DNA of 64,000 nt from Platerodrilus igneus (taxonomy: Eukaryota > Arthropoda > Insecta > Coleoptera > Lycidae). Below are positions 1-64,000 of this stretch, in pieces. How positions within the stretch are numbered: the first letter of the stretch is position 1; each line of letters starts with the position of its first letter. Location: contig JARFIW010001254.1 in the NCBI GenBank assembly GCA_036346225.1, positions 97,001-161,000 of the forward strand. Reading direction: 5' to 3'. The notes under the pieces were generated by a model that searched no databases, had not been told where the DNA came from, and worked only from the letters and a program-made list of their open reading frames with translations. The position numbers and the translations under genes are program-made.

Positions 1-34
1 CGAATAAAAGGGGACAACTTGCGAAAACTCTTTT

Positions 35-998
35 TTAAAGGGGATCCAGAATGAATGGCTTCAAGCTCGATAGCAAAATAAGATTGTTGAGTATACACAA
101 GCAAAAAGCATTGTGCAACTCAGAAGATGACAAAGGTCCGGGGTACCTTTCGAGTGGGTGACGTAGATTATGAAGAAAACGGAGAATGCAAGCAACAATG
201 CGAGTAATAAATGGAAAGGAAGAGTTATTTTCTAGAATTGATTGAATCCAAGAGGATGTTACGACAGCGGATAAAACAATAGAGCGTTGTTCAGTGAGAA
301 CTTCAGGGATATCTGAAGGCGGAATATATGGACTGGAGTTTTCGAAAGACCGATACAAGGTTGGTGAAGCCGCTCACCATAGAGAACATGGGCACAAGTC
401 GGTAGGGAGTAAACCACGTGACCCGACATCGGCAGGATTCTCGGTGGAAGGGATGTGATGCCAAGAGGCGCGAGACGTGTTTTCCTGAAACTCTTCCAAC
501 GCTGTGGCGGGGAACGAATCCACGAAAATACTACCATGGAGTCAGACCAACAGTAAATTTTATGAAAAGTAAGGTTCGAATCAAAAGTTTTGAGGACAAA
601 GATTAATAGTTTGGATGTCAGTGTGGCGGCCAACAATTCGAGACGGGGTAAAGAGGTTGTACGAATGGGTACGACCTTAGACTTAGCGCACAGTAAGCGA
701 ACCTCAACGGCGGAAGGAGTAACAAAGCGAAAATAAACAACAGCACAGTAGCCACGTTCGGAAGCGTCAGCAAAGCAGTGAACTTCGCACGTAGTAAACT
801 GTGGCGGGATAAGCAAGCGGGGTAAAGCGAAATCCGTAAGAAGCGGTAACTAATGCAAGTATTTCTCCCACAAACGGAGGAGGTCGGGGGGAGGGGAGCA
901 TCCCAGTCTAATTTCAACGACCATAAACGTTGAATTAAGTGAGAGAGAGAATTAAGTGAGAAAAGTAAGAGGGGATAAACGTCCCATGGGGTCGACAA
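35..998 (-). pseudogene. Bel/Pao retrotransposon pol fragment (RT end, RNase H, linker)
   Basis: Remnant of the pol polyprotein of a Bel/Pao LTR retrotransposon, read from high to low coordinates. The segment at 618-998 contains LWSLKLDWDAPLP, a characteristic Bel/Pao motif after the reverse transcriptase. The overlapping frame at 259-816 contains FADASERGYCAVVYFR and PRLELLAATL, the RNase H-like region. At 35-358 comes the linker before integrase (RIVACILRFLHNLR, GPLSSSEL). The parts lie in different frames with stops between them, so the gene is dead. No LTR is visible because the window starts inside the element. The family call rests on these motifs and is firm; the exact frameshift points are not. 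Confidence 0.85.
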
Positions 999-1000
999 TA

Positions 1001-1385
1001 CGGGCTAAATTAGAAAGTAGGTTGCGTTTGGTACAGCAGGTACTTAGTGGCCGAACTAGAAAACAAAAATTATCTGAAGTGGGATTCCATTGAAGACCTT
1101 TCTATAGTGGTTCTGACGAAAAGCGGTTTATAATTAGGAGTTTTACGTAAACATGTAAACCAGCGATGCGGACTGTTCGAACGACAAATCAATTCTCTTG
1201 GCTTTGTGGATTTTCCAGTCACTACACTGATCTTGCACATGCGGAATAACAACGTTTATCACTCGCGGCACATGTTGGCGTGTGCTTCAAGTAAAACCAT
1301 GGGAATTTTACTTTAATAAATTTAAATATACCGCGGCGAACGTAAATAATCAACAAACTCGACAGAAGTAAAATTTAGCTTTAAA
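1001..1385. other. Junction between Bel/Pao and gypsy remnants
   Basis: This stretch probably holds further decayed retroelement sequence on the minus strand, but no frame shows a recognisable domain. I cannot place the exact border between the Bel/Pao fragment and the gypsy fragment to its right. Confidence 0.4.
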
Positions 1386-2376
1386 TTATTTACAATTTAA
1401 ACGGAACAATTTCAAATGTTTAACATTTTTAGGACTTGAAAATCCAAAATAGAGATTACCCTCTCTGGGTGAACTCCAATCTCTTCCGGAGAAAGAAATA
1501 ATATGTCCTAAAAAATGCACAGACTTTCTGGCAAAGAAACACTTCTTTAATTTGACTGTTACGCCGGCTTTCTTGAATTTATTGAAAAGTATGGCCGGGT
1601 GGTTGAGATGAAGATCAGGATTTGACGAATACACTAACAAGTATGTATGTATGTATGGGATCACCCAGCTAAGTACATCCGACCCCAAAACCTCGTACAA
1701 CGCCCGTATAAAACTTTCTATTGAAGTAGATAGGCACTTGTCAATACGAGCTCATAAGATGAATAGAGCTAAGACACTGACCTGGATTAAAATCGTACAA
1801 TAATTCGGTAGGATTTGGCGGAATCGCCCTATCCTTTTCTATTCTTTTATTTATATAAGTGGCGTCAAGGTATACTCGCACTGAGTCATGTTTCTTACTA
1901 ACAGTAATTAGAGGACTAACGTATTCTGTCCGGCGCATTTCGATTACCCCCCATTCCACCATTTCTTCAATTTGTCTTTTTGCCTCCTTGCGAAACGCGT
2001 GAGGCATAGGATACTGTTTACATTAAAAGGGAGTTTCATCTTTCAAATGAATCTCCTGAACATATCATTTAATAAGCCCCGGTTGATTCGAGAAAATTCC
2101 TTTATACTCAATCAATAAATCTTTTAATTCTACCTTTTGCTCCATAGTAAACTACTCCGCCCTATCTGCTACCTCAATAATTTCTTTTTTAGAATACGAA
2201 ACTAAGATTTTTACCTTACTTATAATATCGTAATTTTCGTCATTTATTTTCGTAACTGAAATATTTACCCCTGAATTAGGTTCACCTACAAATTTTACTT
2301 GTTGTAGACACCGAGAATTTTCCCCAAACCGCATTTGCTGAAAAATCTATTGAGACTTCAAAGTCCTGCATCAAAT
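1386..2376 (-). pseudogene. Ty3/gypsy protease end and reverse transcriptase, decayed
   Basis: Part of the pol gene of a minus-strand Ty3/gypsy element. At 2152-2334 and just above it is the region following the protease. At 1741-2007 is the start of reverse transcriptase (fingers, with IEEMVEWGVIE and a YVSPLITVSKKHD segment). At 1386-1700 is the later RT segment with AGVTVKLKKCFFARKSVHFLG, in which the catalytic YxDD region is degraded. The element stops abruptly near 1386, before RNase H. The protease start lies at 14027-14394 because an 11.6-kb element sits between. With that element and one copy of the 6-bp duplication removed, the protease reading frame continues across the site without a break. 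Confidence 0.85.
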
Positions 2377-2579
2377 CACAACAGTAGACCATTTTCAGGC
2401 AACCCACTGCCACATTTCCACCAGCATCCACATTTCCACACACATCTGGACCAAATTTACATGTAAAAACCCACTATAAAGTCTTATTTTTAAGAATCTC
2501 CACCTGCTCTCTCCCTGTGGAGATGAATCTCCTCCTTGTGGAATTTTTTACCCCAACCATTTTGATTACATCGCACCCG

Positions 2580-3345
2580 CATTCTTTCCACCCGCGAGAT
2601 AAATCTTTCTCCACATTTCCACCCACGAGATAAACCTATCTTGTTTGGTATCAATTAATATTAGAATTTTCTCAGCTACCCAAATCTCTTTAAATTTTTC
2701 AGATTGCATCATCCCCAAGGGAGCTACCCCCATTTTAAGATTTCTTACCTGTTGCGATTTCCGACCATCCTTAAACATTTTTTTACTCATGCGATGCATC
2801 TTTTTAGTCTAGAATTTTACGCAGAATTCGAATCTGTAAACAGATTTGCAATAGGACCACGCCCTGCAAAGTTACACATATACCCTCTGCGAGATAAATC
2901 TTTCTCCACATTTCCACCCACGAGATAAACCTACCTTGTTTAGTATCAATTAATATTAGATTTTTCTCAGCTACCCAAATCTTTTTAAATTTTTCAGATT
3001 GCATCATCCCCAAGGGAGCTACCCCCATTTTAAGATTTCTTACCTGTAGCGACTTTTGAGCGTTCTTATAAAAATTTTTATACATGCGATACATCTTGTT
3101 AGTCTAAAATTTTATGTAGAATCCAAATCTGCAAACAGATTTAATATAGGACCACGTCCTGCAAAATTACACATATACCCTCTGCGAGATAAATCTTTCT
3201 CCACATTTCCACCCACGAGATAAACCTACCTTGTTTGCTATCAATTAATATTAGATTTTTCTCAGCTACCCAAATCTCTTTAAATTTTTCAGATTGCATC
3301 ATCCCTAAAGGAGCTACCCCAATTTTAAGATTTTGTACCAAGATC
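2580..3345 (-). repeat. Triplicated ~295-bp cassette, left arm copy
   Basis: Mirror image of the cassettes at 13057-13820; see that entry. In this arm the middle unit keeps an open 60-bp mini-exon-like segment (the right arm has lost one T there), so this copy is the less damaged for that unit. Confidence 0.8.
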
Positions 3346-3933
3346 AATTTCTAATCACCTCTCCTTTTTAATATCTACAATCCTTTAACCAAACACGTAG
3401 CAGTATTAACATAAATTAAGCATGCGAAAATTTAATAATATATTTTATTCGATTTACAGTTTAATAAACTAATTACAATTTTACAAAGTATAACATTATT
3501 TCCTGTATGTAACCGAATCCAAGTAGATTAACCTGTAACAAAAAGATTAATGTGTTGTTTAAATAGACCTGTAATAAAAAGAGATTAATGTAAAAAAGAG
3601 GAAACGTGTTTTCGGTTAATAAGACATATTATCGTTAATCTAACAATATGTTTTACCGTCCAGCGACACCACGTGGAGGTAAACACATTCAATGTAATGG
3701 GTTTTAAATATGTTGAATGGGAAGGTCAACTTTACGTAATTATCGCGTGGTTAATAATTAAGAAAGCTGTATATAATTTCTTTTCCAAACAAATGCGGTT
3801 ATTACAATAGGAAAGTACGCTAAATGCAAGTCAATTAACAGCAATTAAATATTGCTTACTGACCTACCTTAATTAGGTTGCTGTGCTATTAGGACCCGGG
3901 TATGCAGACTTTAATACCTCCATCTCGCACGCT

Positions 3934-4224
3934 TTACACGGATGTTGGTTGTTTCGTACAAGACCCTTTAACAGCTGGCGGAGCTGAACGTTTACGGCTT
4001 AATGACATACCGTGCTGTTTTTCCTTGTGTCGCTGTAAGTTGCCCATTCTCGTAAAAGCGATACCGCAAGTCCCACAGTTTAAGTACTTTGCTGCGGACG
4101 GATGTATAAGCTTAACCGTGGACGATGTTACACCACGACATTTGTTCTGGTGCCGTTTGAGCGCATTTTTCCAGGTATAGGAAGCACCGCAAGAATTGCA
4201 CTTAAAAACTTTGCAGATACCATT
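3934..4224 (-). pseudogene. C2H2 zinc-finger segment, left arm copy
   Basis: Mirror image of the open frame at 12175-12465 in the right arm. It encodes the same two C2H2-type fingers with one visible base difference. See the right-arm entry for details. Confidence 0.6.
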
Positions 4225-5911
4225 TTAGTACAAAACAAAATCCGCACTATAGCACTTTGGTTAAACTTGTAATCGAACTAACTAAAAAGCTTACTCGAGC
4301 GTACCTGATTTATGTTCCTTATAGAATGCATACCGAAGGTTTCGAAGACACCCGAACGAAGTTGAGGATTCAGCGGGGAACTAAATGACATCATAATCCT
4401 TGCTGCTCGTCCAATACATTTAGCGCCAATGCATGCACCTGGTTTGCATCGTTGATGGTGCGAATGCCGTTAGTAGAAACATCGGAAACGTCTTCCATGT
4501 TATACGGATCGCGTGCATATTAAAAATCCAAAAGGGTGGTAGCACACGCACACAAATTGTGTGCAAGTCGTGCTGTAGAAGATGCAGTGCTACTATAACC
4601 AAAAACACTTTAAACCATTACTAAGGAAATACCAACTTGTTGTCTACAGAATACTTACTAATAAAGCAATTTAATTTTAAATAACTTCTACGTCATATTT
4701 TAGGAAATGGAGGGTTTAAATATTTTCCAAATGAATCACCAAGCGAAAGTATATGCTTAGCGGTATTCAAATTACCCATTAATTTCCCATTTTTACGATC
4801 GTGGTTAATTATAGATTAAAATTTAATTTGTGCACGTTCGAGCTTCCCGTAAACTAACATATTTTAGAGCAACAATGCGCTGTATAATACATGCATACCC
4901 TTCGCCGCGCTACTGCTATTCTTGTAATTGCTAGAAAAAGTCACTCTCCTTTTTACTGTTAGGACCGATGCAAAGCACCAATTTTTTTTTATACTTTCTA
5001 TAGCACATCGCGCGCTTTTTTCGTATGATAATTAAATTTGCTTCTGTAAGCTTTTACACTGTCGCATAGCGGTCAATCGCACGTAATGATTTCTAGAACC
5101 GGTAAGTACTCGATATCGTCCAAATAGAGAAATAGATGCTCGATGTCCGTCAACTTCCAATTCCCTCGTAAAAGGTAGAAAAAACTCAATCATCCATCTA
5201 ACTTAAACTTCAACCCGCTCCTGTTCTGATAATTTACAAACATTTTTCAAACGACAATGGGCCGAGAATTTTTAAACATCCGAGGGATCTTTAAGTCGTG
5301 ATCAATTACACATCCGAGCTACGCGTAAACTAACATATTTTGCAGCAACTGTGCACTGTATAATACATGCATACCCCTTCTCTGCGCTACTGCTATTCTT
5401 GTAATTGCTAGAAAAAGTCACTCTCCTTTTTATTGTTAGGACCGATGCAAAGCACCATTCCATACTTTCTTTATAAGTGTAGCACATCGCGCATTTTTTT
5501 GTCGGATAATTAAATTTTTGTTTATGTAGGCTTTTACACTTTTGCTTATTTAAACGTCTAATACGATCAATTAACCACTTTCGCTTATTCTAACAGGAAC
5601 CACCATACATTGCTCCACAACGCTTTTTTTGATTCCAACGATCCTATGGGCTTCCGCACACTAACACCTGACGTATCTTTCCTACCCATTTGTTAAACAA
5701 AAACTACCGGCATCGCTATTGTGGACGTAAACAGATGTTTGTGGATGTGTACGAGAATATGTAACCATATACATTAATCAGTCTAAGCTATTTTATTTAG
5801 TCCACGAAAATTATTATTTTTCTAAACCATAATTAATAATCGCCTTTATAGGTACCACATTTTGACCATTTCCCAATGACTGGTGCTACGTACATGGAAA
5901 CTTAAATTTCT

Positions 5912-6200
5912 TATTGGAGAGAATTCTTATTCTCCCACGCACTGCTGCGTAGCTGCATGCCCACCCCTTTTGGAGGTATATGCTCGTTATAGGTTGTAAG
6001 AGCCTCGGTTTTACTTAACTACAATTCGTGAGACCCCTTTAATCTTTTTAATCGTATCTTTCTCGCCTACAATACAGTAGGACTTAACATTACTACCAAC
6101 AAATTCTAATACTGGACCCCATTAAATACGTCTTTAATTTTCCTACAACTTTTTGTTGACAAGAGTTATATTGTATTTATTATACGCGGGGTAGTCACTC
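5912..6200 (-). pseudogene. DNA polymerase B remnant and 602-aa-gene-like fragment, left arm copy
   Basis: Mirror image of 10205-10500. Here the polymerase piece keeps EFVG where the right arm has EFLG, but it has lost bases in two homopolymer runs and is frameshifted. The two arms have therefore decayed separately since they were last made equal. Confidence 0.6.
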
Positions 6201-6795
6201 TTTTAAGATAAATATATTTTGTTTGGCATCAACTAATATTAAATTTTTCTAGGGACCCAAAATTTGTAAATAAATTTTAAATAGGACCACCCCATACAAA
6301 GTTGTGCCTTTTAAAGACTAATTTTTGTCCATCTTTTATTTAACTCCATCTTTAAAACCCTTTTTGCTACGCAAGACATATGCCTTAGCCAACCATCTCC
6401 CGAGAAATCTAAAACCGATGTGTCCCGCGAACACCACGAGGAGGTCACACGTATACTCTGTCAACCAGGATAGAAGCAGGAAAGATTTGGAAGGTGGGCG
6501 AAGAACTTAAAAATTATGGAATTTAAAAAACTAATATATACAATAGATTTACAAAATCTATACAAATATAAACAACTATCTTATATCTTTACGTCCCCAT
6601 GCGTAGATTGTTGTACTATTAGGAATGATATACCTTTTGTCATCTTCGATCGATAAACTAATTTTATTAATTATATGCGTGTACAAATCGTGTTTTACTC
6701 CGGATACATACGCCGGCAAGTACTCCACACCAAATAAAGAATTAGATGCTTGGTGACTGTTAACATCCGTTTCCCTCGTGTACGCCCAAACATAT

Positions 6796-6880
6796 CCCAG
6801 CCCATGAGCACCCCTGCGCATGCACACCCCTGCCCATGCGCGCCCCCTGCGCGTGCGCACCCCTGCCCATGCGCACCCCT
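6796..6880. repeat. GC-rich minisatellite, left arm copy
   Basis: Complement of the 9530-9614 array of about five 16-17-bp units. Alternating GCGCATGCGC-type purine-pyrimidine runs stand out against the AT-rich surroundings. Confidence 0.75.
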
Positions 6881-7071
6881 CTCTGTGTGACTGCTATTTC
6901 GGGGTAACGTCACAACCTTTTGTAAATAAAGAGCAATGTAATACTATTATAAAATGTTTATTCTGACATTATACATAACAAATTTAAAAATATTTAATAC
7001 CAAGCATGGAGTCATTTAAACTTAATTTTAATACAAAGTTATACACAGAAGACAGTCCTTTCTTTATGTTT

Positions 7072-7103
7072 GGTTAGGTCAGCGCCGCGGCGCTGACCTA
7101 ACC
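7072..7103. promoter_or_regulatory. Perfect 32-bp GC-rich palindrome at the arm/core border
   Basis: The sequence GGTTAGGTCAGCGCCG is followed at once by its exact reverse complement. It begins two bases inside the unique core and ends 38 bases before the first gene. It is present once, since the other arm border is occupied by the end of the 602-aa gene. It can form a 16-bp hairpin or bind a symmetric protein. Possible roles are replication origin, promoter element or an arm-joining scar; none is proven. Confidence 0.8.
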
Positions 7104-7124
7104 TATTAATTGGTAATATTTGTT

Positions 7125-7148
7125 ATGTCGAAGGCGAGCAGATGCTGA
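7125..7148 (+). other. Seven-codon upstream ORF overlapping the 139-aa gene start
   Basis: An ATG at 7125 opens a frame that ends in TGA at 7146-7148, just past the ATG at 7142. A ribosome finishing it would stop on top of the next start. This resembles the 1-base gap between the two main genes and suggests termination-reinitiation. This is inferred only from spacing. Confidence 0.4.
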
Positions 7149-7561
7149 CTGGTGGACTACACACACCAATTACAGAACCATTTTGTGACAACATAATGTT
7201 GGTTAAAATTTGCGACTTTTCTGACGCCGAACAAACCTCTGCAAGCAAAAGGATGTTTATCCTAAAAAAAGAAATTTGTGGTGCATTTAACAGCTATCTA
7301 CGAAGAAAGTTTGACCGATTTGTTTCCGCTAGGCATGGTATTAAAGCTAAGCTTCCGTTTTCTCTGGAAAGCACTAACAAGATGGGCCAGAGAGTAAAAG
7401 AAATTATCGGAAAAGAAGACCTCGAATGCATTAATAAAAAATTCCAAAATCCTATATGTGTTCCATACAAAGTGGAACTAGCAGATGTTAAGTTGGAAAC
7501 TTTATTAGAGGAACTACCAGATATATTAGACGAACTCGAAAAGATTATTTCTATCTTTTGA
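7142..7561 (+). CDS. Uncharacterised 139-aa protein, first gene of the core
   Basis: Intact frame starting at the ATG at 7142. I do not recognise the family. The protein is hydrophilic and mixed-charge, with no signal peptide, membrane segment or clear zinc site. The middle (about residues 38-75) is rich in Lys and Arg (MFILKKEICG, SYLRRKFDRFVSARHGIKAK), fitting a nucleic-acid-binding or scaffold helix. The end (about 110-139) is leucine- and acid-rich (ETLLEELPDILDELEKI), a likely amphipathic helix. Its stop is followed after one base by the start of the 602-aa gene. The two were therefore probably made from one transcript and may act together. Because it is uninterrupted inside an otherwise decayed neighbourhood, it was probably under selection recently. 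Confidence 0.75.
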   Translation: MLTGGLHTPITEPFCDNIMLVKICDFSDAEQTSASKRMFILKKEICGAFNSYLRRKFDRFVSARHGIKAKLPFSLESTNKMGQRVKEIIGKEDLECINKKFQNPICVPYKVELADVKLETLLEELPDILDELEKIISIF

Positions 7562-7562
7562 C

Positions 7563-9371
7563 ATGGATGTAACCCAAGATTTTGCGGGTATATTTAGCAA
7601 GATGGAGATGTGTAATTATTTAACTACAAACCATAACTTTTGCTATAAGGGCGAATACGAAGAAAAGTGTAATATTATAGTTGACAACGATAAAACTGTA
7701 GGAATTGATTGTTTAACATGGCTAACAACCAATGCAAGAATTAAGATATACAACAAATTTGTGTGTCAGATAACAAGTCCTGGTGTTAATAAACAACTTG
7801 GTAATCATATACTAGATTTTTTACGTTGTCCAGATGTACGTTTAAGGGAAACATTTGCGTCTACTTTGGTCAAAGAACATGGTATTACGCGATTGGAAGC
7901 GACAATATACAACTGTGCAATTGGAAGCTATGTCAGTGCGGAACGGGTGTATAATCCCTTAAAAGACTGTTTAACGTTATTGGAAGATAGTAAGTTATAC
8001 TTCCTAAAGGCGCCAATGTACTCGGTACCACTTGCCAAAATGTGGAGTAAGCTATCGGACAAACTACAAAATAGTTGCTGTTTAGTGTATAATAACCTAC
8101 TACAGTACGTGTATTGGGGTAATGGTAATACAAAGAAATTGACGGGCTTGCAAATTAAGTTGTCCGAAAAACCAAAAGAAAGGGAAACATTGATAAAGTA
8201 TGTACTTTCGGCTTTTAGTTTTAACTATTTACCCGTAAATTATTTGGAGATAGTAGAGGAGGAAGACAGCCAAGATAAAATAAAAATCTTACACAAGTGC
8301 TACATTAAAGCAGGTAGTACATATTTTACACAATCTGCAACACCATATTCTACAATTCCAAAAGAAATAGTCATTTCGGAATTGGGATTGATAAATACAC
8401 CTAACATTCGTCCAGAGGTTGTACGACAACGCGTAAATATTGGTAGTAAACTTTATCCGTTTACGCTAAAGGAAATTGCCCCATTATGCATACCATACGC
8501 TGTAAGTGGAAGGAAAAGACAACTGAAATTAGAGGAAATGGATGCAAAAAGGCGAAAATTGGAGTACATGGAAAACACTGCGACAATACGCGAACAATAC
8601 AAAGATGTGTTATACAAAGAACATCTTATTAGAGAAAATGAGGAAGAATTAAAAGATTATTTTATGTGCCGATGGAGTGACTTAAATACATCCGGGTTCT
8701 ACAAGCTGTATGCATTTGCGGTTAGTAAGAAAGACTCTTTTAGTTATGTAGGCGTTCTTGCGGAAAAGGATGGTACTAAATCCGTATACTTTTTAAAAGG
8801 TTATTCTAAAAACGTATTTATCAAAATGGTAGATAACAAAGAAGAACTAAGGAATGCGGGTTTCGTAACCTTGGCGTACACCACACGTAAAGGGGTTCCG
8901 CTAAACATTGTATATTTGCCTAGTAAAGAACCTTTCGGATCATTTAAAACCGAGGGTCTTACAACCTATAACAACCATATATTCCCAAAAGTGGTGGACA
9001 TGCAACTACGCAACAGTGTGTGGGAGAATAAGGATTTCCTCCAATACCGACAAGAAGAAGTCGATCAAGCTAACAAGATACGTATGCAGGATATAGTGGG
9101 AAAGCTGCGATTAAAAGATTGTCACAAGCTGCAGGAATTAGACGAAGGAATGGATCTGGTTGTCGGTGGAATCAAAGACTTTAAATATAGGGGCAAACTT
9201 CACTACATTTTACAATTCGAAAACCTACACGGTCTTTATGTATCAAACTATTGGTTAGAAAAGGAGATAGAAGACTTGGGTCTCGATTTAAATTTTAAGC
9301 TGCGAATAAAATTAGATAAAATTAAAACCACTCCAAACAAACATAAAGAAAGGACTGTCTTCTGTGTATAA
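7563..9371 (+). CDS. Uncharacterised 602-aa protein, possible replication initiator of the palindromic element
   Basis: Intact frame of 602 codons with an ATG one base after the previous stop. Visible features: residues 57-72 read TNARIKIYNKFVCQI and residues 107-116 read GITRLEATIY. An aromatic-basic strand (IYNK) followed by an R-x-E-x-x-x-Y strand is loosely reminiscent of rolling-circle replication initiators, but I see no HUH triplet, so this is a weak analogy. Residues 316-365 are strongly basic then acidic (GRKRQLKLEEM, AKRRKLEYM), suggesting a nuclear signal and coiled coil. The C-terminal ~150 residues look beta-rich. The last dozen or so codons lie in the right arm, so the gene end is mirrored at 7033-7070. 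A decayed copy of residues 461-495 lies in each arm. An AATAAA follows the stop. Function is not established. Confidence 0.8.
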   Translation: MDVTQDFAGIFSKMEMCNYLTTNHNFCYKGEYEEKCNIIVDNDKTVGIDCLTWLTTNARIKIYNKFVCQITSPGVNKQLGNHILDFLRCPDVRLRETFASTLVKEHGITRLEATIYNCAIGSYVSAERVYNPLKDCLTLLEDSKLYFLKAPMYSVPLAKMWSKLSDKLQNSCCLVYNNLLQYVYWGNGNTKKLTGLQIKLSEKPKERETLIKYVLSAFSFNYLPVNYLEIVEEEDSQDKIKILHKCYIKAGSTYFTQSATPYSTIPKEIVISELGLINTPNIRPEVVRQRVNIGSKLYPFTLKEIAPLCIPYAVSGRKRQLKLEEMDAKRRKLEYMENTATIREQYKDVLYKEHLIRENEEELKDYFMCRWSDLNTSGFYKLYAFAVSKKDSFSYVGVLAEKDGTKSVYFLKGYSKNVFIKMVDNKEELRNAGFVTLAYTTRKGVPLNIVYLPSKEPFGSFKTEGLTTYNNHIFPKVVDMQLRNSVWENKDFLQYRQEEVDQANKIRMQDIVGKLRLKDCHKLQELDEGMDLVVGGIKDFKYRGKLHYILQFENLHGLYVSNYWLEKEIEDLGLDLNFKLRIKLDKIKTTPNKHKERTVFCV

Positions 9372-9447
9372 CTTTGTATTAAAATTAAGTTTAAATGACT
9401 CCATGCTTGGTATTAAATATTTTTAAATTTGTTATGTATAATGTCAG

Positions 9448-9453
9448 AATAAA
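9448..9453 (+). terminator. Polyadenylation signal AATAAA after the 602-aa gene
   Basis: AATAAA lies 77 bases past the stop codon, with a GT-containing stretch about 40 bases further on. It would end the two-gene transcript within the right arm. The arm's mirror copy places the same signal on the opposite strand near 6957. Confidence 0.55.
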
Positions 9454-9529
9454 CATTTTATAATAGTATTACATTGCTCTTTATTTACAAAAGGTTGTGA
9501 CGTTACCCCGAAATAGCAGTCACACAGAG

Positions 9530-9614
9530 AGGGGTGCGCATGGGCAGGGGTGCGCACGCGCAGGGGGCGCGCATGGGCAGGGGTGTGCATGCGCAGGGGT
9601 GCTCATGGGCTGGG
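9530..9614. repeat. GC-rich minisatellite
   Basis: About five degenerate 16-17-bp units of the form GGGCAGGGGTGCGCAT. GC content is far above the surroundings, with alternating purine-pyrimidine runs. Open frames running through it (9497-9834) start inside the repeat, although the part from about 9640 to 9834 is open and protein-like and may be a further gene remnant. Confidence 0.8.
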
Positions 9615-10204
9615 ATATGTTTGGGCGTACACGAGGGAAACGGATGTTAACAGTCACCAAGCATCTAATTCTTTATTTGGTGTGGAGTACTTGCCGGCGT
9701 ATGTATCCGGAGTAAAACACGATTTGTACACGCATATAATTAATAAAATTAGTTTATCGATCGAAGATGACAAAAGGTATATCATTCCTAATAGTACAAC
9801 AATCTACGCATGGGGACGTAAAGATATAAGATAGTTGTTTATATTTGTATAGATTTTGTAAATCTATTGTATATATTAGTTTTTTAAATTCCATAATTTT
9901 TAAGTTCTTCGCCCACCTTCCAAATCTTTCCTGCTTCTATCCTGGTTGACAGAGTATACGTGTTACCTCCACGTGGTGTTCGCGGGACACATCGGTTTTA
10001 GATTTCTCGGGAGATGGTTGGCTAAGGCATATGTCTTGCGTAGCAAAAGGGTTTTAAAGATGGAGTTAAATAAAGATGGACAAAATTAGTCTTTAAAAGG
10101 CACAACTTTGTATGGGGTGGTCCTATTTAAAATTTATTTACAAATTTTGGGTCCCTAGAAAAATTTAATATTAGTTGATGCCAAACAAAATATATTTATC
10201 TTAA

Positions 10205-10398
10205 AAGAGTGACTACCCCGCGTATAATAAATACAATATAACTCTTGTCAACAAAAAAGTTGTAGGGAAAATTAAAGACGTATTTAATGGGGGTCCAGTA
10301 TTAGAATTTCTTGGTAGTAATGTTAAGTCCTACTGTATTGTAGGCGAGAAAGATACGATTAAAAAGATTAAAGGGGTCTCACGAATTGTAGTTAAGTA
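10205..10398 (+). pseudogene. B-family DNA polymerase C-terminal remnant (Polinton/Maverick type)
   Basis: Sixty-odd open codons ending at a stop at 10396-10398. They contain SDYP near the start, then NKKVVGKIKD, PVLEFLG, KSYCI and KKIKGVSRIVVK, in that order and spacing. From knowledge of the family this series is the C-terminal part of protein-primed B-type DNA polymerases of Polintons and related viruses, where NKKVxGKxKDE is followed by EFVGLRxKxY and KKAKGVKK. The N-terminal exonuclease and palm motifs are absent; a cassette related to the 13-kb repeats lies directly upstream. No start codon remains. It is a relic, but it is the best evidence for the element's ancestry. The call is by eye and needs a profile search. 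Confidence 0.65.
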
Positions 10399-10500
10399 AA
10401 ACCGAGGCTCTTACAACCTATAACGAGCATATACCTCCAAAGGGTGGGCATGCAGCTACGCAGCAGTGCGTGGAGAATAAGAATTCTCCAATAAGAAATT
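10397..10500 (+). pseudogene. Decayed second copy of part of the 602-aa gene
   Basis: About 100 bases align at roughly 80 percent identity, by eye, with 8945-9048 of the intact 602-aa gene. The shared stretch corresponds to the segment around TEGLTTYNNHIFPK and the following MQLRNSVWENKDF. It has stops and indels. The gene was evidently once duplicated in this element family, next to the polymerase. Confidence 0.75.
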
Positions 10501-10854
10501 TAAGTTTCCATGTACGTAGCACCAGTCATTGGGAAATGGTCAAAATGTGGTACCTATAAAGGCGATTATTAATTATGGTTTAGAAAAATAATAATTTTCG
10601 TGGACTAAATAAAATAGCTTAGACTGATTAATGTATATGGTTACATATTCTCGTACACATCCACAAACATCTGTTTACGTCCACAATAGCGATGCCGGTA
10701 GTTTTTGTTTAACAAATGGGTAGGAAAGATACGTCAGGTGTTAGTGTGCGGAAGCCCATAGGATCGTTGGAATCAAAAAAAGCGTTGTGGAGCAATGTAT
10801 GGTGGTTCCTGTTAGAATAAGCGAAAGTGGTTAATTGATCGTATTAGACGTTTA

Positions 10855-11570
10855 AATAAGCAAAAGTGTAAAAGCCTACATAAACAAAAATTTAATTATC
10901 CGACAAAAAAATGCGCGATGTGCTACACTTATAAAGAAAGTATGGAATGGTGCTTTGCATCGGTCCTAACAATAAAAGGAGAGTGACTTTTCTAGCAATT
11001 ACAAGAATAGCAGTAGCGCAGAGAAGGGGTATGCATGTATTATACAGTGCACAGTTGCTGCAAAATATGTTAGTTTACGCGTAGCTCGGATGTGTAATTG
11101 ATCACGACTTAAAGATCCCTCGGATGTTTAAAAATTCTCGGCCCATTGTCGTTTGAAAAATGTTTGTAAATTATCAGAACAGGAGCGGGTTGAAGTTTAA
11201 GTTAGATGGATGATTGAGTTTTTTCTACCTTTTACGAGGGAATTGGAAGTTGACGGACATCGAGCATCTATTTCTCTATTTGGACGATATCGAGTACTTA
11301 CCGGTTCTAGAAATCATTACGTGCGATTGACCGCTATGCGACAGTGTAAAAGCCTACAGAAGCAAATTTAATTATCATACGAAAAAAGCGCGCGATGTGC
11401 TATAGAAAGTATAAAAAAAAATTGGTGCTTTGCATCGGTCCTAACAGTAAAAAGGAGAGTGACTTTTCTAGCAATTACAAGAATAGCAGTAGCGCGGCGA
11501 AGGGTATGCATGTATTATACAGCGCATTGTTGCTCTAAAATATGTTAGTTTACGGAAGCTCGAACGTGCA
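10855..11570. repeat. Two diverged ~230-bp repeats in the right arm
   Basis: Segments 10865-11097 and 11345-11560 align over their length. Both contain GCGCGATGTGCTA or a close variant, GGTGCTTTGCATCGGTCCTA, and TAGCAATTACAAGAATAGCAG. They are separated by about 250 bases of non-repeated DNA. A weaker third match lies at 9503-9532. They may be duplicated intergenic control regions of the ancestral element. The mirrored pair is at about 4840-5540. Confidence 0.75.
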
Positions 11571-12174
11571 CAAATTAAATTTTAATCTATAATTAACCAC
11601 GATCGTAAAATGGGAAATTAATGGGTAATTTGAATACCGCTACATATACTTTCGCTTGGTGATTCATTTGGAAAATATTTAAACCCTCCATTTCCTAAAA
11701 TATGACGTAGAAGTTATTTAAAATTAAATTGCTTTATTAGTAAGTATTCTGTAGACAACAAGTTGGTATTTCCTTAGTAATGGTTTAAAGTGTTTTTGGT
11801 TATAGTAGCACTGCATCTTCTACAGCACGACTTGCACACAATTTGTGTGCGTGTGCTACCACCCTTTTGGATTTTTAATATGCACGCGATCCGTATAACA
11901 TGGAAGACGTTTCCGATGTTTCTACTAACGGCATTCGCACCATCAACGATGCAAACCAGGTGCATGCATTGGCGCTAAATGTATTGGACGAGCAGCAAGG
12001 ATTATGATGTCATTTAGTTCCCCGCTGAATCCTCAACTTCGTTCGGGTGTCTTCGGAAACCTTCGGTATGCATTCTATAAGGAACATAAATCAGGTACGC
12101 TCGAGTAAGCTTTTTAGTTAGTTCGATTACAAGTTTAACCAAAGTGCTATAGTGCGGATTTTGTTTTGTACTAA

Positions 12175-12465
12175 AATGGTATCTGCAAAGTTTTTAAGTG
12201 CAATTCTTGCGGTGCTTCCTATACCTGGAAAAATGCGCTCAAACGGCACCAGAACAAATGTCGTGGTGTAACATCGTCCACGGTTAAGCTTATACATCCG
12301 TCCGCAGCAAAGTACTTAAACTGTGGGTCTTGCGGTATCGCTTTTACGAGAATGGGCAACTTACAGCGACACAAGGAAAAACAGCACGGTATGTCATTAA
12401 GCCGTAAACGTTCAGCTCCGCCAGCTGTTAAAGGGTCTTGTACGAAACAACCAACATCCGTGTAA
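12175..12465 (+). pseudogene. Two-finger C2H2 zinc-finger segment
   Basis: Open frame of 96 codons ending at TAA (12463-12465), with no usable ATG at its start. It contains FKCNSCGASYTWKNALKRHQ followed by a Cys, and about 30 residues later LNCGSCGIAFTRMGNLQRHK followed by a His. These are two recognisable C2H2-type fingers (the first C2HC), with a basic tail RKRSAPPAVK. Just upstream is TACTAAA then CAAAG, a plausible branch point and splice acceptor, so this may be a 3' exon. A protein of this type would bind DNA. Both arms keep it open, differing by one base. It could be a captured host exon or an element-encoded regulator. Confidence 0.6.
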
Positions 12466-13056
12466 AGCGTGCGAGATGGAGGTATTAAAGTCTGCATACC
12501 CGGGTCCTAATAGCACAGCAACCTAATTAAGGTAGGTCAGTAAGCAATATTTAATTGCTGTTAATTGACTTGCATTTAGCGTACTTTCCTATTGTAATAA
12601 CCGCATTTGTTTGGAAAAGAAATTATATACAGCTTTCTTAATTATTAACCACGCGATAATTACGTAAAAGTTGACCTTCCCATTCAACATATTTAAAACC
12701 CATTACATTGGAATGTGTTTACCTCCACGTGGTGTCGCTGGACGGTAAAACATATTGTTAGATTAACGATAATATGTCTTATTAACCGAAAACACGTTTC
12801 CTCTTTTTTACATTAATCTCTTTTTATTACAGGTCTATTTAAACAACACATTAATCTTTTTTTGTTACAGGTTAATCTACTTGGATTCGGTTACATACAG
12901 GAAATAATGTTATACTTTGTGAAAATTGTAATTAGTTTATTAAACTGTAAATCGAATAAAATATATTATTAAATTTTCGCATGCTTAATTTATGTTAATA
13001 CTGCTACGTGTTTGGTTAAAGGATTGTAGATATTAAAAAGGAGAGGTGATTAGAAA

Positions 13057-13820
13057 TTGATCTTGGTACAAAATCTTAAAATTGGGGTAGCTCCCTTAGG
13101 GATGATGCAATCTGAAAAATTTAAAGAGATTTGGGTAGCTGAGAAAAATCTAATATTAATTGATAGCAAACAAGGTAGGTTTATCTCGTGGGTGGAAATG
13201 TGGAGAAAGATTTATCTCGCAGAGGGTATATGTGTAATTTTGCAGGGCGTGGTCCTATATTAAATCTGTTTGCAGATTTGGATTCTACATAAAATTTTAG
13301 ACTAACAAGATGTATCGCATGTATAAAAATTTTATAAGAACGCTCAAAAGTCGCTACAGGTAAGAAATCTTAAAATGGGGGTAGCTCCCTTGGGGATGAT
13401 GCAATCTGAAAAATTTAAAGAGATTTGGGTAGCTGAGAAAAATCTAATATTAATTGATACTAAACAAGGTAGGTTTATCTCGTGGGTGGAAATGTGGAGA
13501 AAGATTTATCTCGCAGAGGGTATATGTGTAACTTTGCAGGGCGTGGTCCTATTGCAAATCTGTTTACAGATTCGAATTCTGCGTAAAATTCTAGACTAAA
13601 AAGATGCATCGCATGAGTAAAAAAATGTTTAAGGATGGTCGGAAATCGCAACAGGTAAGAAATCTTAAAATGGGGGTAGCTCCCTTGGGGATGATGCAAT
13701 CTGAAAAATTTAAAGAGATTTGGGTAGCTGAGAAAATTCTAATATTAATTGATACCAAACAAGATAGGTTTATCTCGTGGGTGGAAATGTGGAGAAAGAT
13801 TTATCTCGCGGGTGGAAAGA
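13057..13820 (+). repeat. Triplicated ~295-bp cassette with splice-like signals
   Basis: Three tandem units start at about 13071, 13365 and 13660. Each holds a region that translates to GVAPLGMMQSEKFKEIW and NLILIDTKQGRFISWVEMW or close variants. Between units is a CTGTTTACAG- or TCTAG-like acceptor, a 60-bp block rich in Lys and Arg codons (for example MHRMSKKMFKDGRKSQQ), and CAACAG/GTAAGA or CTACAG/GTAAGA, a consensus splice donor. A diverged fourth unit lies at 10100-10245. Whether the conserved long frame is coding or intronic is uncertain, since the donor precedes it. Confidence 0.75.
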
Positions 13821-14026
13821 ATGCGGGTGCGATGTAATCAAAATGGTTGGGGTAAAAAATTCCACAAGGAGGAGATTCATCTCCACAGGGAGAGAGCAGG
13901 TGGAGATTCTTAAAAATAAGACTTTATAGTGGGTTTTTACATGTAAATTTGGTCCAGATGTGTGTGGAAATGTGGATGCTGGTGGAAATGTGGCAGTGGG
14001 TTGCCTGAAAATGGTCTACTCACAAC

Positions 14027-14394
14027 CTAAAATAACATCCCTAACCAAATCAGGTAGCACCAAAAATGGATACTCAAATTCCACTCTCCCCATTCTTACT
14101 AATAAACAAACCTGCTCCCTAACCTTTATACGTTTATTACCCCAAACCCCCGTTAACGTAGCGCTCCTGCACGGTACTAGCGGGACTACTGAATTATTCT
14201 CCTCTAACTTTTTCAAAAACTTGTCGGAAATTTCTGTTATTTGGGAACCTGAATCCACTAATGCCCTTACCACAAATTATCATATCCACAATTGGTACTA
14301 AAGCAATAGGTTTAGTGCTTTCTTGCACTCCATTTTCTTCCACCCAATCATTTAAATCCGAATTAATAATTGTCGAAACTTCACTCTGATCAGG
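14027..14394 (-). pseudogene. Ty3/gypsy aspartic protease segment
   Basis: On the minus strand, 14016-14273 contains RALVDSGSQITEISDKFL, the DSG active-site motif of retroviral-type aspartic proteases. A later DVILG segment fits the second conserved loop. Upstream (14280-14394) is the gag-protease linker in another frame. The gene is cut at 14020 by the 11.6-kb palindrome and at 14403 by the 10-kb foldback element. Together with the gag pieces near 25 and 28.5 kb and RT at 1.4-2.4 kb, this is one dispersed gypsy element. Confidence 0.85.
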
Positions 14395-14890
14395 CGAGCT
14401 AGGACCGGTGTGAAGTTAGCAGTAAAATTCTAGCAGTAATTTTTACGAGGAAGGAGATATACAACTGGCAGGAAATTCCCAGCAGTAAATTTTTCGTGCA
14501 AACTTTATTGAATAGACAAAATGCGATTTCAGAAATGGAGCTACACTTACACCTTCCGCCTTGGCACAACTATTAAAATGACCACCCTTACAGTCCCAGT
14601 AGAACCAAATTACCTTTCGACCCATATGGATTTCAAAACCCTCCTTAAATAATAAAGTGAAACAAATCAAATGGTAGCAAGCCGTCGAATTACACCTTCC
14701 ACTTAGGCACATATATTGTAAAAACCTTCCTTAATGCATCTGCAAAAACCAAAATTACTTGCGACCGGTATGGGTATCATAGCCGACCCGTGTAAGCTTC
14801 AAAAACCATCTTTTAATGATATAAATAGGAAAAAAATTATCAGAAGTGGCAGAAGACCATCGAGTTACACCTTCCGCTTTGGCACATATA

Positions 14891-17513
14891 CAGGGTGTTT
14901 TTTTTAAGTGGGAGGTCACCTGTATATGGAAGACCAATGGTAGAAAGAAGCTGAAAATTTGCACTAGGAGGTTATCCAATGTGGCCTACACGTCTAAAAT
15001 ACTTTCGATACGTTAGCACTTCCGGTTATACCGGAAGTAGGTATTACTATCGTTATTTTAAATAGAACACCCTGTATATTTATGCATTTTCGAATTCCTT
15101 GTCGAATTTTATGTGAACTTTTATAACACAACTATACCTCTATCTAATGCCGTTTTCGAGATATTTTGACTTTTAGTAGATTTTTGACATTTGCACGCTG
15201 TCACATAAATTGGAATAACTAGAAATTGAACGAACTTACAAAAATTGTTTTTTTGCAATCACATTCATAATACTTGATATTATTTCTACGTGCAAAGAAA
15301 ATCTGATTACAATGTACAGGGTGGTAGAAAATTCATTTTATAATTTGACTAATAAAATGTCAAATATTCCGTTTTTTTTAAATGGAACCTACCATATTTT
15401 GTTATATTAATCGATTCTATGGAAAAAAATACCTTAGATATGTAATTACAACCATCCATTTATTGTAAGCCGTTTTTTAGTTATTTGCATTAAAAGAGAA
15501 AATGCACTAGTTCAGTAACATAATAACATTTGCTACTTCAAGTAGCTTTTGTCCGATACATTAACAAAAGAATAATTGGTTATTTTTACGAAACGTCAAA
15601 TGTAGATAATTCTACGCAGATTGCAATTCCCGTACTGTAGTTATTTATGAGGGTTAATCGAAACTTTACAAATCAAGATTATCTCAAAATGATAATTATT
15701 TATGGTGAATGTAATAGATTGCTTCGAAGAACTGGCGATATTTTTCATCAAATATTTTGTTATATTAATCAATTCTATGGAATTAATATCTTAGTACTTA
15801 GAAAGCAGGAAATGCTTCTTTTGCACATTTTAGTTGCCAAAAATGGCAGCGCAAGAACATTTTTTGAAAAATAATGTTTAAAAGCTACACAAACATGGAA
15901 CAATGTATTTCATCTAACAATATTTTACCTAAAGAAAAATAAATAAAAACATAAGAGGTTGTTTATAAATGTTCTATTTGGCGGCCATTTTGATCCAAGC
16001 ATTTTAAAATGCATCTTCTAAACTCTTCATTTGTTGCCTTTTGTATTTGCTTTGGAGTTAAAGAATTTAGAGCATTTAATACTCGTCTTTTGCAATCTTC
16101 CTCAGTAGTAGGAGCGTAGGAGAAGACCGTATCTTTTACATACCCCATAGAAAAAAATCCAATTTCTAAATATCGTTCCCCTGTAAAAAGTGTTCATCGA
16201 GAAGAAAAAGAATTACTAAAACAATATGTACTTTACCGTTTAAATTTTCCTGGTAAAACACTACACATACAATTCGCGAATCTCTAATAGCACAATAAAC
16301 GTTAAAAGACCATCTTTCCTGAAAATTTGTTATGTATGCTTGTTGAGAATTTTCTGTGGAACAATGGTGTGAATTATGTCGGTTAAACACTCTGTTTTTC
16401 GTAAACTTTGCTTCATCGCTCCAAATAATACTTTTAAAATTATTTGCTTTAAAAATATTTTATATGGAACTACGGCTCATTCCTATATCCTGTACAGCAT
16501 TATTTAGTTAAGCTCTGCTGCATGAAAATATGCCAATACATTAGTAACTCCAATTACTTTCTCCGTCACGGTGCTGGTCCTGTTCTTCTTTGTAATAAAT
16601 GATCCATTATTCGCACAGTTTTCAAGAAGCCTAACATTCGGCGCTAGCTTTTCGAAAAATTTTTGATGAAAGACATTGCAAGTTCTTTGAAGAATTCTGT
16701 TGCATTCGCCATAAATAATTATCATTTCGAGATAATCTTGATTTGTAAAGTTTCGATTAACCCTCATAAATAACTACAGTACGAGAATTGCAATCTGCGT
16801 AGAATTATCTAGATTTAACGTTTCGTAAAAATAACCAATTATTATTTTGTTAATGTATCGGACAAAATGTAGCAAATGTTATTATGTTACTGAACTAGTG
16901 CATTTTCTCTTTTAATGCAAATAACTCAAAAACGGCTTACAATAAATGGATTGTTGTAATTACATACCTAAGGTATTTTTTTCCATAGAATCGATTAATA
17001 TAACAAAATATGGTAGGTTCCATTTAAAAAAAACGGAATATTTGACATTTTATTAGTCAAATTATAAAATGAATTTTCTAGCACCCTGTACATTGCAATC
17101 AAATTTTCTTTGCACGTAGAAATAATATCAAGTATTATGAATGTGATTGCAAAAAAACAATGTTGTAAGTTCGTTCAATTTCTAGTTAGTCCAATTTATG
17201 TGACAGCGTGCAAATGTCAAAAATCTACTAAAAATCAAAATATCTCGAAAACGGCATTAGTTAGAGGTATGGTTGTGTTATAAAAGTTCACATAAAATTC
17301 GACAAGGAATTCAAAAATGCATAAATATACAGGGTGTTCTATTTAAAATAACGATAGTAATACCGACTTCCGGTATAACCGGAAGTGCTAACGTATCGAA
17401 ACTATTTTAGACGTGTAGGACACATTCGATAACCTCCTAGTGCAAATTTTCAGCTTCCTTCTACCATTGGTCTTCCATATACAGGTGACCTCCCACTTAA
17501 AAAAAACACCCTG
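14891..17513. mobile_element. Tc1/mariner-like element with ~0.83-kb inverted arms
   Basis: Starts CAGGGTGTTTTTTTTAAGTG and ends with the near-exact complement, flanked by TA on both sides, inside a repeat unit of the 10-kb foldback element. The arms (14891 to about 15725, and about 16680 to 17513) are inverted copies, so each arm also carries the first codons of the transposase (MRVNRNFTNQDYLKMIIIYG and a near copy). The structure looks like a normal element whose 5' end was duplicated in inverted orientation. The intervening transposase is dead. Confidence 0.85.
15963..16767 (-). pseudogene. Tc1/mariner-superfamily transposase, decayed
   Basis: Fragments in several minus-strand frames run in the correct order. 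N-terminal FTNQDYLEMIIIYGECN comes first (16504-16767). Next is the core piece with ERWSFNVYCAI and ENLNGK (16166-16390), matching the segment between the first and second catalytic acids. Last is the C-terminal TPKQIQKATNEEFRRCILKC (15963-16148). Stops and frameshifts separate them and catalytic residues are lost. It is related to the transposases at 56 and 59 kb in this window. Confidence 0.8.
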
Positions 17514-17689
17514 TATAGCTAAGACCTTCCTTAATGTACCTATAAAAACCAAATTTACTTGCGACCCGTATGGGTATCAAACTCGACCCCTGTAATCTTC
17601 AAAAGCCATCTTTTAATGATATAAATAGGAAAAAAATCAGAAGTGGCAGAAGACCATCGAGTTACACCTTCCGCTTTGGCATATTGTAA

Positions 17690-19945
17690 CAAAAACTTTT
17701 GTTATATTAAAATCTCTAAAGAAAAACATTTCTAGCCATTGTTATTTTACAGCATACGAAATTGTCATTTAGCGTGAAATCGTTAAATAATTTAATTTAC
17801 TATAAGGAAGAACACCTCTTCCCTTTTTTTACATTATCTTCACCTATATAAAGCATTTAATAGTGACTCCTACGCTTTTGATATCTGCAAATACCCCGAA
17901 CGTAACTTGAGTTGCATAAGCTACAGGTATTCTGAAGCTCACTTGTGCAATTGCTAGACAGACACAACGCCTGCGCGTAAGGTGACGATATAGGTAGGGT
18001 GTGGGCTGGTTGACAAGAAGGCGAGCGAGAGCGCGGCCATCTTGCAAGCAACAACGAGCAGGTACGGTTCGTTCTAAGATGCGGAGTTTTTGCTCCAAGT
18101 GGGGCATTAGGATTGCCCTACTATCGAAGAGGGTGTAAAGGTTGTCGTGGCGGGGGCTTTGCAAAAGAGCTCTTGTAAAGCCGCTCCGGACAATGACGAG
18201 GAGAATGTAAGAACACGTGCTGAAGGAAGTCCGTTAATGGTGAGATTGTGTAATAAAACTGCCTTATATAAAACTAATAGATGCTTTAATTTCCTTAGCA
18301 CATTTAAGTAGGCACATCTAAGTATGCTCGTCTGACGAATAAAATTTTAAGAAAGCACGTTTGAGGATGGTAGAATTGAGAATTTAAGTCGTTTGTATGT
18401 CGAGCAGAATTCCATGTAATGTTATTGAAACGTAATTATCTATTGTGGAATCACTCGTTTTGAAGCTGTCTGAGGAGCTGTTCATGTAAGAATGCTGTAT
18501 CTAGTAAATGCCAACTTCGTACCTTTTTAAATTTCAATAAGATGGAGTATAATGTTGTTTTGGTTGGTCTAGAGCGTTTTGCAGCATCACCATCGAGCAG
18601 TTAAAACAAAACCATTCAGGTACTTATAAAACTATTTATTGAGTGAATTAATTTTACGTATTAATTACGGTCAAAGCTTTGATTTAACGTTTTCCAAATT
18701 ATAAGAAACTTTTGTTAAACGAATGTTAATGTTAAATTTTTTTGCAAGATATGTTTATGCTTAAATCCCAAATAAAAACCAGTTAGAGAATTATATCCTA
18801 GTAACCTAATAGGTCAAATACCGTTTTGTTCAGAACTAAATTTTTTTCATAAGAGGAATTTTTGAACTTTTAGATTAATTAATTTAAAGTTGTTATTCAA
18901 AGCACGTAAGTAATGCACATGTTAATTGAGAAAAATAAGTATAAAGTTCACTTTTGATTGAAAGATGTTTAACTACAATATGCCATATGATTAGTAGAAT
19001 ATCAATGCTGCTTCTAACATATGACGTACTAACTTTCTTTAATTTCAAATAATGTTTGAGCCAGATGAACTTTTTGTATAATAAGTTCGTTAGAGAAATT
19101 TTGTAAGCCAGAACAGATCTGTTTTATGGATGTTTAAGAACCCGACTGTATTAAAGAATTTAAGAATGTTAAGATCTCTCTAGGTAGAGAAACAAATTCA
19201 GAGATTTTTGAAACTTATTTTATATAGATTATCAGATTTTTTATATATAATTTTTGCAACAAAGAGAATTACATTTAGATTATACTTTGATTTAAAACTT
19301 TCGTCTTTTTATTTCACTAATTGAAATTAATAATATCCAAATTAGATAAACAAAATTTTGAATGTGGAACTTAGAAAAAAGTTGATACAGCATTAGGTAA
19401 TAGAAACAGAGTAAGTAATTTTCAGTAGAGTATATTTTCATAGGTAAGGTGTTGTTGAGATTTTGAATTCGGGACAGTCGATCTACAAAGACCGAAATAT
19501 TTTGTTGTCGTAAGACACAAACAGTGTCTTATATTTTTTTGTGTGACATTTTCTTGCAGGTCTGACATCGCAGAAGCTGGAGCAGAGGTCCAAGAGGTTT
19601 CCAGAGGTATTGCTTATTTTAATTTGTATGCTTTTTGATAATCATTATATCCTATAGGTTTCTGCGTCTTCCTGTAGGATACTTTAGTTTTATTTATTGT
19701 CTATATAGATGCAGTGGCGCTCATTTCCTTTTTTTGTTCCCGTTTGTAGTCGAGCCCACCCTATATCCACGCCCAATCTCTTTGCTCACCCTTGGGGTAA
19801 TTCCCAGACTAAGCCGCGAATATAGTAAAGCCCGTGGGTCTACCGAGGTTTTGTTCACTAATTGACTCACTCCCCATTTAAAGAAATTTAATATGTCTCA
19901 CTGATGCCTAACGTCAGGACATAATTAAATTAAATAAAGAAAAAA
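17690..19945. other. Unique interior of the 10-kb foldback element
   Basis: No convincing gene. From 17990 to 18230 GC content rises well above the surroundings. That stretch has donor-like CAACGAGCAG/GTACGG and GAGAAT/GTAAGA on the plus strand. From 19550 to 19605 a CTTGCAG acceptor is followed by a short open block and then CAGAGGTATT. These could be exons of a host gene picked up by the element, or coincidence. Minus-strand frames at 17844-18301 look like chance openings in the GC-rich part. Confidence 0.4.
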
Positions 19946-19949
19946 TTTA

Positions 19950-22900
19950 GTTTCAATATATATTGCTAAGACCTTCTTTAATATACCTGCAAAAACCAAA
20001 TTTACTTGCGACCCGTATGGGTATCAAAATCGACCCCTGTAAACTTCAAAAATCGTCTATTAATGATATAAATAGGAAAAAAAGCAGAAGTAGCAGAAGG
20101 CCATCGAGTTACACCTTCCGCTTTGGCACATATATTGCTATGACCTTCCTTAATGTACCTGTGAAAACCAAATTTACTTGCGACCCGTATGGGTATTACA
20201 CTCGACATTGTAAGCTTCAAAAACCATCTTTTAATAATAGAAATAGGAAAAAAAATCAGAAGTGGCAGAAGGCCATCGAGTTACACCTTCCGCTTTGGCA
20301 TATATATTGCTAAGACCTTCCTTAATGTACCTGTAGAAACCAAATTTACTTGCGACCCGTATGGGTATCAAAATCTACCCATGTAAATTTCAAAAATCGT
20401 CTATTAATGATATAAATAGGAAAAAAAAGCAGAAGTAGCAGAAGGCCATCGAGTTACACCTTCCGCTTTGGCACATATATTGCTAAGACCTTCCTTAATG
20501 TACCTGTAGAAACCAAATTTACTTGCGACCCGTATGGGTATCAAAATCGACCCCATGTAAACTTCAAAAATCGTCTATTAATGATATAAATAGGAAAAAA
20601 ATCAGAAATAGCAGAAGGCCATCGAGTTACACCTTCCGCTTTGGCACATATATTGTTAAGACTTTCCTTAATGTACCTGTAGAAACCAAATTTACTTGCG
20701 ACCCGTATGGGTATCAAAATCGACCCGTATAAGCTTCAACATTCATCCCTTAATGATATAAATAGGAAAAAAATCAGAAGTGGCAGAAGGCCATCGAGTT
20801 ACACCTTCCGCTTTGGCATATATATTGCTACGACCTTCCTTAATATACCTGCAAAAAACCAAATTTACTTACGACCCGTATGGGTATCAAAATCGACCCA
20901 TGTAATCTTCAAAAATTATCTTTTAATGTTATTAATAGAAAAAAAATCAGAAGTGGCAGAAGGCCATCGAGTTACACCTTCCGCTTTGGCACATATATTG
21001 CTATGACCTTCCTTAATGTACCTATGAAAACCAAATTTACTTGCGACCCGTATGGGTATTAAACTCGACATTGTAAGCTTCAAAAACCATCTTTTAATAA
21101 TATAAATAGGAAAAAAAATCAGAAGTGGCAGAAGGCCATCGAGTTACACCTTCCGCTTTGGCATATATATCGCTAAGACCTTCCTTAATGTACCTGTAGA
21201 AACCAAATTTACTTGCGACCCGTATGGGTATTAAAATCTACCCATGTAAATTTCAAAAATCGTCTATTAATGATATAAATACGAAAGCAGAGAGCAGGCA
21301 TCGAGTTACACCTTCCGCTTTGGCACATATATTGCTAAGACCTTCCTTAATGTACCTGTAGAAACCAAATTTACTTGCGACCCGTATGGGTATCAAAATC
21401 GACCCCATGTAAACTTCAAAAATCGTCTATTAATGATATAAATAGGAAAAAAATCAGAAATAGCAGAAGGCCATCGAGTTACACCTTCCGCTTTGGCACA
21501 TATATTGTTAAGACTTTCCTTAATGTACCTGTAAAAACCCAATTTACTTGCGATCCGTATGGGTATTAAAATCGACCCGTATAAGCTTCAAAATTCATCA
21601 CTTAATGAAATATTTAGATTACCAAATCAGGTAAAAAATCGTCATTAATGATAAATAGAAAAATCAGTAGCAGAAGGCCATCGAGTTACACCTTCTGCTT
21701 TGGCACATATATTGCTAAGACGTTCTTTAATGTACCTGCGAAAACGAAATTTACTTGCGACCCGTATGGGTATCAAAATCGACCCCATGTAAACTTCAAA
21801 AATCGTCTATTAATGATATAAATAGGAAAAAAATCAGAAATAGCAGAAGGCCATCGAGTTACACCTTCCGCTTTGGCACATATATTGTAAGACGTTTCTT
21901 AATGTACCTGCGAAAACCAAATTTACTTGCGACCCGTATGGGTATCAAACTCGACCCTGTATAAGCTTCAAAACCGTTCATCACTTAATGATACCACATA
22001 CGGAAAAGTCAGCAAATCATCGAGTTGATTTCTACATGCTACTTTCTAAGGAAGGTTCTTAGCAATATATGTACCAAAGCGGAAGGTGTAACTCAAATGG
22101 CGTTCTTGCGACCCGATATGGGTATCCTATTTATACTCGACCCTTAAGTGAATTTCTATACGTCGATTTTTAATGATACCCATACGGGTTCGCAAATAAA
22201 TTTGATTTCTACAGGTACATTTAAGGAAGGTCTTAGCAATATATGTGCCAAAGCGAAGGTGTAACTCGATAGGCCTTCTGCTACTTCTGATTTTTTCCTA
22301 TTTATATCATTAATAGACGAATTTTGAAGCTTATACGGGTCGATTTTAATACCCATACGGTTCGCAAGTAAATTTGGTTTTTACAGGTACATTAAGGAAG
22401 GTCTTAGCAATATATGTGCCAAAGCGAAGGGTGTAACTCGATAGCCTTCTGCTGCTTCTTATTTTTTGCTATTTATATCATTAATAGACGATTTTTGAAG
22501 TTTACATGGTGTCGATTTTGATACTCATACGGGTCGCAAGTAAATTTTGTTTTTACAGGTACATTAAGGAAGGTCTTAGCAATATATGTGCCAAAGTGGA
22601 AGGTGTAACTCGACGACCTTCTGCTACTTCTGATTTTTTTTCCTATTTATATAATTAATAGACGATTTTTGAAAATTACAGGGCCGATTATGATATCCAT
22701 ACGAGTCGCAAATAAATTTGGTTTTTACATGTAGATTAAGGAAGGTCTTAGCAATGTATGCGCCAAAGTGGAAGGTGGTACTCGATGGTCTTTTGCCACT
22801 TCTGATTTTTTTTTATTTATATCATTAAAAGATGGTTTTTGAAGCTTACAGGGGTCGAGTTTGATACCCATACGGGTCGCAAGTATATTTGGTTTTTACA

Positions 22901-24150
22901 GGTACAAGTACATTAAGGAAGGTCTTAGCAATATATGTGCCAAAGCGGAAAGTGTAACTCGATGGCCTTCTGCTACTTCTGATGTTTTTCCTATTTACAT
23001 CATTAATAGACGATTTTTGAAGCTTACAGGGGTTGAGTTTGATACTCATACGAGTCGCAAGTAAATTGGGTCTCTTTACAGGTACATTAAGGAAGGTCGT
23101 AGCAATATATGTGCCAAAGCGGAAGGTGTAACTTGATGGCATTCTGCCACTTCTGATTTTTTTTCTGTTTATAACATTAAAAGATGATTTTTGAAGATTA
23201 CAGGGGTCGATTTTGATAGCCATACGGGTCACAAATAAATTTGGTTTTTGCAAGTATATTAAGGATGGTCTTAGCAATATATATGCCAAAGTGGAAGGTG
23301 TAACTCGATGACCTTCTGCCACTTCTGATTTTTTTCTTATTTATATCATTAAAAGATGGTTTTTGAAGATTACAGGGGTCGAGTTTGATACCCATACGAG
23401 TCGTAAGTAAATTGGATCTTTACAGGTATATTAAGGAAGGTCGTAGCAATATATGTGCCAAAGCGGAAGGTGTAACTCGATGGCATTCTGCCACTTCTGA
23501 TTTTTTTTCTGTTTATAACATTAAAAGATGATTTTTGAAGATTACAGGGGTCGATTTTGATACCCATACGGGTCACAAATAAATTTGGTTTTTGCAAGTA
23601 TATTAAGGAAGGTCTTAGCAATATATATATGCCAAAGTGGAAGGTGTAACTCGATGACCTTCTGCCACTTCTGATTTTTTTCCTATTTATATCATTAGAA
23701 GATGGTTTTTGAAGATTACAGGGGTCGAGTTTGATACACATACGGGTCGCAAATAAATTTGGTTTTTATAGGTACATTAAGGAAGGTCTTAGCAATATAT
23801 GTGCCATAGCAGGAGGTGTAACTCGATGGCCTTCTGCTACTTCTGATTTTTTTTCCTATTTATATCATTAAGTGATGAATTTTGAAGCTTATACGGGTCG
23901 AGTTTGATACTAATACGGGTCGCAAGTAAATTTGGTTTTTACAGATACATTAAGGAAGGTGTTAGCAATATATGTGCCAAAGCGGAAGGTGTAACTCGAT
24001 GGCCTTCTGCCACTTCTGATTTTTTTCCTATTTATATCATTAAAAGATGGTTTTTGAAGCTTACACAGTTCGGCTCTGATACCCATACCGGTCGCAAGTA
24101 ATTTTGGTTTTTGCAGGTGCATTAAGGAAGGTTTTTACAATGTATGTGCC
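19950..24150. repeat. ~173-bp satellite units in inverted array
   Basis: Roughly a dozen units read forward up to about 22020, then about a dozen read in reverse. A typical unit holds ACCTTCCTTAATGTACCTG, GCGACCCGTATGGGTATC, TCTATTAATGATATAAATAG and CGAGTTACACCTTCCGCTTT. Spacing between successive GACCCGTATGGG sites is about 172-180 bases. Units near the inversion point (21.6-22.2 kb) are the most damaged. Short open frames through these units are by-products of the repeat. Confidence 0.9.
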
Positions 24151-24462
24151 TCAGTGGAAGGTGTAATTCGACGGCTTTCTGCCATTTGATTTGTTTCACT
24201 TTATTATTTAAGGAGGGTTTTTGAAATCCATATGGGTCGAAAGGTAATTTGGTTCTACTGGGACTGTAAGGGTGGTCATTTTAATAGTTGTGCCAAGGCG
24301 GAAGGTGTAAGTGTAGCTCCATTTCTGAAATCGCATTTTGTCTATTCAATAAAGTTTGCACGAAAAATTTACTGCTGGGAATTTACTGCCATTTGTACAT
24401 CTCCTTCCTCGTAAAAATTACTGCTAGAATTTTACTGCTAACTTCACACCGGTCGAGCTAGG

Positions 24463-25173
24463 AAGGACCATTGTCTGAGCGATTATTATCATGACGATTC
24501 TGTTAACGATTTTCCGCACGCCAATCTACTCTATGTTGGTTTGAATTAGAAACCTGAGGAGTATTTGTTGTATCGAAATTCCGACGATAATTATTTTGCC
24601 GGTTATTATTAACATTAACTTGACGGCTGCCCTGGTTATTAGGAATTTCGTTGTATGTAGCATCAATTCTGCGCAAATGCATTTCCACGTAAATAATCCA
24701 GAATTTAAAATACCCTGTTTTATGTCTACATTAAAATGATTCACCACCAAATTAATTAGTAAAACGGTTGCGTTAAGTATTTGCTTCCTTAATAATATGC
24801 AGAAAATAATCTGCCCTAGACCCTGTTTCAAAAATCCATATTTAACTTTACAAAGAGTGTCCCTTTCCTGTTCTATACTCCAGTAACGTGCTAAAAATTG
24901 CTGTTTAAAAGCTTCAAAAGACGAACATTCTTTTATTTCTGCCCAAATTTGAGCTGAACCCCTTAAACAATTTACTGCAAAACATACCCGTTTTTCGTAT
25001 GGTACTCCTGCCTCCTCGAACATGTCCTCTAATTTCGTAATAAATAACACCGGATGTAAATTACCATTTGGCAAAAAGTGTAGGTTCCTTCCACCAACAT
25101 CCTTCCAAACTGATACATAACTGCGGTTTTGATTTATAGTGGGAGCTACATGCACCTGAGTCCCTAAACTACC
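24463..25173 (-). pseudogene. Ty3/gypsy gag core
   Basis: Minus-strand frame 24526-25155 holds a retrotransposon gag-type core: HPVLFITKLEDMFEEAGVP, CFAVNCLRGSAQIWAE, FEAFKQQFLARYW. The second half is frameshifted; the overlapping frame at 24503-24688 carries an Asn/Arg-rich segment (NNNRQNNYRRN), typical of gag tails. It forms the particle protein of the dispersed gypsy element. Both borders are insertion sites with 9-bp duplications. Confidence 0.85.
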
Positions 25174-25182
25174 CCCACATTC

Positions 25183-28100
25183 AGGTGCGTGAAGTTAGCC
25201 GCAACATTTTTGAATTTTTTAAAAATATTTATGTCATAATTAGGCGCAATAAACTATTTTTCTGATCTCCAAAAACGTGAAGTTGGCCGCGACTTTTTCG
25301 ATTTTTGATAAAAATTTTGCACCACAATTAAGCGGTAATTAGGCGCCATTTTGCGCCGTTAAAACGAAATTTTGCGCCCTTCTGTGTAACAAGTTATTTG
25401 AAAAAAACCATTTCTCCAAACTAGCCCAAAATCGTGAAGTTGGCCGCGACTTTTTTGAATTTTGAAAAAAATTTTGTACCACAATTAAGCGGTAATTATG
25501 CGCCATTTTGCGCCGTTGAAACGAAATTTTGCGCCCTCCTGTGTAACAAGTTATTTGAAAAAAACAATTTCTCCATACTACCCAAAATCGTGAAGTTGGC
25601 CGCGACTTTTTCGAATTTTGAAAAAAATTTTGTACCAAATTTAAGCGGTAATTAGGCGCCTTTTTGCGCCGTTGAAACAAAATTTTGCGCCTTCCTGTGT
25701 AACAAGTTATTCGAAATAAACTATTTTTATAAGCGACCTAAAATCGTGAAGTTGGCCGCGACTTTTTCGAATTTTGAAAAAAATTTTGTACCACAATTAA
25801 GCGGTATTTATGCGCCATTTTGCGCCGTTAAAACGAAATTTTGCGCCCTCATGTGTAACAAGTTATTTGAAAAAAACCATTTCTCCAAACTAGCCCAAAA
25901 TCGTGAAGTTGGCCGCTACTTTTTTGAATTTTGAAAAAAATTTTGTACCACAATTAAGCGGTAATTAGGCACCATTTTGCGCCGTTGAAACAAAATTTTG
26001 CGCACCCCGTGTAACAATTTATTTGAAGAAAACTTTGTCTGGCTATCTTAGACGCGTGTTTTCAATGTTGAAATTACCGTTCTTTACAATAAGTATTGTA
26101 GTTGAGAGATACAAGGAATGTGCTATAGAAAATATTATTGTAGCCTAAACAAATAAATACATTATATATAACCAGTAGCGTCTTGCATTTTGCTGAGTAC
26201 ACAGGATTTATTTACGTATAATATAGAGGTAAGATTTAAACAAATAAAAGTGAAATACAATTCGCTGCTGACTTTCACAAAATCTCTGTTAGAAATATTA
26301 AAATCGGCATTTAGGATCTTAGTCTTAAATAATAAAATACTTGTATAAGCGTTTTTTAAAAAACAACCCTTAAGTGTAGAATAGAAAATTAAAGTTGGTA
26401 TGAGAATTTTATTTCCTGTTATTAACTTGAAACTTCATAAAAATATATTATTAATCAAGTATTTAAATTATGTAAAATTACTCCTAACCAGGGGGTGTAA
26501 TTCCATGGTAATACTTTCAAATATGATAAAATAAGATATGCAAATTATAAATTCTTTATGCATGAAGAGGCGGGCGACAGCTAATTTCTGATAAGAAGAC
26601 ACCGCTGGTGGCCAACTATATTATGTTCGCTTACTAGCTGTGTCCGTTAGTTCTAGAAATTAGTATAAATCAAGATATGAATGTATATACAGATCGGAAA
26701 AATGGTTTTTTTCAAATAACTTGTTACACACGAGGGCGCAAAATTTCGTTTTAACGGCGCAAAATGGCGCTTAATTACCGCTTAATTGTGGTACAAAATT
26801 TTTTTCAAAATTCAAAAAAGTCGCGGCCAACTTCACGATTTTGGGTAGTATGGAGAAATAGTTTTTTTCAAATAACTTGTTACACAGGAGGGCGCAAAAT
26901 TTCGTTTCAACGGCGCAAATGGCGCATAATTACCGCTTAATTGTGGTACAAAATTTTTTTCAAAATTCAAAAAAGTCGCGGCCAACTTCACGATTTTGGG
27001 TAGTATGGAGAAATAGTTTTTTTCAAATAACTTGTTACACAGGAGGGCGCAAAATTTCGTTTCAACGGCGCAAAATGGCGCATAATTACCGCTTAATTGT
27101 GGTACAAAATTTTTTTCAAAATTCAAAAAAGTCGCGGCCAACTTCACGATTTTGGGTAGTATGCAGAAATAGTTTTTTTCAAATAACTTGTTACACAGGA
27201 GGGCGCAAAATTTCGTTTCAACGGCGCAAAATGGCGCATAATTACCGCTTAATTGTGGTACAAAAAGTTTTTCAAAATTCAAAAAGTCGCGGCCAACTTC
27301 ACGATTTTGGGCTAGTTTGGAGAAATGGTTTTTTTCGAATAACTTGTTACACAGAAGGGCGCAAAATTTCGTTTTAAAGGCGCAAAATGGCGCCTAATTA
27401 ACGCTTAAATTTGGTACAAAATTTTTTTCAAAATTCGAAAAAGTCGCGGCCAACTTCACGATTTTGGGTAGTATGGAGAAATAGTTTTTTTCAAATAACT
27501 TGTTACACAGGAGGGCGCAAAATTTCGTTTCAACGGCGCAAAATGGCGCATAATTACCGCTTAATTGTGGTACAAAATTTTTTTCAAAATTCAAAAAAGT
27601 CGCGGCCAACTTCACGATTTTGGGTAGTATGGAGAAATAGTTTTTTTCAAATAACTTGTTACACAGGAAGGCGCAAAATTTCGTTTCAACGGCGCAAAAT
27701 GGCGCATAATTACCGCTTAATTGTGGTACAAAATTTTTTTCAAAATTCAAAAAAGTCGCGGCCAACTTCACGATTTTGGGTAGTATGGAGAAATAGTTTT
27801 TTTCAAATAACTTGTTACACAGGAGGGCGCAAAATTTCGTTTCAACGGCGCAAAATGGCGCATAATTACCGCTTAATTGTGGTACAAAATTTTTTTCAAA
27901 ATTCAAAAAAGTCGCGGCCAACTTCACGATTTTGGGCTAGTTTGGAGAAATGGTTTTTTTCGAATAACTTGTTACACAGAAGGGCGCAAAATTTCGTTTT
28001 AACGGCGCAAAATGGCGCCTAATTACCGCTTAATTGTGGTGCAAAATTTTTTTCAAAATTCGAAAAAGTCGCGGCCAACTTCACGTTTTTGGAGTTCAGA

Positions 28101-28378
28101 AAAATAGTTTATTGCGAATAACTTGGTACACAAGAGGGCGCAAAATTTCGTTTCAACGGCGCAAAATGGCGCCTAATTGGCGCTAAATTATGGAATAAAG
28201 ATTTTCTGAAAATTGAAAAGAAGTGCGGCTTCGTGAACTTGGCCGGAAAAATCTTATTTTATCAATAACTTGTTTGCCAAGACGGCGCAAAATTTAGTTT
28301 TAGCGGCGCAAAATGGCGCCTAATTATGACAAATATTTTGAAAAAATTCAAAAATGTTGCGGCTAACTTCACGCACCT
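25183..28378. mobile_element. 3.2-kb foldback element of ~156-bp repeats, 9-bp duplication
   Basis: Ends begin AGGTGCGTGAAGTTAGCCGC and are flanked by CCCACATTC at 25174-25182 and 28379-28387, a 9-bp target duplication. The left arm has about five tandem units and the right arm about nine inverted units, separated by 26040-26690. A unit contains CGTGAAGTTGGCCGCGACTT, TTAAGCGGTAATTA, TTTTGCGCCGTTGAAACG and TGTGTAACAAGTTATTTGA. The inner period of 156-157 bases is divisible or nearly divisible by three, so frames stay open on both strands for 100-200 codons; these are artefacts. No transposase is present. The terminal GTGAAGTTAGC is shared with the 10-kb element at 14404, suggesting the same mobilising system. 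Confidence 0.85.
26040..26690. other. AT-rich spacer between inverted arrays
   Basis: Unique AT-rich DNA forming the loop of the 3.2-kb foldback element. I see no gene, promoter or RNA structure in it. Confidence 0.6.
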
Positions 28379-28387
28379 CCCACATTC

Positions 28388-28690
28388 TTAGTATCTTCAT
28401 TATTCTTATCACTTAATATTCTTTTTTCTTGTAAGGCCGATGAAAGTTGCGAAAAACTTTCATTCAGATTGACATTTAAATTTTTAAAAGCATTCTAAAC
28501 AGCTACCTAATACATTATATAAATGATTATTTATTTCACTCATCATATTTTTAAGAGAACCATTTAAATTCTTTTCTTCCACCACATTATTTTTATTTCT
28601 AATTTCTAGGCATAATTTTTGAGAACTTCCACTTAAAAACCGGTTGTTAGAAATAAAACGAGCACTCTCAAGGAAGGTATATTTTCAACT
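28388..28690 (-). pseudogene. Ty3/gypsy gag N-terminal part
   Basis: The minus strand encodes a polar, probably coiled-coil segment in two frames (SLKNMMSEINNHLYNVLG, then NVNLNESFSQLSSALQEK). It leads directly up to the 9-bp duplication and, past the inserted element, into the gag core at 25173. This is the 5' end of gag of the dispersed gypsy element. Its 5' LTR should lie to the right, but I could not identify it. Confidence 0.65.
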
Positions 28691-30762
28691 AACTTTACAG
28701 TGGTGTTCTTAGTTTATCCTATATCCCAAGGGGAGTCAGGCTGCTACCTGCCTCGCTTGCCACCCTTCTTGCGCGAGAGGTCACGGCCGTGCATGATGTC
28801 GTTTACATTTTAAAACAACACTAAACTGTAACAAAATATACCTTTCGTCTACAATATCTTAAGTTTATACGCATAAAAACAGGTGACCGACTTAAGCGCT
28901 ATGTTCCCTAACGTAAAACAAATATTGTACCTGTAAATTCCACGCCAACTAAATAATTCTGTTATCTTGCCCTTGAAGATTAGGCGTCAAATAATGTAAG
29001 GATCTTGGTGATAATGACCCTGAGACCTATTAAATATCACAGTGTGTGGGTTTGAGCAAGAATAACAAGCCACGGACCTAGCATATGATTGAGTTTTGTT
29101 GTCGTTCTTCGCCCCAGTTCTACGACAGTTAAAACTAAAACAGCAGATGGGTTTTTCCACGAATACTGATACTTACAATCGACCACACTAACACATGCAT
29201 GTCAGATGCACAAAAGAAAGGAATATAAACGCACAGAGAAACTGTTTTTTATAAAAGTCGGCGTTACCACTTTTATGCATGCACGTAGTAAAAGCATACA
29301 GTCACTTGATAACACATACAGATAAATGTGAAACTAAATGACTTACATTTTATCCTGGCGATTCTTCACTGCTCTAAGGAATTGCGAAACTATGGAGAAG
29401 AAAACTGCACGGCTTGGAATCCATTAACTGTTATCTTGTTTTAGTATCTTTAGCTATATTCCTTACTATTTGACAATATCTTGAAATTTTGTTTTACCTT
29501 CCTATTGTCCAAACTTTTAGTATTTACAATCAAAAGTAGAAAGTGCTTTAGAACAGTAAAGCAGCTAACAATATTTAGCATTGCAATTTGCTAAGCTAGA
29601 AGAAGAATTGCAAAATTTGTTACTTAGTAACCACTTACTTTGGTCTTGGTAGGTGCTGTTTTTACGCCAGTAAGGTAACAATTGAAAATTTGTCAAATTC
29701 AAAGAAGTATAGACTTGGCATTTCTGCAGTGTTGAGTGGTTTAAAGTACTATCCAGTATTTTAGCTTAAAATGTTAATTTCGATGTAAGTTACTTTATAT
29801 TGTTTTAAAAGCGTACATTTGTGATACGTACCATCTAAGAGCTTCTTGCTGTACGCAATTTGTACAAACAAGACCTTTGCGCACAACTTTTATCGTCGCT
29901 CCATAATCTTGAGGCTACGTTTTCAGTTTCCTGGCGATTCGTAGGATGTAATGGTTTAAAAACCAGGTGGTACCTATAAATTTTTAATTCTTAAATTCTC
30001 GTGTAAATAGTTGCTATTAATGAACTAGAATGATAGCATTTCTTATTTAGTTGGTCGCGATTTTACGTGTCATTCTGACGCGTATCAGATTCCTTTATTT
30101 TTCACTTCGGTATTAATGTTCTTATTATTTTAAGTTTAAACTAAGCTTCTTTTTAAGTACATTTAAGCGACTTCCTGTTGGGAATTGACTGATTGTTGGT
30201 TTACAGTCTCCTGAAGCTCAACGGCCAATGAGAAAGGACTATTTTGGAGAGGCGAAAGTTAAAGGTCGTATGATAAAAAATTTCCCACAGAAAACAGAAC
30301 ATTGTATAGCGGTGATTCGTACGTGTAGACTAGACGTGTAAAGATGCAGAAGCGCCTTTTATTTCGTCTTAATTATCTTTTATCTGGAGCTTTTCTGCGA
30401 GGGAAAGTTTAATAGCCAACAAAAACCTCCGCATCTTGAGCACAAAATACATTTTTGTCTAAAAAGTAACAAATCAATCAAAAGACAAAACATTTATTGA
30501 CTACAAATACAAATAACGAAAACAAAACTAACTATTCTAAATGTTACACACAGTCGACTTCAGTCAATTATAATTTTTTTTGTGTAACTAACATAAAATG
30601 ACAAATAAAATTCAACGTCAGCATTAAAAAACAAACAGCTATTATTATTTAAAAAGTTGGCGACGAAGAGCATGTTTTGAATTTTCATTCTCAACAGGTA
30701 CACAAGTTAAGCAACTAAAATAAAAATATAATACGATTATAAGTACACAAAAGAAAACTTAC
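28691..30762. other. Unassigned AT-rich region
   Basis: May contain the 5' LTR and leader of the gypsy element (28700-28800 is GC-richer). No repeat partner exists in the window to prove it. On the minus strand, 29347-29373 has an acceptor (CCTTAG) and a consensus donor (GTAAGT) around 27 bases that would keep the phase of the exon at 30763-30842. It is a speculative micro-exon. Otherwise nothing is seen. Confidence 0.35.
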
Positions 30763-30842
30763 TTGCATTGGAAGTTGGTTTTCTGCCATGGCAGATCACT
30801 CAATGGCCCGGGGCTATTGCTCGAAATATTTTGCCAATCATT
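30763..30842 (-). CDS. Possible host exon, minus strand
   Basis: An 80-base block is preceded on the minus strand by a pyrimidine tract ending ATCTTTTTCAG and followed by GTAAGTTTTC, both good splice signals. Read in phase 0 it is open and encodes a polar segment containing SNSPGPLSDLPWQ. The kinase exon at 44360-44505 on the same strand ends in phase 0, so the two are compatible as successive exons across a 13.5-kb intron. This is inference; no homologue is recognised. Confidence 0.45.
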
Positions 30843-31057
30843 CTGAAAAAGATATTCCAATAGAAAACTATGCAATCGATGATTATCTGATATTCTGTTC
30901 AGAAATTGGTAAACAAAATAATCTATTAAAAACATCTTTCAGGTGATTTGTTCGATGTCGTTAAAACTAAAGAAGAAATATTTTTGTAATATAATAAAAA
31001 TTATATCAATGCATTTTTATGTACCCAAAATTTTTGAATTTTTTGCCAAAAAGACAA

Positions 31058-31102
<45 letters not shown>

Positions 31103-31611
31103 TGGTCTCTTTGTCGCACGCAAACCTGTCATCTTTTGTCCCGTTATATCCTGTCATAAACCTCCTTCATGCCGGTGGAAATTAAGAACGTTTATTGGTT
31201 CGGTAAAGTGAGTTAAGTCATTAGTGTCTTCGAATGTGATTTTATGGATAAAAAACATAGTGATTGTACATACGTAACACGTCCAATAGATAGCTATACA
31301 GTCCACTTTGTTGAAGAGTAGAAAGACACTTATAGAACAATAGAATACGGCTGAAGTAAGTCGATATATAAAATTATAAGACTCCTCGCGCGTTAACAAA
31401 ATGGCTTTCGTAAGCCGGATTATTTGATTAATTAATTAGTTGCTATTCCTGTCGTTCCTTATTAATACTTTATTTTAATAATTGTCGTAATTTTGATATG
31501 TTTGGCCGTGTTGCAAAGCGGCTAACATCTTGTTTGCACATTTAATAGTAGAAACATTTGAATATACCGGTAGATTTATAATACGTCCCTTTTTCTTTGT
31601 TGCAAGGATTA
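30843..31611. other. AT-rich spacer with (TA)n tract
   Basis: Contains a (TA)n microsatellite at 31062-31098 and no recognisable gene. Open frames here (for example 31154-31399 minus) lack any family features. Confidence 0.6.
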
Positions 31612-31773
31612 ATGGACGGTCGGTGTACTTTATGTGAACTTTGTGGAAATTTTGGATACTATATTTGTGAGGGTTGTATTGTAAATTCTTACCTTATTTT
31701 TTGTCGACCAACGTTTGATGCACCACCCGGGCCATTCAACTTATTGATTAGTAGAACAAAGGGGTTATTTTGA
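31612..31773 (+). CDS. Short cysteine-rich ORF, 53 aa
   Basis: ATG at 31612, TGA at 31771-31773. The first 25 residues hold paired cysteines (CTLCELC, then CEGC after nine residues), as in a small zinc ribbon; the rest is unremarkable. It lies just upstream of the Bel/Pao gag, where an LTR or leader would be expected. It may be a chance frame or a decayed exon. I do not recognise a family. Confidence 0.25.
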   Translation: MDGRCTLCELCGNFGYYICEGCIVNSYLIFCRPTFDAPPGPFNLLISRTKGLF

Positions 31774-32015
31774 TGGTATTTATTTTGAAACATTAAACGT
31801 TTTGTTGCATTTGTCGATTAATAATTTAATTTCTTAGATTAATTAGTTGTCGTAGCGTATTGAGGTACCCATTATTTTTACGTTAATTTTTATTGTCGTT
31901 CAATAATAAAATATGATTATATCAATTGATAAAGCTATTTTTGAATCTAGGTTTGTGGTAAAACGGTTGAATCATATATACAGTAAGATTAATAAACCTA
32001 TGAAGAAAGTAACAA

Positions 32016-32702
32016 TTGGACGAATTTTCGGTTCTTAGGGTGAAAATCGATGATTATCTATTAGATATTCGTATTATCGCTAAACAATGTGAATTAGATG
32101 TCGAAGAAAATAAGCCGCAGGTGGAAAATATGAATAATCCTTTGTCGATAAATAGTGGTATTCGCTTGAAACACCTATCAGTCCCGCGGTTCTCAAGTCG
32201 TATTTCGGGCTTTGAAAGTTATCATGCAATTTATAAGCGATTGATTCATGATAATATCAGTTTGTCCCACGTGGAAAAATTTTGCTATCTCGTAGATACA
32301 CTAGATGATTCGTCGCGTGCGTTAATAAAACATTTGTCATTAAACGATTGTGCATACGATGAAACCTATAAAATCATTACTAATCGTTGCCAGTCCAAGA
32401 GGTTATTACTTTCGACATATTTTAATGCTCTCGAAAAATGTCCTAAGGTAAGTTCCTCAGACTCGCACACGGAACTCCGACAATTAATTAGTTGTTTTGA
32501 TGAAAATATATTCGCGTTAAAGCAGATGGAAATAGATCTATTAGATTTCATGTTGTTTAATCTATTATCGAAAAAATTAGATACAAACGTTTTAAAGCGT
32601 TTTGAATTAGAAAATAGTGATCAGATTCCCTCGTTCAAAGATTTAAGGTCGTACATTGAAAAACAGTGTAAAGTAATGAAAATAAATAACATTGCTTCAT
32701 GA
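32016..32702 (+). pseudogene. Bel/Pao gag, DUF1759-like
   Basis: 228-codon frame with no ATG at its start; the leader ATG at 31999 is out of frame, so the N-terminus is broken. The sequence fits the gag-like region of Bel/Pao elements: KLSVPRF-like LKHLSVPRFSSRISGFESY, HVEKFCYLVDTL, and later RSYIEKQCKVM. It would form the particle core. It is followed, overlapping by four bases, by the zinc-knuckle frame. Confidence 0.85.
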
Positions 32703-33166
32703 ACATGCTTAAAATCTCGAGATTCCGTGAAACAAGGGGAAAAGGAAAGTTCGTTAGCACTTCGGCTAAAACTTCTTTAGTTGGTACCATCAATGATGGT
32801 AAAAATTGTAGTCTGTGTCATATTGTACATTCTATATATAAATGTAAGCAGTTTCTCGATAAAACCCCTCAAGAAAGATTTGAGGTGGTAAAGGTTAAAA
32901 ATCTTTGTATTAAATGTTTAAATACTTCACATTCGGTGAAAAATTGTAAGTTGGATTGGTCTTGTAGAAAATGTCAACAGTCACATATTTCGTTACTTCA
33001 CTTCGATAAACGAGAAAAATCGGTGTCTCCACGTAGACAAACTCGGCGTCTCCTCGGAGAGCGGCACTTAGACTTACTTCTACTAGTAGACCTAGTTAAG
33101 ACAATCTGTCGTCGGCGGTTGTGCATTAACAACCTGCCACTAGCTCGTTATTTTCGACGTCATTAG
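32699..33166 (+). pseudogene. Bel/Pao gag zinc-knuckle region
   Basis: Contains CSLCHIVHSIYKCKQF, then NLCIKCLNTSHSVKNCK and CRKCQQSHISLLHF, the run of Cys/His knuckles that precedes protease in Bel/Pao elements and binds nucleic acid. The second half is frameshifted and Arg-rich. Confidence 0.85.
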
Positions 33167-33197
33167 AACATACAACCACACTTCCAGCTGTCCAATA

Positions 33198-33735
33198 GTG
33201 TCGGTGCTTGATTATATAGGAAAATTCCAACCTGTTCGTATAATTTTAGATAACGGATCCATGGAAAGTTTTATGACTGAAAGGTGCCGTCAGAAATTAG
33301 GTTTAAAGAAACGGAGAGCCAATGTCAGTTCAAGAACTTGGCTTGAATTCCTCGTTGGTGTCTGGTACACTATCGTGTGTAGTCAGCTCCTCAGAAGCAA
33401 GGTTTTCAGCATATGAAATTGATTGTTATATTTTACCTAACATTTGTAATTAGTTACCTTCTTCGTCTATAGTGATCAAGGAATGGTCGCATACTCGAGG
33501 TTTGGCTTTAGCTGATCCTAATTTTAAATTTCCTGGTAAGATTGACATGCTACTCGAAGCTGAAATCTTTGCTCAGGTTTTGTTGAACGAATTTCGTTGG
33601 GGTGTCGCTAACGAGCCAGTTGCTTTTAAAACAACCTTTGGTTGGGTTTTAACGGGAAAAGTCGTTTCCCCGAATAATTCTATTACGTCGTTGTGTGCTT
33701 ACGTTGAGTGCTTAGACAGTCATTTTGGAAATTAG
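33198..33735 (+). pseudogene. Bel/Pao protease
   Basis: The frame at 33198-33416 has a retroviral-type protease active-site region in which the usual DSGS reads DNGS (IILDNGSMESFMTERC). If this alignment is right, the catalytic motif is altered. The frame at 33472-33735 has the following Bel-specific part (HTRGLALADPNF, DMLLEAE, TTFGWVLTGK). A frame break lies between. Confidence 0.8.
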
Positions 33736-34577
33736 AAAATATTCACGTCAAGCAACACGTTTCTCCTGAAGAAAAGTGTGAAAAGGAATTTGTGGAAAAT
33801 TATAGACGTAACAAGGACGGTCGTTTTATAGTGTCCTCGCTCTTTAAAATTTATGAACCCCTCATTCGTGGCTACGATATCGATTTCTATGAAAAGATTT
33901 TTGTCATTAGAACGTCGTTTGCTAAAAATCCTGAATTGTATTTGGATTATAAAACATTTATGGAGGATTATTTGAAAAGCAGTCACATGGCTCAAGTGGA
34001 ATCGCCTGAAAATTCGTCGGTTCATGAGAGGATGTATTACATTCCCCATCATGCTGTACATAAGCGTGATAGTACTACCACCAATTTGCGCGTGGTTTTC
34101 GATGCTTCGTGTCAGGATCAATCTGGGAATTAGTTAAATGATAGCTTGGTTATTGGCCCTGCTCTGCAAAGAGACATTGCAGTTTTGTTATTGCATTTTC
34201 GTGTACATCCTATCGTAATTACAGCTGATATTAAACAAATGTATCGGCAGATTTTGGTTAAAGATACTCATCGTGATTATCAACGTATCGTCTGGAGATT
34301 TTCTCCGTCGGATCCTATCATGGACTTTAAATTAAATACTGTGACTTACGGAGTTTCGTCGTCGCCTTTTTTGGCCTTGCGTACTGTTCAAGAATTGGCA
34401 AGGTTAGAATCGATCAATTTTCCTTTCGGATCACCGGTATTGGCAAGTGATACCTATGTTGATGATTTAGTCACTGGATGCAATTCGATTGAAGCTGCTA
34501 ATCAATTAATTGGTGAGTTGAATAGTATTTGCGCTAGTGGTGGTTTTCAATTAAGAGTCAATTACATTTCAAGATAA
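33708..34577 (+). pseudogene. Bel/Pao reverse transcriptase
   Basis: First part 33708-34133 (MYYIPHHAVHK, LRVVFDASC), then a stop, then 34146-34577 with ITADIKQMYRQILV, TYGVSSSPFLA and the catalytic YVDD box in DTYVDDLVTG. The core motifs survive, but at least one stop and later frameshifts inactivate it. Confidence 0.9.
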
Positions 34578-35505
34578 AGATAGTGGTTCAATAAAAATTT
34601 TGGGCCTTTCGTGGCGCGCTCTTACAGATGTATTTTTATACAACTTAAACGCTGAAGAGCGTGCTGCACTAAGCGTAATATTTTATCAGCTATCGCAAAA
34701 ATTTTTGATCCTCTCGGTTTGATAGCGCTTTCAGTACTTTTCGCTAAACGTTTAATTCAAGATCTTTGGCTTTTAGGCCTCGGTTGAAACCAAGAACCGC
34801 CATTGGAAGTCGTAGAAAAAAGGAAATATTTTTTTGGGTAAATTGCCAGTGGTTTTGAATATTGAGATTTCGCGTCGCATCGTATGTAATAATTTTAAAA
34901 AAGCGGAGTTGCATGGGTTCTGTGATGCTTCTGAAGACGGGTATGCAGCTGTCATCTATTTTCGTTCGTTAATAGTGTCATGTCATTAGTATGCGCAAAA
35001 TCGAAGGTTGCTCCTACTAATCGCATTTCACTGCACCGCCTCGAATTGTGTGCTGCCGTACTCTTGTCAGATTTAGTAGATTTCGTCAAAAATACTTATA
35101 CAGATAGTTTATCATTTAGTAGTATTTTCGCGTGGTCAGATTCGACTGTTGTTGTCTGGGATTCGGTCTTTCTCGCATAAGTGGAAGACCTTTGTTAGCA
35201 ATCGCATTCAAGAACGTATTCCTCCATCTTCGTGGTTTCATGTTAAGTCCCAGGACAACTCTGCGGATTATGTCTCACGGGGACTTTTGACTTTAGTGGT
35301 TCATCATCCATTATGGTGGACAGATCCTTCCTGGTTAGTGCGTCGTAGCGACAAATGTCCAGTAACGTCACTGCCAAAACTTATCGACTCATCTCAGATG
35401 GACGTCGAATATCGTACTCTGTCATTAACAGCCGTTATGCCTGAAAATTTCGTAGATTTGTTATTGTTTATTCTTTTTTCGTTACTGATTTATGTGGTTA
35501 ATTAA
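34578..35505 (+). pseudogene. Bel/Pao RT end and RNase H
   Basis: Fragments include IFDPLGLIALS, then the RNase H-like region (SLVCAKSKVAPTNRISLHRL, IFAWSDSTVV), then WFHVKSQDNSADYVSRG and LWWTDPSWL. Stops and frameshifts occur every few hundred bases. Homology ends near 35470, where an insertion starts. Confidence 0.85.
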
Positions 35506-37584
35506 ATAATTAAAGTAACCCGTGGGTTCTTTAATATTCTCTGACAAAACCAGTAAACTTTAAGGAAGGATTTCCTTAAAATGATGGAACGCAACTATCT
35601 TCCGACTATGCTAGGGGTCTAATCCTCGGGTAGAGCTTATGAGGATTGGTCGTGGTTCTTTTTACAAAACATTATTTACTTACTGATTCAATTTATACCA
35701 AAATAGGGGTATAGGAATGGCGCCATCAAGTCATTAAGTTTAAACACAGAGTTTCCCTAAGAGGGACTTGGGAGTCCTTAGAAAGGAAAATTGTTTTTAC
35801 TGCTTAAGCAGGAGCTGTAAAGAAAATTGGATTAAATTAACAAAGGAGGACATAAGAGGTATACTCTTGCTACCTCATAAAAAGAAAAGCTATAAATATC
35901 AATGATGCACACACTTTTATAGACACAATTATTAAGCATCAAATTTTGAAAGTGTTATCGGTGCTCCTTCGTCAAATGGGAGCTACAAATATCATTATAT
36001 TGAAGGTATTTATGCCTTTTATTCCTTGATCCAATTACGCTATTTTTGAACTCACTTGTTTAAAATAAAACAATTAATTAAATGAATTAAATGATAATTC
36101 TTTAATTAAATGTTGCTTCATGATAAAAAGTTGTATGTACAAAATTTACATATCAAAATGGTACTTTAATTTTTTCTACACAGATGTAGAATAAAAAATT
36201 CAAATAAAATATCAAATATGTTAAGCATTTTCTTTTGCCACAGAATTATCTCAAATCAATACCCAAAATATCAGATCTGTTATTAGGCTTACAAGTTTAT
36301 ATGGAAATATCAAAAATGTAATAATTTAATTTTCAAATGCTTTAACTACAATTACACATAAATGAAAACTTTAATCAGTACTCAATTAAGGTGTTTAAGT
36401 TCGTTAGTAATAATAACAGTTATAACCCTGGATTTAAATATTGACAATTACAAAACATCAAAAGTCCTTTGTAGTTTGTTAAACAAAATAATAATTATAG
36501 GTCATTACAATGTTATTTTTCAGATGTTGCCTTGTATCAATGTTGGCCAAATGCGGTCGTCATGTGAAAATAATAAAGAACGCTCACCTTGTATAGCCAG
36601 GTTCTTGTTTATGTGACTGTGTTACATTGTATTAAACCAGATGTGCTTACATACTGTGCCTTGACAAACAAATGACGTAGCTGTCCACATGTTGTGATGC
36701 AGCCAAACAACTGTGCCTCTTGGACCCAATTATGCAAACTTGAAGTGTATTTCTTCTACGCAAAAACGAAACAAACCAAAATCCAATCAAACAGTTATCA
36801 AAAAGTGCAGTAATTCCTTCTATTACGGCATTTCGTTTGTTACCAAACAATTATGTTGAATGTAATTATCCACATTATTACTTGTAAATATTTCACAGCA
36901 ATTAAAGGATTATCGTAAATGTTAATTATAGGACGTTTAGATTAAAACAAAAGAATTGCTATTAAATTGAAGAACATTCCGGTTAAATCACAAGTATTAC
37001 GGCTTCATTGAAGAACATTCTTATTAAATCTCAAATATTACGGTCAAATTGAAGGACATTCATATTAAATCAAAAATTATTATCGTCACATTGAAGAACG
37101 TTCGTATTAAATTTAGAATGTTGCAATCAAATTGAAAACATTCATATTAAATGGTAAAATTGAAGAGAAGAAAAAAAAAAGATAAGGGAAGAGCGCTATA
37201 ACAAAATTATTTAGTTTGTTTAAGGGATTAAATCTATGTGCTTACCATTATTAGAAACACTTATTCAAGTGCATGATGCACTTGAATTAAACACATTGGC
37301 GTAAGGTCACACGCAAATTGCTGGCTAGAACTCTAATGTTCTCCATGATGTGCTCGTATCAGGTGCCAATGCCAGACTGACTGCCGACACACCGCGCACA
37401 ATATCTCAAAGTCGTTTGACATTGAAGTGTTTATTCACACAGCCAACGCCTGTTGTTAGCAACCAAACTAGCATTTCTGTATTATGATTGGCTACATGTT
37501 CCCAATACGAATATTTATTTGAATGACGATATTTACTTGTTTAATCGAATAGACAAAAAGACGTATTTAATAAATAAGTTCTAG
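35506..37584. mobile_element. 2.1-kb insertion of unknown type inside Bel/Pao
   Basis: The Bel/Pao RNase H-to-integrase linker stops near 35470 and resumes near 37600. The DNA between is AT-rich, without a recognisable gene. It includes a degenerate ~50-bp tandem repeat (36955-37150, with TTGAAGAACATTC and ATTAAAT recurring) and a 25-bp palindrome at 37263-37287. I could not find matching ends or a target duplication, so the class is open. Confidence 0.5.
36955..37150. repeat. Degenerate ~50-bp tandem repeat
   Basis: About four units share ATTGAAGAACATTC(G/T/A)TATTAAAT and a following AAATATTACGG-like block. The units are well diverged from each other. Confidence 0.6.
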
Positions 37585-38692
37585 GTGATTTGTAGTCGTC
37601 AAAAAAAATTGTTACAATTGGATAAATTTTCAAAGCTGCAGGAAATTTGTAGGATTATTACATGTATTCGTCATTTCATTCATAATGTTCAATGTCCGGC
37701 GGATTTGCATTCAACATATTCTGATCGTTTGTCTCTAGCTCAGCAGAAAGAGGCTATACATTTATTGATTAAAAAAGTTTAAACAAATGTTTTTGCCCAA
37801 GACATTGCAAATATTAGAACTGGAAAACTTGTTAGTAAACAACTACGTAGTGTTAGTCTGTTTCTAGAAAGTCGTGATTTGTTGAGGGTGGGCGGTCGCC
37901 TGCGCAATTCAGAGTTATCATATGATGCAAAATTTCCAATTTTGCTTTCTCGTTCGCATCGGTTGACTGAAATTATTATATTAGATTGTCATGAAAGACA
38001 TTTACATCCTGGAAATCGAACAACTCAATTTTTATCAACTCAAAATTATTGGATTTTGTCCGCAAAGGGGGCTATTCGGCAATGTTTGAAATCTTGCATT
38101 CGGTATTTTTGTGAAAACCCTGTGGCTTTATGTCCCCCTATGAGGGATTCACCAGCTTCTTGGTTAACTCCAGGTAAGGCTTTTTACATACGGGAGTCGA
38201 CTTTGGTGAACCTTTCTCTGTCACGATGAATCGGTGTCGTAGCGCAAAATCATTGAAAGCCTACTTATTTATTTGTTTCAGCGCTAAAGCTATCCATTTA
38301 GAATTAGTGTCTAACTTGTCGACAGACCCTTTCTTGGGTGCTTTACGTCAATTTATTGCTCGAAGAGGCAAATGTATTAAAAATCCATTGTGATAATGGT
38401 ACCAATTTCGTTGGGGCCTCTCGTGAAATCTTTCAATTGATGCACCATTCGACAGGCGTTGAGGAAATCGAATTTATGTTTAACCCTCCTACCTCATTTT
38501 GGTGGGTTGTGGGAGGCCGGGATTAAATCGGTAAAATCCCATTTGAAAAGAATTATCGGTGAACAAATTTTGCCGTTTGAAAAATTCTCGACGGTATTGA
38601 TTCAAGTCGAAGCGATTCTCAACTCACGTCCACTATGCACACTGAGTTGCGAACCGCTTTACCAAAAATTCACAAAAATAATAAATCGATGA
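37585..38692 (+). pseudogene. Bel/Pao integrase
   Basis: Three frames in order. The linker comes first (FSKLQEICRIITCIRHFIHNV, split at about 37600). The zinc-binding domain is at 37879-38229 (LRVGGRLRNSELS, HERHLHPGNRTTQ, IRQCLKSCIRYFC). The core is at 38338-38692 (HCDNGTNFVGASREI, then [10 protein letters not shown] and [10 protein letters not shown]). The DNGTNF motif with a catalytic Asp survives. Frameshifts make it non-functional. Confidence 0.85.
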
Positions 38693-39220
38693 GACCAATA
38701 GTTTCAGGTATCAACTTACCGACTTACTATTTATTACGATGGCTGTCAAATGAATTTAAGAATTAAAGTTTAACAGTTTGTCTTTACAAAACTCTTTAGA
38801 GTTTATTAATAAAGTAAAAAATATCACATTAGAAGAGAACGAAATCTTAATTCATTTGATGTCAGTTCATTATTCCCTAGTGTTCCAATACCACGTACTT
38901 TAGCATATTTAAAGGATGTTTTTATAGATAGTGATATTGATGATGAAAAGTTGAGGACTATATCAAGCTTGTTTCGCATTGCATGTCTCAGAACTGTTTT
39001 CAATTCAACAACAAGTTCTACGAACAACATGAAGGCACTGCAATGGGAAATAGCCTGTCATCTTTCATAGCAAATTTATTTATGTCTCGTTTTGAGACCG
39101 AGTTAAAAGAAAACTCCAAATACTTCCCAAGAATATGGTTAAGGTTTGTTGTGGATAATACCAGCCTGCGGGTGAGGAGAATATCCTCGGTAGTGTTTAA
39201 AGCAACATTATAGTAAATTG
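38645..39220 (+). pseudogene. Penelope-like element reverse transcriptase fragment
   Basis: Begins inside the Bel integrase end with [18 protein letters not shown] sequence. It continues in broken frames to 38983-39213, where QFNNKFYEQHEGTAMGNSLS and ANLFMSRFE match the RT core of Penelope-like elements (the GTAMGSPLSP and IANLFM motifs). The following catalytic region reads LRFVVDNTS, where a YVDD is expected, so it is degraded. Confidence 0.75.
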
Positions 39221-39315
39221 TATTTTGGGAAGGTTCACTTCAGCGTAAGTCGTGAGGAGAATATTCGCTGAAGTATTCCGGAACAACAACTAATTATTAT
39301 TTAATTGCAAATTTC

Positions 39316-39356
39316 CTACTGATGATGACCACATAGTGGTTGAAATACGTATCTAG
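39316..39356 (+). ncRNA. Hammerhead-ribozyme-like motif in Penelope pseudo-LTR
   Basis: CTGATGA at 39319-39325 is followed by an ACCAC/GTGGT stem with ATA loop, then GAAA (39342-39345). A tiny ATA/TAT stem III comes next, ending in TATC, with CTA/TAG as a 3-bp stem I. This is the layout of the minimal type I hammerheads known from Penelope-like elements. Stem I is short, so activity as a monomer is doubtful. Confidence 0.55.
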
Positions 39357-39439
39357 TATTTTAAATATTTTTGTGGTAAGGGATTTTTATTCTTTTTTAT
39401 TCAAATTGTGCCACAGTGTTCCTATAGATTATTAAACAT

Positions 39440-39647
39440 GACTTCCCGGTCTCCGAAATTTAATAGGTATCGGAGCTTAGCTCTTATAATTAGTTTGGTA
39501 AAAGCAGATATTCGATTTCTAAAAAGCTGTAAAACCCACAAAGGTTTTCCAAATTTCATTAACGTAAAAATCAGCAGTAATTGTAAACGTAGTAACGTCA
39601 TGATCAATTTTTCAAAAGCTAAATTTTATTCTTTTTTATTAAAATAA
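39440..39647 (+). pseudogene. Penelope-like element RT N-terminal fragment
   Basis: The frame 39408-39647 contains VKADIRFLKSCKTHKGFPNF, resembling the N-terminal region of Penelope-like reverse transcriptases (an FLK-CKK--I-PKFI pattern). It follows the ribozyme-bearing pseudo-LTR, as expected for the start of a copy in tandem after the previous one. It is truncated at about 39650. Confidence 0.55.
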
Positions 39648-39649
39648 AT

Positions 39650-41290
39650 ATTGCTATCAAATTTGTTCACGACGAAGATCATAACCCTTTTTACACCTTT
39701 TTATGTCAATTAAAGCCAGCAAAAAGAATTGCAATTTACCACGAACGTTTCGTTGAACCTTCAAAGAACTATTCCCTTTTTAAAAAGTACCTTTGCGCAC
39801 CAACTAAAATTTTGTTGACCTTTTAAACAAATATTCAAATTACATGGAATTTTTAAGCTCATCCAATATTTAAAATAAAAAAGTAACATACTATAAATTT
39901 AAAAGATAATTCTGATCTTATGTTCCTGCTGTAACTTCTTATTAGAGCTTCCTGATTCAAATGTGTTGCTTGTTCTGTGGTTAACCCTCAGCTTGGCGTG
40001 CTCCCAATACTTCAAAAACGTTTATCAGCAACTTGAAGTTATTTATGAAGTACTAACCCTGTACTTCGAGTTGATTGAGTCTCGATTTTAGTTTCCTTAT
40101 TTAGAGTCGATTTATAGTTGTGTTCTTACTTACACGATTTTAATTTGTGTCTTTACTTAGAGTCGATTTTAATTTCACATACTTAGAGTCGATTTGATTT
40201 ATAATTGTTTCCTTACTTAGAGCCTTACATAAATTTTAAAGATTTTGTTTACATTAAATAAATCTAGACTTACGTTTTATATTAACGGCAGAGTTTTACA
40301 CTCGTATTTCAACGTGCACTTTTATTATTTACTTCACTTGTAATTCTTAATTTCTATTACTTTTCACTTTGACTAAATTGAAATTCACGTAATAACTTGG
40401 TTTCAACTATTACAGTTCGCGCGTCGAATATGGAATGCCCTCGCTTATCGGCTCTGGTCGGTTTTACAGACAACTTCGTTCCACGTGCTCGTATTGGTTG
40501 ACCGTTCGCTATCTTGTTATTAGACCATGGCCAAGGCGTTGCCATTACGTGCTATCTTCAACCTATTGAGTTTTATTTAGTGTTGCTTGTTATAGACGCT
40601 TGATTTTGCACGTACATCAAAGCTGTGTATTGGAATTCATTGCCAATGTTATATCATATATGCTTGAAACTGCACGTAGCCCTAATTTTTAGTGTCCATA
40701 CTTTGTTTAGCTATGTTGGGTTTTATTCAATGTGGCAATTCCTACATTTCAAATGGCACGTACGCTTTCGCCTCAATTCTTTACACTTTATGAAATATGT
40801 ACGCTTTTAAATGTTTACCTATACAAACTGGTATACATTCCATGCGTTTTATTGACTTATATTTCTTACAGAAGTGCATCTAGGTTGAACGAAGTTTCAT
40901 TTTACACTTATTTTGCTTTAAATATGCCGAATTTGTATTTATTTTGAACTTAGGATGTTTTAAATGTTTTAAAATTGATTGAATTGTGTCCGCAATTATT
41001 TATCATGTGGTTAAGTTATTACTGAATGTGCTTCCTTTAATTAACTGTAGCTTATTATTCATTTTATAGAGGCTGATTTGTATGCTTTTTGCATAATGAA
41101 CGAATTATTTACATTTTATGATTTAAACGTTTGGTCTTCGTAGTTTTTATGATATTTACATGAGGTATTCCTCCCTTGTGACCTTATATACCCTTAAATA
41201 ACCCTATTATCATAGCATTTTCCCTCCAAATTAAAATATAAAATTTTGAGTCAATGTCATTTTGGCGCTCAACGTGTCACAAATTCCACA
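39650..41290. other. AT-rich region without recognisable genes
   Basis: Contains a degenerate ~45-bp tandem repeat at 40075-40225 (CTTACTTAGAGTCGATTTTAATT units). Open frames at 40357-40947 have no family features. Confidence 0.55.
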
Positions 41291-41825
41291 TTGATCTTAA
41301 AAATTTTGTATTTTTATTTTCTTATTTATTTACACTTATTCTATCTACTTGTTTGTACAATACCTAACTAATTTTATTTAACTATTCCCTTATCTTAATT
41401 CCCTTAGCTATTCCTATACCTATCTCACCTAAATTATTTATACAACACCCAATCAATTTTATACAACTATGTCTCTTATCTAGCTGTCTATATTTATCTC
41501 ACCTAAGTTATTTATATAGCAACCAATCGATTTTATACAACTATGTCTTTTATTTTAATTCCTAACTATGTATATTTATCTTACCTAAATTATGTATCTA
41601 ACACCTAACTAATTTCACGACTATTCTCCTGTTTTAATTCCCCCAGCTATCTACTCTTCTCCTACCTAACTTATTTTATACCGTACTTAATTAATTTTAT
41701 GCGACTATTTCCCTTTTTTAATCCCTTGGCTACCTATACCTATATTAGTTATATAACATCTAACTGATTTTTTATGTAACTATTCCCCTATTTTTAATCC
41801 CTCTAGCTTATATTAGTATATTAAA
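41290..41825. repeat. Degenerate ~105-bp pyrimidine-rich tandem repeat
   Basis: About five units carry CCTATTTTAATTCC, TACCTAAATTATTTAT and ACACCTAACTAATTTTAT variants. It lies directly downstream of the minus-strand gypsy RT, where an LTR or 3' untranslated part would be expected. Confidence 0.6.
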
Positions 41826-41839
41826 TTTATATGAAATTT

Positions 41840-43081
41840 ACTCCGGATCGAACGGGATACAAACTTCTTTATACGGTCCTAAAATACTCTGCATAGCTTT
41901 AACTAATGCAGCTGTGCTTGAAGACAAACCTAAAGAGACCACTTTAAATTGGTATATATGCCCTTCTACAGAAAAACCCGTATATCTCCTCGATTCTTTT
42001 GATAGTGGAATTAGCCAGACATGAATTTTTAAGATCTATCTTACTAACAATTTTCGCATTACCTAACATCGCCAAGATACTATCCATGGTTTGTGGAGAA
42101 TTATATTGTGGTTTAGTTCACTGATTTATGTTCCTAGCATCCATACATCACCTGACATTATCATCAAAATGTGTATTCGATTTCTCAAAGCTTCTTTTAA
42201 CATTTGATCAATTTCTATTTTTACTCTATCTCTGTACGCCGCTGGAATAGGATATAATTTTGCATCGAACGGTTTCGTATTAACAACCTCCAACTTATGC
42301 TCGTAACCTGTAGCAATTCTAGATTCTGACCCTATCAATTTGGAATATTTATTCAACAATGACTTTACTTCACCCTTCAATTCACCTGGACACTTAAGTT
42401 CATCTTCTGTCGTCCCCTCATTCGCTACTTCACCTTCAAACTGATTTATTTTCAGACAGTCATTTCCGATTTCTGCTCTAACTTCTTCATCCCACTTAAT
42501 ATATTCCCCCTTACATATTATCTCCTTGCATTCAGCATTTATTTTTAACTCCAACTTATTTATAGTATCCATCTCAAAAATAGCGTCCATTTTCAATCCA
42601 GGTACTATCATAAATTCAATTTCAAATTTTAGACTGCCTAATTCACATTTCAGAATCACCATCCTGTTTATACTCTCAAACTTTTTACTGTTTGGCGCTA
42701 CCAAGTTACACTTTTTCACGGGTATCATTTTATCCATTAATTTTTCATTTTTGACAAAATCTTCTGAAACGAGTGACGCCTCCGCTCCTGTATGAATGAG
42801 TACATTAATCACATTTATTTTCCACATTCAAATTAATTATAAGTAATAAATTTTTGTTTGTATCTTAAGTCATTTTCCACTTCAAATTTATTCTCATAGG
42901 CTTGCTTGGTTTGTCTTTTCTTAAAAATTTTGGTTCGACGTAGATGGGCCTGCTTGATTCGTAATTTCGGCATATGTGCGGTTAGTTCTCCTAGTTTCTG
43001 ACGCTTGTTCCACCGGTTCTTGGTTATTTGTATGTTGGCTTACATTGTATTGTTGACGCGGATTATTTTGGTCTGTGGTCT
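41840..43081 (-). pseudogene. Ty3/gypsy fragment: gag tail, protease, RT start
   Basis: Read high to low. First is a gag C-terminal tail ending at a stop (42900-43081, with EPVEQASETRR and ITNQAGPSTS). Next is the protease at 42126-42827, where the active site reads LIHTGAEASLVSE (the usual Asp of DTGA is His), and then an RT entry KLYPIPAAYRDRV. RT finger/palm remnants follow down to about 41840 (AKIVSKIDLKN, YQFKVVSLGL). The Asp-to-His change would kill the protease. It differs in family from the other two gypsy copies. Confidence 0.75.
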
Positions 43082-43724
43082 GTCAACTTTAATCTGCATT
43101 TGTAGATATTCACTGCCACATTCAGCACCCACCACCTAAAATTTGTGTTTGTTCTTTTTAAACTTTCAAACATTACATGCTGTTTTATATTTAATACAAA
43201 AGAAATAATTCCTGAAACGGAGACTCTCGAGCTCGAAGACCTAGCACTGCGGGAGCCCACTCGAGCTAAATTTTTCACCACATGCACGTTTATTTGAAAT
43301 TTTGTTTAACCTAACTCTCCATCCTTTAGTATTCAATTATCTAATGGGGCACAGCCCAATTCAGCATCCACCGACGTCAAACAAACACTTGCGGCGAAAC
43401 CCTAAGGAATAATTCTTCAATGGAGCATCCTCGGACCATCCACACCACAACGACGAGAGTGAAACCGAGAGCGAAGCGATAGCGGTCCCAGCATGATTAC
43501 ATCGTGACTCATTTAAATTCGTCACCACGTTTTATTTTTTTAATTCGCGGAGCGAAGTCCTAGGCAGCCCTATTTCGCAATTATCATTGAACAAGCAACC
43601 GTCCAACAAAGACATCCGTCATCAAAGCCTGAGCGCTGCGCCACCACAACATCCTAACATCAACAAAACACACAAAATCACTTTGTTTTAGAAACCGCCT
43701 TGTATATCTACTCCAGTTCATATG
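43082..43724. other. Unassigned, partly GC-rich
   Basis: Probably the leader or LTR of the minus-strand gypsy fragment (43200-43560 is GC-richer). No second copy in the window allows proof. No gene is seen. Confidence 0.35.
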
Positions 43725-44040
43725 GAACCACAAATTGTGGTAAAATTTACTACTACGCTCAAGGTCCCGGGTTCGAATCCTGACACGATCCGCTTGAAAA
43801 ATGTCAGGCGAGCATTTTTCACAAAAATACATCCTCGTTCGGATGAGAGGTAAAATGGATGTCCCGTGTGTGAGTGTTGTCACGTACGTTAAAGATCCCA
43901 ACCTTGCTTGGAACAGCAAGGATTCGGCAAAATTTTCCAGGTAAAAAAATCGCTTCCTGGCCAATGTAGTACCTTCGGGTGGAGCATTGGAAAATCACAT
44001 GCAAGGTAAAATTTACTTCAATTGTAGTACATTTTACAAT
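43725..44040 (+). mobile_element. tRNA-derived SINE with MetaSINE-like central domain
   Basis: GGTTCGAATCC at 43763-43773 is an exact Pol III B box, preceded by a poorer A-box-like TGTGGTAAAATTT. Downstream, CGTTCGGATGAGAGGTAAAA, ATGTCCCGTGTGTGAG and ACGTTAAAGATCCC resemble, from memory, the conserved central domain of the MetaSINE superfamily (GTTCGGATGAGACGTTAAA then CACGTTAAAGAACCC). The 3' end is ill-defined. The minus-strand open frame over it is a shadow. Confidence 0.55.
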
Positions 44041-44359
44041 ACCTTTTTAGTGTGACATTAGAAAAAGACGCATCTTTTAAACCTCCTATAATAGTACCAG
44101 TGTAGGATTGAAAACACAATATACAATGAAAGTTACAATCTCGTTTCTGAATTGAATAAGTTCACAAACATGCTCCCGAATTGTTATACCTCTAAACAAT
44201 TTTGAATATTTTGGTTCACAATTAACATGTGTAGTTCACCATTCTCATTTTCAATTTTTTTCTAGTACAGTATTGTTTAATAAATTACAAATATTATTAA
44301 GGTTTTATATTATGTTAAGCACTTGGTAGTTAAAATTTTCAAAAAATCAGAAAACTTAC
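44041..44359. other. Intron-like AT-rich DNA
   Basis: Sequence on the downstream (donor) side of the kinase exon. I see no second exon, repeat or RNA. Confidence 0.5.
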
Positions 44360-44505
44360 CATAAATTGATCGCGCTTATTGTCTGCATGATTCTTGAGGG
44401 TTATTTCACATTGTGGATGTTTTAATATTTCGTTGATGCTGATTCTTTTAGTATAATCGGCTTCCACCATTTGGTGTATTAGTTCACAAAATAAAGCAGA
44501 TAAGC
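44360..44505 (-). CDS. Host protein kinase exon (C-terminal lobe, subdomain XI)
   Basis: On the minus strand TGTATTTTTTCAG precedes and GTAAGTTTTC follows a 146-base open block (2 + 48 codons). The peptide contains LFCELIHQMVEADYTKRISI, followed by NEILKHPQ. This matches kinase subdomain XI, in which a conserved Arg follows a DP/DY-x-KR turn and a helix ends in HP. It is therefore the last part of a eukaryotic protein kinase domain, catalysing phosphotransfer in the full protein. The exon enters with a split codon and leaves in phase 0. Upstream kinase exons must lie beyond position 45000, probably outside the window. The kinase family cannot be set from this piece; cell-cycle kinases of the Wee1 kind were considered but not supported. 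Confidence 0.7.
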
Positions 44506-45406
44506 CTGAAAAAATACAATTTAAAAATGAAGTTTCTAAATATGCTTGCATTAAAATATAGTACTTTATGCGATATTACATTCCAGTCTATTATAATATA
44601 TGTATAACTTAACTAGTTTGTACGTATAAATTTATAAACCTTAAAAACCATGAACACCTTTCGGGTTATTCAAAAATAGAGAAGAACTTTCTGCGGCAAT
44701 ATATAAAATATCAACTCTCAACATGTGAATAGTCTCTGGATCGACATCATATTAACTGAAATAACTTAGGTCAACAAAATACCTTTAAAACAGCAATTGG
44801 GAATAATCCTATTACTTTTCAACAATTTAACTAATTTAATTAATGTTAGTAATGTGATAACAAAATTTCTAGAATTCCTTAATTACTAATTAAATTTCAA
44901 AATTAAACAAATACATTTTATTACTTATAGTTAGAGAATAAAATAATAGATACGATTTTATTGATACTGGAAAACACTATAAGAAAGTGCCATCGTTTCC
45001 GTTTGATAAAATAAGAACACATCTCAAAGTTCAGCAAAATTATTCTAATACTAATAGCATGTACAATTTCCAATGATTGATTACTTCAGAGTAGATTGCT
45101 GTAAATTCGATTTTGTAGCTGTGTTTATGTATAATGACGTCTTTGCAGTATGCCGTCAATTGAAAACACACCATACAATTGCAGGTGCAGATATTCCATA
45201 GATGCAATGTATGTGCTGCAAACCCTTAAAATTATGGGATTGGTAAATTTGGTTTCATATTTTTTATCATTCGTTTTGTCATCAGCTGTATTTATAAAAT
45301 ATATACACTGTATATAAATATGTAACGGTGGTGGCTCAGTGCAGTTATGGTATAGTTGTATATTCAACGCCGAATTCTTATTACTCATAATAAAATTCCT
45401 AAATAG
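44506..45406. other. Intron-like AT-rich DNA
   Basis: Lies between the kinase exon and the gypsy LTR. No exon, repeat or RNA gene is recognised; the 87-codon minus frame at 45125-45388 lacks features. Confidence 0.55.
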
Positions 45407-45832
45407 TGTTACGAACTACTATTAGGCAACCCGTCAAACACACAAGCTACATAACCGAAGTGCATTCTACAGGAATCGAGAATGTTCCAGCGTATACCAG
45501 AGTATGAATCATATATTTAATTCAGGGTATACATAAGACCGGTGATGAAGTATAGAGTTAGTCTATATCAAAATGTCGTATATAAATCATCTCGTGTATA
45601 GTTAGTTGGTCATTACATTTTGAAAGTCCTATAGTAAATCTAAATTTGTGTTATGTGAACGTGTTTATTGTACTGCCAGCTTGTACATAAATAAACAAAA
45701 GTGTAATAAATAATTTATAGTAGTGTTTAGTGTTAAGAAGACATGGTTAAAGAATTAGTTTAAGAAGATATTAGTGCTTGTTTTTGTGAGGTTTTTTTTA
45801 AAAAAAGCCGCTGAAGAGGCCCGAAATCTAAC
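45407..45832 (+). repeat. 5' LTR of Ty3/gypsy element
   Basis: Begins TGTTACGAACTACTATTAGG and ends just before a primer-binding site at 45833. It has TATATAAA at 45579-45586 as promoter and AATAAA-type signals near 45690. The first ~130 bases match the truncated 3' LTR at 62832, and the last ~35 (CCGCTGAAGAGGCCCGAAAT) match 60470-60501, so two family members are in the window. Confidence 0.75.
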
Positions 45833-45846
45833 TGGCGCAGTCGGAT
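45833..45846 (+). promoter_or_regulatory. Primer-binding site, tRNA-Ser type
   Basis: TGGCGCAGTCGGAT follows the LTR end. It is the TGG-start complement of a tRNA 3' end and matches the serine tRNA site used by 17.6/297-type gypsy elements. It would prime minus-strand DNA synthesis. Confidence 0.75.
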
Positions 45847-46739
45847 CGATACCAGATAAGCCCTTGTAAATCCAAATTCGAGGAACTGGTGGTCTGGAAT
45901 ACCAATTCTTAATCTGGAAGAACAAACAATAAATTGAACAAGATACAAAAACGACTAAGCCCAAAGAAAGAAAACTGATGGAAATGACAGTGAAAATTAT
46001 GTAAGTTCATTTATCCTAACCATTTTTAATTATTGATATTAGCTAAAAGCAACAAAAGAATTATATAAGCATTTTTTTGCACAATTTATTATTACATTTT
46101 TATCGCAATTATTAACGAAAGAAATCTACTCGGCAAACTCATTTTAACAAAGGAATTTATATTACGCATTTATGCACAAGTAGTACCATTTATTACGATT
46201 TATTATTGAAACAATTTCAGCAAAGTCTGAGCTTTAGATATAATTAGAGCAAAAGTTTATGTACAGTTTATTACAACAACGATTTATTTTTAAACTTGAT
46301 TCTCATAACATTTTATAATTAAACACTTCAGTGCAACAATTAGCGAAGGTATATAATTATAGAAGCATTTTTGTACTTTAATATTGAAACGATTTACTCA
46401 GCGAAAAGTACGAAACACAAGCGTGCAATAATAACGCAATTCTTATACAATTTATTGCAGGAAACCATCACTAAAATAAAATTATTCAGAAAACCTGAAA
46501 CTGAATTAATAGCACTTATTAATCTCAACAAAGGTTATAATTATACGTTCAACGCAACTGATGAGAAAATTGCTCAGCAGAATATAATTATAGCACTTTG
46601 TGATAATTACATATGAAATATACGTAAAAGGTAAGTGATTCTTTAAATAACTACCAACTTTAATACAATCTAAACACAATACAAACTCAACTGAAAATAT
46701 TTATAGCTTTAATTATATAAAAATAATGAACATGGAAAT

Positions 46740-47878
46740 ATGCGATTGTACCTCGACTGAATTTTGGTATACTTCGGAAATCAAGCGATACTAGGAATCT
46801 TTATCACCGCATGCGAGACATTCTTAAAATTCTTTTACAAAGAAGGCGACAGTGACCGTAACGTCATGCTTCTACGCCTAATTCTCAGTAAATTAACCGG
46901 AAGAGCACTAATACTAATTGCAAGCCGCGATGAGCTTGAATAATGGGAAAACTTCAAACGACTACTTATAGGTATTTCGGCGATCAGAGAAATATTAAAT
47001 GTCTTACCCGAGATTTAATAAACCTCCAGATGCAACCCAATCAATCACCTTACCAATTCGGTATGAGATGCCAAGATGTAAGAAACTTAATTTTAACGAA
47101 ACTGAAAATCGAAAAACCCGATCAAAATATCCGTTTATTGAAGACGAAAATGTACGACGAAATGGCTTTAGACACGTACATCAATGCATTACCTGAACGG
47201 CTATCGGACAAAATAAGACTGCAACACCCCAAAACTTAGAGGAAGCTATGAAGATGATAGTGGAAGAAGAAAACGTTATGTATTACCGGAACAATATATA
47301 ACCCTAATGCAAACAAAAATTACTCACCTATGAAAACATTACAAGCTGCGAGACAATTACCAACGCAACAGAAATTTACATCCCTTAACGCACCAACGAA
47401 TCAATCTCGAACGAGCAATTCAAACTTTAATAACACAAATTTCCACAACCAATTTAGGCAATTCCCAAGACCTACATTTAAGTCAAACTTTACAAAACCC
47501 GCATTTACACCAAGGTTTAATCAAAACGTAAACCAATCAAGGCAAACATTTGGCGCAAATTTCAATAGAAACACACATATGACAAATAACAATAACAACC
47601 CCAACAGTTATTACAAACCAACTCCTATGGACGCATCATATGGTAACACTAGACAAAATACAAAAATATCGCAAATCAGACCAAACTATAACCAAAAACG
47701 AAACTTTACCTCCGAGGAATTATTTCACCAAGAAGTAGAAAATTTTAATGATCATGACACGGATGCAAACTGCAATAAAGGCGAATGCCACAACCCCTAT
47801 GAAAATTACGAGGAGGACGAAGAAGAAAACGCGTGCTCAAATTTTCAGTTAAACCGATTCAAATGCGACCAAACGTAA
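46740..47878 (+). pseudogene. Gypsy gag
   Basis: Pieces in different frames. 46770-46940 has a gag-type stretch (LILSKLTGRALILIASRDEL). 46943-47239 continues it (NLQMQPNQSPYQFGMRCQDV, LDTYINALPERLSDKIRLQ). 47330-47878 is an Asn/Gln/Phe-rich tail (FKSNFTKPAFTPRFNQN) ending in an acidic YEEDEEEN, with no zinc knuckle. The pattern fits errantivirus-type gag, which lacks a knuckle. An 81-codon frame at 46371-46616 upstream may be leader or gag start. Several frame breaks make it a pseudogene. Confidence 0.8.
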
Positions 47879-48783
47879 TTAACTTAAATAACATAAATCA
47901 ACACATTTTACCCTACATAGAAATACCTCACGCAGAACTCAAATTACAAATCGACACACGATCTTCAAAAATAGATTTTGTGGAAAGAGATACCCTCAAA
48001 ATCAAGACAGCCCACAAAACGACACAACACCAATTTATAGCAAACATACCCCTACCAAAAACCTTCAACGTAAAGATGAAACACAAATTTTGCGTCTTTG
48101 AATTTAACGACAAATACGACGGATTAATCGCCATGGACTTTCTAAGAAAGTTAGGCGCGATTATTGATATAAAAAACCGATTATTAAGAACTCAACACGG
48201 ACAAATTCACATTAAGTTGCAAAATAGTAACATTCAAACCGATCAAAAATACACAATCGAACCCAGGACGGAAAAACAAATAAAAATTTTAGTAAATTCA
48301 AAAAACGACATAGGCATTATAAAGCACATGACATTTCAACAAGGAGTGGAAACATCCACCTCGTTAGTACAAATAAAAGACAGCTACGCCAACACAACAA
48401 TTTTAAACTCAAACGATTATCCCATAGAAATATCATTGACAAACCCAATAGACGTGGAAGAAGTAAATTTCAGCGAGATGGAAATCGACGAGGAATATGA
48501 AAGGGATTCCAACCCTACAAGACACGATAGAATGTTGAAAGAAAATTTAATTATCATTCGTTTTAACGAAGATATTAAAAACGAGGAGGAGAGAGCAATT
48601 AAAGACTTTTTCTTCGAACACCGAGATATATTCCATTGTGAAGGAATACCATTAACTTTCACCAACACCGTAAAACATATCATTGAATTAACAGACGATA
48701 AGCCAATATTCACCAAAGTATACAGATTACCTCAAGCAAGCCAAGAAGAAGTAGACAGACAGGTAGCAGATCTATTGAACTAA
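47833..48783 (+). pseudogene. Gypsy protease and RT N-terminus
   Basis: 316-codon frame overlapping the gag end. The protease active site lies near residue 38 and reads IDTRSSK where DTGSS is usual, so the catalytic Gly is Arg. YDGLIAMDFLRKLGAIIDI is the second protease loop. The C-terminal 60 residues lead into RT (HIIELTDDKPIFTKVYRLPQ), ending at a stop at 48781. Confidence 0.85.
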
Positions 48784-50327
48784 GATATACAACATTCCAA
48801 CTCACCATGGAGCAACCCCGTATTAATAGTACTAAAGAAGTTAGATGCCTCAGGCAAACGCAAGTATAGAATTGTTATCGATTACAGAAAACTAAATGAG
48901 AAAACTGTAGATGATAAATACCCGCTTCTCAATATTACGGAAATCTTGGACAAATTAGGAAAGTGACAATATTTTTCGACATTAGGCTTCGCCTCAGGAT
49001 ATCACCAAGTAGAGACGGACGAGAAGGACACAACCTAAACAGCTTTTAGTACACTTAGAGGACATTATGAATACAAACGCATGCCGTTTGGATTAAAGAA
49101 CGCACCTGCTACTTTTCAAAGAGTAATGGCAATATTTTAAGAGGGATACACAATGAAAAATGTCTTGTATACTTAGACGACATTATCGTATACTCAACAT
49201 CACTGACTGAACACATCGAAAGATCACGAGAAGTTTTTGAACGATTACGAAAAGCCCATTTTAAAGTTCAATTAGATAAAAGTGAATTTCTACAAAAAGA
49301 AGTAGCATTTTTAGGACACATAATAACCCCACAAAGAGTTATGCCAAACCGAGACAAAACGAACGCAGTATTAAATTATCTCTTACCCAAAACTAATAAG
49401 GAAATTAAAGGATTTTTAGGACTCAGTGGTTATTACCTAAAATTCATCAAACGTTACGCACAAATAACCAAGCCATTAACGAATTCCTTAAAGAAAGGTA
49501 ATAAGATTGAACATACCCCAGAAATTATTAAATCAGTAGAAAAAATTAAATGCATCCTTACGAATCACTCTGTATTAGAATATCCAGATTTTTCGAAACC
49601 ATTTATATTGATAACCGACGCATCGAACGTAGCTTTAGGCGCAGTATCGAGCCAAGGAAAAGTAGGTAGCGATAAACCAATCAGCTATGCATCACGGACA
49701 CTAAATGAAACAGAACAAAAATACAGCACAATCGAGAAAGAATTGTTAGCAATAATATGGGCAACAAAATATTTTAGACCATATCTTTATGGAAAGAAAT
49801 TCTATATATACACCGACCATAGACCATTAGTATGGTTATGCAAACTGAAAGAACCGAATTCAAAATTACAAAGATGGAGGATCAGACTAGAAGAGTATGA
49901 CTCCGAAATTATATACAAAAAGGGAATTTATAATAATAACGCAGATGCACTAAGCAGAATTCAACTTACCGCGATAGAAACGGAATCAATTATGGGTAAC
50001 GTAGACGAAACAGAGATAAGAGATGATCCAGAAGAAGTAGGCATTATTCACTCCACACAAAACGAAGAACTAAAAACCGCAATTAAAATTTTAAATGAAA
50101 CTATCGACATAAAACCAAATCAATTCATAATTACCGAAGTTTTAACCAACTCCAATCCCGTAAAATATACAAAAATAATTAATAAAAAATTATACCAAAT
50201 TCAAATACCGAAAGATGATGACAACGAAGAGCAAATAATAAAAATTTTAAAAGAATATACCCCAGAAAACGTTTTTACTTTTATTTCAACACCGAACATA
50301 CAGGAGATTTTCAGAATTATACATTAG
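48784..50327 (+). pseudogene. Gypsy reverse transcriptase and RNase H
   Basis: 48784-49340 is RT with [29 protein letters not shown] and YLDDIIVYS, interrupted by about four stops and a frameshift. 49341-50327 (328 codons, open) holds the RT end (FLGLSGYYLKFIKRYA) and RNase H (LITDASNVALGAV, then YIYTDHRPLVWL and DALSRIQL). RNase H catalytic acids appear intact here. The gene as a whole cannot be expressed as one protein. Confidence 0.9.
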
Positions 50328-50420
50328 ACTATTTAATAATTCAGGCACCAAGATTATCAGATGCACACGGAAATTAATAACTTTAGATGACCCTGATGAA
50401 ATAAACGACGTAATTCGAAA

Positions 50421-50636
50421 TCAACACGAAGGAAAGATCAACCATCGTGGAATCAACGAAACATTAAAACAACTCAGTAGAAGATATTACTTTAAAGACA
50501 TGAAAGAATTAACTACTGATTTTATTAACCAATGTGAATTATGCAACAAAGCGAAATACTACAGGTCGCCAACAAAAATACCCTTAATGTTAACTAAAAC
50601 ACCCGATAAATCCTTTCAAAAACTACACGTTATAAG
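50421..50636 (+). pseudogene. Gypsy integrase zinc-binding start
   Basis: Contains HEGKINHRGINETLKQL and, 20 residues later, FINQCELCNKAKYYR, the HHCC zinc-binding module of retroviral-type integrases. It stops abruptly before the catalytic core. Confidence 0.8.
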
Positions 50637-50834
50637 AACAAGGAAACAAAGGTAAATAAAGAAATCACAAACGATCCCTTAGGAACAATACGTTTTAAAA
50701 ATTAAGTAAAAACCTTAATTTTTCATCTACGTCGGGAGGAGTTACATACCCCCCAAATCAATATATATATATATATATATATAGATTCTTTTTTGGCGAA
50801 CGTAAATATATGGATATGTTGATATTTTTATTTC

Positions 50835-51776
50835 TTGGGAATGACATTCCTAGTTAAATTTGTCGACGACATATTATGCTCAATTCCTAATAATTTCATA
50901 AATGAAACATTACAACAATTCAACACATTTAATCCGAACCTACAATTCACTTATGAAACAGAAAACAACAATAGCATTCCATTTTTAGACACCCTCGTTA
51001 TACGAACTCCAGATAACAAAATCAATTTCGATATATACAAAAAACCTACAAACTCAGAAAGATACATAAACTACCATTCCAATCAGTCATATACCCACAA
51101 AATAAACACTGCTTTAGCCCTAAAACATAGAATAGAAAATATATGTGAACCAAAATTCTTATACAAAAATAAACAAGATCTTTTTAATATACTTCATAAC
51201 AATGGCTATCCAAAATCACTATTAAACAAACTTTTATATACAAACACAATGAAAACCCCTATTCAACAAAACGAAATTGCCAACACAAAATACAAACAAT
51301 TACCATACATCAAAAATTTAACACCACTAATTTCTAAAATATTAAAAAACCCTAACATCTGTATAGCTTACACATATGAAAAATCGATTCGAAATTTATT
51401 CACAAAATTAAAAGACCCCAATAATCCACTTCTACGCAGCAACCTAGTTTACAAAATCACATGCAGTTGCAAAAAAACATACATAGGACAGACTTCACAA
51501 TGGTTAAGAAATAGAATTACCCAACATCGTAGCGATGCAAAAATTGGAAAAACTTATTGTGCTCTTGCATCTCATCTACATTCTACCAAACATACAGCCA
51601 ATTTCAATGAAATCACCATATTAACAGAAGACAATAACCACAAAAGACGATTATTTTTAGAATCTTATCACATAATACAAGACAATAATTGCATCAACAA
51701 CAAACAGGACATCAATAACCTCAGTACAGTGTACTCACAACTATATAACATCACCAAAATAGACAACCATCCATAA
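50835..51776 (+). CDS. Penelope-like RT C-terminus with GIY-YIG endonuclease
   Basis: 313-codon frame starting just before the RT catalytic box (KFVDDILCSIP, the Y/FVDD motif), so fingers and most of the palm are missing. Next come PFLDTLVIR and INFDIYKKPTNSERYINYHS, the RT thumb region typical of the family. From about residue 205 is a GIY-YIG nuclease: VYKITCSCKKTYIGQTSQWL, then NRITQHRSD with the catalytic Arg, and FLESYHI with the metal-binding Glu. In the complete element this nuclease nicks DNA to prime reverse transcription. The nuclease looks intact, but without the RT front half the element cannot move by itself. Confidence 0.85.
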   Translation: MGMTFLVKFVDDILCSIPNNFINETLQQFNTFNPNLQFTYETENNNSIPFLDTLVIRTPDNKINFDIYKKPTNSERYINYHSNQSYTHKINTALALKHRIENICEPKFLYKNKQDLFNILHNNGYPKSLLNKLLYTNTMKTPIQQNEIANTKYKQLPYIKNLTPLISKILKNPNICIAYTYEKSIRNLFTKLKDPNNPLLRSNLVYKITCSCKKTYIGQTSQWLRNRITQHRSDAKIGKTYCALASHLHSTKHTANFNEITILTEDNNHKRRLFLESYHIIQDNNCINNKQDINNLSTVYSQLYNITKIDNHP

Positions 51777-52026
51777 AACCAATTTACTAATTTACCTCTA
51801 CATTTCAAAATATATTTAAATCAACACACCGCACCATACTATATACCCCACACAATCAAAACATTACATCCATAATTAACAAACCTAATACTTATACAGT
51901 TTCTACAAGTTACCTTATTTACACATTTATTTTTATGTCACTGTCAATGTCAAATATTTTCAATTCAAGCTGTGTATGCCTAATACTTTTTAATTTGAAA
52001 ACTGTTATTATCTTTATACTTTTAGC

Positions 52027-52063
52027 TCTTTGAAAAAGATTTTAAATAAATCGAAACGTCAGA
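52027..52063 (+). ncRNA. Decayed hammerhead-like motif, Penelope 3' end
   Basis: A GATTT/AAATC stem (52038-52052) is followed by CGAAACGTCAGA, the right half of a Penelope-type hammerhead. The left core reads TTGAAAA instead of CTGANGA, so it is probably inactive. Confidence 0.4.
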
Positions 52064-52124
52064 AACCAGCAAATGAATATTTAATAAAAAACCGAACGAA
52101 AAATATCCCAAGAAATAAATATAT

Positions 52125-52173
<49 letters not shown>

Positions 52174-52300
52174 TAAGATGTATCTGTAAACAAACTCTTA
52201 TGAAAACAATAAGAGCCATTGACAAATACAAATCGGGCTGGTAGTTATATAGCCATTAACAAAAAAACATTAGCTTTATCACTTCATAGGGGAGGAAACA

Positions 52301-52344
52301 TCCACTGACCAATGGTTTCGGCTTGTTAGCCTCATCAGAGTGGA
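52301..52344 (-). ncRNA. Hammerhead ribozyme motif, minus strand
   Basis: Exact reverse complement of the motif at 52986-53029, with all core bases kept; see that entry. An RNA from this strand would carry its own self-cleavage site. Confidence 0.65.
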
Positions 52345-52985
52345 ATAGTTCCCAAGAACCCTATGAAGTAATCGAAGCTATTATAATGATATAATTTCGA
52401 AACAATCACTGTACTATGGCAAAAGTAAATAAAACCGCCATCAGGTGATAAAACACCAACACTACTAAAGTGTGGAAGTACAGAATTGAACCGAAACTAC
52501 ATAATAAATTTTATAAATGACTATAAAAGTACGTCTGGCCTTTGAGATTTGCGGAATGTTACAGCAAAAAACTACCAGCCCGATTTGTATTTGTCAATGG
52601 CTCTTATTGTTTTCATAAGAGTTTGTTTACAGATACATCTTACTTTATATACAATTTTCTTATTGCGGACTGCAAATAACTTGTCTTTGTTTATTTGAAT
52701 TGCCTTTGGGGCATGAACTCGGGTGTCGCCACGAGAAGGTTTGTTACGTTAGCAAATAAATTTTGCTGTAACATTCCGCAAATCTCAAAGGCCAGACGTA
52801 CTTTTATAGTCATTTATAAAATTTATTATGTAGTTTCGGTTCAATTCTGTACTTCCACACTTTAGTAGTGTTGGTGTTTTATCACCTGATGGCGGTTTTA
52901 TTTACTTTTGCCATAGTACAGTGATTGTTTCGAAATTATATCATTATAATAGCTTCGATTACTTCATAGGGTTCTTGGGAACTAT

Positions 52986-53029
52986 TCCACTCTGATGAGG
53001 CTAACAAGCCGAAACCATTGGTCAGTGGA
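52986..53029 (+). ncRNA. Hammerhead ribozyme motif (minimal type I)
   Basis: Stem I is TCCACT/AGTGGA (6 bp). The core is CTGATGA. Stem II is GGCT/AGCC with an AACA loop, followed by GAAA. Stem III is ACC/GGT with an ATT loop, and the cleavage site is after GTC at 53023. Every conserved position of the hammerhead core is met. A very short stem III is the known form in Penelope-like retroelements, which cleave best as dimers. Confidence 0.7.
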
Positions 53030-53195
53030 TGTTTCCTCCCCTATGAACTAATAAAGCTAATGTTTTGTTAATGGCTATATAACTACCAGCCCGATTTGTA
53101 TTTGTCAATGGCTCTTATTGTTTTCATAAGAGTTTGTTTACAGATACATCTTACTTTATATACAATTTTCTTATTGCGGACTGCAAATAACTTGT

Positions 53196-53197
<2 letters not shown>

Positions 53198-53232
<35 letters not shown>
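53198..53232. repeat. (TA)n tract
   Basis: Simple TA repeat between two mobile elements; it supplies TA targets for Tc1/mariner insertion. Confidence 0.95.
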
Positions 53233-53233
<1 letters not shown>

Positions 53234-55115
53234 GGGGTGAGTTTTTAGTGTGGCAACGGTTGATAACTCCGTTATTATAAAAGCTACGTAAACCAAATTT
53301 GGAGGCATATTAGGCATGCCTAAAGTGCACATTTTAAAAATATTTGGAATCATACAGGGTGTTTCATAAATCCAGGGCATATTAAACTTATATTTTTTTA
53401 AATGGAACACCCTATATATTATTACATTTTTGAAAAGCCCATAAAAAGAGCTTTAATTTGATATCAAATTGTATCTGTCTATTCCTTTTAGTTTTTGAGA
53501 TATTCAACTGTTTTTAGAAAAAATGACGCTGATTAGTTACATTGCCACTGCACTAATACAAACTTATGTTAATTTTCAAGATGCAGAAAATTTTACCATA
53601 TACCATAGTATATTTGTAAATATCACTTTTTTGAAATTTCTTCACAGTATACAGGGTGTCTGGTTTCGCAAAATGCAATTTTAAAATTTTTTTTTAAATG
53701 GCACCCTATCAATTTTATTGCTACAATGGATAGTTTATTAAGTGTCCTTTCATTTTTGTTAAGCATTCTCTATACCTAAATCCATTAATTTCTGAGATAT
53801 TTTTGATTTTTTTCAAATTTTATGAATGTTTTTAATTTACATAACTAAAAATAACTTACTATTGGAGAATATTATAAAACAATTAATACATTTTGATTAA
53901 CAATCAACTACACTTATCCAATAACAATTTTCACTAAAGATATAACAACCTAAAATAATACGCTATCAACAGAATTCTGGCAGATCAACAATAGGCATTT
54001 TATAGAAAATGTTCAAACAGGAAATCAGGCAGGCTTTGAAAAAAATAACAATTACAATCAAAATGTCATTTAGGTTTATTAATTGTAGTGTGTTGTCATT
54101 TAACACATTATCAGTTCTGTTTTAAATGTAATTTTTGAAGGAGTTTACAAAATGAACTTTACAGTGGAAGAACAAATAAATATGATTTGGGTATTGGGAG
54201 CAAGTTTAAAAAATTTCCTACTTGCATCAAGAATATACCAAGAGAGATATCCTGTTAAATGACAACACACTACAATTAATAAACCTAAATGACACTTTAC
54301 ATGTATTAGTTATTTTTTCAAAGCCTGCCTGATTTCCTGCTTGAACATTTTCTATTGATCTGGCAGAATTCTGTTGATAGCATATTATTGTAGGTTGTTA
54401 TATCTTTAGTGAAAATTGTTATTGCATAACTGTAGTTGATTGTTAATCAAAATGTATTAATTGTTTTATAATATTCTCCAATAGTAAGTTATTTTTAGTT
54501 ATGTAAATTAAAAACATTCATAAAATTTGAAAAAAATCAAAAATATCTCAGAAAACTAATGGATTTAGGTATAGGGAATGCTTAACAAAAATGAAAGGAC
54601 ACCTAATGAACTATCCATCGTAGCAATAAAATTGGTAGGGTGCCATTTAAAAAAAAAATGAAAAAATTGCATTTTGCGAAACCTGACACACCCTGTATAC
54701 TGTGAAGAAATTTCAAAAAAGTGATATTTACAAATATACTATGGTATATGGGAAAATTTTCTGCATCTTGAAAATTAACATAAGTTGTGTATTAGTGCAG
54801 TGGCAATGTATGTAATCGGGGTCATTTTTTCTAAAAACAGTTGAATATCTCAAAAAATAAAAGGAATAGACAGATATAATTTGATATCAAATTATAGCTC
54901 TTTTTATGGGCTTTCCAAAAATGTAATAATATAGAGGGTGTTCCATTTAAAAAAATATAAGTTTAATATGCCCTGGAATTATGAAACACCCTGTATTCTT
55001 CCAAATATTTTTAAAATGTGCACTTTAGGCATGCCTAATATGCCTCCAAATTTGGTTTGCGTAGCTTTTATAATAACGAAGTTATCGACCGTTGCCACAC
55101 TAAAAACTCACCCTG
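53233..55115. mobile_element. 1.9-kb Tc1/mariner-like palindrome
   Basis: Starts CGGGGTGAGTTTTTAGTGTG and ends with the complement of CAGGGTGAGTTTTTAGTGTG, flanked by TA. The arms are inverted copies for about 860 bases each, and only about 150 bases in the middle (54100-54255) are unpaired. Inside each arm a second motif pair (CAGGGTGTTTCATAA ... AATGGAACACCCT) spans about 60 bases. It holds only the first codons of a transposase, so it is a deletion derivative. Confidence 0.85.
54152..54262 (+). pseudogene. First 36 codons of a Tc1/mariner-type transposase
   Basis: ATG at 54152, TGA at 54260-54262. The peptide has FTVEEQINMIWVLGAS and LASRIYQERYP, the N-terminal helix-turn-helix start seen in this transposase group (compare the frames at 56024 and 58729). 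It is truncated by the inner deletion and sits exactly in the hairpin loop. Confidence 0.7.
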
Positions 55116-55127
55116 TATATATATATA

Positions 55128-58083
55128 CCGGGTGTTCCATTAAGCATATCGCGCGGCTGTATATCATAAAGTATAAGGCCTAGAGCTTTGCGGAAAAAAA
55201 TTTATTAAGTAAAGTGGCCAAGAGAAATTGCTGGAAATTATTTTTAAGTTTCAATTTCTACCGCAAGGGGGAGTATTTGCTAAGGTCAACAATAAAATTC
55301 AATTTTTCTCCCAAAATTTAAGCACTAGGTATTATGCTCAAAACGCGAATAGGCAGTTATCTTTATTATTTACAACTTTTATTTGAAACTTTTTTCTGTA
55401 GATCGCACAAGGACAGCTGCAGGACCTGGTGATTTGGTTTACATGTAAATAGGGTTATAGCACAATGCCCATGTTGGAATTTAATAATCTTAGGATCGTT
55501 TGAAAGAGAATTTCTCAGGGATCAAGAAAAACGACTAAATTGATTTTTCTAATGTTTTCTAAATATGTTAGGGGGCGCTTTTTCCAATCATGCCAGTTTT
55601 TTTTCATTTACTTAAAAAAATTAAATGGAAAGACATATTTATCAAAGGGGAATTGAATGAAAGGTAAAAAACAAAGATTTTAGTGAAAATCGCACTTCGA
55701 TATCTTTAATGGTTCTTAAGTTATTGCAAAAAGTATGTGCATTTTAGAGATCTATCCCAGTACTAATTCGAATTTTCCTGAATTTTCGGAGCAAATATTT
55801 GAAATTATTTAGTCATAAATATTATTATAGCAGATGTTCAAAAGTTTATAAACATTAATAATATGTCGCTAATAGATCCCTTTAAAATGCATCAAGTAGG
55901 CGATGAAAACAAAAACATCCATATCTGTCAACAGGTATAACTTTGTCATACTAGTTATTGTTATAGTAGTTAAATCGTGTATGCTCTGTGTGTAAGTTTG
56001 TTTGTTAATTTTGAACTACAGAAATGTTTTTCTCTAACGCTAAAACTTATGACATGCTTAGAATTTACTTTCAAAGTTTTGAAAACGCGGCTATTGCTGA
56101 GCGTGAATATGCAATAGCATATCCTGAAAGAAAACATTATACCAAAATGGTATTTACACGATTGGCAAAACGTTTAAGAGAAACAGGACGTGTGCATCCG
56201 ATTAAAATGCCCACAAGAAAATGTACAATTACAAATGAAAACAGTGTTATAAATGTTCTTGCGTGCGTTGAAGCAGATCCGCATGTAAGTACCAGGAAAC
56301 TTTCTGCAAATTTAGGAATACCTACGACATCGGTGCATCGTATTCTAATAAACCACAAATTGCATCCATATCATGCAGTTTTGCACCAGAACCTTTTAGA
56401 TATCGATACCGACAGAAGATTGAATCATTGCCAATGGTTGAAAGATATGTGCCCCGAATATCCCTTATTCTTGTCCCGCATATTACGGACAGATGAAGCT
56501 ACCTTTAGTAGCGATGGAGGAGTAAATTTACATAATATGCATTGTTGGTCTGAAACTAATCCTCACTGGATGCTACAAGTTGATCACCAACACAGGTGGA
56601 GTGTAAATGTTTGGTGCGGCATTATTGAAAACAGAATTTTAGGCCCATTTGTTATTAATAGAAATTTGAATGGAGCAACATACTTGCATTTTTTGGTCAA
56701 CAATCTACCTGAACTTTTGGGGGCTGTTTCACTAGAAACTAGGCAGAATATGTGGTTTCAGCATGACGGTTGCCCAGCACATTATTCCGTGGAAGTTAGA
56801 AATTATTTAGAAACGACCTTCCCAAATCGCTGGATGGGAAGAGGAAGTTTATTTCCTTGGCCGGGTAGATCACCAGATCTTACTGTTTTAGACTTTTATT
56901 TATGGGGAAGGCTGAAAGATATGGTTTTCCAAACACGACCTACCATACGCGAGGATATGATTGCTCGAATTCAAAACGCCATAACAAGCATTTCAAGAGC
57001 CGAAATTGAAACTGCAGTGTCAAGCACCCATCAAAGATTAGAAAAATGTATTTTTAATGATGGAAGGCACTTTGAACATGTGTTGTAATAATGTTAGTTG
57101 TTTATTGTTCGTTTTAGTTGTTCTGTTTGTGTGCGTTAAATATGTATTTAGTTTTACCAGTTGACTAAAACTGGTAACCAAAAACGGCATTTTCTTAGGA
57201 CTACAACATTAGCCATTGAAAATACAACATTTTCATAGACAATCATGCTAAAGTGATCCCACCCGCATTTTCCTCAGATTTATTATTATTATTTTTAATG
57301 TTCAATCGACTACAAGGAAAGACAACGTTGTTTGTAATTGTTTTTGAGACTCTGTTAGCGTAATAATGTATGTAAGCAAAAATCACAATTCTGTATTTCC
57401 TTTTCTTTAAAATGAAGAATAACTAAATAGTTCAAAACGCTATTTAATCCAAAATTCAAGGAAGTACATATTTTTTAATATGAATACGCTTTTTGCAATA
57501 ACTTAAGAACCATTAAAGATATGGAGGTACGATTTTCACTAAAATCTTTGTTTTTTACCCTTCATTCAATTCCCCTTTGATAAATATGTCTTTCTATTTA
57601 ATTTTTGTAAGTAAATAAACAAAGACTGGCATGATTGGAAAAAGCGCCCTCTAACATATTTAGAAAACATTAGAAAAATCAATTTAGTCGTTTTTCTTGA
57701 AATTCTCTTTCAAACTATCCTAAGATTATTAAATTCCAACATGGGCATTGTGCTGTAACCCTATTTACATGTAAACCAATTCACCAGGTCCTGCAGCTGT
57801 CCTTGTGCGATCTACAGAAAAAAGTTTCAAATAAAAGTTGTAAATAATAAAGATAACTGCCTATTCGCGTTTTGAGCATAATACCTAGTGCTTAAATTTT
57901 GGGAGAAAAATTGAATTTTGTTGTTGGCCTTAGCAAATACTCCCCCTTGCGGTAGAAATTGAAACTTAAAAATAATTTCCAGCAATTTCTCTTGGCCACT
58001 TTACTTAATAAATTTTTTTCCGCAAAGCTCTAGGCCTTATACTTTATGATATACAGCCGCGCGATACGCTTAATGGAACACCC

Positions 58084-58085
<2 letters not shown>
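55128..58085 (+). mobile_element. 3-kb Tc1/mariner-type element, potentially autonomous
   Basis: Begins CCGGGTGTTCCATTAAGC and ends with the complement, between TA dinucleotides in (TA)n tracts. Terminal inverted repeats run about 610 bases (55128-55735 and 57480-58085), unusually long for the superfamily. It encloses one intact transposase gene. Confidence 0.9.
56024..57088 (+). CDS. Tc1/mariner-superfamily transposase, DD41D spacing
   Basis: 354-codon uninterrupted gene. The N-terminal ~115 residues carry two helix-turn-helix regions (FENAAIAEREYAIAYPERKH; STRKLSANLGIPTTSVHRIL). The DDE/D core follows: Asp157 in RTDEATF, Asp248 in MWFQHDGCPAH, and Asp290 in SPDLTVLDFYLWG, with 41 residues between the last two. 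RWSVNVWCGI and NLNGATYLHFL are family landmarks. It cuts and joins DNA at the element's ends with TA as target. Length and all three catalytic acids fit a working enzyme. DD41D spacing is known from rosa-like and related lineages. The start at 56024 gives four residues more than the usual N-terminus needs; an internal ATG at 56054 is possible. Confidence 0.9.
   Translation: MFFSNAKTYDMLRIYFQSFENAAIAEREYAIAYPERKHYTKMVFTRLAKRLRETGRVHPIKMPTRKCTITNENSVINVLACVEADPHVSTRKLSANLGIPTTSVHRILINHKLHPYHAVLHQNLLDIDTDRRLNHCQWLKDMCPEYPLFLSRILRTDEATFSSDGGVNLHNMHCWSETNPHWMLQVDHQHRWSVNVWCGIIENRILGPFVINRNLNGATYLHFLVNNLPELLGAVSLETRQNMWFQHDGCPAHYSVEVRNYLETTFPNRWMGRGSLFPWPGRSPDLTVLDFYLWGRLKDMVFQTRPTIREDMIARIQNAITSISRAEIETAVSSTHQRLEKCIFNDGRHFEHVL

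Positions 58086-58119
<34 letters not shown>
58086..58119. repeat. (TA)n tract
   Basis: Separates two TA-flanked transposons; each ends exactly at this tract. Confidence 0.95.
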
Positions 58120-58122
<3 letters not shown>

Positions 58123-59973
58123 GGTGTCCGGAAAATACGTGTACAACAAAAGAACAGAGATTCTTTGACTCGAAATAGATCGATTTGAGCCAACTTACCT
58201 ATTATACAAGTTGCTTCATTTAGCCGCTAGAGGGCTTCAAAAATCGTGAAAAATATTTGATATTTTAAAATAAATCGAAAACGCGTCGATAGATTTTGAC
58301 CATTTTTAGGGTGCGAGTTTCTACTTTCAATTGACATCTTTTGGTCGTGTACGCAATAATTTTAAAAGCATACGAGTGTCCCAAAAATGATGTATTGTAT
58401 AAATATCCGACCATTACCTTTTTCCTGTTTGTGCAATGACTACCAATTTTTTTTTATGAGTAGCCGACTTAATTTGGAAACTTTTTTGTCTCTTGTAAAA
58501 TTTTGATTAACGAGCGGTTTGACAGAAAAAAATAATTTCAAATGTCTGCATACTTTCGTCATCATTGCTGCATTAAGTATAAAACGGGGCAAATCAAAAA
58601 GCATGGTTTAGTAGTTGACTTTGCTTTTTATTTGTTATTTAATTTAAGTGTCATTTAATCTCAGTTTACCTGTCAAGTCGTGAATATCTGCTTAATTCAA
58701 TAAAAGTTTGCATCTTTCATCTTACATTATGAGTACTTACACAAACAACGAACAGGTGGATATGCTTTTGGTTTTTGGATTTTGTCAAGGCAATGGTTGT
58801 GAAAGCGTCAGAGTCTATAGAGAAAGATTTCCTAATCGCCGAATGTCAAACCACCAAACATTCGCAAGTATTGAAAGACGTCTTCGTGAAAATGGTAGCT
58901 TTCAGTCAAGAAATGCGGATCGAGGACGTCAACATACCACAAGAACTGCGGATCTGGAGGAACAAATTTTGGATAGAGTTGAAGAAGACCAAAAAATAAG
59001 CACCAGACGCTTAGGACTTGAACTACAAGTTCCTAAAAGTATTGTTCATGACGTTTTAAAGGAACAGTTATTACACCCATACCACGTTCAACAGGTACAA
59101 GACCTTTTGCCTATCGATCCTGAGAGGCGTCTAGCTTTCTGTCAATTTATTCAAGATCAGAGAATTCAAAATGCAAATTTCAGTCGCAAAATTTTATTTA
59201 CAGACGAAGTTTCTTTTACAAGATCTGGTATTACTAACATACATAATGAACATGTTTACGCTGTACAAAATCCTCATGCAACTAAAGTGACTCACTATCA
59301 ACATGAATTTAAGATTAATGTCTGGGCTGGAGTTATTGATAATTTTATTATCGGACCTGTTGTGATACCAAATCGATTAAACGGAGACAATTACTTCAAC
59401 TTTCTACAACAAACATTGCCGAATTTATTGGAAGATCTGCCATTGTTACTTCGCCAAGACATGTGGTTCATGCACAATGGTGCTCCTCCCCACTTTACTC
59501 TAGCTGTTCGACAACATTTACACGAAAAATATCCGGATTGATGGTTCGGAAGGGGATATGATGCTCCTACAAACTCCGCTCGTCTAATCAAAATTTTACA
59601 AGAGACAAAGAGTTTCCAAATTAAGTCGGTTAATCATAAAAAAAAATTGGTAGTCATTGCATAAACGGGAAAAAGGTAATGGTCGGATATTTATACAATA
59701 CATCATTTTTGTGCCACTCGTATGCTTTTCAAATTATTGCGTACACCACCAAAAGATGTCAATTGAAAGTAGAAACTCGCACCCCAAAAATGGTCAAAAT
59801 CTATCGACGCGTTTTCGAATTATTTTAAAATATCAAATATTTTTCACAATTTTTGAAGCCCTCTAGCGGCTAAATGAAGCAACTTGTATAATAGGTAAGT
59901 TGGCTCAAATCGATCTATTTCGAGCCAACGAATCTCTGTACTTACGTTGTACACGTATTTTCCGGACACCCTG
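58120..59973 (+). mobile_element. 1.9-kb Tc1/mariner-type element, defective
   Basis: Begins CAGGGTGTCCGGAAAATACG and ends with the complement followed by TA. Inverted repeats are about 390 bases (58120-58507 and 59586-59973). The enclosed transposase is truncated. Confidence 0.9.
58729..59541 (+). pseudogene. Truncated Tc1/mariner-type transposase
   Basis: Probable true start is the ATG at 58729 (STYTNNEQVDMLLVFGFCQG); an in-frame ATG at 58708 is less typical. The helix-turn-helix region (VYRERFPNRRMSN) and the first catalytic Asp (ILFTDEVSF) are present. The second site reads MWFMHNGAPPH, where HDG is expected, so the catalytic Asp is Asn. The frame stops after about 271 residues, and the part with the third acid (SPDL region) is deleted; downstream sequence jumps from WFGRG straight into the inverted repeat. 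It cannot catalyse transposition. Confidence 0.85.
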
Positions 59974-60438
59974 TATATGTATAATTAAATAGAAATCATT
60001 AAAACTTAAGTTAGATGCAACAATGTATAATTGAACGACAGATACAAAAGGTTAATGGAGATGAGATGAGAACGGATGTGAATACATTGTATTCAGACGT
60101 AACCTGACTCTGCAGGTGCAGGTTACAATAGACTCTTAGAAACTTATTATCAGAATTAAGATTGTTACTTTGTATAAATGACTAAAGAAAATAGCCGACA
60201 TGAGCTCTGCAAGTTCCCACAAGCAATGTGAGGGGCACGGACAGCATAAATACCCTGAGGAGCCCAAGATTGTCAGTCAGTCTAAAGCTTCACAACCTTA
60301 ACATTGTTGGTTGTTCAAGTTACTCAAAATTTAGTTTAATTAATTAGTGAAAGTAATTTTGATTGTTGAAAGCGTTAATGAACCTAACGCAACTATTTAT
60401 TTGTTAATTTCCACTTGTAATTTCTGTTTAATAAAAAT

Positions 60439-60960
60439 TTGTTAGAGTTTTTGGGAGAAGTCCTTTTTAAAAAAACCGCTCAAAAGGCCCGAAATCTAAC
60501 TGACGGACAAGAAAAAGTTATTGGGTATTTCAGTAAGGTCTTGTCGCGGCCAGAAAAGAACTATTGTGTGACAAGGAGGGAACTGTTGGCCGTCGTCAAA
60601 TCCGTTGAGCACGTTTATAAGTATTTATACGGCCGTAAATTCCTGTTAAGAACAGACCATGCTGCACTAAAATGGTTACTGCAGTTTCGAAATCCTGAAG
60701 GGCAAGTTGCAAGGTGGATAGAACAGCTGCAGGAATATGACTTTGACACCGAACATCGAGTAGGAACTAGCCATCGGAATGTAGACGCTCTGTCAAGAAG
60801 TCCGTGTCCGGTAGACTGCAATCAATGTTCCAAGATGGAAGAGAAAATATGTGTCATCCATAGAATGACGGTAACGGATGATACTTGGCAACCCGAAAGA
60901 ATACGAGAAGATCAGGGGAATGACGCCGAATTGGGACGTATTATTGAGTGGAAGGACTAG
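60439..60960 (+). pseudogene. LTR-RNase H junction frame of gypsy element
   Basis: The frame opens inside the LTR end (CCGCTCAAAAGGCCCGAAAT) and runs into RNase H at about residue 22: KVIGYFSKVLSRPEKNY, TDHAALKWLLQF, ALSRSPCP. The fusion is created by a deletion whose left edge is exactly the LTR end. The N-terminal RNase H Asp is missing. 60961-61219 continues into integrase with frameshifts and a stop. Confidence 0.85.
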
Positions 60961-61059
60961 AGGACGACCAGTTTGGTAAGAAATTAGTATTTCAAGTAAG
61001 AGCCTGAAGACATACTGGACACAGTGGGACTCCTTGGTGATTGGAAATACAATCATGAA

Positions 61060-61901
61060 ACGACGCCTAGAGTATGAAGATGATACCGAGAGACGACTTC
61101 AAGTGATAGTGCCGAGAAGCAGAGTGCCGGAGGAGTTGCAGCACTTGCACAATGGTATCTCCGGAGGGCACTCTGGCGTGAAAAGAACTCTCGAAAGAGT
61201 GAGAGAATGATTCTATTGGGTGAAGTGTAAGGAAGATGTGAAGAAGTGGTACCGGAAATGTGAATTGTGTGCCTCTGGAAGTGGCTTGGTCACAAAACGG
61301 AAAGCCCCAATGAGACAGTATAACGTGGGGAAACCTTTTGAGAGGGTGGCCGTTGATAAGCTGGTCCGTTTCCTGAATCAGAGAAAGGAAATAAATGTAG
61401 GCGTATGCTATACCTAACCAAGAAGCCGAGATGGTTTCAAATGTACTAGTAAGTGAGTTGTTTTGTTGCTTTGGAGTTCCGTTGGAATTACACTCCGATC
61501 AAGGTCGGAACTTCGAATCAGCGTTGTTTCAGAACGTCTGCAAGCATCTTGGAATCAGGAAAACTAGAACCACGCCACTTCATCCTCAATCAAATGGAAT
61601 GGTTGAAAGAATGAACAGGACGTTAGGAAAATACCTAGCCAAAGTTGTCTCTGAACATCAACGAGACTGGGGCCAATATTTACATTTGTTCCTACTGGCG
61701 TACCGATCTTCGGTACTTGACAGCATAGGATACTCTCCCGCTTGCGTGATGTTAGGACGTGAATTGCGGCTACCATGTGATCTTTATGGATTTAAACCTG
61801 GAGAAGAGATCGCAGGTTAAGATTACGGTAGTAAGCTTTGTGAAAGATCAAATAGCATTCACGAAAACGTCCGAAAGAATATCCAGGCAGTAAGCGATCG
61901 A
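61060..61901 (+). pseudogene. Gypsy integrase, zinc-binding domain and core
   Basis: The zinc-binding part has HLHNGISGGHSGVKRTLERV then YRKCELCASGSG (HHCC), interrupted by one stop near 61207. The core first acid lies near FERVAVDK, and the frame breaks near 61417. 61431-61820 has HSDQGRNFES (second Asp) and PQSNGMVERMNRT (catalytic Glu), with typical LLAYRSSVLDSIGYSPA after it. The catalytic set survives in pieces, but the gene is broken. Confidence 0.85.
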
Positions 61902-62672
61902 ATGATATCACAATATGACATGAGAGCACAAGAAGGTGGTTACCAACCTGGAAATTTAGTAGTTGTACAATCCACAAAGAAAACGTGGATTGTCGCCAAA
62001 ATTACAAAGACAATGGGAAGGCCCGTACAAAGTGTTAAAAAGAATTATGATGTAGTGTACCGGATCAAAAGATCTCCCCGTCGTAAACCGAAAGTGATAC
62101 AATTTGACCGTTTAACATCCTATGCTGGCAACTACCAGGAAGACTCAAGTAATGAAAATGGTGTTCGAAGAGTTATTAATCGTGAGCCAAATGTAGATTT
62201 TGAGAGTTTCATGGCGGCGTATGGTGGTTCCGCAAAGATGAGATTTGGCGTTGTTGTTGAAAAACAGCAAGATCTGTTTAGAGCACCAGAAGAGTATTCC
62301 ATTGCACATTACGTAGCTCAAGATCTGGAAATGTCAAGAGAAATAGCTGTTGTTTTCAAGAAAAAGTTTAGATGTGTGGATAAGTTAGTACAACAGCAGC
62401 CAACTGTAGGAAAAGCTTTGGTTCTTCAGGATGGAAATTGTTATGTTTACTATCTGGTCATCAAAAATTCTTCATGGCAGAGACCTAGTTATAGACATCT
62501 ATAGGAGGTTTTGCTGAATCTTAAGGCTCAGATGATGGAAAATGGAGTAACGAGACTAGCGGTGGCCAAGATAGGTTGTGGACTGTTTCGCTTAGATTGG
62601 AGAATAGTCCGAAGTATGCTAGAAGTAATTTTCCAGGGAACCAACGTTCAGGTCCTAGTTTGTTGCTATTAA
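61902..62672 (+). pseudogene. Integrase C-terminus fused to an OARD1/TARG1-like macro domain
   Basis: Residues 1-75 are the integrase tail (GGYQPGNLVVV, YDVVYRIKRSPRRKPKVI). After a ~35-residue linker, residues 113-256 match the macro fold of OARD1/TARG1-type ADP-ribose hydrolases. The matching segments are RFGVVVEKQQDLFRAPEEYS, AHYVAQDLEMSREIAVVFKK, GKALVLQDGN, YYLVIKNSSWQRPSY, VTRLAVAKIGCGL and RLDWRIVRSMLE. Domain length (~144 aa) fits. One in-frame stop (62502-62504) splits it. The Lys of the active site (residue 188, in VIK) is kept. The Gly-rich loop before IA reads SRE, and the Asp usually after GCGL is Phe229. This copy is probably inactive. Such domains remove or bind ADP-ribose on proteins or nucleic acid. 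Confidence 0.75.
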
Positions 62673-62811
62673 CCGGTTGCCTACCAAGACCAAGAAAAGA
62701 GTGTTGACTGTTATTTCCAACGACGTGGTGGATGCACCAGAAGAGATAGCTGCCGATGCCGTCATCAGTCGTCAAATTGGCGTCAAAATGTTTTACAATT
62801 ACGGGACGTAA
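62673..62811 (+). pseudogene. Out-of-frame C-terminal tail after the macro domain
   Basis: One base shift after the macro domain opens about 45 codons ending at 62811 (TKKRVLTVISNDVVDAPEEI ... GVKMFYNYG). It runs from the macro end almost to the purine tract, so the original protein may have continued here. I do not recognise a domain. Confidence 0.4.
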
Positions 62812-62818
62812 CGGTTTT

Positions 62819-62831
62819 AAAGAGGGGCAGT
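62819..62831 (+). promoter_or_regulatory. Polypurine tract
   Basis: AAAGAGGGGCAG lies immediately before TGTTACG of the 3' LTR, the expected place for plus-strand DNA priming. Confidence 0.65.
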
Positions 62832-62949
62832 GTTACGAACTACTATTAGGCAACCCGTCAAACACACAAGCTGCATAACCAAAGTCAATTTTCCAGGAAT
62901 CGAGAATGTTGCAGCATATACCAGAGTATGAATCATCTATCTAGTTCAG

Positions 62950-62951
<2 letters not shown>
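62832..62951 (+). repeat. 3' LTR, truncated
   Basis: About 120 bases closely match 45407-45530, then the sequence changes into a TA tract at 62952. Confidence 0.85.
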
Positions 62952-62992
<41 letters not shown>

Positions 62993-63219
62993 TATAACTT
63001 TTTTATAAATAATAATGACCTTCTATTTTGTTTCTGTCAAGTCAACATTTTACTTCAATTTTATATCTACTATTAAGGATATTATCTTTGTAAAACATAA
63101 GTGTAATGAACGCTAATATTTTTTAACCTCAATGTAAGTAACTAATTTTAAAAAACTACACCAGCTTATGTAGAATTTATCTATGTTTTAGTTATGCCTG
63201 TGATCAAGTTTTAAAATAT

Positions 63220-63274
<55 letters not shown>

Positions 63275-63854
63275 TGAAAAGTCTAGTTACGAAACTAGAC
63301 TTTTCATTGAGTCTTTTTACATTAATAGTGAAATTAATTCTATCAATAATAAGATGGATGTTGATAGGGTGCATAACGTCTATTCTGCTTTATATAGTAA
63401 TGATATTTTCAAACAACGTTAAATATTATTTTTCATGTTATGTAATCAATGCCATTTTTGGAACGTCCCCTGTCACTCCTATAGAATTTGTCATTCTCAA
63501 TTTTGTCTTTATGTTTTAACCGCCATCGTGGCATGACATGCCCCTCGGGCAAGTTTTTAATTTCTTAATTTTTGACCCACATTTATTATGTGAATCTTTT
63601 AGTAATTGGTTTTCAATTTCCTTTAATATAATTGATCAATGTAAGTAGTTAGCGACATGTTATGTATTTCTTGCTAATTTAGAATTTTCTGTTTCCATTT
63701 TAGCCTTCGAAAAAGGTGCGAAAAATGTACCGAAACCTTAGGTGTTGATTAAAGTTTAAATCTGTATTCTGTTTGTTTGATTTGGACTACATCCCATGAT
63801 AATATCTACATGTATATTATACTATAAGTCTTACCAGGCCATTAATTATTAATG

Positions 63855-63885
<31 letters not shown>

Positions 63886-64000
63886 CTATGTTTTGTGGAT
63901 CTTTGGCAATCCGTAGAATTTGGGAGCTACTGCATTGTTAATGCATAGATCTTTTTTTGTTTCGTTGTTGATGCAATTATTATTGTATAGTCTTTTTATG
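62952..64000. other. AT-rich region with three (TA)n tracts
   Basis: TA tracts at 62952-62990, 63222-63271 and 63854-63881. A 14-bp-stem hairpin with ACGA loop lies at 63275-63306. The 81-codon frame at 63274-63519 starts in the hairpin and encodes a hydrophobic, low-complexity peptide without features, probably chance. Confidence 0.6.
63704..63742 (+). ncRNA. Decayed hammerhead-like motif
   Basis: CCT/AGG outer stem, a GGTGC/GTACC stem with a GAAAAAT loop, and CGAAACC. This has the shape of the Penelope-type 3' motif, with the CTGANGA half lost. It is probably a remnant of a fourth Penelope-like copy. Confidence 0.35.

What the first reader, a model, noticed from the sequence alone, without database searches (positions are those of the whole stretch)
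2383..14020. Giant 11.6-kb palindromic transposon: 4.7-kb inverted arms around a 2.3-kb two-gene core
Seen: perfect inverted ends, CACAAC duplicated on both sides, arms almost identical over 4.7 kb, and a protease frame that reads through once the element and one duplication are removed. Known: 6-bp duplications are usual for Polinton/Maverick elements. Inference: a Polinton descendant whose inverted repeats have grown, or been copied, over most of its length, leaving a stable giant hairpin moved by factors in trans.
Basis: partly seen in the sequence, partly recalled or inferred. Interest (0 to 1): 0.92.

Follow-up and report, generated by a model that had tools for sequence, protein, structure and literature searches.

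The report
Giant palindromic satellite of Polinton transposons
An 11.6-kb mobile element in what is likely an insect genome is almost a perfect mirror image of itself, ends in sequences shared with a virus-like Polinton transposon of the same genome, and carries a broken gene predicted to have made a plasmid-type replication starter, so it likely spreads as a parasite of Polintons.

Summary
Window 2383-14020 has arms of 4693 and 4686 nt (4668 matching columns, 9 mismatches, 25 gap columns), a 6-bp duplication CACAAC and an empty site. It is no assembly fold-over: 13 further elements read elsewhere in the genome have the mirror layout with different flanks; of the 14, 13 have a perfect 6-bp duplication. 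The Polinton link also holds: a Polinton of the same genome shares the element's ends at 89% DNA identity, and the arms hold scraps of its zinc-finger and polymerase genes. Two corrections. The core is one gene in two frames. In fuller copies that gene sits in both arms, head to head around a hairpin axis, and every element read has its own gap at or beside the axis. The protein has no convincing family match, but its predicted catalytic domain is nearest to Rep_trans rolling-circle initiators (TBP fits as well by one aligner) and keeps their catalytic residues. I read it as a Polinton-dependent inverted dimer with its own initiator. Movement by Polinton integrase, nicking at the axis and the origin of the gaps are inferred.

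The parts
2377..2382 (.). 6-bp target site duplication CACAAC, left copy
   Evidence: read directly
14021..14026 (.). 6-bp target site duplication CACAAC, right copy
   Evidence: read directly
2383..7075 (+). left arm of the palindrome, 4693 nt
   Evidence: 4668 matching columns to the right arm, 9 mismatches, 25 gap columns
9335..14020 (-). right arm of the palindrome, 4686 nt
2383..2467 (+). outer end AGTAGACC..., like the end of a Polinton of the same genome
   Evidence: 89.4% over 85 bp to L031 8471-8387
13936..14020 (-). outer end, mirror copy
   Evidence: 89.4% over 85 bp to L031 8387-8471
2594..3333 (+). subterminal tandem repeat, period 295, 2.5 copies
   Evidence: blocks of it 87.6-90.8% like Polinton L031 7988-8237
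13071..13809 (-). subterminal tandem repeat, mirror copy, period 294, 2.5 copies
12175..12465 (+). fragment of a C2H2 zinc-finger gene related to the zinc-finger region upstream of Polinton PolB
   Evidence: zf-C2H2 7.8e-8
3946..4209 (-). mirror copy of the zinc-finger fragment
   Evidence: 75% over 88 aa to the zinc-finger ORF of another copy
9715..9831 (+). scrap of the Polinton PolB C-terminus (PolB ORF residues 1000-1038)
   Evidence: 72% over 39 aa, E 8e-13; mirror copy at 6579-6695
10208..10393 (+). scrap of Polinton PolB (residues 909-970)
   Evidence: 73% over 62 aa, E 2e-20; mirror copy at 6017-6199
7039..7075 (-). antisense copy of the last 37 nt of the Rep-like gene at the inner end of the left arm
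   Evidence: arm pair 6352-7075 / 9335-10058
7072..7103 (.). 32-bp perfect palindrome, the remaining symmetry axis; a 44-bp form of it occurs at 572 places in the genome
7142..7561 (+). first piece of the Rep-like gene (lacks the start of the gene)
   Evidence: 63% to P0001 residues 42-184
7563..9371 (+). second piece of the Rep-like gene, another frame; holds the predicted catalytic motifs DxDxTxD, KxYxK, RxE and the C-terminal OB-like part
   Evidence: 57% to P0001 residues 191-789

Best explanation
The window element is a palindromic relative of Polinton transposons, one of a family with hundreds of copies, that has no intact integrase or polymerase gene, is likely moved and copied by Polinton enzymes in trans, and carries one broken gene predicted to encode a Rep_trans-type nicking initiator. 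Shown: Polinton-like ends, 6-bp duplications, Polinton gene scraps in the arms, the head-to-head layout of two half-units in fuller copies, a hairpin sequence at the axis, a different central gap in each of the 14 elements read, and conservation of the Rep_trans catalytic residues. Inferred: the Rep-like protein nicks the hairpin or cruciform at the axis and starts strand-displacement copying. Running round the hairpin yields a head-to-head dimer whose two ends both carry the Polinton-type end. Polinton integrase inserts the dimer with a 6-bp staggered cut. The long perfect palindrome then suffers, or has already suffered, a break at or beside the axis that is joined with little homology, which leaves one gene copy more or less whole and cuts the other back.
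For: Ends and TSD: 14 elements read; 13 have perfect 6-bp TSDs and one has one mismatch; ends AGTAG in all but one left end, which reads ATTAG. Same-genome Polinton C970 with AGTAGT//ACTACT, TSD ATCATC, TIR 95.5% over 596 columns, PolB, A32-type ATPase, double-jelly-roll and rve matches; its end is 89% identical to the window's. Published vertebrate Maverick ends are most often (AGT)2//(ACT)2. Two head-to-head gene copies in C1397 and cut-back second copies in others. Different gap in 14 of 14 elements; 0-3 nt shared at the 7 junctions inspected by eye. Axis palindrome at 572 places, 0 for the reversed control. The window's two arms differ by 0.16% and 0.46% in two regions, against 5.1% and 6.9% to the nearest other element. 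Rep fold and motif. 57 gene copies scored of 28,913 candidates, 19 of 57 without a stop.
Against: No undeleted palindrome was seen: 0 of 14 elements, and in 4 axes chosen as most symmetric the exact symmetry ends after 42-72 bases, so the perfect dimer is hypothetical. An element's own other arm is its nearest relative in only 3 of 9 elements in one region and 2 of 8 in the other; in C1309 the two arms group with different elements, which fits joining of two half-units better than copying round one hairpin. Polinton pieces in the arms are not in Polinton order, so it is a mosaic, not a simple deletion. No Rep-like gene in the one Polinton read, whose integrase frame has a stop. No match to the Rep_trans Pfam model, and by VIA TBP scores as well as Rep_trans. 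Nothing here shows movement, nicking or replication.
Confidence: 0.57

Rival explanations
1. A Polinton deletion derivative with a single central gene whose terminal repeats were lengthened inward by copying one side onto the other (gene conversion or break-induced copying).
For: The boundary between arm and core varies from copy to copy, the arms of the window and of C467 are homogenised, and a lengthening tract would also run from the gene's 3' end towards its start, as seen.
Against: The axis palindrome recurs with the same centre at 572 places and sits at the boundary of the cut-back side in C1397, C447, C131 and the window; inward copying does not predict a hairpin there. C1397 has both gene copies to their starts.
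Confidence: 0.2
2. Two linear half-units, each with one Polinton-type end and one broken inner end, are joined head to head by end joining before insertion.
For: 14 of 14 junctions differ and the 7 inspected share 0-3 nt. Both halves can be cut back, as in C1236 or C1087. In C1309 the two arms differ by 1.92% and group with different elements, as expected if halves come from different copies.
Against: In about half of the elements one side reaches the axis, and several continue 1-35 nt round it, which simple joining of two broken halves does not predict.
Confidence: 0.15
3. It is the integrated form of a small DNA virus with its own Rep protein and no need of Polintons.
For: Rep-like gene conserved in insects, a mussel and a ciliate; 19 of 57 scored copies have no stop.
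Against: No other ORF of 120 aa or more inside the window element; ends and gene scraps are Polinton-like; no relative in the viral-contig scans.
Confidence: 0.05
4. An ordinary foldback DNA transposon of the FB, Galileo or MULE kind.
For: Very long TIRs with internal tandem repeats, as in foldback elements.
Against: 6-bp TSDs with AGTAG ends and direct DNA identity to a Polinton; no transposase family found in the pieces scanned.
Confidence: 0.02
5. Assembly fold-over of a single arm.
For: 25 of the 34 differing arm columns are gaps, mostly of one base, as assembly errors would give.
Against: 13 further elements have unlike flanks and their own TSDs, and related copies without the element exist at the window's site.
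Confidence: 0.01

Closest known systems
Polinton/Maverick transposons (polintoviruses)
   Same: 6-bp TSD, AGTAG-type ends, subterminal sequence and zinc-finger/PolB pieces shared with a Polinton of the same genome
   Different: no intact integrase, PolB, ATPase or capsid gene in the window element; palindromic over most of its length; carries a Rep-like gene that the one Polinton read here lacks
Rep_trans rolling-circle initiators (pT181 RepC/RepD, RepSTK1; MOBT relaxases such as RelSt3)
   Same: predicted catalytic fold and the pattern N' acid, xDxxxD, KxYxK, RxE on matching strands
   Different: eukaryotic, about 780-800 aa, with added OB-like domains; no Pfam-level sequence match; R189 of RepD is K here; activity unknown
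Foldback elements (FB-NOF, Galileo, Tetris)
   Same: very long inverted repeats with tandem repeats and strong length variation between copies (listing and starts of abstracts only; otherwise recalled)
   Different: different ends and TSD length, Polinton kinship, arms that contain genes
Mirror-image defective genomes of adenovirus-like linear DNA and rolling-hairpin dimers of parvoviruses (recalled, from no call)
   Same: inverted dimers built from one genome end around a hairpin
   Different: those are viral replication products; here the palindromes are chromosomal insertions with TSDs in many copies

Membership tests
Polinton/Maverick | 6-bp target site duplication | tested here: met
   13 of 14 elements perfect, 1 with one mismatch
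Polinton/Maverick | terminal motif (AGT)2//(ACT)2 or (AG)3//(CT)3 as in vertebrates | tested here: inconclusive
   AGTAGT exactly in C12; AGTAGA in the window and most others, AGTAGG in C131; the left end of C858 reads ATTAGA; motif from PMC8097293 section 7
Polinton/Maverick | shared terminal sequence with a Polinton of the same genome | tested here: met
   89.4% over 85 bp at both ends, 88-92% over blocks of 249-284 bp
Polinton/Maverick | protein-primed PolB gene | tested here: not met
   only two scraps of 39 and 62 aa from the C-terminal part
Polinton/Maverick | rve integrase and capsid genes | tested here: not met
   no ORF of 120 aa or more inside the window element other than the two Rep pieces; shorter ORFs and other copies were not scanned for these families
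Rep_trans (PF02486) | sequence match to the Pfam model | tested here: not met
Rep_trans (PF02486) | crescent-shaped catalytic fold | tested here: inconclusive
Rep_trans (PF02486) | catalytic tyrosine with neighbouring lysine, three acids and RxE in the right order | tested here: met
   columns of A3: D67 35 of 35 rows with a letter, D194 35 of 36, D198 36 of 36, Y255 36 of 36, K257 36 of 36, R302 and E304 35 of 35; motif from passages of PMC4797284 and PMC6499999. RepD R189 is K253 here, and the position of RepD E196 is C260
Rep_trans (PF02486) | nicking and rejoining of DNA | not testable with these tools
   needs a purified protein
Foldback (FB/Galileo) | long TIRs with internal tandem repeats | tested here: met
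   295-bp repeats in both arms
Foldback (FB/Galileo) | TSD of more than 6 bp and a P- or MULE-type transposase (recalled) | tested here: not met
   6-bp TSDs; no transposase family in the scanned pieces

The most novel reading that the evidence does not exclude
A class of mobile DNA that I did not see in the papers I searched: a hairpin-ended half-unit replicates with a eukaryotic branch of the Rep_trans initiators that nicks the axis cruciform, dimerises head to head so that both ends carry Polinton ends, and is inserted by Polinton integrase. Each insertion then breaks beside its own axis, which seeds the genome with hundreds of individually scarred giant palindromes.
Probability: 0.33. Interest if true: 0.93.

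Novelty: new variant of a known kind. Interest (0 to 1): 0.82.

Why it matters
If right, it is a satellite of an endogenous virus-like transposon that has kept or acquired its own replication initiator, of a type I know only from bacteria and their phages and plasmids. The rolling-circle transposons known in eukaryotes (Helitrons) use the differently folded HUH enzymes. The genome also holds many natural long palindromes, each read so far with its own central scar, so how cells cope with giant palindromes could be read from sequence. It also gives an unnamed conserved gene family (insects, a mussel, a ciliate) a testable function.

Tried and rejected
Rejected: single copy or fold-over; two-gene core; simple foldback transposon; my own early idea that the left arm is a late copy of the right arm, set aside after the fuller copies showed two gene copies but kept as a rival; a simple internal deletion of a Polinton, because the pieces are out of order.

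Dead ends: no relatives of the protein in viral contigs, in phages by tblastn or in genome contigs; no PDB sequence match for the profile at E up to 10, only haemoglobins at E 0.56 and above for the single sequence; the ciliate relative finds only itself among 7992 scored candidates. Propionibacterium phage B5 was fetched as a hoped-for Rep_trans yardstick, but its replication protein matches Rep_1, so no profile-to-profile test with Rep_trans was made. The whole-protein fold search in BFVD gave 2 matches at E 0.001 or better, low in TM-score (one unnamed, one LEF-3). Paper searches made; in their listings I saw no report of this element or of a eukaryotic Rep_trans transposon; the library holds open papers only. 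Papers: PMC8097293 passages and section 7; PMC4797284, PMC6499999, PMC2836005, PMC6431247 and PMC4028283 passages only; the rest listings with starts of abstracts.

Limits: one search scored 40 of 3638 candidates: the window pair, 10 further pairs (20 rows) and 18 unpaired ends. I read the 10 pairs, which selects for palindromes; the 18 unpaired ends could not be fetched, so the share of palindromic copies is unknown. The remark that 0 of the 57 Rep-like loci lie within 20 kb of one of 115 PolB rows was read by eye. TSDs and junction microhomology were read by eye from the printed sequences. The count of axes that keep both sides (4 of 96) uses the first 100 rows, all exact, of 941 matches; since 941 matches at up to 3 mismatches exceed the 572 axes, more axes may keep a longer stem on both sides. 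The two-sided 82-base search that would have counted them did not complete. On this re-check I lowered the best explanation from 0.60 to 0.57 and raised the end-joining rival from 0.12 to 0.15, because the arm comparison had been told too favourably.
Full report
1. The observation. The element spans window 2383-14020. Its arms (4693 and 4686 nt) agree in 4668 columns with 9 mismatches and 25 gap columns. CACAAC flanks both sides. Joining the flanks with one CACAAC gives an open frame that looks protease-like, and 18 of 21 genomic matches to the joined flanks run across the site uninterrupted; two of the other three are the window's own halves and one starts at base 70. The insertion is real and lies in what looks like a retrotransposon remnant.

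2. One family, many copies. The window lies in a 2.71-Gb genome of 1723 contigs; the first 318 bases match 40 scored places of 3638 candidates. I read the ten further pairs of facing ends in that list. All ten are mirror-image elements with unlike flanks and a perfect 6-bp duplication. Three more, taken from the list of Rep-like genes, have TCCGGA, CAGAAT and, with one mismatch, TATGGC/GATGGC. With the window that is 14 elements, 13 with a perfect duplication. The pairs were chosen because both ends were listed, and 18 unpaired ends were not read, so this does not give the share of palindromic copies. A further hint: in the list of the zinc-finger ORF (150 scored of 24,190 candidates), 7 neighbour pairs lie within 16 kb, and all 7 point away from each other.

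3. The gene. The two core ORFs are two pieces of one gene. Relatives of about 780 aa cover both; the window copy lacks about the first 40 codons and changes frame between the two ORFs. The genome has at least 57 near full-length copies (57 scored of 28,913 candidates), 19 of them without a stop. Named relatives come from hemipterans, a grasshopper, a mussel and a ciliate; one carries the label of a bacterial symbiont genome, which I take to be insect contamination.

5. The layout. Against a half-unit yardstick taken from C1397 (outer end r=1, gene stop about r=4767, gene start about r=7136, axis r=7627), the two halves reach: C1397 7627/7219; C447 7627/6051; C467 7473/6564; C1236 7176/5836; C588 7627/1928; C1087 7000/6944; C30 3130 plus 7052-7252 on the left, 7144 on the right; C1309 6412/7450; C843 4463/7625; C12 7620/2985; C1267 3687/7555; window 4800/7013 plus the axis hairpin; C131 7627/5625; C858 1459/7395. 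One half always reaches r 7000 or more, the other stops at a different place in each. So fuller copies are two half-units head to head, with the gene in both arms, and the window is such a copy with the left gene, most of the centre and the start of the right gene missing. Seven junctions inspected show 0-3 nt of shared sequence. The axis palindrome in its 44-bp form is at 572 places, none for the reversed control. A one-sided 57-base form gave 941 matches; among the first 100 rows, all exact, 4 of 96 axes keep both sides, and in those four symmetry ends after 42, 53, 57 and 72 bases. The 941 matches leave room for more two-sided axes with mismatches. No undeleted palindrome was seen, which counts against a stable perfect form in the chromosome.

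6. Arm comparison. In two arm regions the window's left and right copies differ by 0.16% and 0.46% and C467's by 0.00% and 0.40%, against 5.08%, 6.89%, 3.07% and 5.01% to the nearest other element. But the own other arm is the nearest relative in only 3 of 9 elements in the first region (window, C467, C12) and 2 of 8 in the second (window, C467); the rest are nearly identical young copies, or, in C1309 and C843, arms that differ by up to 1.92% and 2.47% while another element is closer. So arms are homogenised in the older lineages, and some elements may combine halves from two sources.

7. The Polinton link. The genome holds many PolB genes (115 match rows, 87 of 6269 candidates scored). The one read, C970:683477-694970, has AGTAGT//ACTACT, TSD ATCATC, TIRs 95.5% identical over 596 columns, and PolB, A32-type ATPase, double-jelly-roll and rve matches, the integrase frame with a stop. 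The window's ends match its end at 89.4% over 85 bp, inner blocks at 88-92%; arms carry PolB scraps of 39 and 62 aa at 72-73% and zinc-finger pieces. PMC8097293 section 7 gives (AGT)2//(ACT)2 as the most common vertebrate Maverick end. That Polinton has no Rep-like gene.

8. Mechanism and verdict. I infer a satellite of Polintons: its ends are recognised by their integrase, its own initiator opens the axis, copying round the hairpin makes dimers, and central breaks scar each copy. The steps from initiator to scar are inference.

Noticed in passing
window 259-816 and 2200-2376 with 14027-14276, minus strand: Remains of LTR retrotransposons: a Pao peptidase (PF05380) and, at the insertion site, a frame with a DSG motif (label protease recalled) that is open once the element is left out.
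   Followed up: partly
window 19958-24197 and 25269-28229: Large tandem arrays with periods of about 172 and 156 bp.
   Followed up: no
window 56024-57088 and 58708-59541: Two ORFs with a DUF4817 helix-turn-helix that look like mariner-type transposases (label recalled; one search shows only DUF4817).
   Followed up: no
L029 2360-2403 and flanks of C1267: One element is inserted at TCCGGA in what looks like the upstream region of another copy of the same family; that outer copy has a shorter axis palindrome with a different centre.
   Followed up: partly
G000:C1595:71584-73962 and 79120-81498: Two Rep-like gene copies in the same orientation 7.5 kb apart, unlike the mirror layout.
   Followed up: no
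outer ends of the 14 elements: The first 6-27 bases differ between subfamilies (AGTAGACC, AGTAGAGG, AGTAGTGT, AGTAGGAG), yet both ends of one element agree, except for the ATTAG left end of C858.
   Followed up: no
P0034 (Aphis glycines): A gene model joins part of the Rep-like protein to a piggyBac-type transposase domain (PF13843; family name recalled); nested insertion or gene-model error.
   Followed up: no
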